From NCBI GenBank assembly GCA_947184155.2, contig CAMXCT020006751.1, positions 160,001 through 224,000 of the forward strand: DNA of 64,000 bases, given 5' to 3'. The DNA comes from Cladocopium goreaui. Lineage: Eukaryota; Sar; Dinophyceae; Suessiales; Symbiodiniaceae. Positions 1 through 64,000 of the stretch are shown here, in pieces. Position 1 is the stretch's first letter. Every line of letters begins with the position of its first letter. The notes under the pieces were generated by a model, which was not told where the DNA came from, searched no databases, and worked only from the letters and a program-made list of their open reading frames with translations. A program made the translations under genes and the position numbers.

Positions 1-290
1 TCGCCTCTAATGCCGTTCCACTCAGAAAGTGGTATAGAAGCCAGGTGTTGAGGGATCACATCCGATGAAAACAATTACGGAAGCTGACCATACTTAACGA
101 TTATAGTGAGATGATGCACATCCGGCTAGTTATATTTTAGTTATTTACCACTAAAATAGGGTTTATGGTAGGGGTCAATGGGGTTCATAAATCTATAGAT
201 AATGGTGCAGTTATCATAAGCACCATTTAAGAATGATGTATGATACTCGTTTCACTACCAGTAGCCATAGATGATATTATATCCACCATA

Positions 291-330
291 TATTATAGTA
301 TATTATAGTATATTATAGTATATTATAGTA
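291..330. repeat. 10-bp tandem repeat, four copies
   Basis: The 10-mer TATTATAGTA is repeated four times without change. It is a simple AT-rich tandem array in non-coding DNA. Confidence 0.9.
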
Positions 331-420
331 GATATCTTATAGCAAGAATGGCTCACCGTGAGTACTTGTTTTCACCCAGCTTTTTCGCTGCAGCCTGAAC
401 TCAGGAGGAAACTTCGACGT

Positions 421-499
421 TGGAGGTTGGTTTCCAGAAATGGGGCTACCCCAAAAAGGGGTGGTTTATAATGGAACATACTCTTAGGAAACCTCCATG
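421..499. repeat. Short inverted-repeat element, family M7 (degenerate)
   Basis: The ends TGGAGGTT and AAACCTCCA are inverted, and the interior carries GGGGCTACCCC. The layout resembles the clearer copy at 11177-11299, so I group them as one MITE-like family. Confidence 0.4.
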
Positions 500-950
500 T
501 AAGTAAATCGAACATAGCTCTGGAAAATGTCTCATTTGTAGATGATCTATTTCTTAAAAAATGTGATTTCCGTCTAGTTGTGGTAGTTCACCAGAGGGCA
601 AGAAAAGACTGGAGCATCATTCATTGTCAACTGGTTAGCAACTCATAGCTACTTGGATTATCCATGATTCATCATGATGATCCTGAAACTTGGTCCATTG
701 ATGCTTGGTCCATTGGTAACTGGGTAAAATTAATCCCACAAACGTTTGTAGGTACCCACGGAAACCTGGCATCAGCCCAGGATCATCCCCAAATCCCTTG
801 TTTGGTGGGTCATGTCTGGGCAACTTTCAGATGCGCCAAGTTCAAACATTGGGTTTTTGAAGCATTTTCCTCCAAGAGAACAAAGTCATTATCCCACCTT
901 AACATACGCATTCTAGAAGGAATCCCATTATTTGGGTATGACCTTACAAT

Positions 951-1078
951 GTGGGGCCCCACAGTGATGTTTGTTGGTTTATAACCCCCATTAAACATAG
1001 TTATCTGCGTATCATAAACCAGAGTTATTGGAGTTATGTTCACCAACTGAACGCAATTTCGTTTTTTTGGGGCCCCAC
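951..1078. repeat. MITE-like element, family M3, copy 1
   Basis: The element is bounded by GTGGGGCCCCAC-type ends. The interior has TTGGTTTATAACCCCCAT and its approximate inverted partner ATAAACCAGAGTTATTGGAG. The same architecture recurs at 8809-8922 and 9096-9234, which supports a dispersed inverted-repeat family. Confidence 0.65.
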
Positions 1079-1187
1079 GTTGTACCTTCATCGGTAGATC
1101 TCAGGCACCCGACAGAAGCGCCCCGGAGGGAAGTTCGCCTGCATCGTCGCTAGGTGCGGCGTCGTTGAAAGGGTGGTGTCACGCAAG

Positions 1188-1278
1188 CTGGTTGGTGGTT
1201 TGGAACATTTTTTATTTTTCCATGTATTCGGAATAACTGACTACTATTTTTCAGAGGGGTAGGTCAACCACCAACCAG
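1188..1278. repeat. MITE-like element, family M1, copy 1
   Basis: It begins CTGGTTGGTGGTT and ends AACCACCAACCAG, a perfect 13-bp terminal inverted repeat. The interior has a TTTTTCAGAGGGGTAGGTCA tract shared with the other M1 copies. About nine copies of the family lie within the first 26.4 kb. Confidence 0.85.
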
Positions 1279-2319
1279 TGATTGTCGTGTTTGTTGAGGA
1301 GAAGTGGCCAAAAAACAGTGCAGTTGTGGCTCAAAAACAGGGCTCCATCTAGTTGAGAGATTCCAGATTTAAAATGATTTAAAGCTCATGTAGCAAAGCC
1401 AATAGCAAAGCCAATAAGAAATCATCCTCAAGCTTTAAAAGCCCACCAGAAATGTCTTGGTTAAAACCATCATCCCCAAGCGATAGGCATCTGGTTCTGA
1501 TGCACTGAACTTCCCGGATCAAGATTTGGTTGATGTTTGGGCATGGCAAGCAGCTGGAGAAGATGTTTGAAGCATGGTTTCGGAAATTTAAAGCTCACTT
1601 TAGGGCGGGTCTGGAGGATGAAAACATATGAAACGCACTGCATATGACAACTGAGGTTTTATATCGGTTTTTGTTTAGGAGAAAGAAGACCATGAACATT
1701 TTAAGGTTTGCCTGAGGATGGTTTGATTTCCAACGAATATCTTGAATCAACATCACCATGAAACACATGCATCAGGCATCTCTGCAAACAAAGGATCCAC
1801 TGAATGAGTCTTTCAAACCTCACCTCGAGAAAACTCGACCGCCAGAAACCAATTTCACCCCAATGGTTTAAAGGATATATTTGCTCATTACTGACATGGC
1901 TATACGGCCTAGACCTTCAAGTGACAAAACAAAAATGAACAACAACTGCATCAAACACATGTGTATTTATATACCTATTTGTACCTCATCAAAGGAAGTT
2001 CAGCTAGCAAACTTCCGAGTTACGGACGATGGTCATTGTTAGCATTCACACCATCATGTCAACCTCAGCATCAAGTAGTAGAGTCCGGGAGTGTGTGAAT
2101 TCAGGGGTGAAAACACTTTTGGGCGCAAAACCCTGTGTTTCTACGGGTATGGCAGCTCCTGGGGTCGCGAAATGAAAGTAGGGTCTGTGCTTCCGCGGCG
2201 CGGGGGGCGTCGATGTTGACCAAAAAGCGCATGAGACTCTAGCGAGAGCTCGATTTCACCAGAAAAACGCAAAATACTGAGGCGTTCGGAGCAGCGCGAA
2301 AAAGCAATAAATTAGTGAG

Positions 2320-2720
2320 TCGATGGACCAATGAATCACTGAATCAGTAAATCAATGAACCAATGATTCAATGAAACGACCATCGAATCAATGAATCAGT
2401 AAAATGAGGCAACGAGGCAATGAGTTGATGAGTCAATGCCTCAATGAATCAGTGAATCAATGAACCAATTTTATTTTTTTCTTGCAGAACAGGGTTGGGC
2501 ATGCTCTCTGCTCGCAGCATCAACGCCGCCATCACTTGGGCATTGATGAAATGAATGGCGCTGGGACCTGGCCAGGAGCGATAGGTTCACTGATTCAATG
2601 AATCATTGATTCACTGATTCCTTGATTCATTGATTCGTTGCTTCGTTGTTTCGTTGTTTCCTAGACTCATTCATCCATTGTTTCACTGATTCATCGATTC
2701 AGTGCTTTATTCAGTCACTT
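2320..2720. repeat. Large inverted repeat of GAATCA/TGATTC motifs
   Basis: The left part (about 2320-2470) repeats AATGAATCAGTGAATCAATG-type words. The right part (about 2585-2715) repeats the complementary ATTCACTGATTCATTGATT words. The two arms could fold into one imperfect hairpin with a spacer of about 110 bp. Each arm is itself a degenerate tandem array of a roughly 8-10-bp unit. Confidence 0.6.
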
Positions 2721-4867
2721 GTCAATGGATTTGTTCATGTAATTTCACTGGAATCTCAGGCACCATTTGCATTCGTTGATGCACTATCTGGTACTCTCGC
2801 TGTACTTTAAACTTTAAACCATTTATCCATGAGATGTGGTTTCCATAGTCATGTGGCTCATGTGGGTATCCCAATAGCTGGATGGTTTATACTTTATACG
2901 GGAAAATCCTATCAAAATGGATGATTTAGGGGTACCCCCATGACTTAGGAAAACTCAATTTTTCGTCAACTGATGGTCTCTTCTTGCACGCTGGCGCCGC
3001 GCCAGAGCGTGCTGATCAGATGGTCACCTGGGAGGAAGATTGTGGATGCCCAGGCCTCGTAGCTGAGATTTGTGATCGCCCAAAAAAACAGTTTGAGGAT
3101 TGGGAAAAACAGGCCAGAATTAAAAATTGTTCATTCAAGTGGTTCAAAACTAGCAAATGTTTCAAGTGGTTTTGTTGATATCTCCAGTTGCCATGAGTAG
3201 CAGCTGGTTAATCTGAATCCGTGCTTGTGGAAATCTAAAGCCGTCCGTGAATAATTACCCAAAATCATGAACAGAAACTAGAGACGTAAATGGGATCTAC
3301 TTGGTCCAACCTTTGGGTTTGAATATGAACTCAGGAATCTACTAGCGATTCTAGTTGCAAACGTTGCAACGCAAATATTTGAACACAGCCATCTTTGCAA
3401 AATCTGACAAAAAAAAAAATCCCATGATTTCTTGGTTCCTTGCAGGCAACCCGAAAAAAATGCACGCATCCAATGATTTGGCCCAAAAAAAATGGAGGCA
3501 CCGATAGATTCACGAAAATCCCGGCCGTACGCCATAGGAGCCTCCGTTCACCAATAAAGGTATTTTAACTCTCAATTTCAGTACAATTTAGCCACTTTTA
3601 AATTGGGCATTTCGAGTTTGCTACAAATTTCTGCCATGGTCAAAAAGTTGCATTGTATACAGTACCTGTACTGTAAATTATATTAAGGGATGGTCATCAC
3701 TCCAATGATGAAGATTTATAATGATGTGTACATCATTATACATCCATGCTAAGGATTCCCATAACTGGATGGATGACCATAAACCAGACCCCCATGTAAC
3801 GTTTTGACCCTATCTATCATAAACCCATTCTTGAAATTGGAGTTGTGTTTATCAACTTAGCTAACATAAATCAAATATAACAGTATAAGTATGTTTTTTG
3901 GGTTGTGGGGCACCATGGAACGTACCATATTTATTACCCAAGTCCCACAGACTGAGTGGCAGAAAATGGTCCTGGGCTCCAAGTCACAAGGTTTTGCCTT
4001 GACGGCCAGCACTGCTGATCTAAGCTCCGGGCTGAGCAGCTGGTGGTTGGGTTTAACTTACCCTTTGGTAAACCATTTTTAATAGCAACATCAACCAGGT
4101 AACCAACTATGTTAATGATTTCAATAGGATTTTAGGTTTTGTTAATGGCCTACCTGACCACTTTTTACTAGCAAAATCAGCTATAAATTGGCAATTTTGA
4201 AGAGTGTTAAGTTTACCAGAGGGCAACACTGATGTTTGAGAACTGGCACATTTGGTTGCTGATAATCCCTATGGGCTTTTGGATCCACATACTTCCTGAG
4301 AAAAAGACTTAGCCCCGTAATCATACCCCACAAAAAAGTGTCTTTAGAAGGTACTTGGATCATCTTGGATCCATACGGAATACTAATAATGATCATAGTG
4401 ACGAACAAACATCATGATATCTATAGTAAAATGTGGGAACACCAATAATAGTATTCAGGCTTTGAAGGCCAAACTTTGACCGATACCCTTCATTTTGTTG
4501 GAGACAAATCATCACTGGTACAGTCTACTTGCCCCTTGGGCAGAACTCCTGTTTTTGTGGACAAGAAAGGTCACCTAGAAGCTGTGAGAGACCAGTTGTT
4601 GTGCAAGACTTCTTTTGTTCGGGGTTCTTGGTTATCAACACCCTGCTGTTGCAATCAAGACCAAATCTACGCATGTATATATTATATATTCATGTAGTTT
4701 AATGTATACTATGTAAATATACATATGCCTATCATCGTGCTTCATCGGCCCTGGCCACACCATAAAGCATTGCTTCAACCTGGGTGTGTGGTGAAGTTTC
4801 GCCAGTTTCCATATTGAATTGATCTTGATCCATTCGTTGGAGGCCACCAATAGACATCCATATCATC

Positions 4868-4959
4868 ACCCATAGGATCCATGTATGGTATATATGCTAA
4901 CATTGGGGGTATATTGATGGTAAATGTTACCATATATAGCATACATGGATCCTGTGGGT
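4868..4959. repeat. Palindromic 92-bp MITE-like element, family M4, copy 1
   Basis: The ends ACCCATAGGATCCATGTATG and CATACATGGATCCTGTGGGT are inverted over about 30 bp with one or two mismatches. The core is TAACATTGGGGGTATATTGA. A near-identical element of the same length lies at 6821-6912, so this is a small dispersed element rather than a chance palindrome. Confidence 0.85.
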
Positions 4960-5730
4960 CAAGCAATGCCATCCTGGGGGTCAATCCAGCATACCTATTT
5001 AGTCATCCCTACTGTGGATGGGCCAGCGAACTCCTTCACCAAGAGGATGGGAAGAATACCACAAAAAATCATGGGATGATGGTGATGATGTTGACCGGCG
5101 TTTTCATCTGGTGATTCGGATTTCGCTGGCGCATCCACTGTATGTTTGAAAGATCAAAACATATCAAAACCCCTATCACCACCCACCTCAAACATCTGGG
5201 GCTGTTGAGGCCTAGTAGACAGCCCAGTCGCGGAGGCGTGCAACCAGAAATCACCAGCATGAGTAGCATCCAGCAGAAATCCCGGTAGCATACAGAAAGT
5301 GAGGGAGTTGAGAGTTCCACCTTCTCTGGACATCCAAAGATGAAGTGTTTTTTGGGTCCAAAGAACATCCTTTGTAGGAGGACTAGCCGTTGAACTTCAT
5401 TGAACTGCAGATTTCAAGATTTCTTACACTTGTGGGATTACATACAAATCCTTCAGCCAACCCTCGATTTTTGATTGGCAAGCCATACCAGTGACATGGA
5501 CAGCGAACACACACCATTTGATGACCCTTCTAGACGCAGCCATCATGGGCTATACTTCCATACGCCCACATTGACAATCACAACTAGTAACTAATCACAT
5601 ATTACATAAAGCACCGATTATTTGATGGGTTTCCTACGTTCATAGGTTGTTATTTCATATGTTTTGCTGGAGTGAATCAACATATTGCAATATGTTGCTG
5701 CAAGGTTGGTCAAGTCCTAATATGTGTATG

Positions 5731-5831
5731 TGGTTGGTGGTTTGGAACATGTTTTATTTTTCCATATATTGAGAATAATAATCTCAACTGACTTTCATAT
5801 TGTTCAAAGGGGTAGGTCAACCACCAACCAG
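5731..5831. repeat. MITE-like element, family M1, copy 2
   Basis: TGGTTGGTGGTTTGGAACAT at the left and GGTCAACCACCAACCA at the right form the family's terminal inverted repeat. The interior resembles the copy at 1188-1278. Confidence 0.8.
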
Positions 5832-6496
5832 GTATGTGTTTTTTTCGCTCGCCTGTAAGTGTCTTTCTCCTGGATTTGTTTATTATATACATGATATTAG
5901 GGGATATATTATATCATATCCTTTGGTAAACTAACATAATTATATACCATATACCTGGGTTTCTTTAAGCTGATTTTTCTTATTTTCCCAATGGGAAAAC
6001 CAACATTTAAGGGGAATCTATGCCGGGGATATGTAGAACATGTTGATGTGATTCCTCAGCCCAAGTTACGGTCAAGTTATAAACAAAAACTGTTTAGTTT
6101 TTTTCAAGCTGGTGAGATAAGCTAAAGTATATGTAAAAGTTAAATCACCAATTTATATGTAGATGTATAAACAATGATCACCAATGTATATTGATTAATC
6201 TAAGTTATATAAGTTGTAGAAGTTATATTAACCAGTTAAGTTATATCTTTTTGGTGAGATCCTCATGGCTACTTGTTCCATTCAAAAAACGGTGAATCTA
6301 CAGCCAGGCTGTTGGCGATGGGAACAGCGTTGTAACTTGGTGCTGGGCCAGTGAAAAAGATGTTAACGTTTAAGTTGATTGGATACTCAAGATTTAATAC
6401 CACCTGCTGAAGATAAACTCAAGATATTTAAATCAATCCAGGGATCCATCATGATCCATCAACCTCTCTGGGTGTTTTGTTTACTATATTATCAAT

Positions 6497-6638
6497 GGCC
6501 ATTTCAGGTTCCTAAACTGGCGGTACCTACCATATATATAAGGTCTACTGTTTAAGCCTGTGTAAGGGAATATCCCTACAAAATATGGCTAACAATATGG
6601 TACTAACGTACCTCAATTTTAGGTACCTGAATGGGCCA
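6497..6638. repeat. MITE-like element, family M6, copy 1
   Basis: The left end GGCCATTTCAGGTTCCTAAA is mirrored by the right end TTTTAGGTACCTGAATGGGCC, an imperfect inverted repeat of about 20 bp. The inner GGTACCTACCATATATA block is shared with 9661-9735 and 14715-14835. Confidence 0.7.
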
Positions 6639-6820
6639 TTGAACAATTAAAGGGGTTATATACCTGGTGTATTGCGGATAATGATCATCTAATAGGCATG
6701 CTTATGAACCAACCATCAGTTCACGGGATGGCTCAATGGGAAATCACCTGGTATGGCGCTCAGATACATTTAAACAATTTTAAACATTCTCAAACTTGGC
6801 GAAGTTTGGTATGATCACTT

Positions 6821-6912
6821 ACCCATAGGATCCATGTATGGTATATATGCTAACATTGGGGGTATATTGATGGTAAATGTTACCATATATACCATACATG
6901 GATCCTATGGGT
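6821..6912. repeat. Palindromic 92-bp MITE-like element, family M4, copy 2
   Basis: It is almost identical to 4868-4959, including the same core, and its ends ACCCATAGGATCCATG and CATGGATCCTATGGGT match perfectly as inverted repeats. This copy is the more intact of the two. Confidence 0.88.
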
Positions 6913-8040
6913 TATGGGGAGTTTGCAATCTTCAGACATACTGTACGGTATACAATGAGTAACACCTGCGCACAATCTCTGAATAGATGGCGCATGTGCG
7001 CCCCGACCACGGGATTTCAACGGCTCATCACCCCTTAGCAAAATTGTTCCAAAGTCTCCCTGAAATGCAGGATCTTTACCTCTTCCGGATTTCTTTACAG
7101 CATTTCATACTAAATTCTTCTATATATTTAATGGATATATGGATATGGATTTACAGATGACTTTTCCATTTTCAAACATGGTCATGTTCCAGCCATCTGA
7201 CAATTTGCGTTCCCTAAAAAATTCCGCTTCGACGGCGACGTCCGAGGCCTCCGATGTCTCTGACACGGCAGCTCAATGGCACCCGCAATTGCGGGACCCC
7301 AACATTTCTTCAACATATGGGGATTTCGGGATCCTGCATAAATGGATGAGATTTATATTGAACGCTCCAAGATAGATTTATGGAGAATTTCGCTAGTCAT
7401 GGGGGTAGCCTCAATTCTCATCCATTTGAGCTCCTATATTGGTATCATCCATTTCTATCAAAAATGTAGAAAATGGTGGTACTATAAATGGATGATTTAT
7501 ATTGGACACTCCTATTCAAATTTGGATGAGTTGTTGGGGGTAGCCCAGATGACTTAGGAAAGCTCCATATGTTTGAAAGGGAAACCGATGTTGTGGGTAT
7601 GCCTCTTTTAGGACACCTCCCCGATCTTTCTCAAATTTGGGGATTGTGGAATGATTGAACCAATATCATGTTGAAAACAGGAAAATTGGTGCCCTGGTTG
7701 GCCGCAATTATTTTGTTTGATATGTGTAAACTTTCTTCGCTGGCCCTTTCAATCAAAGAGTTGTACCGAGCTAAGAACATGCTTGTGGCTTAGGGTGTTT
7801 GAACATATTCACACAGGAAGGTTTGAAGATACATGTGCACTATGGAATTCACACATGTGCCACTTTCAATAAACAAACTCACTGTTGAAGATAAACTAAA
7901 GATAAATCAATCCATGGATCCATTCAATCCATGAACCTCGGTGCTTTCACACCCAATCCATGGACCCGGTGGATCAGGCTTCTCCTGGCAAGGCAGAGGG
8001 CGGTGCAGACGGATGGGTAAGTTGGTGAAGAGTTTGCATA

Positions 8041-8205
8041 ATTATAATTATATAATATAATATTATATATATATATATTCTATTATATGATACGTATATA
8101 CATTATATTGATGGAGCTTATGGGGTTGATTTGAATTGTTCCTGTTTGTTTGTTTGTTCTCTCTTTCTCTCGCTCTCTCTTTCTAATATATATATATATA
8201 TATAC
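8041..8205. repeat. AT and CT microsatellites
   Basis: An AT-rich run with (TA)n at about 8065-8080 is followed by a pyrimidine tract (TCTCTCTTTCTCTCGCTCTC) near 8158-8183 and a pure (TA)n run at about 8188-8204. Confidence 0.85.
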
Positions 8206-8808
8206 ATTGTATGCAAAATCACCATTGTTGTCCATCAAAGCCATTCTGAAATGCCCCAGCATTGGTTTCAGGGAAAACATGCAGGGAACCCCTATCTTTG
8301 GGTGGTCATAACCCCAGCTTCGTTCAGATTTTCACCCAAACAAACCTCTGAGAATATGAAGATAGGCCGAACATTGACCAGGGAGATGAAACAATAAAAA
8401 CTATGAGTAAATGATGATCACAGCAATTATCATACTTGAAGTAATACAAATATCACCCTTGCCAGCCCTTACCAAAGTATATCCATGTTTTTGATTTAAT
8501 GATAACAAAAGTAACAATGATACAATGTGGTGCCCCCCAGTTATAAGTTGATTTGTGAGACCCGATTAAGTAGCTCAACATATCTACCATAAATCCAATC
8601 GTTCACCTGCTGAACCAAATAATAGCGATTCCAAAGCCAAACTTGGACACCACATCTATCCCCAAATACATGGTTGAAATACCCATTAATCATCATTCAT
8701 TAGTCAACCGTTCTGGATATCTACCATGAATCCTACATGGTATTTCCATTAGTTGATCTATTAGTAGATAAATTTCATCATTAATTCAACATTCAGTTAA
8801 TCTACAAG

Positions 8809-8922
8809 GTGGGGCCCCCTAGATAGCTAACTTGGTTTATAACTTCAATAACTATGGTTTATGGTACTTATAACTATAGTTACTGGGGCTTATAAACCAA
8901 CAAACATATCTTGGGGGCCTCA
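8809..8922. repeat. MITE-like element, family M3, copy 2
   Basis: GGTGGGGCCCCCTAGATAGC at the left and a GGGGGCCTCACATTGTACC end at the right flank inverted TTGGTTTATAACT and TTATAAACCAACAAAC blocks, as in the copy at 951-1078. Confidence 0.65.
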
Positions 8923-9095
8923 CATTGTACCATTAGTAAATCCAAGCTCACCTACTGAACTAAAGCTACTTTTTTCTTGCGGACGCCTCGAGGCGGCGCG
9001 CTCCAAGCGGCGTAGCTCGCGTGGCTCTTTGAACCAGGCCGACCTCTGGGAAGGCTCCAGGTCAGGCAGATTCCGTTCATTTTTAGGACAAAAAG

Positions 9096-9234
9096 AGGGC
9101 CCCCCCAGTGATGGCTATGTTGGTTTATAACCCCCATGAATACCATAGTTATATATATATATGTATATGTATATAGGTATCATAAACCATAGTTATTGGA
9201 GTTATAAACCAACTTGGCAATCTAGGGGGCCCCA
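9096..9234. repeat. MITE-like element, family M3, copy 3
   Basis: The ends GAGGGCCCCCC and GGGGGCCCCAC surround TTGGTTTATAACCCCCATGA and its inverted partner GGAGTTATAAACCAACTTGG. A short (AT)n run has expanded in the middle. Confidence 0.7.
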
Positions 9235-9660
9235 CAAAGTGGGAACCATCCAATGTTAGGGATATTTTTAGATCTAATTTAGTTTTACACGGGGAATCAT
9301 CCCCAAAAAATTGTTTGATTTCTGATGTAGGAATTATTGGAATTATTGGAATTTGCTCAGAGAATATGTAATGAGAATTCTATCATATCTATCTCTAATT
9401 TCTGATGATCATTTTTTTCACAAAAAATGCATCAAGTTGAACAAACATGCATAATGATAGTGAATGATCATCCAGGTGCTGGAATGATACACCAGAAACT
9501 GGCAAACCCGCTGGTCACGCAGTCACATAATGCTGGAAACATCTGGGGTGGGTGGCTAAATGTGATTTCAGAAGGAGTGACATGGGCATTTTGGATCACT
9601 TTAAAGGGTTGGGCTTCATACTGGATAAACTGATTGGCTTAGTTGTTTTAATCAATGAGA

Positions 9661-9735
9661 ATTTCAGGATCCTAAAATGGAGGTACCTACCATATATAAG
9701 GCCTATATAAGGCCTATGTAAGTGAAATACCCATT
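9661..9735. repeat. MITE-like element, family M6, half copy
   Basis: ATTTCAGGATCCTAAAATGG followed by GGTACCTACCATATATAAGG matches the left half of the element at 6497-6638. I see no matching right end. Confidence 0.55.
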
Positions 9736-11176
9736 GATTTTAATGTTTTTTTTCAGCCATAGCCAGATACAGCAGCGGTATCTTTTGCCGTGGAATCTCC
9801 TTGTGGATGTGGACAATGCGGCCGCCTAAACATTGGTTAAGCCTGGTGGTGACCCAGGCTTTGATCTATCCCTAAGGTTATAAACTGACTTCCAACCGGG
9901 GTGCATCCAAAAAATGCAACAATCCACCCTTTTTGAGTTGCTATCCCCATGTATTTTCATGTAAATTAACGAAGCCGGAGATCTGGCGCGCTCGCCCAGG
10001 TCTTTCTGAGGCCTTTAGATCCTCTGAAAGCGGAAAAAACTGAGAGCTGAGCTGGGGTCGCATGGTCTTTTAAGGGTGGGGTCGCATGGCCCAACTCACG
10101 AGGCTTTGGCATGTTTTTTTAGAACGCCAACATAGGCTTTATTAGCATTGCAAATGAGAAAGATTCGAAGATCAATATTAGATGGCATTACTAATCCTGG
10201 TCCATTTGTCTGACATTTCTCCTTGAATCTTTGAACGAATAAAATGACCCAGGCCCTGGTATTCTCCAGCCATATTAGGCATTTCAAGATCCACTTTGAC
10301 AAAAACGCCCGGCTAGTACCATGATTTTCGACATGAATAGTTCATTGTAGTTCATCCCCAGAATGTCACGGTCTAAGAGTCTAAACATGTCTAAACCAAA
10401 GTTTTTCATAGATAGAAGTGCTAGTGGTAAGTTAGTGAAACCTCTCAGCTGGGCAAAATCACCACATCCTGTAGCTGTAGAGCTTTGCGTCCTGCCAAAG
10501 GCAGACCTGGTGGCTTCTTCAGCCTTCCTCATAGTGGTTGATGGTCGAGGGCCGCAGGCGAAGTACAAGTTTCCATGGCCGGAAACGCAGGCGATATCTT
10601 TTTTAGAGCATTGCTAGCATGCAACATTATAAGGATATCTAGAGATATCTATAGTCTTAGTATGTCTTAGTGGAATCTCATACTGTAGGTCTTGCTATGA
10701 CAGACTTTCTATGTTGTTCTTGGACCGATTTCGCCTGGCACCGCATGATCTCAGCTTTTGGGGGCTGGCTGACAAAGTTGAAGCGGTCGGTGAAAAGTGG
10801 GCCCCACTGAACTTTCGACCACATTTCGAGGCAAAACCTATCCAAACCTGGGCGGACCCCTGGTGACCAACAGGTTGATACAATATGTATCATCATGGTT
10901 CCTGTGTATACACGGCGATATCATGCAACATCTGATTGCAGTGGAAACATCCCCTAAAAATTGGGATGAATTGGCGATTACATCTGTGTGTGATTTTGAT
11001 TGCCAGAGCACTGATGCAGAATTATGCAAGATTCCTCTCAACAAATGCAACAGGTTCAAGCAGGGAGATTTTACCGTTTTTTAAATGTTTGTTACATTTA
11101 GATTGATTATGTTCCTTCAACAACGAAAGTTATAGTCAGTTGTATTGTCCATTTCCACTTACAGTTACCTGTATTT

Positions 11177-11299
11177 GGAGGTTTCCTAAATTTGGGGTAC
11201 CCCCAAATCATCCAGTTTATTTTGCTGTTTTCCATTATAAACCATCTATTTTGATCTATTTTGATCTATTTTGGGGATCCCCAATTTATGGAAACCTCC
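11177..11299. repeat. MITE-like element, family M7
   Basis: GGAGGTTTCCTAAATTTGGG at the left is inverted as CCCCAATTTATGGAAACCTCC at the right. Both inner ends carry a GGGGTACCCC or GGGGATCCCC palindrome. A three-fold TCTATTTTGA repeat lies inside. Confidence 0.7.
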
Positions 11300-11466
11300 A
11301 GGATATTCCTGATGGCCGGGTGGCTCAAAGCAATCATTTTTTACGGGCCATGGGTTAGCTTCACGTCCCATGGAACGGCTAAGCGCAAGCCAATGGAGGT
11401 GTCATGGCTACCGAATGCTCTGGCGTCATCAAACGTGGCTGGAAAATCCCCGAAGGAAATGGAATT

Positions 11467-11570
11467 ACCAACTGGGATAGTTACTATAAACCATAGTTAG
11501 TTATATAATAGTTATATCATCCCACTTAGAAATGGGATATAAATACGTGATACCCTCTGGTAATGACTCT
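11467..11570. repeat. Dispersed 105-bp repeat M5 joined to a half M2 element, copy 1
   Basis: This stretch, from CCAACTGGGATAGTTACT to the start of TACCCTCTGGTAATGACT, recurs almost unchanged at 16204-16308. In both places the M5 unit runs straight into the left end of an M2 element, so the two appear to have moved or been duplicated together. Confidence 0.75.
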
Positions 11571-12906
11571 TACATAGCTATTGAAGCCATGGCCCATTTA
11601 GTTCGTGGACTTACCCATTGATAGCATGGTGGATCTTTCCATAGTTATGTAAACGTTTACCATTTTGGGTATCACTGGAGGTCTTGTCATGGGAAAATCA
11701 TCCAACTAATTGTTTCGAATTGTTTCCATTGCCATGATGACACCAGCACAGAACGGAAAACTTGCCATGTTCAACGGCCTCAACCTATGGATCCTATGGT
11801 TTCATAGCCAGGATTCAAGAGTGAAGTCATTGGTGTACATCCCCAAGCGACTGGATAGGTAGTGTAATCAGTGTAATCCTTTTTTTTTGCTATGGAAAAG
11901 AACAACAACTAGCAACAGATGACATTTTTTGTGGACTACCAAAGGTTGACCATGTGTCGCATGGGTAAGAATCATGCAACCTCAATATCCTGCAAGATTT
12001 TTGATCAGATCCGAAAAGGACGATTGTTCCATGTGTAACTGCGTCCAGTTACAGCCGTGTTCGCCCCATTTGGGCGTTGTGTTTTGGAGCGAACATGTTT
12101 TTGGTGGTTCACGGATAGGGTATACCTTCGTATACCCCAATGTTTTGCGATTTTTCCATATTTCCCCCCAAAAAGAAACACAACGCGATGAAGACAAACG
12201 GGTTTTCCCGTTGTGCGTTCACTTCCCCATCGTTGTGATTTTTCCAGGGATGGACTCGATGGAATCTGTCGACATTGGACGAATTGCAAGAACCCTTTGA
12301 CGCCTTTCAAGGCGGCTGAGTTGACCGACTGATTTAGCCGTGATTTACACCATCTGGGGCCGGTCTCGCAAAGCTGTAGGCTTAGGGTGGGAATAGAACG
12401 GATGTGAGTCATAGAGAAATTGCATTCATTTGCCGTAAAAATTATTTGCTGATAATGGAAGCATTGGATTCCACATGCAAGACATGTAGGATACTTTCAA
12501 ACATGGAGACTTCATGGTTTGAGGCTTACAATTTGTGTGAACATGTTCATGAAATGTGCGTAATGTTGTACACCCAATACTCAATGAACATGAAAACATT
12601 AACAAATCATCCCCAACCCATTATAGGTTTATAGGTTTATTATTGGGGTTCTGGCATTTGAATGATACATTTCTATACATTGCAATGACATGTCTATACA
12701 TTTATATACATTTATTGGGTTTAACTGACATTTCAATGACATTGCTATGTGTTCTTGATCCCAGATGCGAAATCTCAGGGCGTTTGGCCCAAAAACATCA
12801 CCAGGCTATGCGGAGAACTGCAAGCCGTGTGCTTTGCCACTGGGATGAGCATGTTGACCCACGTCATGCGTTGCTGTCAAAGTCTTTGGACAGATTCCTG
12901 ATGATT

Positions 12907-13016
12907 TACCCTCTGGTTCTTTGTTACATAGCTATGGAAAATGAGCCATTTGGAAAGATGAGGTACCTATTCAAATGGTGATTTTCCATGGCTATGTAAC
13001 AAATAACCAAAGGGTA
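12907..13016. repeat. MITE-like element, family M2, copy 1
   Basis: TTACCCTCTGGTTCTTTGTT at the left and AACAAATAACCAAAGGGTAA at the right are imperfect inverted repeats. Inside, ACATAGCTATGGAAAATG is mirrored by CATTTTCCATGGCTATGT-like sequence. This is the type architecture of the M2 family, found about ten times between 11.5 and 25 kb. Confidence 0.8.
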
Positions 13017-13795
13017 ACAATTTGAATGTTGATAGATGTCGTTTTTGTTAACTACATCTTGAATCATTTCACCTGGTCACCACACTTCCCTTGGCATGTT
13101 TTGCTCTTCAGACTTGCTGGATGGGATGATGTTCCCAAGACTTTCATATCGTTCAAAGTAGTCCAACAAATAAGACATAGGGAATCCCAAATCGAGGCTT
13201 TCGTGAAACAAGTGTTCGCCAAATTATGTTGGTTCATATGCCAATGTTGCTTGATGTTGGTTACTTGTTCTGTGGCTATGCTCAAACATGAAGCATTCAT
13301 GTACACAATACACCATCGATTCTTGGAAATGTGATCATTTTGAGCCATTCGCATATCCCAATGTTCGTCGACACATTAATAATTCATTAATACATGCAAT
13401 ACAGCTACCGAATCCCATTTTGGTTGATTTATACCCTACAGTAATCATATCGAACATAACCATAAATTGCGCTTTTGTCTATACAGTACATGATTCAGGG
13501 GAATAATCCAAAATATGCATATGGTTGTCAGGTTGCGGGAACAGAAACCCTGAAAGTAGCCCAGATAGATCGCCACAGGGTGTTTAATCATCTAATCATT
13601 TTCCCAGAACCCTACATTCTATAAACTAACCTTTCACTCTGGACATGTCTGGATTTGGATTAAAGACATGTTACAGTTTCCCATTAACTTCTAATTATGC
13701 ATGGTTCACACAATATCTGTGAACTGTGGCTCTTTATTTGGTTCCTCATATACGGCTCACATGGTGCACTTTTAACTTCGAAAAATATCCTAGGA

Positions 13796-13900
13796 TACCC
13801 TCTGGTAATTCAACAGAGCTATTGAAGATGACCATTTATAGTGGATTTACCCATTGGAAATGGTGATTTTCCATGGTTATGTTAGTTTACCAGATGGTAA
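13796..13900. repeat. MITE-like element, family M2, copy 2
   Basis: TACCCTCTGGTAATTCAACA is followed by CCATTTATAGTGGATTTACC and GATTTTCCATGGTTATGTTA, and the element ends TTTACCAGATGGTAA. It is a degenerate M2 copy. Confidence 0.65.
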
Positions 13901-14119
13901 ATCTTTACAGAAATCTGGAAAACCTATGGTTTCTCTAGACATGATCTACATCCATGGTGGGTTTTCCACATCGAACTGTAAACGGTTAAGGCGTGGCCTG
14001 GCGCCCAAAGCTTTGGCGCCGGCAACGGCAAGGAAGCTCTGTGGCCTTCAACACAGGTGCAGCTTGCAGCCTAGGGGAAGTTCCAACATATCAATAAACC
14101 ATATTACTAGGCACACACA

Positions 14120-14215
14120 TATATATATAGGATACATAATATAGTGATTATATATACATATATATATGTATGTATTATGACTTATATATAACATATATAT
14201 ATAGTTAATAAACCA
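14120..14215. repeat. AT microsatellite
   Basis: Interrupted (TA)n runs and ATACATATATATATGTATG words. This is simple-sequence DNA. Confidence 0.85.
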
Positions 14216-14714
14216 CACAAGTAAAATCCTAATGAGATAGTCATAGTGATCGCAATCGTCCCCTGTCAGCATCGCCGCCGGCAGGTGCCTGGCTACTTGG
14301 TGGATGATTCAGTGAATCTCTGCCACTTTTCGCCGTTTTTTTTATAGGTTATTCATGACCATATAATGGGATATAAAATGGTTCATAATGGTTATATATT
14401 ATATATCTATATGGCCTATATTGGTTATGAATGCCATATTTTACGACTTCCTGGTTACACATGAAATTATGAAAAAAACATAGTATTCAAAATAGCTGTT
14501 TTTTTCAGGTTGTTCCAGTTGCGAGCATATCATAGACTTACCCCTTAAAGAATCTTAAAGAAGTCATGTATATCGGAGACAAAGACGTCGCGTATAGTGG
14601 GCGTCCTCGGATGATATATGCAGATTTCACTGTCAAAGCATTTCTTGTACAAGCTTTGCAGCAAAATTAGATACGCAGAGGCTCAGAAGCTTTGTCATGG
14701 TCCAAAGCCTCAAT

Positions 14715-14835
14715 GGCCATTTCAGGAACCTAAATTGGAGGTACCTACCATATATGTTTGGCCGATTTTTGAGGCCTAAATTTCAGGGAAAATCCCCACG
14801 AAATATGGCCTAAAATAGGCTCCTGAAATTCCCAT
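14715..14835. repeat. MITE-like element, family M6, copy 3
   Basis: GGCCATTTCAGGAACCTAAA at the left and GGCTCCTGAAATTCCC at the right are imperfect inverted ends. The block GGTACCTACCATATATG is shared with the other M6 copies. Confidence 0.6.
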
Positions 14836-15310
14836 GCACGAAGATCATCGTCCCATTGCGTTGTCCATCTACAAGGTGATGCCTCCTGCAAGTTGCCTGC
14901 CTTAAAGCCATAAATCCAATCCTTTTTTTGCGTACTTATTTCAAGCAACTTAGCCATCTTATGCCATCTTTGAGGTTTATACCATTTTATACCACCCATT
15001 TTTTTTTGAGCCATAAAGTCAATTGTGTATGGTAAACCTCATATACGTATAGTAAACCATTGTTCTCCATGAATCGTCCTTTTTTTCGTCCTTCATCGTT
15101 CAGTTTACTCGGCTCGTCACTCCGAAAATCCGGCCAGTGAGGTGAGTTTTGATCCGAGTTCCAAGTTCTTTTACTTCGAAGAATGTCAAGTCCCAGCTGT
15201 CGGCGTCGGCTTATCCCCTTGGAGGCAGGGGAAGAAAACCTGCCAGATCCAGTGCTGTCAAACAAAATCCAGCTGGTTTTGTCGCTAAAAACTACCAGTA
15301 ATAAATTAAA

Positions 15311-15350
15311 GCCTAGTCAAGCCTAGTCAAGCCTAGTCAAGCCTAGTCAT
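15311..15350. repeat. 10-bp tandem repeat, four copies
   Basis: GCCTAGTCAA is repeated four times with one change in the last copy. Confidence 0.9.
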
Positions 15351-15504
15351 TTTTTCCATGCATTTAAAGGCATTGCGGGAGAATTTTGAGTTTTCACCGT
15401 GGTCAGTTTTCTTGCAGAAATGTACCGTTATGTTATCTAGTCAGGTAGCGTTTTCAAGGCAGCAAGATTGGCACAAAAACACGGTTTTAACGTTTTGCAA
15501 TTTT

Positions 15505-15616
15505 TACCCTCCGGTAAACATTCACATAGCTATTCAACATGGCCCAGTCGAAATAGTTGATTTTCCCATCTACAAAATTGTGATTTTCCATCGCTATGTT
15601 AAATTACTAGAGGGTA
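15505..15616. repeat. MITE-like element, family M2, copy 3
   Basis: TACCCTCCGGTAAACATTCA at the left and GTTAAATTACTAGAGGGTAA at the right are inverted. The inner ACATAGCTATTCAACATG and GATTTTCCATCGCTATGT blocks pair. An M1 element begins only about 15 bp downstream. Confidence 0.75.
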
Positions 15617-15630
15617 ACTTGATACTTCAT

Positions 15631-15736
15631 CTGGTTGGTGGTTTCAAACATGAATTTTCTTTTCCATTTCATCTATGGGATGTCATCCTTCCCATTGACT
15701 CATATTTTTCAGAGGGGTAGGTCAACCACCAACCAG
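15631..15736. repeat. MITE-like element, family M1, copy 3
   Basis: CTGGTTGGTGGTTTCAAACA at the left and GTCAACCACCAACCAG at the right, with the family's TTTTTCAGAGGGGTAG block inside. A C12A12-type homopolymer pair lies just downstream at about 15768-15791. Confidence 0.85.
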
Positions 15737-15948
15737 TCATGATCTTGGAGATGTAGGAAAATCCTACCCCCCCCCCCAAAAAAAAAAAGGATCCCTCATG
15801 ATCCCTCCAGAAACCATGGCTAACCATGAGCCACACATATTTCGACCCATCTGGAGGGTGTTTCATGAGCCAAGCGCTGTGAAGAAAAGCTTGAAATCGT
15901 TGAATTGAGCTCTGACCAAACGTCCTGTTGGCGTTTTTTCATGGGGAA

Positions 15949-16077
15949 TTACCATCTGGTTATTTAACATAGCCATGGAAAATGGCCCATTTATAGATGA
16001 TTTTCCCATTAAAATCTCCATTTATGGTTGGGATTTTCCATGGCTATGTTAAATAACCAGAGGGTAACCAATACTTA
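15949..16077. repeat. MITE-like element, family M2, copy 4
   Basis: TTACCATCTGGTTATTTAAC at the left and GTTAAATAACCAGAGGGTAA at the right are nearly perfect inverted repeats. ACATAGCCATGGAAAATGG pairs with GATTTTCCATGGCTATGT. This is one of the best-preserved copies. Confidence 0.85.
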
Positions 16078-16203
16078 TTCAATTGGGACTGATTTCTTGG
16101 GGATTCCGAACTGACAAAAATGTGTTTGGAATTTCTCGAAATCACTAGGGATGACGGCTTGTGTCTTGAACACTGCGAAAATTTGATCTTGTATGAGTTA
16201 TAT

Positions 16204-16402
16204 CCCAACTGGGATAGTTACTTTAAACCATAGTTAGTTATATAATAGTTATATCATCCCACTTAGAACTGGGATATAAATACGTGATACCCTCTGGTTA
16301 TGACTGTTACATAGCTATGGAAACATGACCCATTTAGAAAGATGATGTAACTCTTAAACATGAGGATTTTCCATGGCTATGTAACAAATAACCAAAGGGT
16401 AA
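16204..16402. repeat. M5 repeat copy 2 joined to M2 element copy 5
   Basis: Positions 16204-16308 repeat 11467-11570. The adjoining M2 element spans 16288-16402 with TACCCTCTGGTTATGACT and AACAAATAACCAAAGGGTAA ends and the usual inner pairing blocks. Confidence 0.8.
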
Positions 16403-16576
16403 ATATTTATAGTTACGATTGCCATCATTTGCCAAGGCCACCCTTCAAGGGGCATCATTGATCCACAGGCTCCAATCAATCTGCACGTGTGTCGATCCAG
16501 GATCTAGGATCATTGTTAACGGTGTCAACCTTGGAGGATTTCCAACATCTGCAGATGTGCAGCAGATTTCTTTAAG

Positions 16577-16685
16577 TTATCCTTTGGCTATTTGTTACAT
16601 AGCCATAGAAAATCACCATTTTAATAGGTACATCATCTATAAATGGTTCATTTTCCATAGCTATGTAACAAATAACCAGAGGGTA
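16577..16685. repeat. MITE-like element, family M2, copy 6
   Basis: TTATCCTTTGGCTATTTGTT at the left mirrors AACAAATAACCAGAGGGTA at the right. The inner ACATAGCCATAGAAAATCAC pairs with TTCATTTTCCATAGCTATGT. Confidence 0.8.
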
Positions 16686-16889
16686 TCTCTGGTCAGAGTC
16701 GCTACATTCACAAAAAAACACTTCAATCAGTACGTCAACCATCCAATGCTTCGTCGCAGGTTGCTGAATCCAGGCAGAGTCGCGATGGACTTCCAGGCCG
16801 TTTCCATGCATTCCCTGGGAGAAGGTCATCAGAAGAGATTCTGCGTACGTCCTTGAATCCTTGCGGATGATATATGCATGATGCATGTA

Positions 16890-16965
16890 ATTTTGTATAT
16901 TATGTATATATATATACGTATCTCTATATATATATATACGTAATATATATATATATGTTGATTTT
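16890..16965. repeat. AT microsatellite
   Basis: Runs of (TA)n interrupted by ACGTATCTC and TACGTAA. Confidence 0.85.
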
Positions 16966-17258
16966 GTAAATGTTTGTTGTTTTCTTTTGTGATTTCTGTT
17001 TGTTTCCCATGGTTATCTCGCATCGTGCCATCGTGCCAGCTGATGAGCTTGACCGTCAAAGGATGAAACTTCACGAGCTGAGGATGACGAGTTCTCCATC
17101 GGATAAGACAGTGACAACAACGACTTCCGAAATTCGGAAGTGCAGTGAACCAGTAGTGAACTCAGTGGAGATATATAAATCCACCATTTTTTGTGTTTGT
17201 TTTCTTTGTGCAATCCCGAGTTATGGGGGTTTAAACGGTTTACAACCATAGTTATGAG

Positions 17259-17378
17259 CTGGTGATGGTGGTGACTGGAACATGAATGGATTATATGTTT
17301 CCATTAATTTTGGGAATTTCATAATCCCAACTGACGAACTCCATCATTTTTCAGGGGGGTAGGTATACCGCCAACCAG
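17259..17378. repeat. MITE-like element, family M1, copy 4 (degenerate)
   Basis: The left end CTGGTGATGGTGGTGACT is decayed; the right end is CCGCCAACCAG. The interior GGAACATGAATGGATTATAT and CATCATTTTTCAGGGGGGTA matches other M1 copies at 23691 and 26274. Confidence 0.7.
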
Positions 17379-17402
17379 TTATGCCAGTTATGCCGATAAA
17401 AG

Positions 17403-17518
17403 TAATCTCTGGTAAACTAACATAACTATGGAAAATCACCATTTTTAATGGGTACATCCACTATTTCTATGGCCATTTTCAATATAGCCATAGCTATTTT
17501 GACATAATCAGAGGGTAA
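17403..17518. repeat. MITE-like element, family M2, copy 7
   Basis: TAATCTCTGGTAAACTAACA at the left, ACATAATCAGAGGGTAAA at the right, with CATAACTATGGAAAATCACC and CATAGCTATTTTGACATA inside. Confidence 0.7.
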
Positions 17519-17739
17519 ATGTTACATCTAACCAGGTGTTCCCATTAGATCCAATTAAACCACCATTAAATGCCATTAAACCAAGGCGTATCCCTGGGAG
17601 GACTTTCTCTCCGCCTGCAAGCGCTCCACGCACTCCACGAAGTCCACAAACTGCAGGAGTGGCGCCACAGCATCGCTGGTGCCTGGGTTCCACCTGTTGT
17701 GTCACCATATTGTTTGATCATACTTGATCCAAGTATGTT

Positions 17740-17790
17740 CAAATTATATATGTATATATATATATATATATGTAATTATATGTACACATT
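17740..17790. repeat. AT microsatellite
   Basis: A (TA)n-rich run in non-coding DNA. Confidence 0.8.
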
Positions 17791-18069
17791 TAACTATATT
17801 TATAAATTGTTTATCTTTTTATGAGTTTTTCTCTATCCGGTTGTTTATTGTTCAAACTTAAGCCATTCGATCTTTGAGATGTTATGTATTGCTGGAACTC
17901 ACGATCGCCAATCTTTAGGCAGCACAGTCCAAGGGCAGTCGGATCCTATAATATACTATAATTATATATTATATAATGATAGAGGCTCACCAAAAGGATA
18001 GAACAGTAAGATGTAGCAAGACACAATTATAACATACTGTCAACATAGTTGTTCATACTTTTTCTTTTT

Positions 18070-18145
18070 TTCATATATATATATAATATAATATATATAT
18101 ATAATATAATAAATATAATATATATAATATAATATATATATAGAT
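18070..18145. repeat. AT microsatellite
   Basis: Repeats of ATATATATATAATATAAT. Confidence 0.85.
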
Positions 18146-18339
18146 AGATCACCTGTTGTGTTGATGAAATATCCCATGTTCGCCACCAACATGTTCCCAC
18201 ACAACGCCCTCAGGTGAACGTACCTTACGACGCCGATGAATTGCCCGACGATCCGGAGGCCATCGGATGCTAGAATGTTTGTCAAGATGTTTGACATTCA
18301 ACCGTATTTTGAATCTACTGCAGAATGATGTATATAAAT

Positions 18340-18860
18340 ACATTATATATATAATGTAGTATATATATATATACACATTATATATATACATTATATATAT
18401 ATATATATTTATTATATATATACATTATATATATACATTATATATATACATTATATATATACATTATATATATACATTATATATATACAATATATATATA
18501 CATTATATATATACATACATACATTATATATATACATTATATATATACATTATATATATACATTATATATATACATTATATATATAAGCATTATATATAT
18601 ATACATTATATATATACACATTATATATATATACATTATATAATTAAGCATTATATATATATATATACATTATATATATACATTATATATATACATTATA
18701 TATATACACATTATATATACATTATATATACATTATATATATAATGTATATATATACATTATATATATACATATATATGTATGTATGTACACTATATATA
18801 TATATTCATACATTATACATATACACATTATATATATACATAGATAATTTCACATTGATA
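18340..18860. repeat. AT-rich tandem array with a unit of about 13-14 bp
   Basis: About 500 bp built from TATATATACATTA-type units, around 35 copies, with small insertions such as TAAGCAT. The array is strongly able to form cruciforms. Confidence 0.9.
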
Positions 18861-18956
18861 TATTGCATTATATCATTTATGTATGTACAAACCCAAGGTC
18901 TGGTTGCTGAAATGTGTTGAAATATCATTTGCAATGCGGAGGCCCGTTGATAACTA

Positions 18957-19036
18957 AGCTGGTGAACATAACTCCAATGACTATGGTTTATGACACTTCC
19001 AACATTTTGGATTTCATGGGGTGTACAAGCCAACTT
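18957..19036. repeat. MITE-like element, family M3, partial copy
   Basis: AACATAACTCCAATGACTAT followed by GGTTTATGACACTTCC and AAGCCAACTTATAAC resembles the inner part of M3 elements. The GGGGCCCC ends are missing. Confidence 0.4.
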
Positions 19037-19177
19037 ATAACGGATGGGGGCTACAGATGCTTGGAAGTCGTCCCCAAAAGTGCTGTTGGTTGACTACCAT
19101 GAACCAGTTCGATATAATCATGAAGCCTTTTTCGTGAACTTGGAGATGTCTAAACCAACTTACCAGAATATTAATCT

Positions 19178-19298
19178 TGTTGATGATTTGGGGCATGAAT
19201 GGATTATGATTTTCCATTAATTTTGGGAATGTCATCATTCCAACTGCGTTCACTCCATGATTTTTCAGAGGGGTAGGTAGGTTGAAACCACCAACCAG
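19178..19298. repeat. MITE-like element, family M1, copy 5 (left end decayed)
   Basis: The right end AACCACCAACCAG and the body GGCATGAATGGATTATGATT and GATTTTTCAGAGGGGTAGG match the family. The left terminal repeat is not recognisable. Confidence 0.65.
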
Positions 19299-19839
19299 AC
19301 TAAGTATCAACCCCCAATGCTTCGTCGCTACAGTTCCCATGTTTTCTATGTGAAATCGCCATTGACACTGGGGCAACTTGCAACGACTCGGTCTAAGGTC
19401 TTGCCGCCCATCAAGATCCCCTTGGACGATCTGAAGGAGCTGGCCCTGTACTGCGCCGCTGGGATTTTCGACGACGGACCGTTGGGATTGTAACGGTTTT
19501 CAGACATGTTGAAGGGTTGGATCAACTGTTTGGATATGAGGTGATGGAAAGTGGAGATTTTAATGACTTTACACAGGGAACTTAAGGGGAGAGAAATGGA
19601 GATCATGGGATGTCGATGGAGTAGGAAAAAACGGGAAGGAGAATTCTGAGCTGCAACGACTTCACTGCGCCACTGGAATGGTACATGGGGAAGTAAGAGA
19701 AGCACGCGCAGTGGCTGCATCCCCAGTACGGCTTAAAGTGTTGCTATGTTTAGCTATAGTAATATCCCCATCTATAAATGCTACATCGGCAAGGGATGGT
19801 GTCATCATTCCCAATCTTTCTTAGCGAATCCTAGATTGG

Positions 19840-19930
19840 ATACCCTCCGGTAGTTTGACATAGCTAAACATGGCCCAGATATGGATGATTGCCCATTAAA
19901 CATAGTGATCTTCCATTGCGACCATGAGAT
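19840..19930. repeat. MITE-like element, family M2, partial copy 8
   Basis: TACCCTCCGGTAGTTTGACA then TAGCTAAACATGGCCC matches the left half of M2. The right end is decayed. Confidence 0.5.
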
Positions 19931-20267
19931 TCCTCCACTCTCGGCTAAGAATTCATTGGTATTTGATCAAGAACCCAAAAATTTTGGTTCATGGGGGTCA
20001 CGTTTAGAGGGTTTGAAATTTGTGAGTAATCCATGAACGCCTATCAAGTGTCTTTATTTTGTATACGTCTAGTTTTTGCATCCCTGTGAAATGGGAAACA
20101 GTATGTTTTCAGCTGTGTTTCTTCCATCCCGAAACACATGTTTGTCCGATAAAAATTGAGCTATTTCATCCCCACAGCTGGGCCAACCTTGGTCAACTTC
20201 AAAAGTACTGCAAAAAATCTCTTGCTAAGGGTAAAATGATGTAAAATCTACTAACCAGCCAAACAAA

Positions 20268-20382
20268 ACAAACATGAATTTTATGTTCCATCATATCTAT
20301 TCATATCTGGGATGTCATCCTTCCCATTGACTTTCACTCCATCATTTTTCAGAGGGGTAGGTAGGTTGAAACCACCAACCAG
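20268..20382. repeat. MITE-like element, family M1, copy 6 (left end decayed)
   Basis: AACATGAATTTTATGTTCCA, CATTTTTCAGAGGGGTAGG and the right end ACCACCAACCAG mark it as M1. It abuts the minisatellite that begins about 14 bp downstream. Confidence 0.65.
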
Positions 20383-20395
20383 ATATCCATGAAAA

Positions 20396-23069
20396 GATTC
20401 CCATTAGATCCCAAAAAAAACCACCTAAGATTCCCATTAGATCCCAAAAAAAACACCATCATATCCCAATTAGATCCTATTAAACCACCTAAGATTCCCA
20501 TTAGATCCCCCAAAAAAAAACCCTAAGATTCCCATTAGATCCCAAAAAAAACCACCATCATATCCCATTAGATCCCAAAAAAAACCACCATCATATCCCA
20601 TTAGATCCCAAAAAAAACACCATTATATCCCATTAGATCCCCAAAAAAACCACCATCATATCCCATTAGATCCCAAAAAAAACCACCATCATATCCCATT
20701 AGGTCATCCCATTAGATCCCAAAAAAAACCACCATCATATCCCGTTAGATCCCAAACAAAACCACCATCATATCCCATTAGATCCCCAAAGAAAACCACC
20801 ATCATACCCCATTAGATCCCAAAAAAAACCACCATCATATCCCATTAGATCCCAAACAAAAACCACCATCATATCCCATTAGATCCAAAAAAAACACCAT
20901 CATATCCTATTAGATCCCAAGAAAAACCACCATCATATCCCATTAGATCCCCAAAAAAACCACCATCATATCCCATTAGATCCCAAAAAAAACCACCATC
21001 ATATCCCATTAGATCCCAAAAAAAACCACCATCATATCCCATTAGATCCCAAAAAAAACCACCATCATATCCCATTAGATCCCAAAAAAAACCACCATCA
21101 TATCCCATTAGATCCCAAAAAAAACCACCATCATATCCCATTAGATCCCAAAAAAAGCCACCATCATATCCCATTAGATCCCAAAAAAAAACACCATCAT
21201 ATCCCATTAGATCCCAAAAAAACCCACCATCATATCCCATTAGATCCCAAAAAAAACCACCATCATATCCCATTAGATCTCAAAAAAAACACACCATCAT
21301 ATCCCATTAGATCCCCAAAAAAAACACCATCATATCCCATTAGATCCCAAAAAAAACCACCATCATATCCCATTAGGTCATCCCATTAGATCCCAAAAAA
21401 AACCACCATCATATCCCATTAGGTCCAAAAAAAACCACCATCATATCCCATTAGATCCCAAAAAAAACCACCATCATATCCCATTAGATCCCAAAAAAAA
21501 CCACCATCATATGCCATTAGATCCAAAAAAAAACCACCATCATATCCCATTAGATCCCAAAAAAAACCACCATCATATCCCATTAGATCCCAAAAAAAAA
21601 CACCATCATATCCCATTAGATCCCAAAAAAAACCACCATTATATCCCATTAGATCCAAAAAAAAACACCATCATATCCCATTAGATCCCCAAAAAAACCA
21701 CCATCATATCCCATTAGGTCATCCCATTAGATCCCAAAAAAAAACCACCATCATATCCCATTAGATCCCAAAAAAAACCACCATCATACCCCATTAGATC
21801 CCAAAAAAAACCACCATCATATCCCATTAGATCCCAAAAAAAAACACCATCATATCCCATTAGATCCCAAAAAAAAAAACCATCATATCCCATTAGATCC
21901 CAAAAAAAACCACCATCATACCCCATTAGATCCCAAAAAAAAACCACCATCATATCCCATTAGATCCCAAAAAAAACCACCATCATATCCCATTAGATCC
22001 CAAAAAAAACCACCATCATATCCCATTAGATCCCAAAAAAAACCACCATCATATCCCATTAGATCCCAAAAAAAACCACCATCATATCCCATTAGATCCC
22101 AAAAAAAACCACCATCATATCCCATTAGATCCCATTAGATCCCAAAAAAAACACCATCATATCCCATTAGATCCCAAAAAAAACCACCATCATATCCCAT
22201 TAGATCCCAAAAAAAACCACCATCATATCCCATTAGATCATCATCCATTAGATCCCAAAAAAAACACCATCATATCATTAGATCCAAAAAAAAACAACCA
22301 TCATATCCCATTAGATCCCACCATCATATCCCATTAGAATCCAAAAAAAACCACCATCATATCCCATTAGATCCCAAAAATTAAACCACCATCATATCCC
22401 ATTAGATCCCAAAAAAAACCACCATCATATCCCATTAGATCCCAAAAAAAACCACCATCATATCCCATTAGATCCCAAAAAAAACCACCATCATATCCCA
22501 TTAGATCCCAAAAAAAACCACCATCATATCCCATTAGATCCCAAAAAAAACCACCATCATATCCCATTAGATCCCAAAAAAAACCACCATCATATCCCAT
22601 TAGATCCCAAAAAAAACCACCATCATATCCCATTAGATCCCAAAAAAAACACCATCATATCCCATTAGATCCCAAAAAAAACCACCATCATATCCCATTA
22701 GATCCCAAAAAAAACCACCATCATATCCCATTAGATCCCAAAAAAAACCACCATCATATCCCATTAGATCCCAAAAAAAACCACCATCATATCCCATTAG
22801 ATCCCAAAAAAAACCACCATCATATCCCATTAGATCCCAAAAAAAACCACCTAAGATTCCCATTAGATCCCAAAAAAAACACCATCATATCCCATTAGAT
22901 CCCAAAAAAAACCACCATCATATCCCATTAGATCCCAAAAAAAACCACCATCATATCCCATTAGATCCAAAAAAAAACCACCATCATATCCCATTAGATC
23001 CCAAAAAAAACCACCATCATATCCCATTAGATCCCAAAAAAAACCACCATCATATCCCATTAAACCACC
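20396..23069. repeat. 33-bp minisatellite array, about 80 copies
   Basis: The unit is CCCATTAGATCCCAAAAAAA followed by ACCACCATCATAT, 33 bp in most copies. The array runs about 2.67 kb. Variation is mainly in the A7-A9 run, in CATCAT versus CATTAT, and in a few TAGGTCAT or TAAGATT variants. Because 33 is divisible by three, the minus strand reads as an open MGYDGGFFWDL repeat broken wherever the A-run length changes. I see no start context or unique sequence, so I do not call it a gene. Confidence 0.95.
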
Positions 23070-23690
23070 ATTTTGGTCTGGGTCAACCACCAAGCAGTTG
23101 TGGTTTCACCGTTTCACCGTTTCACCATGACCTGATCTGACCTGTCCAGCCTGTCCAGGTGGAAGATGCCAGTTGCCCGCCATGGTGCGATCTACTGGTG
23201 CCGCCGGGCCGTGGCGTGGTCCGGTGTGGGCTGGTCATTTGACCAATTTTGACCGAAAAGTGGTGGACAAATCGTGGTTTTTCTTGTGGTTAATCATGGT
23301 TGTAAGGTTTTTGTAATGGTTATATAATTATGGTTATAACCATGATTAACCACTATTAACCACTATAGGGGATAGGTCGATATGGCTAACCACTAATATA
23401 ATGGTTATATAGGGGATAGTAGTTGTGATCTCTGATCTGATCTCTTGGTCGAGATTATTCAATGGAAATTTGACCCTTTTCCAATGGACATCACTGGAGC
23501 GACGACTCATCCCAGTCGTAGCGCGACTTGATATGATAAACGAACTGGAAAGATCCAGCATTTTTAATGGGAAAAGTATGGGAAAACCATGGGAAAATGG
23601 TGATTTATATGGAAAGATCCACCATTTTTAATGGGTAAATCATTCTGGTTGGTAATGGATGATAATGGATGGTTGAATAGGAAAATCATT

Positions 23691-23806
23691 CTGGTTGGTG
23701 GTGACTGGAACATGAATGGATTATGACTTTCCATATATTGGGAATGTCATACTCCCAACTTACGAAATCCATCATTTTTCAGAGGGGTAGGTCAACCACC
23801 AACCAG
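23691..23806. repeat. MITE-like element, family M1, copy 7
   Basis: CTGGTTGGTGGTGACTGGAA at the left and GTCAACCACCAACCAG at the right, with AACATGAATGGATTATGACT and CATCATTTTTCAGAGGGGTA inside. It is a well-preserved copy. Confidence 0.85.
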
Positions 23807-24199
23807 TATTAGATCCATGTGGATTGCCCACTATTGCTGATCGATCTGATCGGTTTCAATCCTCCTTCTTGCGCAAGTTCTCCACAGTTGTGTCATTTTC
23901 AGTACGTGAAAACATGTTTTGGGTGGGGTGAAACCGGTATAATCTCGTGAGTGGCTGAACCATTGCAGCTAATTTCAGTTCCTTAAAACCCAGTTTGTTG
24001 TTGGTTGAATAGTTAAATCATGTTGAATTCCATATTTTTGCTGGTTTTCTCGCTTCCACCCTTAGAACTTTGTCACAATTTTCCCAGCATCTCCATGGCT
24101 CTCGCTACATTTGAGAATTTATCAATCAATGGCATGGTTTCCCCTAAGACTTTCACTCACACACACACTAATACCACCAACCAGATGATCATTGGTCAT

Positions 24200-24315
24200 A
24201 TCACCCTCTGGTAGTTTAACAGTTTGCTTTGGAAAACCACATTTTTTCATTGCCGTAAATCATCTCTAAATGGGCGTCCATTGTCCGCTATGTCAGTCAT
24301 AGCCCGAGGGTATAG
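24200..24315. repeat. MITE-like element, family M2, partial copy 9
   Basis: TCACCCTCTGGTAGTTTAAC at the left and ATAGCCCGAGGGTATA at the right, with decayed inner blocks. Confidence 0.5.
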
Positions 24316-24479
24316 ATCCACACCCAATATCCATTACACATGTCCAATACACGCATCAGTTGTAAAACGACGACGAGTCAATCCTTCAGGGTGCTGCATG
24401 TTATGTTTGGTCGATAACCACCAGTACTTTGATATATGATGGTATATGCATCATAAACGCCATCATGAAATTGGACCAA

Positions 24480-24705
24480 ATATATCATATATATATATGA
24501 TGACCTATGACAATCTACGACAAACTATGACAATCTATGATAATCTATGATCATCTATGATAATCTATGATCATATATGAGATTCTTTGATAATCTATGA
24601 TATTCTGTGATATTTTATGATAATCTATGATATATATATATATGTTTAATATATATTATATTATATATGTTATATATTATATAATATATATATATATATG
24701 TACCA
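24480..24705. repeat. 11-bp degenerate tandem repeat plus AT microsatellites
   Basis: Between about 24505 and 24635 the word AATCTATGATA or ATCTATGATC recurs every 10-11 bp, about a dozen times. It is flanked by (TA)n runs on both sides. Confidence 0.85.
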
Positions 24706-25364
24706 TTAACATCCATTAACTATAGATCTGTGAGACTTGCAGCAACTTTGCGATTTTTTCTGCCAGGCTTTTGGGCCGGATCCATCGTCGCGGCTGCCGC
24801 TGGAAACGCTAGGATGGCAGCTAAAGGAGCGGCGCATTTGGATGTCCTCGGGCGGGGCCAAGGTGGGAGGAGGGGAAGGTTTTGGGTGGATCAATGCTTC
24901 AACTAGTGAAAATCACAATTGTTTAAGGGTAATTCAGCTATAAATGGCAATTTTCAATAGCAAACTGGTCTTTTACCAGATGGTATATTATTAACCGGGT
25001 TATGGTGATAATATATATATATATATATTTAGTGAATCCACTTATTACTGGTTATTTGTTACATAGCTATGGAAGCCATGGCCCATTTACAGATGATTTT
25101 CCCAGCTAGAAACCTCCATTTATAATTGGGGATTACAATAATTGGTACCACTAATTGGGGATTGGTTAATATGATCCAATAATTGGGGATTACATGTTGT
25201 TTCATGTTATTTCATGTTGTTTCATGTTGTTTGTTTTGATTTTCAGGGTACTGATGTGCTCGCTGTATTTATTGTTGGCATACTTTTTTTCAGTTGCTTG
25301 CTGTATCATCGAATCATGTCCATTCAAGTTGCCATACGTTGGGTGGTGAATCCCCGTTTCCAGA

Positions 25365-25370
<6 letters not shown>

Positions 25371-25409
<39 letters not shown>

Positions 25410-25411
25410 CA
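25371..25411. repeat. (CAT)n trinucleotide repeat
   Basis: About 13 uninterrupted ATC/CAT triplets. Confidence 0.92.
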
Positions 25412-25498
25412 TCCATGGGTCAACTCCCCGCAGTATGTTTATTGGATTTGGTTGGTCAAAATCCGCATGTTTCAACATTTTTTCAAAAAATCATGTTG

Positions 25499-25598
25499 CT
25501 GGTTGGTGGTTTCAAGCATGAATTTTATTTTTCACAATATATGGGATAATCCTTCCCATTGACTAATATTTTTCAAGATGGTTAAAACCACCAAGCAG
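25499..25598. repeat. MITE-like element, family M1, copy 8
   Basis: CTGGTTGGTGGTTTCAAGCA at the left and AAACCACCAAGCAG at the right. The AGAGGGGTAG block has decayed. Confidence 0.75.
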
Positions 25599-26273
25599 GT
25601 TGCATATCGCCAATTGCAGCAATCTCCCAGGGTGCCAGCTATGTCTCTGCTGGATTTCATTGGGACCACATGCACAACGTCCATGTGGTCCTCAGCGGAA
25701 GCAAAGAGGTGCGGATTTTTCGGTGGGATGGAGATGGGCGACTGTCCTTTTCCCCTTTGGTAAATTTCATTAAAAAGACCTCACGTCGTTCTCCCGAGCC
25801 CTGAAATCATGGTTTATTTTAGGGAAATCATCCCCAAGATGGTCTTATTTTAGGTCAGTGAAATATTCTAATTGACCCAGATTAATACAAGCTTCTCCCC
25901 ATGAAAACCAAGCTCTGGTAGATGAAAATCCATCGCAAAGGAGACCAAGAACTGAATGGTGGTTTCTAGTTTCAAGTGATTAAAAATAGCCTGGCACATT
26001 GGTCATACAATGGGAGTTATACTACCTGGCTTGTTGGGGATTATGAACGAACCCAACCTACGGAAACGGTATTCAACCAACTAGTATTTCATGAGATGGG
26101 ATCGGGATATTTGTAATGGCTCAAATGTGCCTTGTTTTCAACCATGGAAGTGGGATGAAGTGGGATGATGATTTACAGAATTGACTACTATACAATTATG
26201 ATATGTTTCATGGAGGTGGAAACCACCAACCAGATAATATCACTAGCAAGAATAGTGGATGCAACTAACAAAG

Positions 26274-26383
26274 CTGGTTGGTGGTTGGAACATGAATGGA
26301 GTATTTTTCCATTAATTTTGGGAATTTCATCATCCCAACTGACGAACTCCATCATTTTCAGCGGGGTTCAAACCACCAACCAG
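26274..26383. repeat. MITE-like element, family M1, copy 9
   Basis: CTGGTTGGTGGTTGGAACAT at the left and CAAACCACCAACCAG at the right. A lone AACCACCAACCAG end at about 26221-26233 upstream is probably the remnant of another copy. Confidence 0.85.
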
Positions 26384-26713
26384 AAAGACATGGGGCACCT
26401 TTGACACGTATGCGATTTGGCCGCTGAATCAGGGCAGGGGTTCCTGACTTTCGGAGGCGACTCCCAGACCTACCAAAGTGACCCGTTTGTTTAGCGCCCC
26501 TTAAAATAAAAGAAGGGTGGGTTCTAGGAAGCAATGAAAGAACATATATATGTGAGTGCTACATGTCGGTTGTCAATGCTGGTTGCATGTTTTTGCCATA
26601 GTGTTTCACACTTCACATACCGGCCGTAGTTTGGCCCAAACGTTTTGCAGCAAAAAGATAGCAGCGACTCCGCGTTTTGACTTTCTAGCTTTCACCCCCT
26701 GTGCACTCCGCAT

Positions 26714-26725
26714 TGGTAGCGGAGC
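26714..26725 (+). promoter_or_regulatory. Candidate tRNA primer-binding site of a copia-type retrotransposon
   Basis: TGGTAGCGGAGC lies nine bases before the gag start codon. In Ty1/copia elements the primer-binding site begins TGGTA and pairs with the 3' end of a tRNA, often initiator Met. The preceding ...CTCCGCAT would then be the end of the 5' LTR, which usually ends in CA. I could not find the LTR start or a 3' LTR copy, so this rests on motif and position only. Confidence 0.45.
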
Positions 26726-26734
26726 TTGCGCTCC

Positions 26735-28470
26735 ATGACAGGGGAAGCGGCTGCGCCGTCAACAGGGGCGGATGCCCCAGTGGCAGGGCCACGTGAAGAG
26801 GCAGCGACCTCAGAAGCGGCTGCGCCGCCACCGGTCTCCGAGGCAGACTGGTCAGAAGAAAATAGCAGTGACAGCCACTGCAGAGAGGCTCGGGAACGCA
26901 AGGGCGAGCCACGGTCTAGAGAGGCCGAGAGCCCAGACCGAGAAAGAGGCAGCGCCTCACACCGAGGAAGATCCCCACGGCGAAAGGGGAAGAATAAGGA
27001 TAAGGGGTCCAAAGGACAGGAACGATCGGGCTCGCTGAAAGGAAAGAAAGGGGAGAAAGGCAAAGGCAGTAAGAGCCGAAGCCATAGCAAGGGCAAAGGA
27101 AATAAGAGCCGAAGCAAGAGCAAAGGCAAGGGCAAGTACACAGCAAGAGATGTCGAAGACATTGTCCGTAAGGCTGTGGACACCGCCATCCGGAAGGACC
27201 GAGAGGCTCGTGAGGAGACCTACCAGCCCGGATGGTACCCCTTTGAGGGAGGTGAATGGTACTTTTGGGATGGCAGCCAGTGGCATGACGAGGAATGGGA
27301 AGAATGGCAAGGAAGGAACCGTCCGAAGGAGCCGGATGCGCCGGAACCACGCAAGCCACCAGAGCCACCGAAACCGCCGTTGCCGAAACCCCTTAGCAAG
27401 CCGGAAGCTAAGAAGAGGCCAGTGGAAGGAGCTGCGACTCCGGGGCCATCAAGGCCAGTGAGGAGGGAGGCAGGGCCACCCAAGAAGGCAGAGGCCAGTG
27501 CGTCCCGTCCCGTGCCAAAGGAATGGACAGCGTTTCCAAGGGATGGAGATTTGGTATGTGGCAGATGCGGAAGGGCTTTGCCTCGAGGTGAGTTCGGCTG
27601 TAAAGCCTGCGGCAAGGAAGTTGCTGATCTCGCAAGACAGCGGGAGCAGCGGCTAAAGCCGAAGGATGAGGAGCCGGCAGCGCCGCCACCTCCGGCATCA
27701 AGTGGAAAGAAGAGCAACAAAGCCCCGAAGAAGGAAGCCCAACCGGCCAAGAAGCAGAAGGCAGCTCCTCCTCCTCCACCTGGAGATGATGACGACGATG
27801 GTGGAGAAGGCTCAGAAGGGTCGTACACCTACGAGTCATACTATTCATATGAAGGTGAAGAAGGCCAAGAGCAAGCTGAGGAGTCCCGACGGACCAGCGA
27901 CCCCACAATATCGGTGACAGACCGATCGGAACCGAGAAGGAGGCAAGAAAGGCCACCTCCAAGACCAAGAAGAGAGGAGAGGCCTGCCGATGACCGGCCG
28001 CGACCGGTGGATGAAAGGCAGCGACCACCCGAGAACCGGCGGCGACCGGAGCGTGGGCAGCGCCCCAGGGTAGAGCGTGCCGTGCGAGGCGGGGGCGGCG
28101 ACCCTCCAGGAGATGATGATCCAGAAGATGACACGGATCAAACATCCACGGCACGGACATCAGAAATCCGGGCGCTCTTGCAACAGAGTGCAAAGCCCGG
28201 AGACAGATCGAAGCCAAGCTTGTCCCAAGTGCGTATTGAAACGTTCCGAGGAAACAGAGCGCACTACAAGGACTGGAAGAAGATTATCGAAGCACAGCGT
28301 GCTCTGTATCGCCTTGAGGACAGCGAAATGGCTATGTTGATCTATCTGTCGTGCCAAGGAGAGCCAAGGCAAATCCTGAACCAATTGGAGGTTCAAGAAA
28401 TGCAAGAACCTGGCGGCCTCAACAGAATGTTGAAGCTTTTGGACGAATCTTTCGGTGCTCGTGCAGACGA
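26735..28470 (+). pseudogene. Copia-type Gag, 5' part, truncated by the 28.5-kb inverted repeat
   Basis: The ATG at 26735 lies just after the candidate primer-binding site and opens about 579 codons. Residues 20-140 are Lys/Arg/Ser-rich and RS-like. A Trp-rich segment (GGEWYFWDGSQWHDEEW) lies near residue 170 and is followed by Pro-rich sequence. A zinc ribbon CGRCG...CKACG lies near 273-296, then an acidic Tyr-rich stretch. From about 497 there is a Gag core with FRGNRAHYKDWKKIIEAQ and LLDESFGARADER. Families with this core package retrotransposon RNA. The frame runs three codons into the terminal repeat of the next element and stops at TAG 28490. The nucleocapsid, protease and pol parts are missing, so this is a 5' fragment. 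Confidence 0.75.
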
Positions 28471-28542
28471 AAGGACTTTTGGCTTCAAGTAGGTGTTAAC
28501 TTTTTTGAGGTAGGTGTTTGTTTTGTGCAAAGCACTGGCACC
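28471..28542 (+). repeat. Left terminal inverted repeat
   Basis: It starts AAGGACTTTTGGCTTCAAGT, continues AGGTGTTAACTTTTTTGAGG and TAGGTGTTTGTTTTGTGC, and ends AAGCACTGGCACC. GTGCAAAGCACTGGCAC is itself a short inner palindrome. The partner lies at 42242-42313. Confidence 0.92.
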
Positions 28543-29078
28543 TCAGATTCTTGGTTTGTAAATTTAGAGTGTTGCGATGCCAAAGGAAAAGCAAGCACCA
28601 CGTCAGAATATTTCACACTGAGGAGATTGGGTTAAATGTCAGAAGGAGATGCCAAAGCCAATGTCAGATGATATGTCAGAAAATGGCTGTCAATATGAGG
28701 AGAGGGTGGGGGGCTCACTGGAAGTGACATTTTTTTGTGAGAACGAAAGGAATGTTGATCTTTCAGAATCTTCCGTTGAGAAATTGATCATTGTTCACAG
28801 TTATGTTGCCTCTTGTGCGTGGAAGTGTCAGCATCACTTTTTGCATGATTTGCACTGGTTTGCAGCCGCCTGTTCTTCGCTATATAATAATAATAATAGG
28901 TAGCAGCATCTTGCGCTATATATAATTAATAGTAGCAGCTTCTTGAGCGCTATATTATAATTAATTAATAGTAGCGCTTGAAGCGCTTTTAAACATTCTG
29001 TGTTCTCGCGCAGCTAATTTTCCAGAGACCTCGAAACCGCGTTTTTCATATCATAGCGATCTTGCTGCTATCAATTCA
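28543..29078. other. Subterminal non-coding region with TGTCAGA words and hairpins
   Basis: TGTCAGA-like words occur at about 28637, 28662, 28674 and 28689 and may be protein-binding subterminal repeats. Three short hairpins follow at 28897-28990. I see no gene. Confidence 0.6.
28897..28990. repeat. Three short hairpin repeats of the AGCGCT family
   Basis: TAGGTAGCAGCATCTTGCGC then TATATAATT; AGTAGCAGCTTCTTGAGCGC then TATATTATAATT; and AATAGTAGCGCTTGAAGCGC then TTTT. Each is a 6-9-bp stem with a short loop set in TAAT-rich sequence. Related hairpins lie at 33018-33085, 35589-35618, 37480-37553 and 41931-41995, all inside the 13.8-kb element. Confidence 0.75.
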
Positions 29079-29615
29079 ATGGCTTACCATCAAGTGTGGC
29101 TGCATGCAGAGCAGTGGAACCTGTTGCCTCTGTTCCTCCAGACCATTTCTATGTTGTCAGAGGAGGAAAAAATTTTCATGGCAGATTTTGGCATGGCACT
29201 GTTGAAAGAATGCTGCATTGCTGCGCGCAAGTTGACTGACAACTTCCAAGAGACGCTGGACCTGATGCGTGCCGAAGTTTTTGTGGCGACATTTCGTGGC
29301 GTCATCGTCCGTGGAAGTTCGACTCACATTCCAGTGGCCGTGCTCAGGGAGACTGAAGGTGACAAGAGACGCTTCCGAGATTTGATTGCAGCTCAATCGT
29401 ATACGGTGCCTCGCTTGCAGCATTTGGCCAGCGATTTGAGACTGGCGTTACACTACATTGATGAGTGGGAGACAAACTGGCGTTGTTCTGAAGCTTTGGC
29501 TTCAGTCATGGAGCACGTCGAGGCCATACTGGACAACTTGCGGCTGAAGATCTTGGGATTGCTTCATGAACCGGAAGGAGAATATAACCCTGAGTTTGAC
29601 TTTGACTTCAAATGA
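29079..29615 (+). CDS. Hypothetical protein, 178 residues, element gene 1
   Basis: I do not recognise this protein. The ATG at 29079 is the first in a clean frame that ends at TGA 29615. The sequence is helix-rich, with Leu-heavy heptad-like stretches such as RLQHLASDLRLALHYIDEW and LRLKILGLLHE. It ends in an acidic NPEFDFDFK tail. It has no signal peptide, membrane segment or Cys cluster. It is the first gene inside the left terminal repeat, 340 bp before the transposase-like gene and on the same strand. Codon use resembles the neighbouring genes rather than the AT-rich surroundings, which supports a real gene. A structural or DNA-binding accessory role is possible but is only a guess. Confidence 0.6.
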   Translation: MAYHQVWLHAEQWNLLPLFLQTISMLSEEEKIFMADFGMALLKECCIAARKLTDNFQETLDLMRAEVFVATFRGVIVRGSSTHIPVAVLRETEGDKRRFRDLIAAQSYTVPRLQHLASDLRLALHYIDEWETNWRCSEALASVMEHVEAILDNLRLKILGLLHEPEGEYNPEFDFDFK

Positions 29616-29953
29616 GGATGGAAAAAAATTAGAGGCATGCCGCTTTAGTGCCAGCTGTAGTGCCACCACGTTGCATGCAGAGGTCATTTTCTGGGACGGA
29701 TCATTTCATTTTGGTTTGTTTCGAGTGCAAACGTTTTTCCATTCGGTGCAATCTGCAGCCGTTTTCAAAAAATGACGTTTGACAGCTCAACACGAGTCAG
29801 CGGACAAAAAAAAGCATGACGTAACTTAACATGATGTAGCAGATAATTAAATTCATGTGTGAGTGTTTTTGCGATAGTTTTTATAGGCTGACCATGATCA
29901 TGATGGTGAGAATGCCGCTACCTTAGGCACTTTCCACTGAACTCTCTGCTGCA

Positions 29954-31732
29954 ATGTCAGATACGCTGTCTGATGCACCAAGCTTGCCTCCTGATGTTGA
30001 ATCTGAAGATGATAACAAAGACGCATCTGAAGCAAGATCCGTAAGTCTTCCCTCTGACGTTCAATCTGATGCTGAGCCTGGAAATCTTCAAAAGCATTGC
30101 AGCTGCCGATTGCAATGTTACCTGAAGTTTGATGAAGCAGAAATCGAACATCGACGTGCTGAAAATTTGAAGGATCAGCAGGTTCGACTCCAGAATTTAT
30201 TTGGAAAGGTGAAATCTTTCGTGGATGCTTTATCTGTAAAGACTGCTCGCATAGATTGGCAAATGGGTGGCCAAAAAGTGTGCAGGCCCTTTTGGGAGTA
30301 TTGCCACTCAGTAGGCCACAAGCAAGTGGACGACATGGTGAAATTGGCTAAGCTTGGACATGCTGCTCTCCCTGAAAAAGGCGCCCGGATGCCCAAGGAG
30401 AAGCCTCGCATGGATGAGGCTGATGTTTGGTTCCTCAACTTATATACAGGTCTTGCAGAGCTGACACCAGTGGAAGATGGTGGCCATCGCCATGTGGAAG
30501 AACTTCCTGATGCAGATCAAGTGCATGAAGTTGTCCACGATGTTAGCCATCCACTATATTCAATGTCTGTTGGTGTTGGCAACCAGGGGGCATTGGTCCC
30601 GAAGCGCTTCCTCAATCAGGAGAATTTGGCTTCTTTGTGGCATGTCTACGAGCTGAACAAGTCGGATGAGCCACGTGTGTCCCGGGATACCTTCACCAAA
30701 GCTTTCAATCGACACTGGAAAAGGATTTTATGCTTCAAGGGTTATGGTCAAGGAGTACGATGTCAAGTTTGTGCTGATTTTGATGAGAGGCGTTCGCAGC
30801 TGACTTCAAAGAAGGAGCGCCAGGAGATTGACGAGTTGAAGCAGCAGCACCTCAACAGATGTGACATGGACCGATCTGTCAATGTCAGGGGCAACCGATT
30901 GTCAAAGCAGGATTCAAATTTTAAGATGGAGAACTCCTCGACTAGCTTCCTCAAGGTGTTGGTGGACGGGATGGACCAGGCAAAATTTCGATGTCCCAGA
31001 AACTTGAAAGCCAATGTAGCCTTCGCCAATGTCCAAAGGCCGGCCTTGCATCTCACTGGAGCTGTGGCAATTGGCCTCTGCGAGGTTTATTATATTCTTG
31101 CGCCTGACGCCAAGAAGGACAGCAACATGGTTGCAACTTGCTTGGCCCACCTTTTGGACAGATGCCAACTTGTTGTCGAAAATAGAGGACCAGATTATTG
31201 CTTGCCAAGACATCTCATCATTGGAGCGGACAATTGCACCAGGGAGACGAAGAATGCCTATTTGGCCCAATTCGGTGCCTTCCTTGTGGGAAGGGGTTTA
31301 TTTGATTCAGTGGAGTTTCAGTTTATGGTCACTGGCCACACAAAGAATGAGCTGGATCAGCGCTTTTCAAGCGTTGCGACGATTTTGAACAAGGCTGGCA
31401 CCCTGGAAACGCCATTGCAATTTGCCAATTACATGACGCACCATGTTAAGCCAGCAATGGCAACCGAGATGCAGGTGGAGGTCTTGGATGCTACTAGGGA
31501 TTGGCAAGCTTTCTTTGGACATTTGAGCATGCACGTGCAAGGGCTCACAGCGACCCACCTTCAGCCTGATTCAAACCATGTTTGGCGCTTTGTCTTGCGA
31601 CAGCAAATTGACCGTGCCCAAATGGTGGAGAACCACAACCCAAACTGGAAGGATTTTCCTGAAGACCCCAGGGATGTTGTGCTGATTCTCAAGCAGTGCC
31701 TTGGTTTTTTCCTGTTCTTCAAAGTCGTTTCA
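29954..31732 (+). CDS. Transposase-like protein with DUF7869-type motifs, exon 1
   Basis: The exon starts at ATG 29954. Residues 1-45 are acidic and Ser-rich and lead to a Cys group HCSCRLQCYLKF near 50-60. Near 270 a CQVCADF knuckle is followed by a His/Arg-rich helix. From about 335 come the blocks VDGMDQAKFRCPRNL, ALHLTGAVAIGL, KKDSNMVATCLAHLL, LIIGADNCTRETKN and TGHTKNELDQRFS. In DUF7869-type proteins these blocks carry spaced Asp/Glu residues, thought to form an RNase H-like fold; a transposase role is my inference. The exon ends in phase 0 before a strong GTATGTGAG donor at 31733. Without splicing the frame reads 11 more codons to a stop at 31768. Confidence 0.65.
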
Positions 31733-32183
31733 GTATGTGAGCAACCGCAAAAACCCCGGCAATACTAAATATGTATTCGACGGACATTGGTTTATGGAAA
31801 TTGATGGAAATTGTTAAAAACACGAGGTAAGCGATGGGACCTTCCCAAATTAGCGATACCCCTTTTCAAGGTTATGTCATCATATTTCTCTAATATCCAC
31901 ATTAGCGATACCCAAATATCACATATTATTCATAGTTCATCACACATATATATATATATATAAATGCAGCAGTTTCCTGCAAGCGATACCCCCCAAGTTT
32001 ACCATATATCATTATTGTACAAACGTGTGGTAAGCGATGGGACCTTCCCAAATTTGTGGATGTCCTTTCCGTGAACCTAGGGTTTTCACAATCGCTCATG
32101 TTGTACCTTTTAGTTCTTGGACCGTCCCATGGTTGAATTACCCGGTTCTCACCGCTGCTGCAATGAAATGTATTTTTTTTCAG
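31733..32183 (+). other. Predicted GT-AG intron with internal direct repeats
   Basis: The donor GTATGTGAG and the acceptor TTTTTTTTCAG join two open frames in phase 0. Inside, GGTAAGCGATGGGACCTTCC occurs twice, at about 31827 and 32031. The word AGCGATACC occurs three more times (about 31852, 31902, 31982), and a (TA)n run is present. The repeated GGTAAGCGATGGG looks like a second potential donor. Confidence 0.55.
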
Positions 32184-32790
32184 ACTGCCAGGTTCATGTC
32201 CTCGGCCGAAGCGTCGCAACCACCTCAGCTGATGCTTCCAGCTCAGCTTCTTGGCAGTTTCAAGCGGGACCTCTTGACGATTGCCGACAGAAGGCAGTGG
32301 TCTGAAGATCAGTTGGAGCAGTACCTGAAGACTGCTCAAGCCGTGTCGTCGGATCCATGGAGACTCTTTGAGGCGCAGGCATGGCTGGAAGGCTTGTGCC
32401 ATGCTAACAAGCATCGGCTGTCCAAGGAGCCTCCAGTCTTTTCTTTGGTTTTGCAGGAGCATGAAATGCCTGAGATCGTCACAGATTTGCCAGATGAAGC
32501 CCTGTTTCAGCCGGATCCGGCACCTCGTCGTGTCAGAGTGTTGCTGAAGCGACCTGCTGCTGCAGCCAAGTCATGTCGACAGCCGAAGATGAGAAGACCT
32601 GCAGCAGCTCTGCCAGGTGCTGCAGTTGCAGCACCAGCAGACGCTGCAGTAGCCGCGGCGGCCAAGCCTGCTGCAGCACCTTCTGGATCGCGACCGCCCA
32701 TGCGCAGACCCGCGGCTGCAGAACCCTCAGACCGTGCCAATGCTCCTCCGGAGTCACATGTGGTTGAGGCTTCTTTAGGGAATTACACAT
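32184..32790 (+). CDS. Transposase-like gene, exon 2: helical domain and KRPAA segment
   Basis: The frame opens right after TTTCAG and reads TARFMSSAEASQPPQLMLP. A helical region of about 100 residues includes SFKRDLLTIADRRQWSEDQL and FEAQAWLEGLCHANKHRL. It is followed by an Ala/Pro-rich tail with the motifs LLKRPAAAAKS, MRRPAAALPGAA and MRRPAAAEPSD. KRPAA runs recur in many dinoflagellate repeat-associated proteins, including the ones at 33815 and 57607 here; their role is unknown, and the basic pattern suggests DNA contact or nuclear targeting. Splicing from exon 1 is in phase 0. The exon end is less certain: I place it at a GTCAATG donor (32791) because this leaves the phase needed for the next exon. 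Unspliced, the frame ends at 32816. Confidence 0.55.
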
Positions 32791-33156
32791 GTCAATGTTC
32801 GGAGACTCTGATATGATGTCTATGACAATATTATTGGGCTTCTGTTTCAGCTAGGGGCGAGACTTCAAACTTTTCAATGTCAAGGTATACCACTATCTTG
32901 AAGATGTAAAGGGAAAGAAACAGTCGGTGATCAGAAATTCAGACAATGTTGCTGCAGTTGCATCAGAGCTGGCGATCCATTGATATATTATAATATGTAT
33001 TATGATTTTTGGCATCGTAGGTAGCGCAGAGCGCTCTATAATGGGTCCCCTATTAAGTAGGTAGCGCAGGACGCTTTATAATTATATCATATGATAATAT
33101 CCCTAACACATTTATGACCACGTAAAGTCACCAATTTGGCTTGGCCCGCTAGGCAG
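32791..33156 (+). other. Probable intron carrying two hairpin repeats
   Basis: The borders GTCAATG and CTAGGCAG would join exon 2 to the Cys-cluster exon in frame. Two hairpins of the AGCGCT family (33018-33043 and 33058-33085) lie inside. Confidence 0.35.
33018..33085. repeat. Two short hairpin repeats of the AGCGCT family
   Basis: TAGGTAGCGCAGAGCGCTCT then ATAAT, and TAGGTAGCGCAGGACGCTTT then ATAATT. These are the cleanest members of the family. Confidence 0.8.
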
Positions 33157-33317
33157 ATTCAGAGAAGATCGAGCGCTATGGATGCTCCAGGTGCAGAAGC
33201 GCCAGGATTGGGTGCCTTCAATGTCGAGCCTGGGTGGAACAGAAGAGGCGTCGTTACGTTTTGGATTCAGCTGGCCACATTTGTCAGCTTAAAGCTGACG
33301 CTGAGGATGTTGATTGA
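33157..33317 (+). CDS. Transposase-like gene, candidate exon 3: Cys cluster
   Basis: After an AGGCAG acceptor the frame reads SEKIERYGCSRCRSARIGCL and then QCRAWVEQKRRRYVLD before a stop at 33315. The pattern GCxxCR...GCxxCRxW matches the Cys cluster that ends the KRPAA protein at 57607-58936 (GCARCRHQRGCCPSCWKKKG). It probably binds zinc. Finding it directly downstream of a KRPAA exon supports one spliced gene. Another exon may follow, since the last 15 codons look less typical. Confidence 0.45.
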
Positions 33318-33392
33318 ATATCCCCAGCCAATCTTCAAGATTTTGCATTTGGATTGAAAAGAGAAAATGAGATGCCTTGCTGCAGATTGCTT

Positions 33393-33565
33393 TGCGATGT
33401 TGATTTGTGATTGAATCCTGAAGTGCTTTGGCAAAGAAACTTTCTTAGACATTAGCCAAATCATGTTTGAGATGTCGCTTTGTGATTGAATCCTGAAGTG
33501 CTTTGGCAAAGAAAGTGTCTTAGACATAAAAAAAAACATGTTTGAGATGTCGCTTTGTGATTGAA
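33393..33565. repeat. Tandem repeat of about 73 bp, 2.3 copies
   Basis: TTGTGATTGAATCCTGAAGT followed by GCTTTGGCAAAGAAA and a CATGTTTGAGATGTCGCTT end occurs twice, with a partial third copy. Confidence 0.85.
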
Positions 33566-33600
33566 GCGCTACTGGCCAAGAAACAGTCCTGCCCGAGGAA

Positions 33601-33756
33601 AACACAATTTCCTTTGAAAGGGGTCCTCGGAGTGAAAGGGGTCCTGGGTCCGCGCGCGCGCGCGCGTCAAGGGCTCCAAATTGAAGCTAGCATGCGCGCG
33701 CGCGCGGACCCAGGACCCCATTCACCCCGAGGACCTCTTTCAAGGGAAATTTTGTT
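33601..33756. repeat. Large GC-rich hairpin with about 64-bp arms
   Basis: The left arm (33601-33666) contains TTGAAAGGGGTCCTCGGAGT, GGGGTCCTGGGTC and (CG)8. The right arm (33693-33756) is the complement: (GC)n, GACCCAGGACCCC, CCCCGAGGACCTCTTTCAA. The loop is about 26 bp. AAGAAACAGTCCTGCC occurs as a direct repeat outside both arms (33578-33593 and 33792-33807), so the hairpin may be an inserted element or a duplication product. Confidence 0.85.
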
Positions 33757-33814
33757 GGAAACTCGATTGTTTGTGAGTTTTTTTTGGATCAAAGAAACAG
33801 TCCTGCCTCGCACC

Positions 33815-34099
33815 ATGAAAAGACCAGCCTCCCTGATGGCAGCACCTGCTCCTATGTGCCGACCAGCTGCGGCTGCAATGCTACCAAGCCCATCAGACCA
33901 GAGCACGGTGGCTCTCCTTGAGTTGGAGCGTTTTTTTCCAAAGGGGGAGTTGAAAAATGCACAAGGCCAAACCTATACGGAGTACTGTCGCGAGCTGCGC
34001 CATGAATGGGTTGTTGAAAAAGACCGCAATGAGACCTTCCCGATGGTCAATGCAGCTGGAGAGTTCCTTGCTTTTGAACTATCATTCTTTATTTCTTAG
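33815..34099 (+). CDS. Short KRPAA-type protein or exon, 94 residues
   Basis: The ATG at 33815 gives MKRPASLMAAPAPMCRPAAA, the KRPAA signature, followed by a more ordinary stretch with LLELERFFPKGELKNAQGQ and YTEYCRELRHEW. It ends FFIS-stop, which reads like run-through into an intron. It is probably the first exon of a further gene of the element; no downstream exon could be placed. The ATG lies eight bases after one copy of the direct repeat that flanks the giant hairpin. Confidence 0.45.
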   Translation: MKRPASLMAAPAPMCRPAAAAMLPSPSDQSTVALLELERFFPKGELKNAQGQTYTEYCRELRHEWVVEKDRNETFPMVNAAGEFLAFELSFFIS

Positions 34100-34337
34100 C
34101 ACCCGGGTGTGTCTCCCTTGTGCTAATTTGTCAATCTCCCATGGATAAATTGCTACCATTTAGCAAATTGTTTTCTTTACCGTTTTGTGCCACTGTGGCG
34201 AACATTCTCTGACAAGGAGCAGTTTGGTTTATCTTGTGAGATATGCGATCATGCTGATGATGAGTTTGAGAACATGTTTGGAGAAATCCTTCAGTTTAAC
34301 AAACAAAATCTTTAAAATTTAGGAACAACCGAGACAT

Positions 34338-34573
34338 TTTCATGTTAGGAACAAACCCAAGTAGGAACAATCCTTTTATATTAGGAACAAACCCAAGTAG
34401 GAACAAACCTTATATTTTAGGAGATCTCCTAAGTAGGAACAAACCTTTTATTTTAGGAACAAACCCAAGTAGAAACAAACCTTATATTTTAGGAACAAAC
34501 CCAAGTAGGAACAAACCTTTTATTTTAGGGACAAACAGTTTTTTTTGGTTAGGAACAAACCTATTATTTTAGA
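34338..34573. repeat. 36-bp tandem repeat, about six copies
   Basis: Units of TAGGAACAAACCCAAGTAGG plus AACAAACCTTTTATTT. The array is open in one frame (GTNPSRNKPFIL) only because the unit is 36 bp. Confidence 0.9.
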
Positions 34574-34804
34574 GACTTTTTTTTTTTTTGTGGAACTCAT
34601 GCTGTGAAGCAGCAAGGTTGGAACGGGTGTCGACTGCTGACTGGACAACATACAAGAGAATCCATTCCAGCCACGATGGTTGGAAGTTGCTTCAAGGGCG
34701 CTATCGTTGGCGCCGGGACTGGCAGCAGCAGTGGTCTTTCCAAAATGACCCCCAGGAAAACCAGAAGAAGTGATGCTGCGAAGCGATTTTGTTTTCCCTG
34801 TCTT

Positions 34805-35100
34805 TAGATTTTTTTGAAATCACTACTGCGTAGAGTCAAAGGAAAACAGGGCAGCTTCTTGCCTCCAACTCTGTGAAAGTTTTTTTGAAATCATTACTGC
34901 GCTGAGTAAAAGGAAAACACTGCAGCTTCGTGCCTCCAACTCTGTGACAGTTTTTTTTTAAACCACTACCGCTGAGTAAAAGGAAAACAGGGCAGCTTTT
35001 TGCCTCCAACTCTGTGATTTTTTTTTTTACCACTACCGCTGAGTAAAAGGAAAACAGGGCAGCTTCTGGCCTCCAACTCTGTGAAAGTTTTTTTTTTGAA
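34805..35100. repeat. Tandem repeat of about 73 bp, four copies
   Basis: Each copy carries GAGTAAAAGGAAAACAGGGC, AGCTTCTTGCCTCCAACTCT and GTGAAAGTTTTTTTT. The T-run and a TGAAATCA segment vary between copies. Confidence 0.9.
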
Positions 35101-35135
35101 CATACTTGAAGCATCCATGATTTTGCAGTAGAAGG

Positions 35136-35156
35136 CTAAACCCTAAACCCTAAACC
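35136..35156. repeat. Short interstitial telomere-like tract (CCCTAAA)n
   Basis: CTAAACCCTAAACCCTAAAC is almost three units of the plant-type telomere repeat, which dinoflagellates also use. It lies inside the mobile element, next to the end of the 73-bp array. Confidence 0.75.
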
Positions 35157-35588
35157 TTGTAGAAAAAAAACGGGCAGCATTTTGTTTACATTGATATGTT
35201 TTTTTCTCTTCTGAAATATGTACTTCACATGGATTAGCTTCACCAATTTTCACGGGAAATCCTGGGATATCCCCTGAAATCTCGATGGGGATCTGGCCAA
35301 CAAAAATTTCGACCTGGATTTCACGGTCGTTCCTGGGATAGCCGCTGAAAACAGTCAAGTGTGCAGAGATCTGTTGGATAAGCTTAGCTTGAACTGCAGC
35401 TACCTGATCACACATTTCTCTGACAACAATGGTTTTTAAGAGGCCATCCTGGGATAGAGCAGGAAGCCACCCACAGAGATACAGCTGCAGCTTTCACAGT
35501 CAGTCTTGCTGTCCCTCGATTTTTTCATCTGAACTGCTGTTAGCGTGTTAGGGACGACCATTACCTGGGCACAGTCCAAAACTATATT

Positions 35589-35618
35589 AATAGGCAGCGC
35601 TTGACCCCCAGCGCTTAC
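35589..35618. repeat. Short hairpin repeat of the AGCGCT family
   Basis: TTAATAGGCAGCGCTTGACC then CCCAGCGCTTAC. It is a degenerate member set in AT-rich sequence. Confidence 0.55.
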
Positions 35619-35659
35619 AGTAAGGGGAATGCATCAACTGTTTTCTCTGTGGATTATTT

Positions 35660-36584
35660 TTTTTGGCATGCCAGTCAGTGAGACGAACCGTTTATCTTGT
35701 GGCTCACTGTGTTTTTTTCTTGGCATACCAGTCAGTGAGATGAACCGTTTATCCTGTGGCTCACTGTGTGTTTTTTTTTGGCATACCAGTCAGTGAGATG
35801 AACCGTTTCTCTTCTGGTTCACTGTGGATTTTTTTTTTGGCATACCAGTCAGTGAGATGAACCGTTTATCTTGTGGTTCACTGTGTTTTTTTTGGGCATG
35901 CCAGTCAGTGAGATGAACCGTTTCTCTTCTGGTTCACTGTGGATTTTTTTTTGGCATACCAGTCAGTGAGATGAACCGTTTATCTGGTGGCTCACTGTGT
36001 GGATTTTTCTTCGGCATGCCAGTCAGTGAGATGAACCGTTTCTCTTCTGGCTCACTGTGGTTTTTTTTTGGGCATGCCAGTCAGTGAGATGAACCGTTTA
36101 TCTTGTGGTTCACTGTGGTTTTTTTTTGGGCATGCCAGTCAGTGAGATGAACCGTTTCTCTTCTGGTTCACTGTGTTTTTTTTTTTGCATACCAGTCAGT
36201 GAGATGAACCGTTTATCTTGTGGTTCACTGTGGTTTTTTTTGGGCATGCCAGTCAGTGAGATGAACCGCTTCTCTTCTGGTTCACTGTGGATTTTTTTTT
36301 TGGCATACCAGTCAGTGAGATGAACCGTTTATCTTGTGGTTCACTGTGGTTTTTTTTGGGCATGCCAGTCAGTGAGATGAACCGTTTATCTGGTGGCTCA
36401 CTGTGTGGATTTTTCTTTGGCATGCCAGTCAGTGAGATGAACCGTTTATCTGGTGGCTCACTGTGTGGATTTTTCTTCGGCATGCCAGTCAGTGAGATGA
36501 ACCGTTTATCTGGTGGCTCACTGTGTGGAATTTTTTTGGGCATGCCAGTCAGTCAGATGAACCGTTTATCTTGTGGCTCACCAG
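35660..36584. repeat. Minisatellite of about 59 bp, 16 copies, partly alternating types
   Basis: Each copy has GGCATGCCAGTCAGTGAGAT, GAACCGTTT and a CACTGTG plus T-run end. Copies differ in the middle: TATCTTGTGG (type A), CTCTTCTGGT (type B) and TATCTGGTGG (type C). Types A and B alternate through much of the array, and type C occupies the last copies, so the array grew partly by dimers. Confidence 0.92.
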
Positions 36585-36766
36585 GCCCATGAGACGAGGC
36601 AGTGGCAGGAAACAATTCAGATAAACTCAAATTGACTTGAGCATCAGGTAGGAGCAGCAGGTGCACCCAACTAGTCACTTCTTATGAAGTTCCCATTTCA
36701 TTGACCTATTATTTTTTCTCTCCAGTGCTCTGTTTCTGCGTCTCTGTGCTGCCAGTTTTTCCTGCC

Positions 36767-37348
36767 ATGGCTGACGACCTGTCCTCCACTGAGTCAAAGT
36801 CAGATTCCAATCGGAAACTGTCAAAGCGTCAAAGGAAACTTGCTGCCGCTGCAACCTTGCGCATCCTCGAGCAGAAGCTTCAGAAGCGCCCAGTGACTCA
36901 CAAAGGACGCCACTATGATTCCTTGGAATGTTTGTGGAACTCCAAGGTATCTTCAGAACCCAGTCAGCCTGCACAACCTGGCCCTGCTGCAGCAAATGCC
37001 TTGAAGAGGCCTTTGTCACCAGACGATTCTAGTCGAGAAGTTCGAAGTCGAGGAGATGAAACTGGTGGTATGCAGTCAGCTGACCAGTCAGCCGCACCAG
37101 CTGAAATGCCTGCTCATGACGAAGGCATCCCAAGTGCGACTGCATCAGCTTCGGGTAGCAAACCTTCAGCTGAAAGCCAGCCTACTTCATCGATCTCTCC
37201 TTCTTCAAAGGCAGCACCTAGGGTAGTGCCAGCTCTTAGACCTGTAGAAAACCCAGCTCCCAAAAGTGGACGCAGAAGAGGCAAGAGAGCAGGTCAGAAC
37301 GTTTTTTTCTACAATGCGTTGCATGCGTTGCGCAATGCTTTTCAGTGA
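36767..37348 (+). CDS. Ser/Ala-rich hypothetical protein or first exon
   Basis: The ATG at 36767 lies downstream of pyrimidine-rich sequence and starts MADDLSSTESKSDSNRKLSK. Residues 20-60 are basic and helical (KRQRKLAAAATLRILEQKLQ), and residues 60-170 are disordered (Ser, Ala, Pro, Glu). A basic GRRRGKRA end follows. A CAG|GTCAGAAC donor lies at about 37291, after which the frame turns untypical, so coding probably ends there by splicing. Function is unknown. It lies upstream of the large three-exon gene on the same strand and could be its 5' exon, but I could not place an acceptor in phase. Confidence 0.5.
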   Translation: MADDLSSTESKSDSNRKLSKRQRKLAAAATLRILEQKLQKRPVTHKGRHYDSLECLWNSKVSSEPSQPAQPGPAAANALKRPLSPDDSSREVRSRGDETGGMQSADQSAAPAEMPAHDEGIPSATASASGSKPSAESQPTSSISPSSKAAPRVVPALRPVENPAPKSGRRRGKRAGQNVFFYNALHALRNAFQ

Positions 37349-37724
37349 AAAAAAAATGGCATGAGGGATCCATTTGAAGTTGTTGTGTCAGAAAGGCATG
37401 AGCAGTCACAGAATCAGAAACAGCAGCTCAGAATTCAGTTTTGGCATTTGCACGGTTTGCCTCGGTTATCTTCCCTATGTAGGTTAGCGACCGTTTGGGC
37501 GCTTATTAAATATGAATATGTAGGTAGCGACCAATTGGGCGCTGTAATAGAAATAATAAATAATAATAATGACAGTGAAATTGGAAAATATGTTTGTCAG
37601 AGCAGCATCAAGTGCTGCAATCTTTTGTCGTTTTGCAACTTGATGGCTCATAGCAGCTTGGAGTTTCAAGTGGAGCTGGCATTGCGTTGCTTTGTCAGGC
37701 TGACTAGCTCCCCCCAATTCGAAC
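37349..37724. other. Non-coding spacer with two hairpin repeats
   Basis: It contains the hairpins at 37480-37512 and 37520-37553 and an ATAATAATAAT run. It may be an intron or the 5' region of the next gene. Confidence 0.5.
37480..37553. repeat. Two short hairpin repeats of the AGCGCT family
   Basis: TAGGTTAGCGACCGTTTGGG then CGCTTATTAAAT, and TAGGTAGCGACCAATTGGGC then GCTGTAATAG. Both follow the family pattern TAGGTAGCG-loop-CGCT-AT-rich. Confidence 0.65.
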
Positions 37725-40700
37725 ATGGCAATGGTGTCTGATGCACCAGAGGTTGAGACAATTGAAATTGATGATGAGTGTGTGGATGATGCGTCCCAGT
37801 TCGCAAAGGAGTGGCTGGCCAAAATGAGAACCATTCTTCAGAACTATCCAGCTGGCCCAGGAAGCTACTTGGAAGACAAAATGAAGACGGCAGCAGACAA
37901 GGCTCGTTTCGCTACTTGGCTGCTGGAAACATGGCCTGAAAGACCAGATATCTGCTATCACCACGACCAAGTAGTTCCCAGTGTGCTGGAAGATGAATTG
38001 GCCCAGTCGCCACCACTTGCTATCCATGTGTCGTCCTTCAGCTGGACCGATGGCTGTGGGGTGAAACCTGCTCCAGGACGTGATTTGGCTTTGGGCCTCA
38101 TGGCAATGTACCTCAAGGATGGCTTCATAACCAGCGGAGATGTGATTCTGATGGCTCAGCCATTGGCAGTTGAGAAGGCAGCTGGTCTTCCCAGCCTTTG
38201 GGGATCTGAAGAGTCAGCACTTAAGCCTTTTAGCCTGGGATATTTGAAAGGACGTGCTCGACTTACCAGTCTCTTCGCTCTTCTTTTGTCAGTCTTTGAA
38301 GAAGAGGTCTCCTTGGATGACTTGAAAAGCTTCTGCCCGAAGTTATTCGATTCCGTCTCAGTCATTTGGGTTCAGCATATGCGGCAAAACAGCAAGGAAG
38401 ATGAGGTCTTGTGCAACCTGAAGTTGAGCACGAGAGGATCCCTTAGAAAGGCAGCCAACCTCATCCAAATTGCCTTCATGGTCAGACGTCTGTTGGCTTC
38501 AGGAGGCACCGACTACACTACTTTCCTGCGAAAGTACAACCAGCAGTCTGTTGCGGCTCACCAACTTCGCGGTCGCAAGCAAACTGCACTGAAGCTCCTC
38601 TTCGAAAGCGCTCCCAAGGACTACTTGGATTTTTTTTTAAGTTATAGTGTTTGTGTGACACCACCCCTAACTTTGTCACTTCTCCAGGGAAAAATAGTAG
38701 ATAAGTTTTTCTTTATGTGTACTATCCTTTTCTCGCTGTTCAGGACGTGCTGGATGAGATCCTCAACCATGTTGGAACTCTTGGATGGGAGAATTGTGCT
38801 TGGACTGAGGAGAATTTGGCTTCAAAACGTCTCTTCCCAGGACACGTTTTCCCAGCCAAGAACAGGAAGTGGCAACAGAGATTGAGAGTCAGCAACAGGT
38901 CCTTGAGAATTATGGTTCTCAGGATTCATTGGGAGCAGGAGCACCAGTCTTGTGAGAAGCGCAGCCAGAAGAAGCCGGATGACAGAGCTTGTGAGCTACT
39001 GGCTGAAAAAGCAGCTTGCCTCGTTTCCTTAGCAGATGAGTTTTGCTCTGAGCATCCCATCACCATGGAGACAGTCCAGAAGAAGATACTGGATGAGTGG
39101 TCCTCTGGATGCAAGCGCATTGACATGGAGCTGGCCGCGCAGTTACTGGAGAAGTCCGAATCCTTTGCCATTGCGACCCACATGCCTTGTTTCAAGGCTT
39201 TGCTGGAGGAATCTCTTTTTCGTGCGCCGGTGTCTTCTTCCCAAGAGGCAGGGGCTCTTTTCTTGACGTGGTAGTCGTTGTTTGATGAGTAGCATAACCC
39301 ATAATAATGACGAAAACAATGATAAGATAATAATTTCAAGCTTTATTCCCTCCCTCAAAGTTTTTGGTCTACTAGTCGGCGTTGCAATGAAGTTGCCTTG
39401 ATGATGGCCTCTGCACCAAAACACCTTTTCTGTTGAATCTTCTCCCCAATCATTAGGATAATTGTGAGTTTGTTTTGTTCCACAATGCTGGCAGGTGGAA
39501 ATGCGAGACAAGCTGAAGAGAGATGAGTTCGACCATGTTGTGAAGAAAATGGACTATGACATCAAGGTCTTCGAAATTTGGCAATCGAAGGTCGCATCAG
39601 TGGCAATGGCTCGCCAGCATGCGAAGCAGGAACATGTCGTTTCTGAACACAGGAAAATCGTGGAATCAGTGGAAGCCTATCTTGATGGTTGTGTTCGCTT
39701 CCTGTGCTGGGAAGGAGTCAACAAGGGAAGTGATAGCATCGTTCCACAGGTCCTCTCATTTCGCATGGAAATTTTGAGAAAGCTACGCAACCAAAACACA
39801 GCTGGTGCAGCTGCAGATGTTCCTACCTTGGTCCTCATGAATTGGACCGCACCCTGTCTGTTTCCAGCTGGACGGCAGAATGATCACATCAACTGCCTTG
39901 CGTGGGCGTTGCACGACAATACCAACTCGGCTGCAATCATTTTCGCACCTACCTTTTCGTACCAGAAAGGAAAAACATTCCTGGAGGAAAATGCGTGCAT
40001 GCAGCTTCTGGCACAAGGAGGGCACAACTTGGACCATCAGTTCAGCGTCTTATTTTCTGACAGATGCGATCAGAGAGACAGCCGACCTCTGCTTTACCCT
40101 GCTCGTTGGGCCTTCCCAGGTCATGTGGTTGACCTTGGAAAGACAAATGCCTTCTTTCAGTCGGAGCTTCGCAAGGCTGGGCGAACTGATCCTTGCAAGC
40201 AAATGGCCGCCAAGGACTTGAAGGAAATGGAAGACATGGCTGATGACAGCCTCCCAAGCACAACTTCAAGCAATCACATCTCTGGAGCAGCCAAGCATTG
40301 TCAGTTTGGCCGTCCTGCTGCAGAAGAGGTCTTTCGCAAGGCCTTCAACCAAGTTGACCTGGAGAAATTTCCAGCTGTGCTGATCGTGGACCTCTTCCCC
40401 CGAGTTGGTGATTTTGCAGGTGCTTTTTGCCGCCTCCGGACCCAATTGAATGCTGGGACCAGCTTGTTCTACATTGGTGTCGGAGAGAAGGCCAAAGAAT
40501 TGGAATGGCTTCGCGCGACTTTGCTCGAAGAGTTGGTGGAGAAAGTGAAGCTGGAAGGCTTTCAAATTCCTGGCGCTCAGCCATTTCAGAAAGAAGTCAA
40601 CCCAGACCTCCTGGATGCACTTCCCGCAATTCCAATTACCAATCTTCTTGTTGTGACAGGTGAAGGTGAAGATCGAAGTCTGGTGCTGCCAAAGCACTTG

Positions 40701-41555
40701 ATGCTGAAGTGGCGTTCTGATGAAGATTTCGGCGATGAATTTTCCAAGTGGCTTGACGCATTTTTGGAAAAGTATTCAGTGAGTGAAGATGCAGACAATT
40801 CTTCACCCAACAACAAGAGACAAAACAGTGAAGAAAAAACATCGGAGGCTGAACCGAGCCCAAAAAGGTGTCGAGTGGAGGAAGTGCCTGCAGAATGCTT
40901 GCTTCCTTGTGACAAAATTGCAGAGACGCTTCTATTTGAGACGAAGTTTGGAGGAAAAGATACCATTGGATTCCAGATCCGCACCAACCACCAGCTCTAT
41001 TTGGTCAACCAGACCTCCCATGAGCTCAGTCTCAAAGCAATGTCGCCTTTGGTTGGATTTGGCAGGGGATCGTTCAAGTTGTTCAAGGAAGGTGACACAC
41101 TACCTGAGAAAGCTTTGCTTTTTCACATTGCTTCCTCAGATGCCTTGGTTTGCCTCAACGGTGCTGTGCAGACAATTTCAGAAGTGCTATTCAACCAAAG
41201 AAAAATCAAGCCTGAGGCTACTGTCTGCTACCACAAGGCTACACCTTCTGGGCAAAAAACTGATGGCCAGACATTGTTTGACTTCAAGTTGACCCACAAA
41301 ATTTGCTTTGTGCCGCCGACGAAACGAGATGGAGCAGATGAAGGAGCAGAAAAACCCGGCAAAGAAGAGACTATATCCTTCACCAACATCGCCTCACGCG
41401 AAACAGCTGGTACTTTTTGTGATTTGCAATGCGCAAGTCTGATTTGGCATGTGCGCTGGACAGTCAAGGGGCTGCAGCCGCTGAAGCCCATGATCCATTT
41501 AACCAAAAAGCTTTGCCTTGCTGCAGGTCAGTGCTGCAAACTCAATAAGCAATGA
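37725..41555 (+). CDS. Large three-exon element gene of unknown function, about 1,155 residues
   Basis: Exon 1 is 37725-38627, exon 2 is 38744-39247 and exon 3 is 39495-41555. The first intron has GA-AG borders (GATTTTTT...TTCAG) and the second GC-AG (GCAGGG...GGCAG); both join frames in phase 0. GA and GC donors are known from dinoflagellates. Exon 1 is a helical region after an acidic N-terminus. Exon 3 contains VLMNWTAPCLFPAGRQNDH, AIIFAPTFSYQKGKTFLEEN and VLIVDLFPRVGDFAGAFCRL. The DLFPRVGD block followed by a beta strand and YIGVGE could be a SAM-binding Rossmann motif, which would make NWTAPC a candidate catalytic loop in permuted order; this is inference only. An NKRQNSEEK nuclear-localisation-like linker precedes a C-terminal beta-rich region. 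A CAG|GTCAGT donor at 41527 suggests that another exon may follow. Confidence 0.65.
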
Positions 41556-42241
41556 CATTGCAGTTTGGACCACAGGTAGCATTGAAAATGCCTACGATTT
41601 TGATATGCAGATGGCTGCCCCAAATAGGTGACACTCGAAAACATTTTGTCCACACAACCTTGCTATCAATTTTTGCTTCTCGAAAGAAAGCACCATCTGA
41701 CAGGACATTGCGTTGATGTCCCAATCTTGGGTCTTTTGCTTATCGACATAGTCGACATAGTGCACATCGTGGCCGACAAAAGGAACCAGCTTGAGAGTCA
41801 TTCTTGCATCATTGTCAAGAGATTTTCAGACATGTGCTTTTATATGTATTGTTTCGCTTCAGTACTCACTCGACAGATGCGCTGGCTGTTGACAATCATG
41901 TGGAAGTTTCATAGTAACAGTAATAATAATAATAGCGCTCTTAGCGCTGACCACTTTATAATAGTAATAGCGCTCTTAGCGCTGACCACTTTATGCCAAT
42001 GGGGTATGTCTGATCGTTGCTTTCTCATATTCAGCCACGAGCAACTGCAAGCCCAAACTTATTGTTATGTTTGGACTTTTGGATTTTATCGACAGAGAGT
42101 TTAAATCTCCAATGACAAAACCAGTTTTCTGACATTCATCTGGCATCTCCTTCTCTGGCATTTAGTCTACAATCAATTCAATCTGACATATATTCTGCCA
42201 TGATACCAGACTGAGACTGTAATACAAAAAGATTCTGAAGT
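41556..42241. other. Right subterminal non-coding region
   Basis: It holds a tandem pair of hairpins at 41931-41995. Near the right end, TTCTGACATT, GGCATCTCCTTCTCTGGCAT and ATCTGACATA are the inverted counterparts of words near the left end of the element. No gene is seen. Confidence 0.6.
41931..41995. repeat. Tandem pair of AGCGCT hairpins
   Basis: AATAGCGCTCTTAGCGCTGA then CCACTTTAT occurs twice in a row (33-bp unit). Confidence 0.85.
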
Positions 42242-42313
42242 GGTGCCAGTGCTTGGCACAAAACAAACACCTACCTCAAAAAAGTTAACACCTACTTGAA
42301 GCCAAAAGTCCTT
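42242..42313 (-). repeat. Right terminal inverted repeat
   Basis: Read on the minus strand from 42313 it begins AAGGACTTTTGGCTTCAAGT and continues like the left repeat, with a single A-to-C difference 59 bases in. It ends at GGCACC, after which similarity falls off. Confidence 0.92.
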
Positions 42314-44361
42314 ATCAGTCAATCGACGCCAAGTTGTCAATCGCATTGTCGAACGTGATAGCCCAAGCCGGTGATGTTGCTCGTCATGTAGCAATTAAAC
42401 TAAGATTGAGAACACAGAGTCATAGTCGAAGAGGAACCTATGTTATGGGACGAGAAATTTTGGCTATGATTCTGGAACACTTCAGGACACCAGGTCAACG
42501 AGAGACAGCCTTCACCATGGAGCACATCGTATCGATGAAGTATCTCGGTGACTCCAACCTGGAAGTGTTCTACGAGAAGTGGATGGAGATGGTGTCAAAC
42601 ATGATGCCGGATGATGTACCTCCTGATGATTGGCTTCGTGACTCTCTGTACAAGAAGATTCGGAATTCGAGTCTCATGATGTTCGACATCAAGCAGTACG
42701 AATCATTGATTGAAGGAGATCAAAGACGAAGCTATCGCTACCTGTTGGACGTCATCGAAAGGCACATATCCAGGATCAGAGAAGACAAGCATGTGGCCGC
42801 CAGAGAGAAGTACGCAAGAGACTTTGCAGGTGGTGGCAAACCCACTACTCCTGCACCAAATCCAACTGCTGCTGCACCAGATGCCAATCCGAAGGCGAAG
42901 GCTAAAGCCAATCCCAAGGAGAAGGCAGCACCTAAGGCGAAGGCCAAGGCTGAGGCAGCTCCAGTTCTACCATCACCTCAACCAAAACAGCATGCAAAAG
43001 GAAAAGGGAAAGGTCAAGGGAAAGGAAGCGGACGGTCAAACAGCCGAAGTGCTAGTCCTAGATCCAAGAAGAAGATCCCATGTCATTTCCATTTCATCAA
43101 GAAAGCATGCAGAAAAGGAAAAGATTGTGAATACAGTCACGACCAAAAGGTGTTTGATGCGAACAAGAACACGAAAGGTAATGGTCGAAAGCCAGGAACT
43201 CCGAGAAGTCAATCTCCAGCGAACAAGACCAAGAAGATTGATGAACCATGCTGGCACTGGGCCAAGGGCAAGTGCCGATACGGAGACAAATGCAACAAAC
43301 GTCACGATCCTCATCTCTTCAACACTGCTCCGAACACCGAAGCATCAAGCTCAAAGGCTACTCCTGCACTTGTCCATGAATGGAGTGATGACGAAAGGAC
43401 ATTCCACAAGGTTGCATCGAATGTCGTCAAGAAGAAGGTCAGATTTGATGAGTCCAAGACTTGCATCCAAACGTACGTGAAGAAGGACGTCGTGAAGTGC
43501 AGCCGGAAATCCCAGACCATCCCCAAAGGTCATGGTAAAGTCGGCAAGCCCACCGATCAGATAAGGCAAGATGAGCAATGGTCTTATTCATGCAGACTAG
43601 CATCGAGCCGAGGGAAGGCAATGGCTATCCTGATCGATGAGAAGGGCGAGTACAGTGACATTGATGAAGTCCTAGTCATCGTCGGCCCCAGTCTGGACAT
43701 TCTGATCAGGTTCGACATCGAGGACGGTGAGATATCCAGGGAGGTCTTCGTGGAGAACTATGTTCAACATGTCGAGGGTCGATATGGCAAAAGGGGTAAC
43801 ACGATGTGTATCACTGTTCCTGTTGAAGAAAGAGATAAGAGATTCATATTGGATTCTGGAAGTGGTCATGATCTTATCTCATCCACACGAATAAGTAGAA
43901 TGGATCTCCCAACATATGATGATAAAGTCGTCAACTTCCATACAGCAAACGGGGTAACATGTTCGACCAAACGATCAAGTATCAAGTTCGAGGCATTCAA
44001 CGAACCAGCAGAAGCTCACATCCTGGAAGACACGCCTTCCGTAATCTCCATGGGCAAGCGGTGCGTTGACCTTGGCTATTCGTTCGTATGGCCGACTGGG
44101 AAAACTCCTTTCATGTTAGATCCCAATGGCAACATCATCGAAATGACTGTCAAAGACTACATTCCTTATGTGAGTGTCGATCAAGAGAAGAGAAAGTTAA
44201 AATCATCCTGCGTGGAAAAGATCATGGCAGCCTTGATGATGAGTGCTCAACGTCAGAAGGCGAAGGTCTTTTGGTTATTGATGGAGAGAGTGGGGATGAG
44301 CTTGAGGATCTTTCCGACGCCGTTGGACGATCCGATGGTGAATCTCCCAAGAAATCAATAA
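42314..44361 (+). pseudogene. Copia Gag (3' part) and protease
   Basis: The frame is open from the terminal repeat (YQSIDAKLSIAL). A Gag core covers the first 170 codons, with EILAMILEHFRTPGQRE, NLEVFYEKWMEM and QRRSYRYLLDVIERH. A Lys/Ala/Pro linker follows. Two CCCH fingers are seen near 43078 (CX8CX5CX3H) and 43250 (CX7CX5CX3H), the usual nucleocapsid fingers of dinoflagellate copia elements. RFILDSGSGHDLIS at about 43840-43880 is an aspartic protease active site (DSG). The frame leaves the true coding path near 44190 and reaches a stop at 44361, while the downstream frame takes over. The 5' part of gag is missing. Confidence 0.75.
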
Positions 44362-47267
44362 AGAAACGTAAGAAAGCAAAGTTGAGAGGTGATCAACATG
44401 AAGTAGCTGTTGGAAGTGATGCAGGTGATGCTGAGGAAATGTCGTGCCATGCCGATGACTATGCCGAGTTTGACGATGATGGGTACGAGCCCAGCATTGG
44501 ACCGGATGATGTCGATGAAGATCATCAAGTTGAGGTTGAAGAGATTCCTGAAGATGGAGGAGGTGAAGATGACGACGATGTCATTGATGTTGATGAGGAA
44601 GATGGAGGAGTCCGATTGAGTAAGAGGGGAACTTTGAAGAATGAGGCAAGATCAAAGGTTCATCTTCTAACTCATCGCTATAAGAACCCATACTGTGAGT
44701 CGTGCGTGCGTGCCAAGATGAAGCACAGGAAGACGTTCAGAGGAGCGTTTCAGCGTAAGCTCACGAAGTTTGGGGACCTGGTCACATTCGACTACGTTGA
44801 CAATCGTCGTATTGCTGAACAGGACTATGGCGACGACAAAACCATCTTTGTCATCAGGGATAGATTTACGGGGATGCTTCAATCTTACCCTTCTGCTAGG
44901 AAGGATACTGACGCAGTCATCCGGGCGGTCAAACAATTCATGGGCCGTCGTAAGATCAGAGAAGCATACTCCGATGATGCCCCGCAGTTCGACAAGGCCA
45001 TGAAGATCCTGAAGATCCCAATGGACACATCATTGGCCGGAAAGACCAAGCACAACTCACTTGCAGAAAGAACTAACCAGTTTGTGCTCGTGGCAACCAC
45101 GACATGCCTACTTGAAGCAGGAATTCCACCGTGCTTCTGGATGTACGCTATCAGATGCGTAAGCCACCTGCTCAACATCGAGCCCAACGATGATGAGGTA
45201 AGTTCTTGGTGCAAACTTCATGGAGAAGAATTCAAAGGGAAGATGATACCTTTTGGTGCCCTCGTGTACTTCAAGCCCAGTGGTTCACGTGAACGAGAAC
45301 AACAACACAAGTTTGACCCCATGGGAATTCCCGGAGTGTTCGCCGGATACTCCATCGGCCCCGGGCTCCATTGGTCGAGAAAGTACAGGGTATGGGCATT
45401 ATGTGATTGGAGTAAACAGAACTTGGCTTATGACGCTGAGAAACCCGTCGCCAAATTGAGGACTCCGCACTACACCGAAAGGGTAGAACTAAAAGAACCT
45501 CTTGAATTCCCATGCAAGTCAGAGTATGAAAGGATTAATGTTTCCATTGAGGGACTAAAAGTAAAAGATCGTCTTGAAGGAAACCCCGAAATCCTACCGC
45601 CACCTCCTCCGGATGATGGTGATGACGATGAAGATGGAGGTGATGACGATGGTCATGGTGGTGATGGTGTACCTTCGTCGAAGGTCCCACAAGAAAAGAC
45701 TGAAGGGGAGTTGGAAGCTGAAAGACTCCTTGGTGAAGTATCTGAAAGAATGGGACCACCGGGTATCGACAAGCCCGCACATCCAGACCTTCATGTTCCA
45801 AAAGGAGGGCCAGAACACTACTCCATTGGAAAGGCCGGGGATGGGGTTGTATACCTGAATGACGACGGTGAATGGGTGAAGCTCAATGCTCGCGGTCATC
45901 CATATCGTATTGACGAACGTGGTTTTCGCAGAATATCAACTACTCCTAGGCCATCAAAATATACCCCTGACGAGTGGAGGAAGATGTCACCGACCGTCAG
46001 AAAGGGCATCGCCAAGGCCGAAGAGAAGAAGGTTGAAGCTGAAGAAGAAAAGAAGAAGAGCGAGGCGAAAATCAAGGAGAGTGAAGAGCGAGCAAAGAGA
46101 AAAGAAGAAAAGAAGAAGGCAAAAGAAGCCAAGAAAGCCAAATCTTCCAAGAAAGACGACAAAGATGATCATGTTTCTGGAGTAGCCATGTCCCAAGACT
46201 ACGTCCGAAGGGGCAAAGTTTTCCAATATGGTAAAGGGTCCACTTCTCTCGTCAGGAGAGGGATTCCTGCCCTTGCTCCATGCAATTCTGATCTATCAGA
46301 CACTGATGTACCTGATGATGATGACTTCTTGATGGAGTGGGATGAATGGTCTGAGATCGAGAATGGCAGGGGGCCGAAGGCTACTTGGAACAACGACAAA
46401 GTGTATGACTTCAACCAGGGGAAAGTGGTGGCTGCTGCGACCTTGCACAACACCGACGAAGTACCCCAAGACGCTCGTGGCCTCAGTGATGTTTTCCATC
46501 CATTTCCATGCATGCCATGCATTAATCATTGTGATGATCATCGAGAAAAGATAGTATCAAATGGTGATGGAATCAATATCAACAAGATGTTCAACACTGC
46601 AGTTGCAAGGCCTGTTGGTCGAAAGGAAATGATGGAAAACGATGAAGCACGTAAGGCCATGAGGAAGGAATGGTTAGGTCAACATGCTGCTGGAGTCTAT
46701 GATTTCAGTGTTATAAGGGAATATGATGACGTTGTTCGAGAAGCAAAAGCAAACAAGACAGAGGTTCACATGGCCAGAGTACATGGAATTTGTGTTGAGA
46801 AGAACTACCAGTTGCCTGCAGGAAGCCCTAGTAGGAAGTTCAAAGGCCGAGGTGTCTTACTTGGTAATCAGGTGAAGAACCAATTCTGGGAGGCTGCTTT
46901 CTTCCAAGACTTGGGCAATTCTCCAGCTACTTTTGAGGCATCGAGATGGGCTGATTTCTATGGGTGTCTTCCGGGCCATAATGTAAAACTTGCCGACGCT
47001 ATTCAAGCATACATTCAGGCAAAATTAACCGGACCACCATGTTGGGTTGAGCTACCCGAAGATGCTTGGCCAGACGATGTCGATATTCGAAAACTCCGTA
47101 GGCCAGTTGTAAGGTTGGTTAAAGCTTTGTACGGCCACCCCGATTCGGGAACAATGTGGGAACAACATTGTGATCGGAATGTTCGAGAACTCGACTTCGT
47201 TCCTGTTGGAGAAGAATGGCCTTCTATGTATTTTCATAAGAAACTAAACTTCTTGTCATCTATGTAG
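44191..47267 (+). pseudogene. Copia integrase and 5' part of reverse transcriptase
   Basis: After an acidic linker (EIPEDGGGEDDDDVIDVDEE) the zinc motif HLLTHRYKNPYCESC introduces the integrase. Catalytic acids are visible as D in VTFDYVD (about 44785), D in YSDDAPQF (about 44967) and E in NSLAERTNQF (about 45060). A Pro/acidic and Lys/Glu-rich spacer follows. Reverse transcriptase then begins near 46590, with RKFKGRGVLLGNQVKN, DAIQAYIQAKLTGPPCW and LVKALYGHPDSGTMWEQHC. The frame is lost just before the YVDD box and stops at 47267. It would make cDNA and integrate it if the frame were intact. Confidence 0.8.
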
Positions 47268-48190
47268 ATGACTTAAAGCTGGCAGGACCGGAAGAGAACC
47301 TGACTAAGGGTTGGGAGATGCTCAGATCAAAACTCAACATCGAGCCCGAGACTGACTTGGGGCTCTACCTTGGTTGTGTTTTGAGAAAGGGATCTACCAA
47401 ACTTCATGATGGTACCCCGGTATCGACCATGACCTATGACATGGAAGGTTTGTTGAAACTGTCGGTTGAGAAGTACTTGGACATTGTTGGAAAAGATACG
47501 AAGCTGAAACACGTATCCACTCCAAGTTTACCTGAAGAAACAAAGAAACATAAGTCTAGAGCACCATGTCCCGGGAACCCCAAGAATAAGAAAGTATGTC
47601 CATGGTGTACTCATGAATTTGATCCGGACGCTCCATTGTTTTATGAACAAGGAACCCAAGGGGAAGACGTCTCGCCTGGGGAGTCTGAGAGAGGTGCATT
47701 GGCACCACACGCTGCCAGCGTGCTGATGAAGCTGCTGTACGCGGCAAGGATTGCTCGTTTCGATCTGCTTCGTTCCATTAATTCCCTGGCCAGGAATGTA
47801 ACAAAGTGGACCATTGATGACGATGCAAAGTTGTATCACTTGATGTGCTACGTGAATTCCAGCCTATCTAAGAGAATGACCGGATGGGTTGGGGACAACT
47901 TCAATGACTTGACATTGTCTTTATTTGCTGATGCTGATTTTGCAGGGTGTGCCCAATCTTTGAGATCTACTTCAGGGTCTCATATGCATATTCAGGGTAA
48001 CCACACACGGTTTCCTTTGTCCGGGGGCAGCAAACGGCAAGGATGTGTAAGCCATTCAACGCCTGAGGCTGAAATCGTGGCAGCCGATGTCACCCTCCGT
48101 ACTATGGGTTTGCCCGCTATGAGCATTTGGGAAACGCTGACGGGAAAGTCGCCCAAATTATTGTTCCATGATGGTCAGGTCGGGTCGTAA
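47246..48190 (+). pseudogene. Copia reverse transcriptase (YVDD part) and RNase H
   Basis: The catalytic YVDD lies at 47261-47272 in this frame (LLVIYVDDLKLAGP), one base out of step with the upstream frame. KLNIEPETDLGLYLGCVLRK follows, as expected for copia. RNase H is seen as LFADADFAGCAQSLRSTSG and SKRQGCVSHSTPEAEIVAAD, with its acidic residues present. The frame ends with FHDGQVGS-stop, where copia proteins usually continue FHDDN; the next frame resumes with the expected RNase H tail. Confidence 0.8.
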
Positions 48191-51100
48191 CCCCACTATG
48201 CGGCATCTTGAGAGGACCCATGGCATAGCCATTACCTCCCTCCATGAACATTTTACTCGGGAGAACTACGTACTCATGTATGAGGTGACCTCGAAAATGG
48301 CCGCTGACATTCACACCAAAGGTTTCAAGAATCCGTTGGCATGGAAAAGAGCATGTATGCTCATCAATCTGTTGGACCCTGGTGACATCGGTACGAAGGA
48401 TCTGCTCGATATGGTCTCACCCACCACGGATGTCGATACCACTGTCCGACAAGTGTTTCAAACCAAAACTCAAGATGTTCCAAATTTTCCATATACCGAA
48501 ATACCTATTCTACCACCTGAGGTGTATCAGAAGGGTCTTTCTGGTAAAGAACAAGTACAACAACTACCTGGCATGGATCCCATACTGGTTGTTAAGACGC
48601 CAACCTTCTTTAGAAAACGACCACCTGGTGTATCATTGCCCCATGACTGTTTGAGAAGTACCTGGATACTTTCTCATGGCAAATGGATCAAGGTTGAGGA
48701 TCGAGTTCCACCCGTTCAGCAACAAGACCGTTTCGATCAATGGGTAGAACGAGCTTGTTTCCAATACCATCCGTGTCAGCCTAGTATATCGCCGTCGGTG
48801 ATTACTAGGCAATCAGCCGGCATTGTCTCACCGGGACACCCGGCGTCAACAGCGCGACCAGGGCTCCATGCTGCCGCGGTGCCGACTCGTCAGACTCCAG
48901 TCCAGAAGTATCCTCAGTTAACTGTGGGGATGGATCAACTATTTTGTCATCAATCCCATGGAAATGAACCCACAACCATTCATGCAGCTCCTTGTGGTAC
49001 TGCTCGGGTGATCAACACGCTTCTTCGAGTTGTTCATGGGGGGAGTTCTGGATGGGGTAGTCTTCCAATGGGATTTCCTCCGTCGGGGGACCCCAATGAT
49101 GATCCATATCCTACAGAAAACAAAGATCCCAATCGACGACGAATTATCTTTGCCGGTGGTGATGAAATTGCTGGTAGAGTGTCAAGGGACAAAGCTTATA
49201 ACCCCATGACTTCGTCAAGGAAAGGAAAGAAGATATCTAAAAGCGAATGCGATCAGGATAAATGGGTATGGAAGGATGAAACTACATTGACGAGAGTGCA
49301 CAAGGTACCGAGAAGAAAGATGTTTACCCCCAAAGAGGCTGACTTTCTACCATGTAAGCTGAGACGGTTTAGAGATGAACGGGAAACCAACCAAGTGTTT
49401 CAGTCAAGTGGGAGGTTAATCCACGACTCATGGAGATTGGCGGGGAATAACATCGAGAAGACCAATAAAAGAAATGAATTCTGGACGGGGACCACTACCT
49501 TCAAGATCATATCCAACGCAGACATCAATGATGTGATGGACAGCGGGTCTGATGTGGAGGACAGGGCATCGTGCCAGGACACTGTGGTCACCTGTATCCT
49601 TGATGGAAACATGAAAATCATCCCTTTGGATGACATGTTTATAGCCCATCATTACAAGCTGAAGCATGAGGCCAGAAAACAAAATGATTGGGATATTCAG
49701 ATGACACTCCACCGGAAGAATGGGAAGACTCTGACTTACCATTTCAGGCAATCTTATGCTGATTTTCTCGGAAAAGTACTCGATGACATTGTCATATCAC
49801 TCAACCTCTATGAGATGAAAGATGATGTCCCATGTTTACTCCTCATGTGTGCTGAAACGCAAAGTATCATCACGAAGATTCACAGACAAAGTCGGTTAAA
49901 GATGATGCATGTGGTCACAATTACCGAAGATGACGACCTGACGTCCAACTACGGAAGGGCGAAATGGAGACGTTGCATCAGAGGTCCTAGTGACTGCGTG
50001 TTCTTTGCTGGACCTTGCACCGGTGGTTCACCGTGGAATCGTTTGAACAAAAACGTGAGTGAGGTCACAGCACACAACATCAGAATGAAAGCGTTTCCGT
50101 TTCTGTATTGGGAGTTATGGGAAGAGTTCACATTGTGTCTGCAACGTGTACATGTCTTGCATGCTATGGCATTGTTGGAACTACCTCGGGGATGCGACTA
50201 TTGGAATGATGAGAGAATGAAGTTTCTGATTAGTGGGACCCAATCAACTGTGCATGACTTTGATGGATGCATGTATGGTTTGACATCAAAATTCAAAGAT
50301 GTTGGGACCGCCATCAAGAAACCATGGAGGATCGTATCGTGGGGGGTCAAGTTCTTTGACTTGCATGCGAAATGTGATGGCTCACACATCCACGGTCAAT
50401 GTGCGGGTAGGGAAACACGTGCAACGCAATTATATACCGAGAAGATTGTCAGATGTATTCTTCGGGGTGTCACAAACCAAATGTTGATCAACAACGCTTA
50501 TGGAAGGAGATATCGACCAAAGGTATTAGATGAGGTAGATCACCATAAGTCGAAATCATGTGCTTGTGTCATTGTGAACGACTATGAATGCGATGTTAAT
50601 GAGAAGACCATCAATGAACAACTATTCATTAACTTCATCACCCAACGAGGCGGTGTGAAGGTGAAGCTGAGGCTGTATCCACGTCGTGGATCGCTATTGG
50701 CAGATCCGGATCCCGTTAGAGGTAGATTGAAGGTGAAGTTAGGCTGCTACCTGCGTCGTGGGTGCGCCTTGACGGATCCGGATTCTCCTTGCCTAATCTC
50801 GGTCTTCGCAATGGCTGGAGTCGACCTTGTGATCCCATCAGCGGCCAAAGGTATTGGCTCACTGAAATCAACTTTGTCCCTCATCAAGGAGAAGAACCAA
50901 GAGCACAACCTTCCTGCTCCATTCTCCACCTACGATGAGACGAACTTCAGGGGTTGCAAGGACAAGGACATTGACGAATGGATGAATCGAGTGAAGATAT
51001 CTCCTCCTGTTGTTGTGGCCTTAGCATTTGTCATGGACAGAAGTGGCAGAGCATTTGTGACTCATGCAGTCAGGTTGCTCATGAGAATGATGCCAAAAGT

Positions 51101-51935
51101 GACCAACGAGAACGAGTTGAAGATGTCCGTCACTAGCTTCATTGACAAAGGGGCCCGACTATCAAAGTTGGTGGAAGGGGCCGCCAGAAATCCAGATGAG
51201 CAAAGCATCATGCAGCTCTTGTGCACCTTCGAGTGCGCGATTAGAATAGATGAATTTTGGGATACCCTCAAAGACCACTACACCGGGCAGAACAGCATGA
51301 TCACCAAGGAGATCACGGTTAAGGAATTGCGCGACAAGATCGCGAACACAAGCCCCACGAACCTTGGATCCTTGAATCAGACATACCCTCCTTACGGAAG
51401 TTCATGTTACCAAATCCGGAAGAGGACGAACTTCGAGGAGATCGCCCGTCGGAAGTGGGAAAGCTGGTCATTCGAAGCGATGCTGAGAGAGCAACCTGAT
51501 CGAAGTGAAGTCGAATCTCGCATCAAGTATCTGGCCAACATCATGTACGAGGAGAGCTATAGCCTCGGCTACGCACTCCGACGTCACAATGCCAGAGCGA
51601 CCAGCAACCAGGGTAAGACCATCATCGTTCAGAACGTCCTGGAAGACTGGATGTCAATGAGTTATGATCTCAGCTTGGAGCGGACGGCAGCCGTTGTCCA
51701 TCTGCAAACCATCCTCATGGTTTCCAAGATGTTACATGAGTGGATGTCAAGATTGGAGAACTTGACCCACATGTCATCCTTGTGCGAGGTCATCAAGACT
51801 GATCTGGACAGAATGAAGCTGGCCATTGACCTTCGCGACGACCTGTGGGAAGTGGGGGGCTACAACATTGAAAGGGCCTGTTTGAGGAGGTGGAGAAACG
51901 AAACAGGACGTTCTCCTGTATTCGCGACTACGTGA
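48168..51935 (+). CDS. RNase H tail and copia 3' extension with a Pro-Cys domain, about 1,255 codons
   Basis: The first 70 codons complete RNase H (HEHFTRENYVLMYEVTSKMA, then ADIHTKGF). A long region without a family I can name follows. Near 49950-50450 a compact domain shows CVFFAGPCTGGSPWNRLN, LLELPRGCDYW, FDGCMYGL, KKPWRIVS and a C-x-G-x-H-x-H run. The order Pro-Cys loop, EL/EW-P-R, GL...KPW, Cys/His loosely recalls C5 DNA methyltransferases, but motif I is not seen; I treat this as a hypothesis. A diverged tandem repeat of about 60 bp occurs at 50654-50775. An internal ATG at 50811 (MAGVDLVIPSAAKGIGS) could start a separate protein with a helical domain. The frame is lost near 51870. Confidence 0.6.
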   Translation: MMVRSGRNPTMRHLERTHGIAITSLHEHFTRENYVLMYEVTSKMAADIHTKGFKNPLAWKRACMLINLLDPGDIGTKDLLDMVSPTTDVDTTVRQVFQTKTQDVPNFPYTEIPILPPEVYQKGLSGKEQVQQLPGMDPILVVKTPTFFRKRPPGVSLPHDCLRSTWILSHGKWIKVEDRVPPVQQQDRFDQWVERACFQYHPCQPSISPSVITRQSAGIVSPGHPASTARPGLHAAAVPTRQTPVQKYPQLTVGMDQLFCHQSHGNEPTTIHAAPCGTARVINTLLRVVHGGSSGWGSLPMGFPPSGDPNDDPYPTENKDPNRRRIIFAGGDEIAGRVSRDKAYNPMTSSRKGKKISKSECDQDKWVWKDETTLTRVHKVPRRKMFTPKEADFLPCKLRRFRDERETNQVFQSSGRLIHDSWRLAGNNIEKTNKRNEFWTGTTTFKIISNADINDVMDSGSDVEDRASCQDTVVTCILDGNMKIIPLDDMFIAHHYKLKHEARKQNDWDIQMTLHRKNGKTLTYHFRQSYADFLGKVLDDIVISLNLYEMKDDVPCLLLMCAETQSIITKIHRQSRLKMMHVVTITEDDDLTSNYGRAKWRRCIRGPSDCVFFAGPCTGGSPWNRLNKNVSEVTAHNIRMKAFPFLYWELWEEFTLCLQRVHVLHAMALLELPRGCDYWNDERMKFLISGTQSTVHDFDGCMYGLTSKFKDVGTAIKKPWRIVSWGVKFFDLHAKCDGSHIHGQCAGRETRATQLYTEKIVRCILRGVTNQMLINNAYGRRYRPKVLDEVDHHKSKSCACVIVNDYECDVNEKTINEQLFINFITQRGGVKVKLRLYPRRGSLLADPDPVRGRLKVKLGCYLRRGCALTDPDSPCLISVFAMAGVDLVIPSAAKGIGSLKSTLSLIKEKNQEHNLPAPFSTYDETNFRGCKDKDIDEWMNRVKISPPVVVALAFVMDRSGRAFVTHAVRLLMRMMPKVTNENELKMSVTSFIDKGARLSKLVEGAARNPDEQSIMQLLCTFECAIRIDEFWDTLKDHYTGQNSMITKEITVKELRDKIANTSPTNLGSLNQTYPPYGSSCYQIRKRTNFEEIARRKWESWSFEAMLREQPDRSEVESRIKYLANIMYEESYSLGYALRRHNARATSNQGKTIIVQNVLEDWMSMSYDLSLERTAAVVHLQTILMVSKMLHEWMSRLENLTHMSSLCEVIKTDLDRMKLAIDLRDDLWEVGGYNIERACLRRWRNETGRSPVFATT
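50654..50775 (+). repeat. Diverged tandem duplication inside the coding frame, unit about 60 bp
   Basis: GTGAAGGTGAAGCTGAGGCT...GCAGATCCGGATCCC and TTGAAGGTGAAGTTAGGCTG...GACGGATCCGGATTC are related copies encoding VKVKLRLYPRRGSLLADPD and LKVKLGCYLRRGCALTDPD. It lies between the Pro-Cys domain and the internal ATG at 50811. Confidence 0.65.
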
Positions 51936-54900
51936 CGACCACAGCCACCACCCAGATGGGCCAAGGGGCCACGGAAGTCTCCCACATCGATGGCTGGGAC
52001 GTCCCGCTGATGCCGAAAGACGGCAGAAACCCTCCAAGTCAACCAGATCATCCAGCTTGGGATCCTTCACCAATCAGAATGATGAACGACCAGCAGCAAA
52101 GGGAAGCCGATGCACAGCGGGCGCAACAGCAACAACAACAGACTGGACCTCGCAGTTCCGCCGCCGGTGGACGCGATGGTTCCAGCTCTGCAGCTGGGAG
52201 CGCACCACCACCGAAGGCTCCACCTTCGAAACCAAGGCCATCGACACCTCCTGCCAGAAAGGACTGGGTAATTCCTCGGGTGCCAAATGGGTATCTCTTC
52301 AGGACATCCTCAATGCCCGACCAAAGGAATTCAGAGTTCATCACGTCTGCTTGGATGGACGAACGGGACAACTTTCTGCTATCAATTGTCCAAGGCCCCG
52401 CAGCTGCGGCTGCCAGTACATCGGGATCAGCACCTTGGGCGCAGTATCTGAGAAGAGTGACTGCCTACGGCTGCATGGTCTTCGGAGTCTGCAATCCGGG
52501 GGTCGTGACTGAGGACACGGCATCCACGATTTCTGAGAAGGATTGGCTTAGATGCTATAGCCATATCGTCCGCAAATACATGTTGACGCGGGCTGGATGC
52601 TACCTGTCAACGGCGGGAATGCTGATGATGCTTGGACACCATGACGTGAACATCGCCAATCAGTCCGAATTGGGACGAATCAAGAAGCTGATCACGAACC
52701 CGCTTGCATGCAGGATCATTGAAGCACCGAGCGGCCCAAGGGAGGTTGACAAGTTGGCCGGTGACTTCCGGGCTGGGACGACCATCCTCATGACTGATTT
52801 GATGTTCCGCGTGGGAACCCAACGTGGGCCGCATGGCATTCAAATGGGGTTAACTGACATGGGATGGGAGAGTGTTGAAGTCTTTAAGATCCATGATTCT
52901 GAGTTTGAACGACCACTTCAACAATTTCTCGATACGCTTGACAAGGTCAAGCAACATCTCAAAACGGATACCATCGATGATGGCCAGGTAACGGTTCATC
53001 TTTGGCTGTCATTGCAGTTCCTCCATGAACAAAAGCCACCCCACTGTGTAATGCTCGAGAATGATTTCAAGAATCAATTTGTCAAAGGGGTGATTGACCT
53101 TGATCAAGTCACATCCCGACCCTTGATGGTCGCCATCAACAACGACTCCATGTTCAACGGTGTGGACTCCGTCACATCAAGAATCGCAGTTGAGCTGATC
53201 GAGAAGATGAGGCTCCAGGGGGTCTTAGTGACGTCCGACCAGAGAATGTGGCGGTCGATGTATTCCCAATATGGAAGACAGTTCTCAGTGTTGAACACGA
53301 CCAAAAAGGGGACCCTGGGAAAGACTGCAATTTGGTCTGTCATCGAGAAGAACCTGTTTCGCCAAAGGGTTTTCCTCATGTGTGCCACAAACAGGGAGTA
53401 TGTGTCCGTACTCAATGAAGGGGCATTCAAACCTGAGGAGTCCGGAATCGACACAAAGGTGTTGGAGGACATGACTGGCCCAACGGAGGTATTCAGAATC
53501 GCAAGTGGCGAAATGACCCCAGGCGACTACGCGACCGATGACACAACCATTTTCCAACGAGGCCCTGGAACGGCCACCAACAGGTTCACGAAGGACAAGA
53601 GGTTTAAGACCCGATGGGTTGAACCAGTGGTCGGCACTCATGAACTAGAACCCGTTGTGTCAGATCGATGCATGTGGTTCTACATCGACAACGAGAGCTC
53701 TGACATCATGTGCGGCTCCTGCAGAGGGGCGGTAACGATGGACGAGATCGAAACATGCCAGCTGAGACCGACCCACTGCATCAACTGCTCTGCAAACACC
53801 CAAGATCACTACAAGCGCTCCGCTCCCACGTTGGAAGCCAGGAAATCCGTCTTGCTCCTGGCGGCCAGATTGAAGGTCGCATTTGAGGAGTGTGGCATCG
53901 ACATGGTCGATATCAACCAAGGATTTCAGGCATGGCTTACTTTCACGGCATCTTCTTTGATTTCAAACACTTTATTGCCGTACGGGGAGCACTTGATGAA
54001 GTCTGTTTCGCACATGGGGGGAGTCAGGGTATCGAAGAGACAGGCTCTGGAGATCTTCCGGAATGGACGCGGCAAACAGTTCAGCATCTACCGCGAAAGA
54101 ATCTATGATGAGGTCGCGAAGAAGTGGCTCCTGGCTTTCAGGGTCACGAAAGATTGCGGGAATGTCGCGTACAAGGACTTCTTCGAGCAGGTCGCTGTTC
54201 CTGAGGTGAAGGACAGGAACGAAATCTTCGGATTCTCCCGTGCATCAGCCGAGAAGACTGGGGACATCATCGAGTTTTGGCTTGGTGTCTTGGATGTGGC
54301 AAACATGGCAAAAGGGGTTGTGAATGTCTTCAATGCCAGCGTTGACCCTGCTGAATTCCTCAACGGCTTGGAGAAGGCATTGGCCCAATTCACATCAACT
54401 TCCAGAACTACAAGCACCATCAACGACAAGAGACGAGGCTCTTTCGACTGCACCCTGCAGACTGCAGAAGCCGAAAAGGTCATGAAGATCATCCACGCAA
54501 TTCCCGGGTATGAAACGTTGAATGACTTCAACTGTCTCACAGAGTGGGAGAAAGATCAGGTCATCTCTCAGTTTCGAAGAAAGCACCATGTCACAGGGGA
54601 CGACGCCAACATGGGCGCTGATGCTGATGCCCAGCCAGGTGACGAGTCGCCGACTCACCCTGGGGAGGAGGAAGCTGATGAGCCAGCAAACGACCCTACT
54701 GATGTGGTTAGGGACTCAGAGATTTCCGGAAAACAACAACTCCTGGATGCGTTGGGAAAACTCTTCACTGTCTCTGAGGATGTCAATGTGTGTTTGTACT
54801 GTGGTAGCGCCAAACATGGTCATCTCGAATGTGAAAATGAGAAGAAGGATGAAGTCAGAAAGGTGCTAAAGGCCGTCCGGGCGTCGCTCGAGGCTGATAG

Positions 54901-57325
54901 TCCCACATCTGATGACGTCGAGATGGAACCACCTGAGCACAGAAAGGACGGATCAGGTTCTACGGAAGGGTCAGGGCAAACGGATGAGCCCACAAAACCA
55001 AGGTTTGGTGAATACCAGTGGTACGACAACATCAGGACTATGTCCGAAGTCGGAGACCTGGATGAATATGGTAGGTTTTGTATTGAAGGGCGTGATGTTA
55101 CCAAGCTGGGACCCCAAAATATCGTTGATCTCAATGAAGTGGTCCGGGACGCTATTGTCAGAGGAGGAGGTGACACTTGGTCAGTACCAGAGTTCCTCGC
55201 AAACTACTCCGACAACAACATCAGAAAACCCTTCTACAAACGGATCGAAGCGCCGCGAGATGGTTTCTTGAAAATCATCCCCACGACGGGAGCCCACTTC
55301 TTCAACTGCTTCTACTTTGGCGGTGTGGAGTATGCGGCAAACTATCGCTTCGAAACCGGTAATCGGCTCGACAGCTATGAGGACAAGGTGAGCATCTCAC
55401 TGAACAGGATCCTACGACACAATGTGGGGAAAGCCTCAGAATCACAAAGCTTGTTTTGTGACGATGCTGGCTGGGTACCCATTGAGGACGTACTCAAGTG
55501 TGAGTCAATCTGGAGACATGAGCACCAACGTTGGCCGCATGTCTTCCTCGCCCCCAAAGGGAGAGCAAACGATCGAAATGCATGGAACGTGAAAGAGGCG
55601 AGCAACCGCATGGCGTTGCTGTTCAAGATCATGTTCCACTGTGCCCGATATGGACGTCGTGTACGTGAACAAATCTTGGCGTTCGGGATCAACAAGGACA
55701 TTGATCGCAGCAGCCTGACATGCATTGACAACAACGTCAACGCGGACACGCCTATTCCCGACGAGGGGCTATTGCTCTATCCAGTTGCAGTTCGCGCTCC
55801 AACAGGGCACAAGGAGGGATCCTCCAGAGACGACGTCTTGTTGATGTCCTCCTTGCTCTCGCATCCGATTGCGCCCAATACCATCATGTCAATGCCGGTT
55901 TGCTTCCACATCACGAAGAAGACCAACCTTCGAAGCATTTGGAGGGAAGGACTGATTCCTGGAGGTCTTGGGGAAGGTCATCGTATGTTCACGTTCTTCA
56001 ATCCATACGTGCCGTGGGATCATCGCTCATGGACTATCACGAAGAGCGTTGACACACGAAAAGGGGACTACATCTGCCTCTACATCCCGACCGAGACCCT
56101 GATGGTGGAGTACGGTGGTCGATTGACGGATTCGGGACAGATCGTTTCGCCAAAGATCATCCCGTTATCAGCGATCAGAGGAGGATGGATTCAAGATCCA
56201 AAGGATCAAAACAACAAGACATGGCACCGGTTGTTCGTTCCGTCGGGCGACGACCAGGTAGTCCGGTCAGGCACTATCAAGTCAAGAACTGTCGCCACCA
56301 AGGAGTCCATTCTGAGGATCGCAAGTCAATGCATCGACGCCGAAAAGCAACCGTATGACGAGATCACCATGGATGCAATGAACATCGTCCACCAGTTCAG
56401 GAACAACCTAATTGAAGGGGGTGGACAAGAACAATACCTCGCCCGCATCAAGCTGGTCGACTACATCGTCGAGCGCAAGAGGGTGGAAACTTCAGGTTGC
56501 CGTCATTGCCCTCATTGCCTCAATGAGACGCCAACGAAATTGGCAGTATGTCTAGGATGCTGGACAGAGCTTGAGAGCTGTGGAATTCGACCTTATAGAT
56601 TACAAGCCCCTGAAGATGATGAAGACGAAGCCACCAAGAAAGAGATCGACGAGGAGGTTCGCCGACAGGAAGAATCGTTGTTCGAGGATACGGTCCACCA
56701 AGCGCAGGAAAACGTACCTGAACCCAACGATTATGGCTTCAATCCTGACGAAGTCGACTACAACGAAGGCGATGACGAGGAAATGGCTCAGGAGGAAGAG
56801 ACTCAGCAGGAAGACGACGAGATCGTTGAGGAGGACGACGATGATGACATGAACGTCGAACCTGAGAAAGAGGCTTCAGACAACCTGCCAGTATGGACCA
56901 AGAATCTTGTGCCTGGAAGCAAGGGTTTGCCAGGAGATGGACTAGTAAACAATGATGTCTCCGAGGCCGCGGCTCACTTGTACGACAATGCCGTGATGTC
57001 AAAGATCATCGCAATGTTCAGACTCTACCACAACCAGAGAGTCAATTTGACCCCAGAGGAATACTATGCGTTGATGACAATCACCAAGCGAGTCCGACTG
57101 GACCTGGACGACTTCTGCCCCTACACGGGCGAAGATCAGGACGGCAAACTCAAGCGGCCGACTGAGCAGGAATTGGACGCACTCTTTCAGGAGAAAGGGA
57201 AGACGAACTCATGGTCAGAGGGAGAATTGATGTACTCTGGGCGGCCGAGAAACATGATGATGCCTGTCATCAAAACTCTACAAGGAGAACCCCCTACTTA
57301 TAACTTGACTTATAACCAGGGTTAA
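51872..57325 (+). CDS. Long retroelement-linked polyprotein with zinc knuckle and Tpt1/KptA-like RNA 2'-phosphotransferase domain
   Basis: The frame is open from 51872 (KGLFEEVEKRNRTF), one base out of step with the upstream frame; there is no convincing ATG start, so it probably continues the same polyprotein. Residues 60-120 are Gln/Pro/Ser-rich. A globular region follows with PLMVAINNDSMFNG (near 53,130). A zinc ribbon MCGSCRG...HCINCS lies at about 53705-53795. CLYCGSAKHGHLEC at about 54790 is an exact CX2CX4HX4C zinc knuckle. From about 55,380 to 56,200 come SISLNRILRHN with a DDAGWVPIEDVL winged-helix part, VRAPTGHKEG, and VCFHITKKTNLRSIWREGL then IPGG. These match the LRH, RAxxGH and HxT...GL landmarks of Tpt1/KptA, which uses NAD+ to remove RNA 2'-phosphates. 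A second Cys ribbon (CRHCPHC...CLGC, about 56500-56570) and a very acidic tail end the protein. Confidence 0.7.
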   Translation, partial: KGLFEEVEKRNRTFSCIRDYVTTTATTQMGQGATEVSHIDGWDVPLMPKDGRNPPSQPDHPAWDPSPIRMMNDQQQREADAQRAQQQQQQTGPRSSAAGGRDGSSSAAGSAPPPKAPPSKPRPSTPPARKDWVIPRVPNGYLFRTSSMPDQRNSEFITSAWMDERDNFLLSIVQGPAAAAASTSGSAPWAQYLRRVTAYGCMVFGVCNPGVVTEDTASTISEKDWLRCYSHIVRKYMLTRAGCYLSTAGMLMMLGHHDVNIANQSELGRIKKLITNPLACRIIEAPSGPREVDKLAGDFRAGTTILMTDLMFRVGTQRGPHGIQMGLTDMGWESVEVFKIHDSEFERPLQQFLDTLDKVKQHLKTDTIDDGQVTVHLWLSLQFLHEQKPPHCVMLENDFKNQFVKGVIDLDQVTSRPLMVAINNDSMFNGVDSVTSRIAVELIEKMRLQGVLVTSDQRMWRSMYSQYGRQFSVLNTTKKGTLGKTAIWSVIEKNLFRQRVFLMCATNREYVSVLNEGAFKPEESGIDTKVLEDMTGPTEVFRIASGEMTPGDYATDDTTIFQRGPGTATNRFTKDKRFKTRWVEPVVGTHELEPVVSDRCMWFYIDNESSDIMCGSCRGAVTMDEIETCQLRPTHCINCSANTQDHYKRSAPTLEARKSVLLLAARLKVAFEECGIDMVDINQGFQAWLTFTASSLISNTLLPYGEHLMKSVSHMGGVRVSKRQALEIFRNGRGKQFSIYRERIYDEVAKKWLLAFRVTKDCGNVAYKDFFEQVAVPEVKDRNEIFGFSRASAEKTGDIIEFWLGVLDVANMAKGVVNVFNASVDPAEFLNGLEKALAQFTSTSRTTSTINDKRRGSFDCTLQTAEAEKVMKIIHAIPGYETLNDFNCLTEWEKDQVISQFRRKHHVTGDDANMGADADAQPGDESPTHPGEEEADEPANDPTDVVRDSEISGKQQLLDALGKLFTVSEDVNVCLYCGSAKHGHLECENEKKDEVRKVLKAVRASLEADSPTSDDVEMEPPEHRKDGSGSTEGSGQTDEPTKPRFGEYQWYDNIRTMSEVGDLDEYGRFCIEGRDVTKLGPQNIVDLNEVVRDAIVRGGGDTWSVPEFLANYSDNNIRKPFYKRIEAPRDGFLKIIPTTGAHFFNCFYFGGVEYAANYRFETGNRLDSYEDKVSISLNRILRHNVGKASESQSLFCDDAGWVPIEDVLKCESIWRHEHQRWPHVFLAPKGRANDRNAWNVKEASNRMALLFKIMFHCARYGRRVREQILAFGINKDIDRSSLTCIDNNVNADTPIPDEGLLLYPVAVRAPTGHKEGSSRDDVLLMSSLLSHPIAPNTIMSMPVCFHITKKTNLRSIWREGLIPGGLGEGHRMFTFFNPYVPWDHRSWTITKSVDTRKGDYICLYIPTETLMVEYGGRLTDSGQIVSPKIIPLSAIRGGWIQDPKDQNNKTWHRLFVPSGDDQVVRSGTIKSRTVATKESILRIASQCIDAEKQPYDEITMDAMNIVHQFRNNLIEGGGQEQYLARIKLVDYIVERKRVETSGCRHCPHCLNETPTKLAVCLGCWTELESCGIRPYRLQAPEDDEDEATKKEIDEEVRRQEESLFEDTVHQAQENVPEPNDYGFNPDEVDYNEGDDEEMAQEEETQQEDDEIVEEDDDDDMNVEPEKEASDNLPVWTKNLVPGSKGLPGDGLVNNDVSEAAAHLYDNAVMSKIIAMFRLYHNQRVNLTPEEYYALMTITKRVRLDLDDFCPYTGEDQDGKLKRPTEQELDALFQEKGKTNSWSEGELMYSGRPRNMMMPVIKTLQGEPPTYNLTYNQG

Positions 57326-57606
57326 CATATGTTATAACTAGGGTTATCTTATGTTATAAATTCCATAACTTATGTTAAACTTATATCTTAGTTATGGACT
57401 TATAAGTTAACTTGTATCTTTTAAGTGGAAAGATACTAAAAAGATACAAAAAAGTTAGCAAAGTTAACTTTTTTATTTTCAACTTTTGAAAGTTAGCTCG
57501 GTTTGCCATTTTTGCTTCATTTTGTGATCTTTTGCTGCGTGTGATTCAAATTTAGCGTTTCTTCTCAGTTTTGGCGAGCTCTTCGGTTTTTTGGGGCCTT
57601 TTTGCC
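57326..57606. other. AT-rich spacer after the retroelement
   Basis: TTATAAC, GTTAAC and AAGATAC words recur in both orientations (for example CATATGTTATAACTAGGGTT and ATCTTATGTTATAAATTCC). No polypurine tract or LTR could be recognised. A pyrimidine-rich TTTCTTCTCAG at about 57559-57569 could be a cis or trans splice acceptor for the next gene. Confidence 0.5.
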
Positions 57607-58956
57607 ATGCAAGGGGCGGGTCTGCTTCCAGCTGCTTCTGAGCAGCCTCAGGCTCAAATAGCTGCTACTGAGCAGGCTCGGGCTCAAATGCAACAGTGGG
57701 CACGCTTTCCGCTGTATTTGACCCAAGACGTTTGGAACATCTTGCAAGGGAGCTCCGAGAGACAGCTTCGGAAAGTGGAATGCGTCACTTCGCATCTTGT
57801 AACGTTGGGCTTACGAAACCCTTCGGAGCGGACCATGGCAACCGTGGCTGCTGTGATTGCTCAATGCGATGGCCAAAATATGGAGGATCCAGACACTGCA
57901 AAGCAAGTTGCTCTTTTGTCAACTGTGAAGAGTGTGATGAAGACCCATATCATCCGAGCTCGTCAGCTTGGCACTCCGATTGGGGGAGGTTACTTGCAGG
58001 AATTGCCTGTGACCTGGGAGCAGCTACCAGGAGAAATGCGCGAGCGCTTTTTTCCGACTGGATTGGTGCAGCCGCCGATTGACCTGAACATTGCATGGCG
58101 ATCTGGGAATGCGTGGCCAATGCGCAGCACTCATCGTTCTAGGCAATTGCAAGGTGGCCACACTGACTTGATCTCTTCTCAGGCTGGGTATGCTGCTGCA
58201 ATTGCCCAGCAAGCAGCGGTCACGACGGCTCAGGCTTTGCTTGCTTTGGTGAACCCGGGCGTAGTAGGGCGCTGTTCTGAAGTGCAGCTGCCTGGATTCC
58301 AGCAATTTCAGCCTGGGAACCGTGAGATGCCTGTCAGTCGAAGAGATGAGTCTTTGAGGTTGATGTTGGAAGAAGCCAATGCAGCTCCTGCAGCTGCTAG
58401 TTCTTCCAGCGTGCCGGCGGCTCCTGCCTCAATGTCTCAGCAGTTGGCCCTGACCAATGGCGAGCCGTCGCAAAGCGTTGGCGCTGTTGCGACGCCTGCA
58501 GCACCGTCTGCGGTGCAGCCAGCGGTGGATTCGCAGCCGGAGGGGTCAGCTGCGATGGAGGCCGCGGAGGCGGCGCAGGTGGAAGCAAGTTTGGCTATCT
58601 TGGCCAATGCTCATTACAATGAGACGCTGCCTTCAGTTTTGTCGCCGCCCGAGGAGGCGAGCGCATGCAAGCGGCCTGCAGGTAAGTCCGCTGTGAGCGT
58701 GAAGAAGATTATGAAGAGGCCTGCTGCTGCAGCAATGCTGGCTTCATCTTCCGAGAAAAGGATTTACCAGAAGCCTGCGGCTGCATCTTCGTCAATTGGA
58801 CCAAAAAAAAGGCCAGCGGCAAAGACAGATCAGGAGAAGAAGATTACTCGGGCTAAGGCTTACGAGCTGAGGCCAACGGGCTGCGCTCGCTGTCGCCATC
58901 AGCGCGGTTGTTGCCCCAGCTGTTGGAAGAAGAAAGGTATGATCCTTGTGGACTGA
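57607..58956 (+). CDS. KRPAA / Cys-cluster protein, about 449 residues
   Basis: The ATG at 57607 (MQGAGLLPAASEQPQAQIAA) follows a splice-acceptor-like TTCTTCTCAG. Residues 30-180 form a helical, conserved-looking domain with WARFPLYLTQDVWNILQGS and VTSHLVTLGLRNPSERT. The middle is Ala/Gln/Pro-rich. The C-terminal 90 residues hold CKRPAGKSAV, IMKRPAAAAMLA and KKRPAAKTDQ, then the cluster GCARCRHQRGCCPSCWKKKG. The Cys cluster probably binds zinc and resembles the candidate exon at 33157-33317. A G|GTATGATCC donor at 58937 suggests that the last six codons and the stop are intronic run-through. I know no function; such proteins are repeated in dinoflagellate genomes and look mobile-element linked. 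Confidence 0.7.
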   Translation: MQGAGLLPAASEQPQAQIAATEQARAQMQQWARFPLYLTQDVWNILQGSSERQLRKVECVTSHLVTLGLRNPSERTMATVAAVIAQCDGQNMEDPDTAKQVALLSTVKSVMKTHIIRARQLGTPIGGGYLQELPVTWEQLPGEMRERFFPTGLVQPPIDLNIAWRSGNAWPMRSTHRSRQLQGGHTDLISSQAGYAAAIAQQAAVTTAQALLALVNPGVVGRCSEVQLPGFQQFQPGNREMPVSRRDESLRLMLEEANAAPAAASSSSVPAAPASMSQQLALTNGEPSQSVGAVATPAAPSAVQPAVDSQPEGSAAMEAAEAAQVEASLAILANAHYNETLPSVLSPPEEASACKRPAGKSAVSVKKIMKRPAAAAMLASSSEKRIYQKPAAASSSIGPKKRPAAKTDQEKKITRAKAYELRPTGCARCRHQRGCCPSCWKKKGMILVD

Positions 58957-59282
58957 AATTTTGAGGCATTGCCACTATAGCCGCTTGGTTGGAAAACAGT
59001 TTTTCATTTTGGTGTTGCATCATTTCTTGGAGATATTTCATTGGAGATTGATAGGATATATATATATATATATATGTTCTAAAGATATATATAAATATAT
59101 ATACATATATTATATATATATATATTCGTCTCTCTCTCTCTCTCTTTCTCTCTCTCTGTCCATGGTCTGCATATTTTCTTGCATGCAGTATATGTTTGAT
59201 GTGTGTTTATGGGTTTGCTTCCGATCAATTTTGCTCAAAGCAACATATATTTGTACAACAGTTTTCTCTCGCTTTGCGCAAT
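58957..59282. other. Spacer or intron with AT and CT microsatellites
   Basis: (TA)n runs at about 59058-59074 and 59097-59124 and a (TC)n tract at 59129-59158. No coding sequence is seen. Confidence 0.75.
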
Positions 59283-59707
59283 CATGTGGCAGCCATTTGA
59301 TTGGAGGCGAGATGAGACCGGTGATTTTGTGCAAGTGCAGTGGCAGCAGCGCGGCATGGGTACTGGTCGCATGATTATGAAAACTTTGCCTGCGCTTTGG
59401 CGGGATAGCAAGGATGAGAAGCTTGACTGAAGTCTTGAGTGTGACTTCTGAGTCCCCGAAGCAGCGGCGCACGACGCCTGTTGAGCGATTGCCACTGAAG
59501 AAAGAACAGCAAGTCGTGGCAGAAATGATTTTTGCTACATTGGAGGCCTTGCGGGGTGAGAAGGGCAGGTCGATGTCTGCAGAGAGCCGCAATGAGCGTA
59601 TTCAATCGCTTGAGGATGTATCTTTGGATATTTTGGATGCATGTCTGAGTAGCGCTGATTTGATGAAGATTAAGGCTGTGGTGGAGAAGGTGACCTTTGA
59701 TTTATAG
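59283..59707 (+). pseudogene. Small hypothetical gene with one frame change, about 140 residues
   Basis: The ATG at 59283 gives MWQPFDWRRDETGDFVQVQW and stays open to a TGA at 59428. Between about 59412 and 59425 a second frame takes over (LTEVLSVTSESPKQRR) and runs to the stop at 59705. The two parts are similar in style and have little other sequence between them, so a one- or two-base change inside GAGAAGCTTGACTGAAG is likely. The second half is charged and helical (LKKEQQVVAEMIFATLEAL). I do not recognise the family. It could also be two exons joined by a very short intron, but no convincing borders are seen. Confidence 0.45.
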
Positions 59708-60419
59708 TGACATACTTTCCGATGGTCGAAAAGAAAGTGCTGCCTCGCAATGTTAGCGAAACAGGAAAGCTGTTTTTTTTCTAAAGTAAGCAGAACTCAT
59801 AACATGTATGTATCCGCAGCCGTTTTTTCAAGCTGACGGCTCCGGCTGCCCTTCTGTGGTGTATGACGGTGAAGCAGGCCGGGACAGGGTTATGTATAAT
59901 ATATATATATATATATATGTATGTATATATAGATTAATATAGATATACACATGACGTTCAAATAAAAAACACACACAGAAATATCAAGCCTGCGTGCGCG
60001 CGGCTGTTTGGGGGCCTGCGTGCGCGCGGCCGCTTTGAAGCCTGCTTGCAAGCCTGCGTGCGCGCGGCTGCAGAGAGTCTGCGTGCGCGCAGCATTGTAT
60101 AGCCTGCGTGCGCGCGGCTAGATGCAAGCCTGCGTCCGCGCGGCTGCACGGAAAGTCTGCGTGCGCGCAGCAAAGGAGCCTGCGTGCGCGCGGCGTGGAG
60201 CATGGCTCGATGGAGCTTATGCTCCGATTGGTTCATGCCTGCGTTCGCGCGGCGGGCCACATGATTGATTTGCCTCACATGTATTTATATATATATATGT
60301 GTGATTGAGCACCTCTTAATATAGTTTCCCCACTGAACTATAAATTATCATATACCATTTGTATGAATATATATATAATATATAGATACATCCGTTTTCA
60401 TTTTCCGTCTTGCCAGGTC
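59708..60419. other. Spacer with AT microsatellite and GC-rich repeat array
   Basis: A (TA)n run lies at about 59897-59920, the GC-rich array at 59986-60256 and further AT runs at 60283-60390. A CTTGCCAG acceptor-like site precedes the next ATG. Confidence 0.7.
59986..60256. repeat. GC-rich repeat array, GCCTGCGTGCGCGCGGC, about ten copies
   Basis: The 17-mer GCCTGCGTGCGCGCGGC recurs with spacers of 8-25 bp. Two copies carry the variant GTCTGCGTGCGCGCAGC. Each core contains an alternating purine-pyrimidine TGCGCGCG run. The array sits between AT microsatellites. Confidence 0.9.
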
Positions 60420-61931
60420 ATGGCGTCCACTTCATCGGAGGAGCCCGACCATAGACCACGTGGGCCGGATGATGCAGAGGAGGCGCTGCAGGCGGAGCGT
60501 GGTGACGCTGGCCTGCCTGATGCGCCGCAGGCGGAGCGTGGTGACGCTGGCCTGGATGATGCGCCGAAGGCGGAGCGTGGTGACGCTGGCCTGGATGATG
60601 CGCCGAAGGAAGAGCGTTCAGACGCTGCCCCTCTGGCCAAGGCGGAAGGGGATTCGGCCCTACCGGAAGTGGCTGCAGGAGACAAGACTGCGCCGCATGG
60701 AGGAGAAGGCGGCGAAAGCCGAAAGAATCGCCGTGGTGGGTGGCGAACCAAAAGCAACGTGGATCGGCAGCCGTGCTCAATCTGTTGGACAAAGGTGTCG
60801 AACACAGAACAAGGTTTGACACAACACCAACAGAGCAAGTATTGCCTGACCTGGCGATACAGGAATGAGGGACACTCGAAATGGGAGGCGGCGGCAATGG
60901 CGGAGAGGCAGCTGGCACAGGGGCTGCCGCTGCCGCCGCCTGTGCCCCCAGAGCGTTCCCGCTCAAGGACGCGCAGGGCTTCGCGCAGTCCGTTAGCCCG
61001 CGCAAGGAGCTCCGGCCGCAACACAGCCCGCCGCAGAGGGGAAGCGCGCGAGCGCGCTCTGGAAGAAGCAGAAGAAGAGGCCTGGAGAAGGCGTGAGCGC
61101 CGAAGGCAGGAAGAGGAAGAGGCGCGGTTGCGCGCCGCGGAAGAAGAAGCATATGAGAGGGAAGCGCGCAGAAAAGACAAGGCGCGCGCGCGCGCCATGG
61201 AGGAAGAAGAAGAGCTTGCGAGGCAGGACCGCAGAGAACGCAAGGCGCGTGCGCGCGCCATGGAGGAAGAAGAAGAGCTTGCGAGGCAGGACCGCAGAGA
61301 ACGCAAGGTGCGTGCGCGCGCCATGGAGGAAGAAGAACTGCACAGACAAGAACGGGAAGGTCGTAAGCAGCGCGAGGACCGCACGCGCGCGGTAGAGGAA
61401 GATGAGGAACGGAAAGCGTCCAAACGGCGTGAGTCGCGCGCGCGCGCTGCTGGAACAGACGATGCACTTTTCGATGGCATACCTGTGTGGGAACTGAAGG
61501 CATGCCGCGACCGACTGGTGCGTGAGCGCGCTGGAGCCGACAGCAAAGAGAAGCCTATGGTTCCAGTGTCGAAGGAAACGACTGCAGCAGCTGCCAAAGC
61601 TGGAACTGGGCGCGGCAAGGAGCCAGCTGCCGCGCCGGACAAAGAGAGTTCGTCTTACAGCTACTATACCAGCAGTTCCGAAGAGCAAGACGGCAACACA
61701 GAGGCGGCGCCCGCGCCCGCTGCAGAGAGCAACCAAGCAGCTGCCAAACAAAAGGAGAAGGCGTCCGTGGCTGATGCCAAGAAAGCCCAAGCTGCGCCCA
61801 AGAAAAAAGATGCGGCGTTCGCGCCGGCCGAACCAAAGCAGGCGGCGGCGGCGCCTACGCTGCCTGGCATCGAATTCGTGGATCGCCTCCTGCAGACTGC
61901 GATCCGTGAGGGTTTGCAAGGCCTGAAATAG
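60420..61931 (+). CDS. Zinc-finger / coiled-coil protein with internal repeats, about 503 residues
   Basis: The ATG at 60420 starts MASTSSEEPDHRPRGPDDAE just after a CCAG acceptor-like site. Residues 20-60 hold three or four copies of a 13-residue repeat (DAPKAERGDAGLD). A C2H2-like finger PCSICWTKVSNTEQGLTQHQ lies near 122-148 and continues to SKYCLTWRYRNEG. It is followed by SR-rich sequence and a long Arg/Glu coiled-coil region, about 215-345, in which RARAMEEEEELARQDRRERK is repeated almost exactly. The C-terminus is Ala/Lys-rich and ends LLQTAIREGLQGLK. Nucleic-acid binding is likely from the finger and charge; the exact role is unknown. On the minus strand this gene produces long Arg/Ser open frames that I treat as shadows. 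Confidence 0.65.
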   Translation: MASTSSEEPDHRPRGPDDAEEALQAERGDAGLPDAPQAERGDAGLDDAPKAERGDAGLDDAPKEERSDAAPLAKAEGDSALPEVAAGDKTAPHGGEGGESRKNRRGGWRTKSNVDRQPCSICWTKVSNTEQGLTQHQQSKYCLTWRYRNEGHSKWEAAAMAERQLAQGLPLPPPVPPERSRSRTRRASRSPLARARSSGRNTARRRGEARERALEEAEEEAWRRRERRRQEEEEARLRAAEEEAYEREARRKDKARARAMEEEEELARQDRRERKARARAMEEEEELARQDRRERKVRARAMEEEELHRQEREGRKQREDRTRAVEEDEERKASKRRESRARAAGTDDALFDGIPVWELKACRDRLVRERAGADSKEKPMVPVSKETTAAAAKAGTGRGKEPAAAPDKESSSYSYYTSSSEEQDGNTEAAPAPAAESNQAAAKQKEKASVADAKKAQAAPKKKDAAFAPAEPKQAAAAPTLPGIEFVDRLLQTAIREGLQGLK

Positions 61932-62473
61932 CCTGTTTCACCCCTACCGCACAGACCGCCAGTAAAAAAAGATGCTCTGTAGTTCAAGGGAGTAAGGTTA
62001 GCAAGGAATATGACAAAACACGTATGTATATTCAGAAAATCCAAGGGAAAAGTAAAAAATACGTATGTATTTGCCCATACGGATCACAAAACGCGTATGT
62101 ATTTTCACATGTGTCCTCGTATTTTTATTGATTGATATGCTATGTCGGAGATGTATTTTTAATGTATTTTTTTGTATTTTTTTCACACGGGATAACATTA
62201 AAAAAAAAACGCGTATGTATGTTGCTTTCCAAGCAAAAGAAAACCCAAAAACACGTATGTATATTCCTTTAGAGGTAAGGAAACGCGTTTGTATATTGTA
62301 CTTTGACAGCCCCGGAAGCAAATATACGAATGTATTTTTCCACAAAACACAGAAAACTATAGAAAAATGAACAAGATTCTCCGCAACTGTTGCACTCTCA
62401 AGACAGAGTTGTGGGTGCGCAGTCAAACGGCTCTTTGCTGTCACTTTTGCCCTCCTTGTTTTGAATCATATAT
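61932..62473. other. Spacer with dispersed ACGTATGTAT repeats
   Basis: Between 62015 and 62345, AAAACACGTATGTATATTC and variants (ACGCGTATGTAT, AATACGTATGTAT, ACGCGTTTGTAT, ATACGAATGTAT) occur about nine times at 25-60-bp spacing. No gene is seen. Confidence 0.75.
62015..62345. repeat. Dispersed 12-14-bp repeat AMACRCGTATGTAT, about nine copies
   Basis: The core CGTATGTAT recurs with irregular spacing, so this is not a simple tandem array. The core carries ACGT or CGCG palindromes. Confidence 0.8.
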
Positions 62474-63650
62474 ATGACTCCTGCTGAAGATATGGCTACT
62501 CCTGCTGAAGATACTCTTGCGAGAGAGATCGAAGCTGACATGGACAGGCACGTGGAGGAGGCCAAAGCAGCATCCGCTCTGGAACCTCCAGCGGACGCGG
62601 CGGCGGCAACGCCAGCTGACGCCGCTGTGGATACTCCTGCGCATGACACTGCCACATGTGCAAAGTGCAAGACAGAAGGCAAGGTCGATGAGATGATTTC
62701 GCGACCGAGTTTTCGCGTCGAGCTGAGGCACATTTGCCGTCCTTGCAATGCTGTCGCGACGCAATTCCAGCGAAAAGGCGTGCAGCTGACGGAGCTTCTG
62801 AGCGAAGAGTCAATGGTTGCATTCTTCTCAGAATGTGCGTTGGAGAAGAAGAACGCGGAGGATGGCAGGCTGTTGTTCTCGCGCGCGCGCGATGCTGAAG
62901 AAATGCATGGTGCAGGAGGTGCGCCGCGAGAAGCGTGACGGATATGCAGGTGAATGGCAACCTTTGACGTACTGGGAATTGAAAGGCTATGATACTGAGC
63001 GCATCAAGGCAACCTGTCCCATGGAAGAACACAGTGCTTTGGGAGAGACTTACAAGGTGTCCATCCACACTGAGTCAGATGAGACGCTGCACGCGCAGGC
63101 TGAGCAGCGCATCACGCAGATGGAGTCTGATGCCCAGCAACGCCGGCTGGCGGCAGCATCTGCGCCGGGCGTGCCTGCCTTGGAGCTCGAGGAGGCTATG
63201 GAGGCGCCTGCTGCAGCTTCGAAGGGCAAGCGCAAGGGACCGCTCACGGAAGAAGAGAAGCAAGAGAGGAAGCGTCTTAAGACGCTGGCAAAACAGCGCG
63301 AAACAGAACGCAAGGTTGCCACAGCAGCAGCTGCCAAGCTGCTGCCCTCTCTGAAGACGTGCCTGGAGAAATTGGAGACGAAGCTGGGCGGCCTCGATCA
63401 TGACACATTACCACCAGCTACACTGGAGCAAGCAGTGAATGCGGTGGAAGTGCTGACGGAAACCATTGCCGGAGCTACCAAGCTGCTCAACGCCGCTGCC
63501 ACCGGCAAGGCTGGCGACGCAGTCGATGTGGACTGGAAGAAAGAAAAAGATCTGCAGAGTCGCATGAAGGACGGCCACGCAGCGCACAAAGCTCTGGTGG
63601 ACTTCGCGCGCTGCCAAAGCGCGAAGCCCAAGGTTCGCAGCAAGAAGTGA
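62474..63650 (+). pseudogene. CxxC zinc protein with frame change, about 390 residues
   Basis: The ATG at 62474 starts MTPAEDMATPAEDTLAREIE. A two-CxxC group (TCAKCKTEG...HICRPCNAV) follows near residues 60-95. The frame is open to 62938, but the continuing homologous-looking sequence (MLKKCMVQEVRREKRDGY, then YWELKGYDTERIKATCP) is in the +1 frame, which runs to 63650. The change falls in the CG run CTCGCGCGCGCGCGATGC at about 62878-62893, so a two-base slip explains it. The second half ends in a Lys/Ala coiled coil and a basic AKPKVRSKK tail. The WELKGYD block recurs in many dinoflagellate repeat proteins. Function is unknown. Confidence 0.6.
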
Positions 63651-64000
63651 AATGGGTCGCATGCGTGCGATCCGTGCCGTTGGAGCGTTATGACGCTCTA
63701 TCCGCAATTAATTTGCTGCCATAATTCGTTCTCATATATACGGTCACTGCAGTTGGCTGTGATCCGTTAGCACCCCTGAGGAAAAATGCGCTTTCTCTTT
63801 CTTCGAGTCAAACGAGCAACACTTGTTTCATGGAAAAATATATATGTATATAATATATAGTGTTAAAATGTATATAGATTGAATACATTCATATATACAA
63901 AAAATAAAAACAAAGAAATAAAAACAGAAATAAAAGAAAGAAATAAATAAATCAATAAAGAAATGAAAAGCATATATATATATATATGTTTGGTGTATGC
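63651..64000. other. 3' spacer with AT and A-rich simple repeats
   Basis: (TA)n runs at about 63838-63860 and 63970-63988, with an AAATAAA-rich stretch at 63898-63970. No gene is seen before the window ends. Confidence 0.7.

Follow-up and report, generated by a model that had tools for sequence, protein, structure and literature searches.

A probable young family of multi-gene cut-and-paste DNA transposons with a predicted DUF7869 transposase in a dinoflagellate genome

Analysis of the window, which is the whole 64,000-nucleotide stretch of DNA considered here, revealed an element with terminal inverted repeats (TIRs) at positions 28471..42313. Both element ends adjoin open frames of retroelement-like genes. 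The features of the element and its flanks are as follows.

26720..28470, + strand: left flank, open frame of a retroelement, probably gag-like, cut at the element end
28471..28542, + strand: left TIR, beginning AAGGACTTTT, with the motif GTAGGTGTT twice, ~22 bp apart
28637..28680, + strand: left subterminal words, TGTCAGA three times (28637, 28662, 28674) and GAAGGAGATGCCA at 28642-28654
29079..29615, + strand: ORF (gene 1), 178 aa counted from its first ATG, in a frame open from 28965; belongs to no known family
29954..31695, + strand: transposase exon 1, DUF7869 (Pfam), with invariant D338, D341, D426, H462 and D468 in the numbering of this frame
31696..32191, + strand: putative GT-AG transposase intron, holding a private insert of ~360 bp at 31738-32097
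32192..32816, + strand: transposase exon 2, giving 788 aa in total, with a basic KRPAA/MRRPAA tail; probable join, modelled on the relatives P0013 and P0015
33530..34099, + strand: ORF, status uncertain; retained in some but not all long copies
35643..36581, no strand: tandem repeat array, period ~58-60 bp, length varying among copies
36767..37348, + strand: Lys/Arg-rich ORF (gene 3), possible exon with weak support
37731..38618, + strand: partner exon A, N-terminal region, no known domain
38744..39247, + strand: partner exon B, preceded by a putative GA-AG intron
39495..41555, + strand: partner exon C, preceded by a putative GC-AG intron; full protein 1150 aa
39657..40574, + strand: partner domain with amino-methyltransferase fold, residues 53-358 of the model
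42128..42188, - strand: right subterminal words, mirrored, TGTCAGA twice (42128, 42182) and GAAGGAGATGCCA at 42141-42153
42242..42313, - strand: right TIR, 71 of 72 bases identical to the left TIR
42314..48289, + strand: right flank, retroelement with CCCH finger and aspartyl protease, site and sequence as in the right flank of copy C626

The inverted ends with one mismatch in 72 bases that the original prediction had described were recovered, as were the mirrored subterminal words TGTCAGA and GAAGGAGATGCCA. With up to 3 mismatches allowed, the 31-base core of the TIR had one occurrence on each strand of the window and none in 100 shuffles. GAAGGAGATGCCA was present once at each element end in mirrored orientation (28642 and 42141) and absent from the rest of the window. 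TGTCAGA had three occurrences within 210 bp of the left element end and two mirrored ones within 190 bp of the right end, and is itself a common word with 11 matches per strand across the window. The genes with relatives all lie on the plus strand, in agreement with the single-strand layout that had been proposed. ORFs on the minus strand (e.g., 31926-32570, 37704-38213, and 40266-40775) lie opposite the plus-strand genes.

The 72-bp TIR was searched against the window's own genome (1,165,616,438 bases in 6202 contigs), yielding 25 matches. Of the 25, 20 formed 10 inverted pairs, 6.6–13.8 kb apart, and each of the 10 enclosed a DUF7869 match; the repeat was thus not one that lies mostly alone or at random distances. 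Eight pairs measured 13,190–13,843 bp and the other two 6,648 and 6,851 bp. The predicted length of 13.8 kb holds for the window copy, which is the longest, and is not typical of the family, as the other long copies measure 13.2–13.5 kb and two are deleted to 6.6–6.9 kb. The eight long copies differ from each other by 0.25–0.9%. Among the five unpaired matches (read in part), C4453 and C295 extend into the element at 99% identity, and C2669, C5994, and C557 are only 81–91% alike, which suggests that they are older copies. Most of the middle is missing from the two short copies, with overlaps of 3–9 bp at the deletion joints, as would be expected from internal deletion during gap repair. The ~360-bp insert of the window copy is missing from the seven other long copies. 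Across transposase exon 1 and the partner exons of the eight long copies, 25 nonsynonymous and 15 synonymous changes gave a pN/pS of 0.47, which is weak evidence that these exons may be under constraint.

An exact 4-bp direct repeat flanked 6 of the 10 pairs, with no common sequence among them (AACT, CCTG, CTAC, CCAA, ATCA, and ATTT), and no target-site duplication (TSD) was present at the window copy, C3328, C2994, and C1642. An empty site was found for one copy, C626. Its flanks, joined with one ATCA, matched over 136 of 136 bases at 40 of 40 scored loci, four of them perfectly (40 loci scored among 295 candidates); therefore, the empty site exists, and it lies in a multi-copy retroelement. 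Joining the flanks with 1, 4, or 7 bases removed gave open frames of 1332 codons for C626 and 1036 codons for C5608, compared with 668–686 codons otherwise. The gain was small for C1785 (712 versus 666–680 codons), which seems to have inserted within the 5′ portion of a different DUF7869 gene as a nested insertion, and the longest frame lay at other offsets for C6062, C5956, and C724. The joined flanks of the window copy, which is chimeric (see below), also gave 1249 codons with 1, 4, or 7 bases removed, and we take this as chance. Taken together, inverted ends on a dispersed unit, a duplication of fixed length and, at the C626 site only, an empty site characterize the element as a DNA transposon with TIRs.

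The window copy was rejected as a clean insertion. Because it has no duplication and its left and right flanks come from different places, it is chimeric, being either a recombinant of two copies or the product of an assembly switch. Across the 6 kb compared, the right flanks of the window copy and C626 are the same apart from 13 mismatches and 2 gaps, and the right two thirds of the window copy are nearest to C626; the left third is not. The left flank of C3328 is common to C1785 (2 kb, 99.9%). At least the window copy and C3328 are chimeric, via recombination or assembly. No shared flank was detected for C2994 and C1642 in the 2 kb compared on each side.

These data are best read as a lineage, at superfamily level, of multi-gene cut-and-paste transposons that has been active recently. 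We consider it probable (roughly 0.85) that the element represents a young family, one of several families of the DUF7869 lineage in this genome. The giant multi-gene TIR transposon of the original prediction is therefore seen as a family through its inverted pairs, low divergence, 4-bp duplications, and one empty site; the copies, the duplications, and the empty site show recent jumping in this genome.

The claim of a transposase-like gene inside the element was borne out by structural modeling. The model of the DUF7869 protein has a DDE/RNase H fold and resembles Mos1, Metnase, and integrases, including retroviral ones. In an alignment of 42 sequences (the window and 41 of 82 relatives), aspartates at the catalytic places of the fold were invariant: D338 lies in strand 1, D426 follows strand 4, and D468 stands at the start of a later helix. 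D341 was likewise invariant, and the P0015 row has a deletion between these aspartates. No named transposase Pfam model matched any of the 42 members at E ≤ 0.1. Integrase Pfam models also failed to match the 42 members, although retroviral integrases do appear among the fold matches. Based on the Mos1-, Metnase-, and integrase-like model, the three invariant aspartates, and the lack of a match to named transposase models, the protein is read as a predicted, undescribed DDD transposase.

Beta-class DNA amino-methyltransferases have [DNS]PP[YFW] as their catalytic motif. In the structural model of the partner, ~200 residues adopt the fold of these enzymes, and a motif-I-like stretch follows the motif-IV position on its C-terminal side. 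The canonical motif is lacking; the rows that extend over the equivalent strand end read N-[WA]-[TA]-A-P-[CS] there, the place being judged from the model. CcrM, M.RsrI, Adineta vaga N4CMT, MTA1, and METTL3 (beta-class/MT-A70) are alike in the fold and in the placement of the motif-I-like stretch, whereas the partner has long extra N- and C-terminal regions, no [DNS]PP[YFW], and no sequence match to them. Searches of PDB sequences and Pfam gave no sequence match for the partner, and PF00145 had no Pfam match in the window ORFs or in any of 17 partner members (the window frame and 16 relatives). Our first choice, held tentatively, is that the partner serves the transposition complex as a DNA-binding co-factor that arose from a beta-class amino-methyltransferase and has lost the canonical catalytic motif. 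That the partner truly methylates transposon DNA is our second choice and seems unlikely.

The partner has at least 70 matches in the genome, which merge into 49 loci, 39 of them outside the ten elements. A DUF7869 match lay 4.3–9.8 kb from the partner at 22 of these 39 loci, always upstream and on the same strand (22 of 22); the pairing searches scored 73 of 422 DUF7869 and 65 of 130 partner candidates. Some of the 22 paired loci are near-identical to each other, which leaves fewer independent cases. Partner proteins in the paired families are 23–57% identical to the window partner. The pair of DUF7869 and partner is old. One related family is represented by C4541 (14,571 bp), with a transposase 51% and a partner 57% identical to those of the window, ~72-bp TIRs like the window's, and a TTCT duplication. 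Another 15.7-kb family (C877/C6179) has ~61-bp TIRs beginning AATCTTTG and duplications, read by eye, of TTTT (in a T run) and TCAA. C861/C5916 and C1813/C3650 each share a long sequence, with no TIR or TSD found at the ends of the shared stretch. Database relatives of both genes were found on contigs of 90796, 206794, and 246598 bases, where the two genes probably share a contig, judging from equal size. The names of a few relatives, together with the intron types, make a dinoflagellate host likely.

The lineage could instead be a clade, diverged past the reach of sequence detection, of one of the named DDE superfamilies (Academ, PHIS, Ginger, MuDR, KDZ, and others). The DDE fold is common to many families, 4-bp TSDs are likewise described for Ginger1 and for members of PHIS (PMC10045372, excerpt), and the invariant histidine before the third aspartate recalls the C/DxxH group (PMC9587614, excerpt). 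This explanation is nonetheless rather unlikely in view of the Pfam result for the 42 members. Moreover, the residue at −3 of H462 was neither C nor D in 42 of 42 rows, and the C/DxxH signature of hAT, P, MuDR, Kolobok, and Dada (PMC9587614, excerpt) was rejected. The TSDs are not TTAA, and the six sequences given above also led to the rejection of Kolobok- or piggyBac-type TTAA targeting; with Ginger1, the 4-bp TSD is common to both (PMC10045372, excerpt), but sequence similarity was not seen. It is highly improbable that the sequence is an integrated virus or is derived from one (Polinton-like or related), even if the size, the several genes, the long TIRs, and the DDE-fold enzyme resemble such elements in outline. 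The Polinton TSD is 6 bp (PMC10045372, excerpt), in contrast to the 4 bp observed here, and neither the protein-primed DNA polymerase nor the packaging genes of Polinton/Maverick were detected among 9 element ORFs (Pfam) or 8 (PHROGs). One ORF gave a sub-threshold match to a Totivirus coat protein (E value, 0.27; 9.7 bits, where the cut-off is 25), which we take as chance, and there was no significant viral-family match in the scanned ORFs (Pfam, PHROGs). Viral contigs yielded no relative of either protein (27 and 81 stretches fitted the search patterns, and none of them was confirmed), and the viral structure library gave no match to the transposase model at E ≤ 0.001. A viral identity was rejected, as the viral structure, viral contig, and PHROGs searches were all without support.

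The copies might also be inactive relics of a dead family with decaying ORFs, since two of them are deleted inside, C5608 has a stop in partner exon C, and the window copy combines its private insertion with the lack of a TSD. However, transposase exon 1 is stop-free in all eight long copies, which differ by <1%, and long frames are kept in relatives at 50–58% identity; we judge this scenario quite improbable. Finally, the partner may be passenger cargo or a carried-along host gene with no role in transposition. Its catalytic motif is degenerate, and 17 of the 39 outside loci have no nearby DUF7869 match. Against this stand the constant order and strand in all 22 pairs across 23–57% protein identity and the occurrence of relatives of both genes on same-sized contigs, which argues for a long-kept role, so a passenger is doubtful.

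Under the preferred reading of a young cut-and-paste family, the element behaves as a DDE cut-and-paste transposon does, with catalysis predicted from the model. The DUF7869 protein would bind the element ends, where the doubled GTAGGTGTT and the subterminal words are likely sites. It would then excise the element and insert it into target DNA at a 4-bp stagger, with little preference for target sequence, and excision gaps, when incompletely repaired, would give rise to the internally deleted copies. It is possible, at slightly under even odds, that DUF7869 constitutes an undescribed DDD transposase superfamily whose dinoflagellate branch is an obligate two-gene system, with the methyltransferase-fold protein as a repurposed DNA-binding subunit or a true DNA modifier. 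To our knowledge, no earlier DNA transposons depend on an amino-methyltransferase-derived partner; if true, the two-gene DUF7869 system would be the first to need one. DUF7869, a family of unknown function also present beyond this genome, gains a probable function as a DDD transposase, and the signature of DUF7869 plus partner makes it simple to search for such elements elsewhere. Literature searches covering titles and the openings of abstracts, as distinct from Repbase Reports, turned up no description of DUF7869 or of the 28471..42313 element.

Compared with Mos1/Metnase-like DDE/D transposons with TIRs (Tc1/mariner and others), the element is alike in its RNase H fold, acidic triad, TIRs, and duplicated target. 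It differs from Tc1/mariner in its 4-bp rather than TA duplication, 72-bp TIRs, size of 13–16 kb, and second large gene, and no sequence similarity was detected. KolobokP likewise joins a eukaryotic DDD/E transposon to a second enzyme gene, and Kolobok termini are RR..YY, as are those of the window element (AA..TT); in contrast, KolobokP has long terminal direct repeats at its flanks and a His-Me finger endonuclease as its second enzyme, and the target of Kolobok is TTAA (PMC9587614, excerpt). KDZ, Plavaka, and other fungal DNA transposons carry TET/JBP dioxygenases, so that there, too, a transposase travels with a protein of a DNA-modification family; however, these involve other transposase families, a methylcytosine oxygenase, and fungi, whereas the protein here has a methyltransferase fold with a degenerate motif (PMC12730594, excerpt). 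LINE and DIRS retroelements of Symbiodinium carry C5 cytosine methyltransferases (PF00145) and are thus also dinoflagellate mobile elements with a DNA-methyltransferase-type protein; unlike these (SymbioLINE-Dnmt), the present element is a DNA transposon whose partner protein has an amino-methyltransferase fold and no match to PF00145 (PMC5890265, excerpt). The element adds another tie between mobile elements and DNA-modification proteins, beside the fungal TET/JBP transposons and the DNMT retrotransposons.

The several accessory proteins that had been suggested were upheld in part: one well-supported partner with a methyltransferase fold was found, and the remainder are two weakly supported ORFs. 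PDB sequence searches gave nothing informative (one returned five weak, unrelated matches), and NCBIfam and genome-contig searches were uninformative, the latter returning one MAG contig. A tblastn comparison with the fetched ends of other families gave no match for gene 1, for gene 3, for the 33530 ORF, or for transposase exon 2. Gene 1 had no significant Pfam, PHROGs, or NCBIfam match. Gene 1 and gene 3 are little-supported open frames: the former is a 216-aa open frame in 10 of 10 copies with three relatives, and the latter is a 235-aa frame in the eight long copies, with a pN/pS of 1.29 on 5 changes.

An intron insertion and two predicted introns of the window element, and three other features of the window, were annotated as follows.

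20399-23062: tandem repeat with a 33-bp period, about 79 copies
31738-32097: roughly 360 bp inserted in the transposase intron, private to the window copy
38619-38743: predicted partner-gene intron, GA-AG
39248-39494: predicted partner-gene intron, GC-AG
42289-57325, + strand: large retroelement-like unit with long ORFs almost without break, up to 1817 aa
60309-61937: GC-rich stretch (61%) in which both strands carry long open frames that overlap

The insertion in the transposase intron contained a 37-bp direct repeat, at positions 31815 and 32018. GA-AG and GC-AG introns are known from dinoflagellate host genes, and the two predicted introns of the partner gene, which encodes a methyltransferase-fold protein, resemble these host-gene introns.

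Three of the paired copies of the window element (C6062, C2994, and C1642) had a position-17 variant, ttcCagtagg, in common; it was confined to the left TIR and is perhaps a subfamily marker. In the second family, the C877 element carried a 410-bp subterminal inverted repeat (93%; L034/L036, 2100-2509 and 3655-4060) directly inside the TIRs.

Six DUF7869 matches of near-equal score were also detected in the same genome (C489, C979, C1916, C4317, C5822, and C1335), with 26% identity to the window's protein; they probably represent a further multi-copy DUF7869 family. A DUF7869 fragment was additionally located at 40-420 of NZIP01000002.1 (L033), a contig labeled as a Flavobacteriaceae MAG, which is probably eukaryotic DNA binned with that MAG.

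In the retroelement-like unit, Pfam analysis identified CCCH fingers, an aspartyl protease, and, at weak score, SH3_retrovirus; none of the ORFs scanned matched a reverse transcriptase family. The 33-bp tandem repeat showed extreme strand asymmetry (GC skew of approximately -0.8), and the stretch of overlapping open frames also held tandem repeats of 39 and 63 bp.
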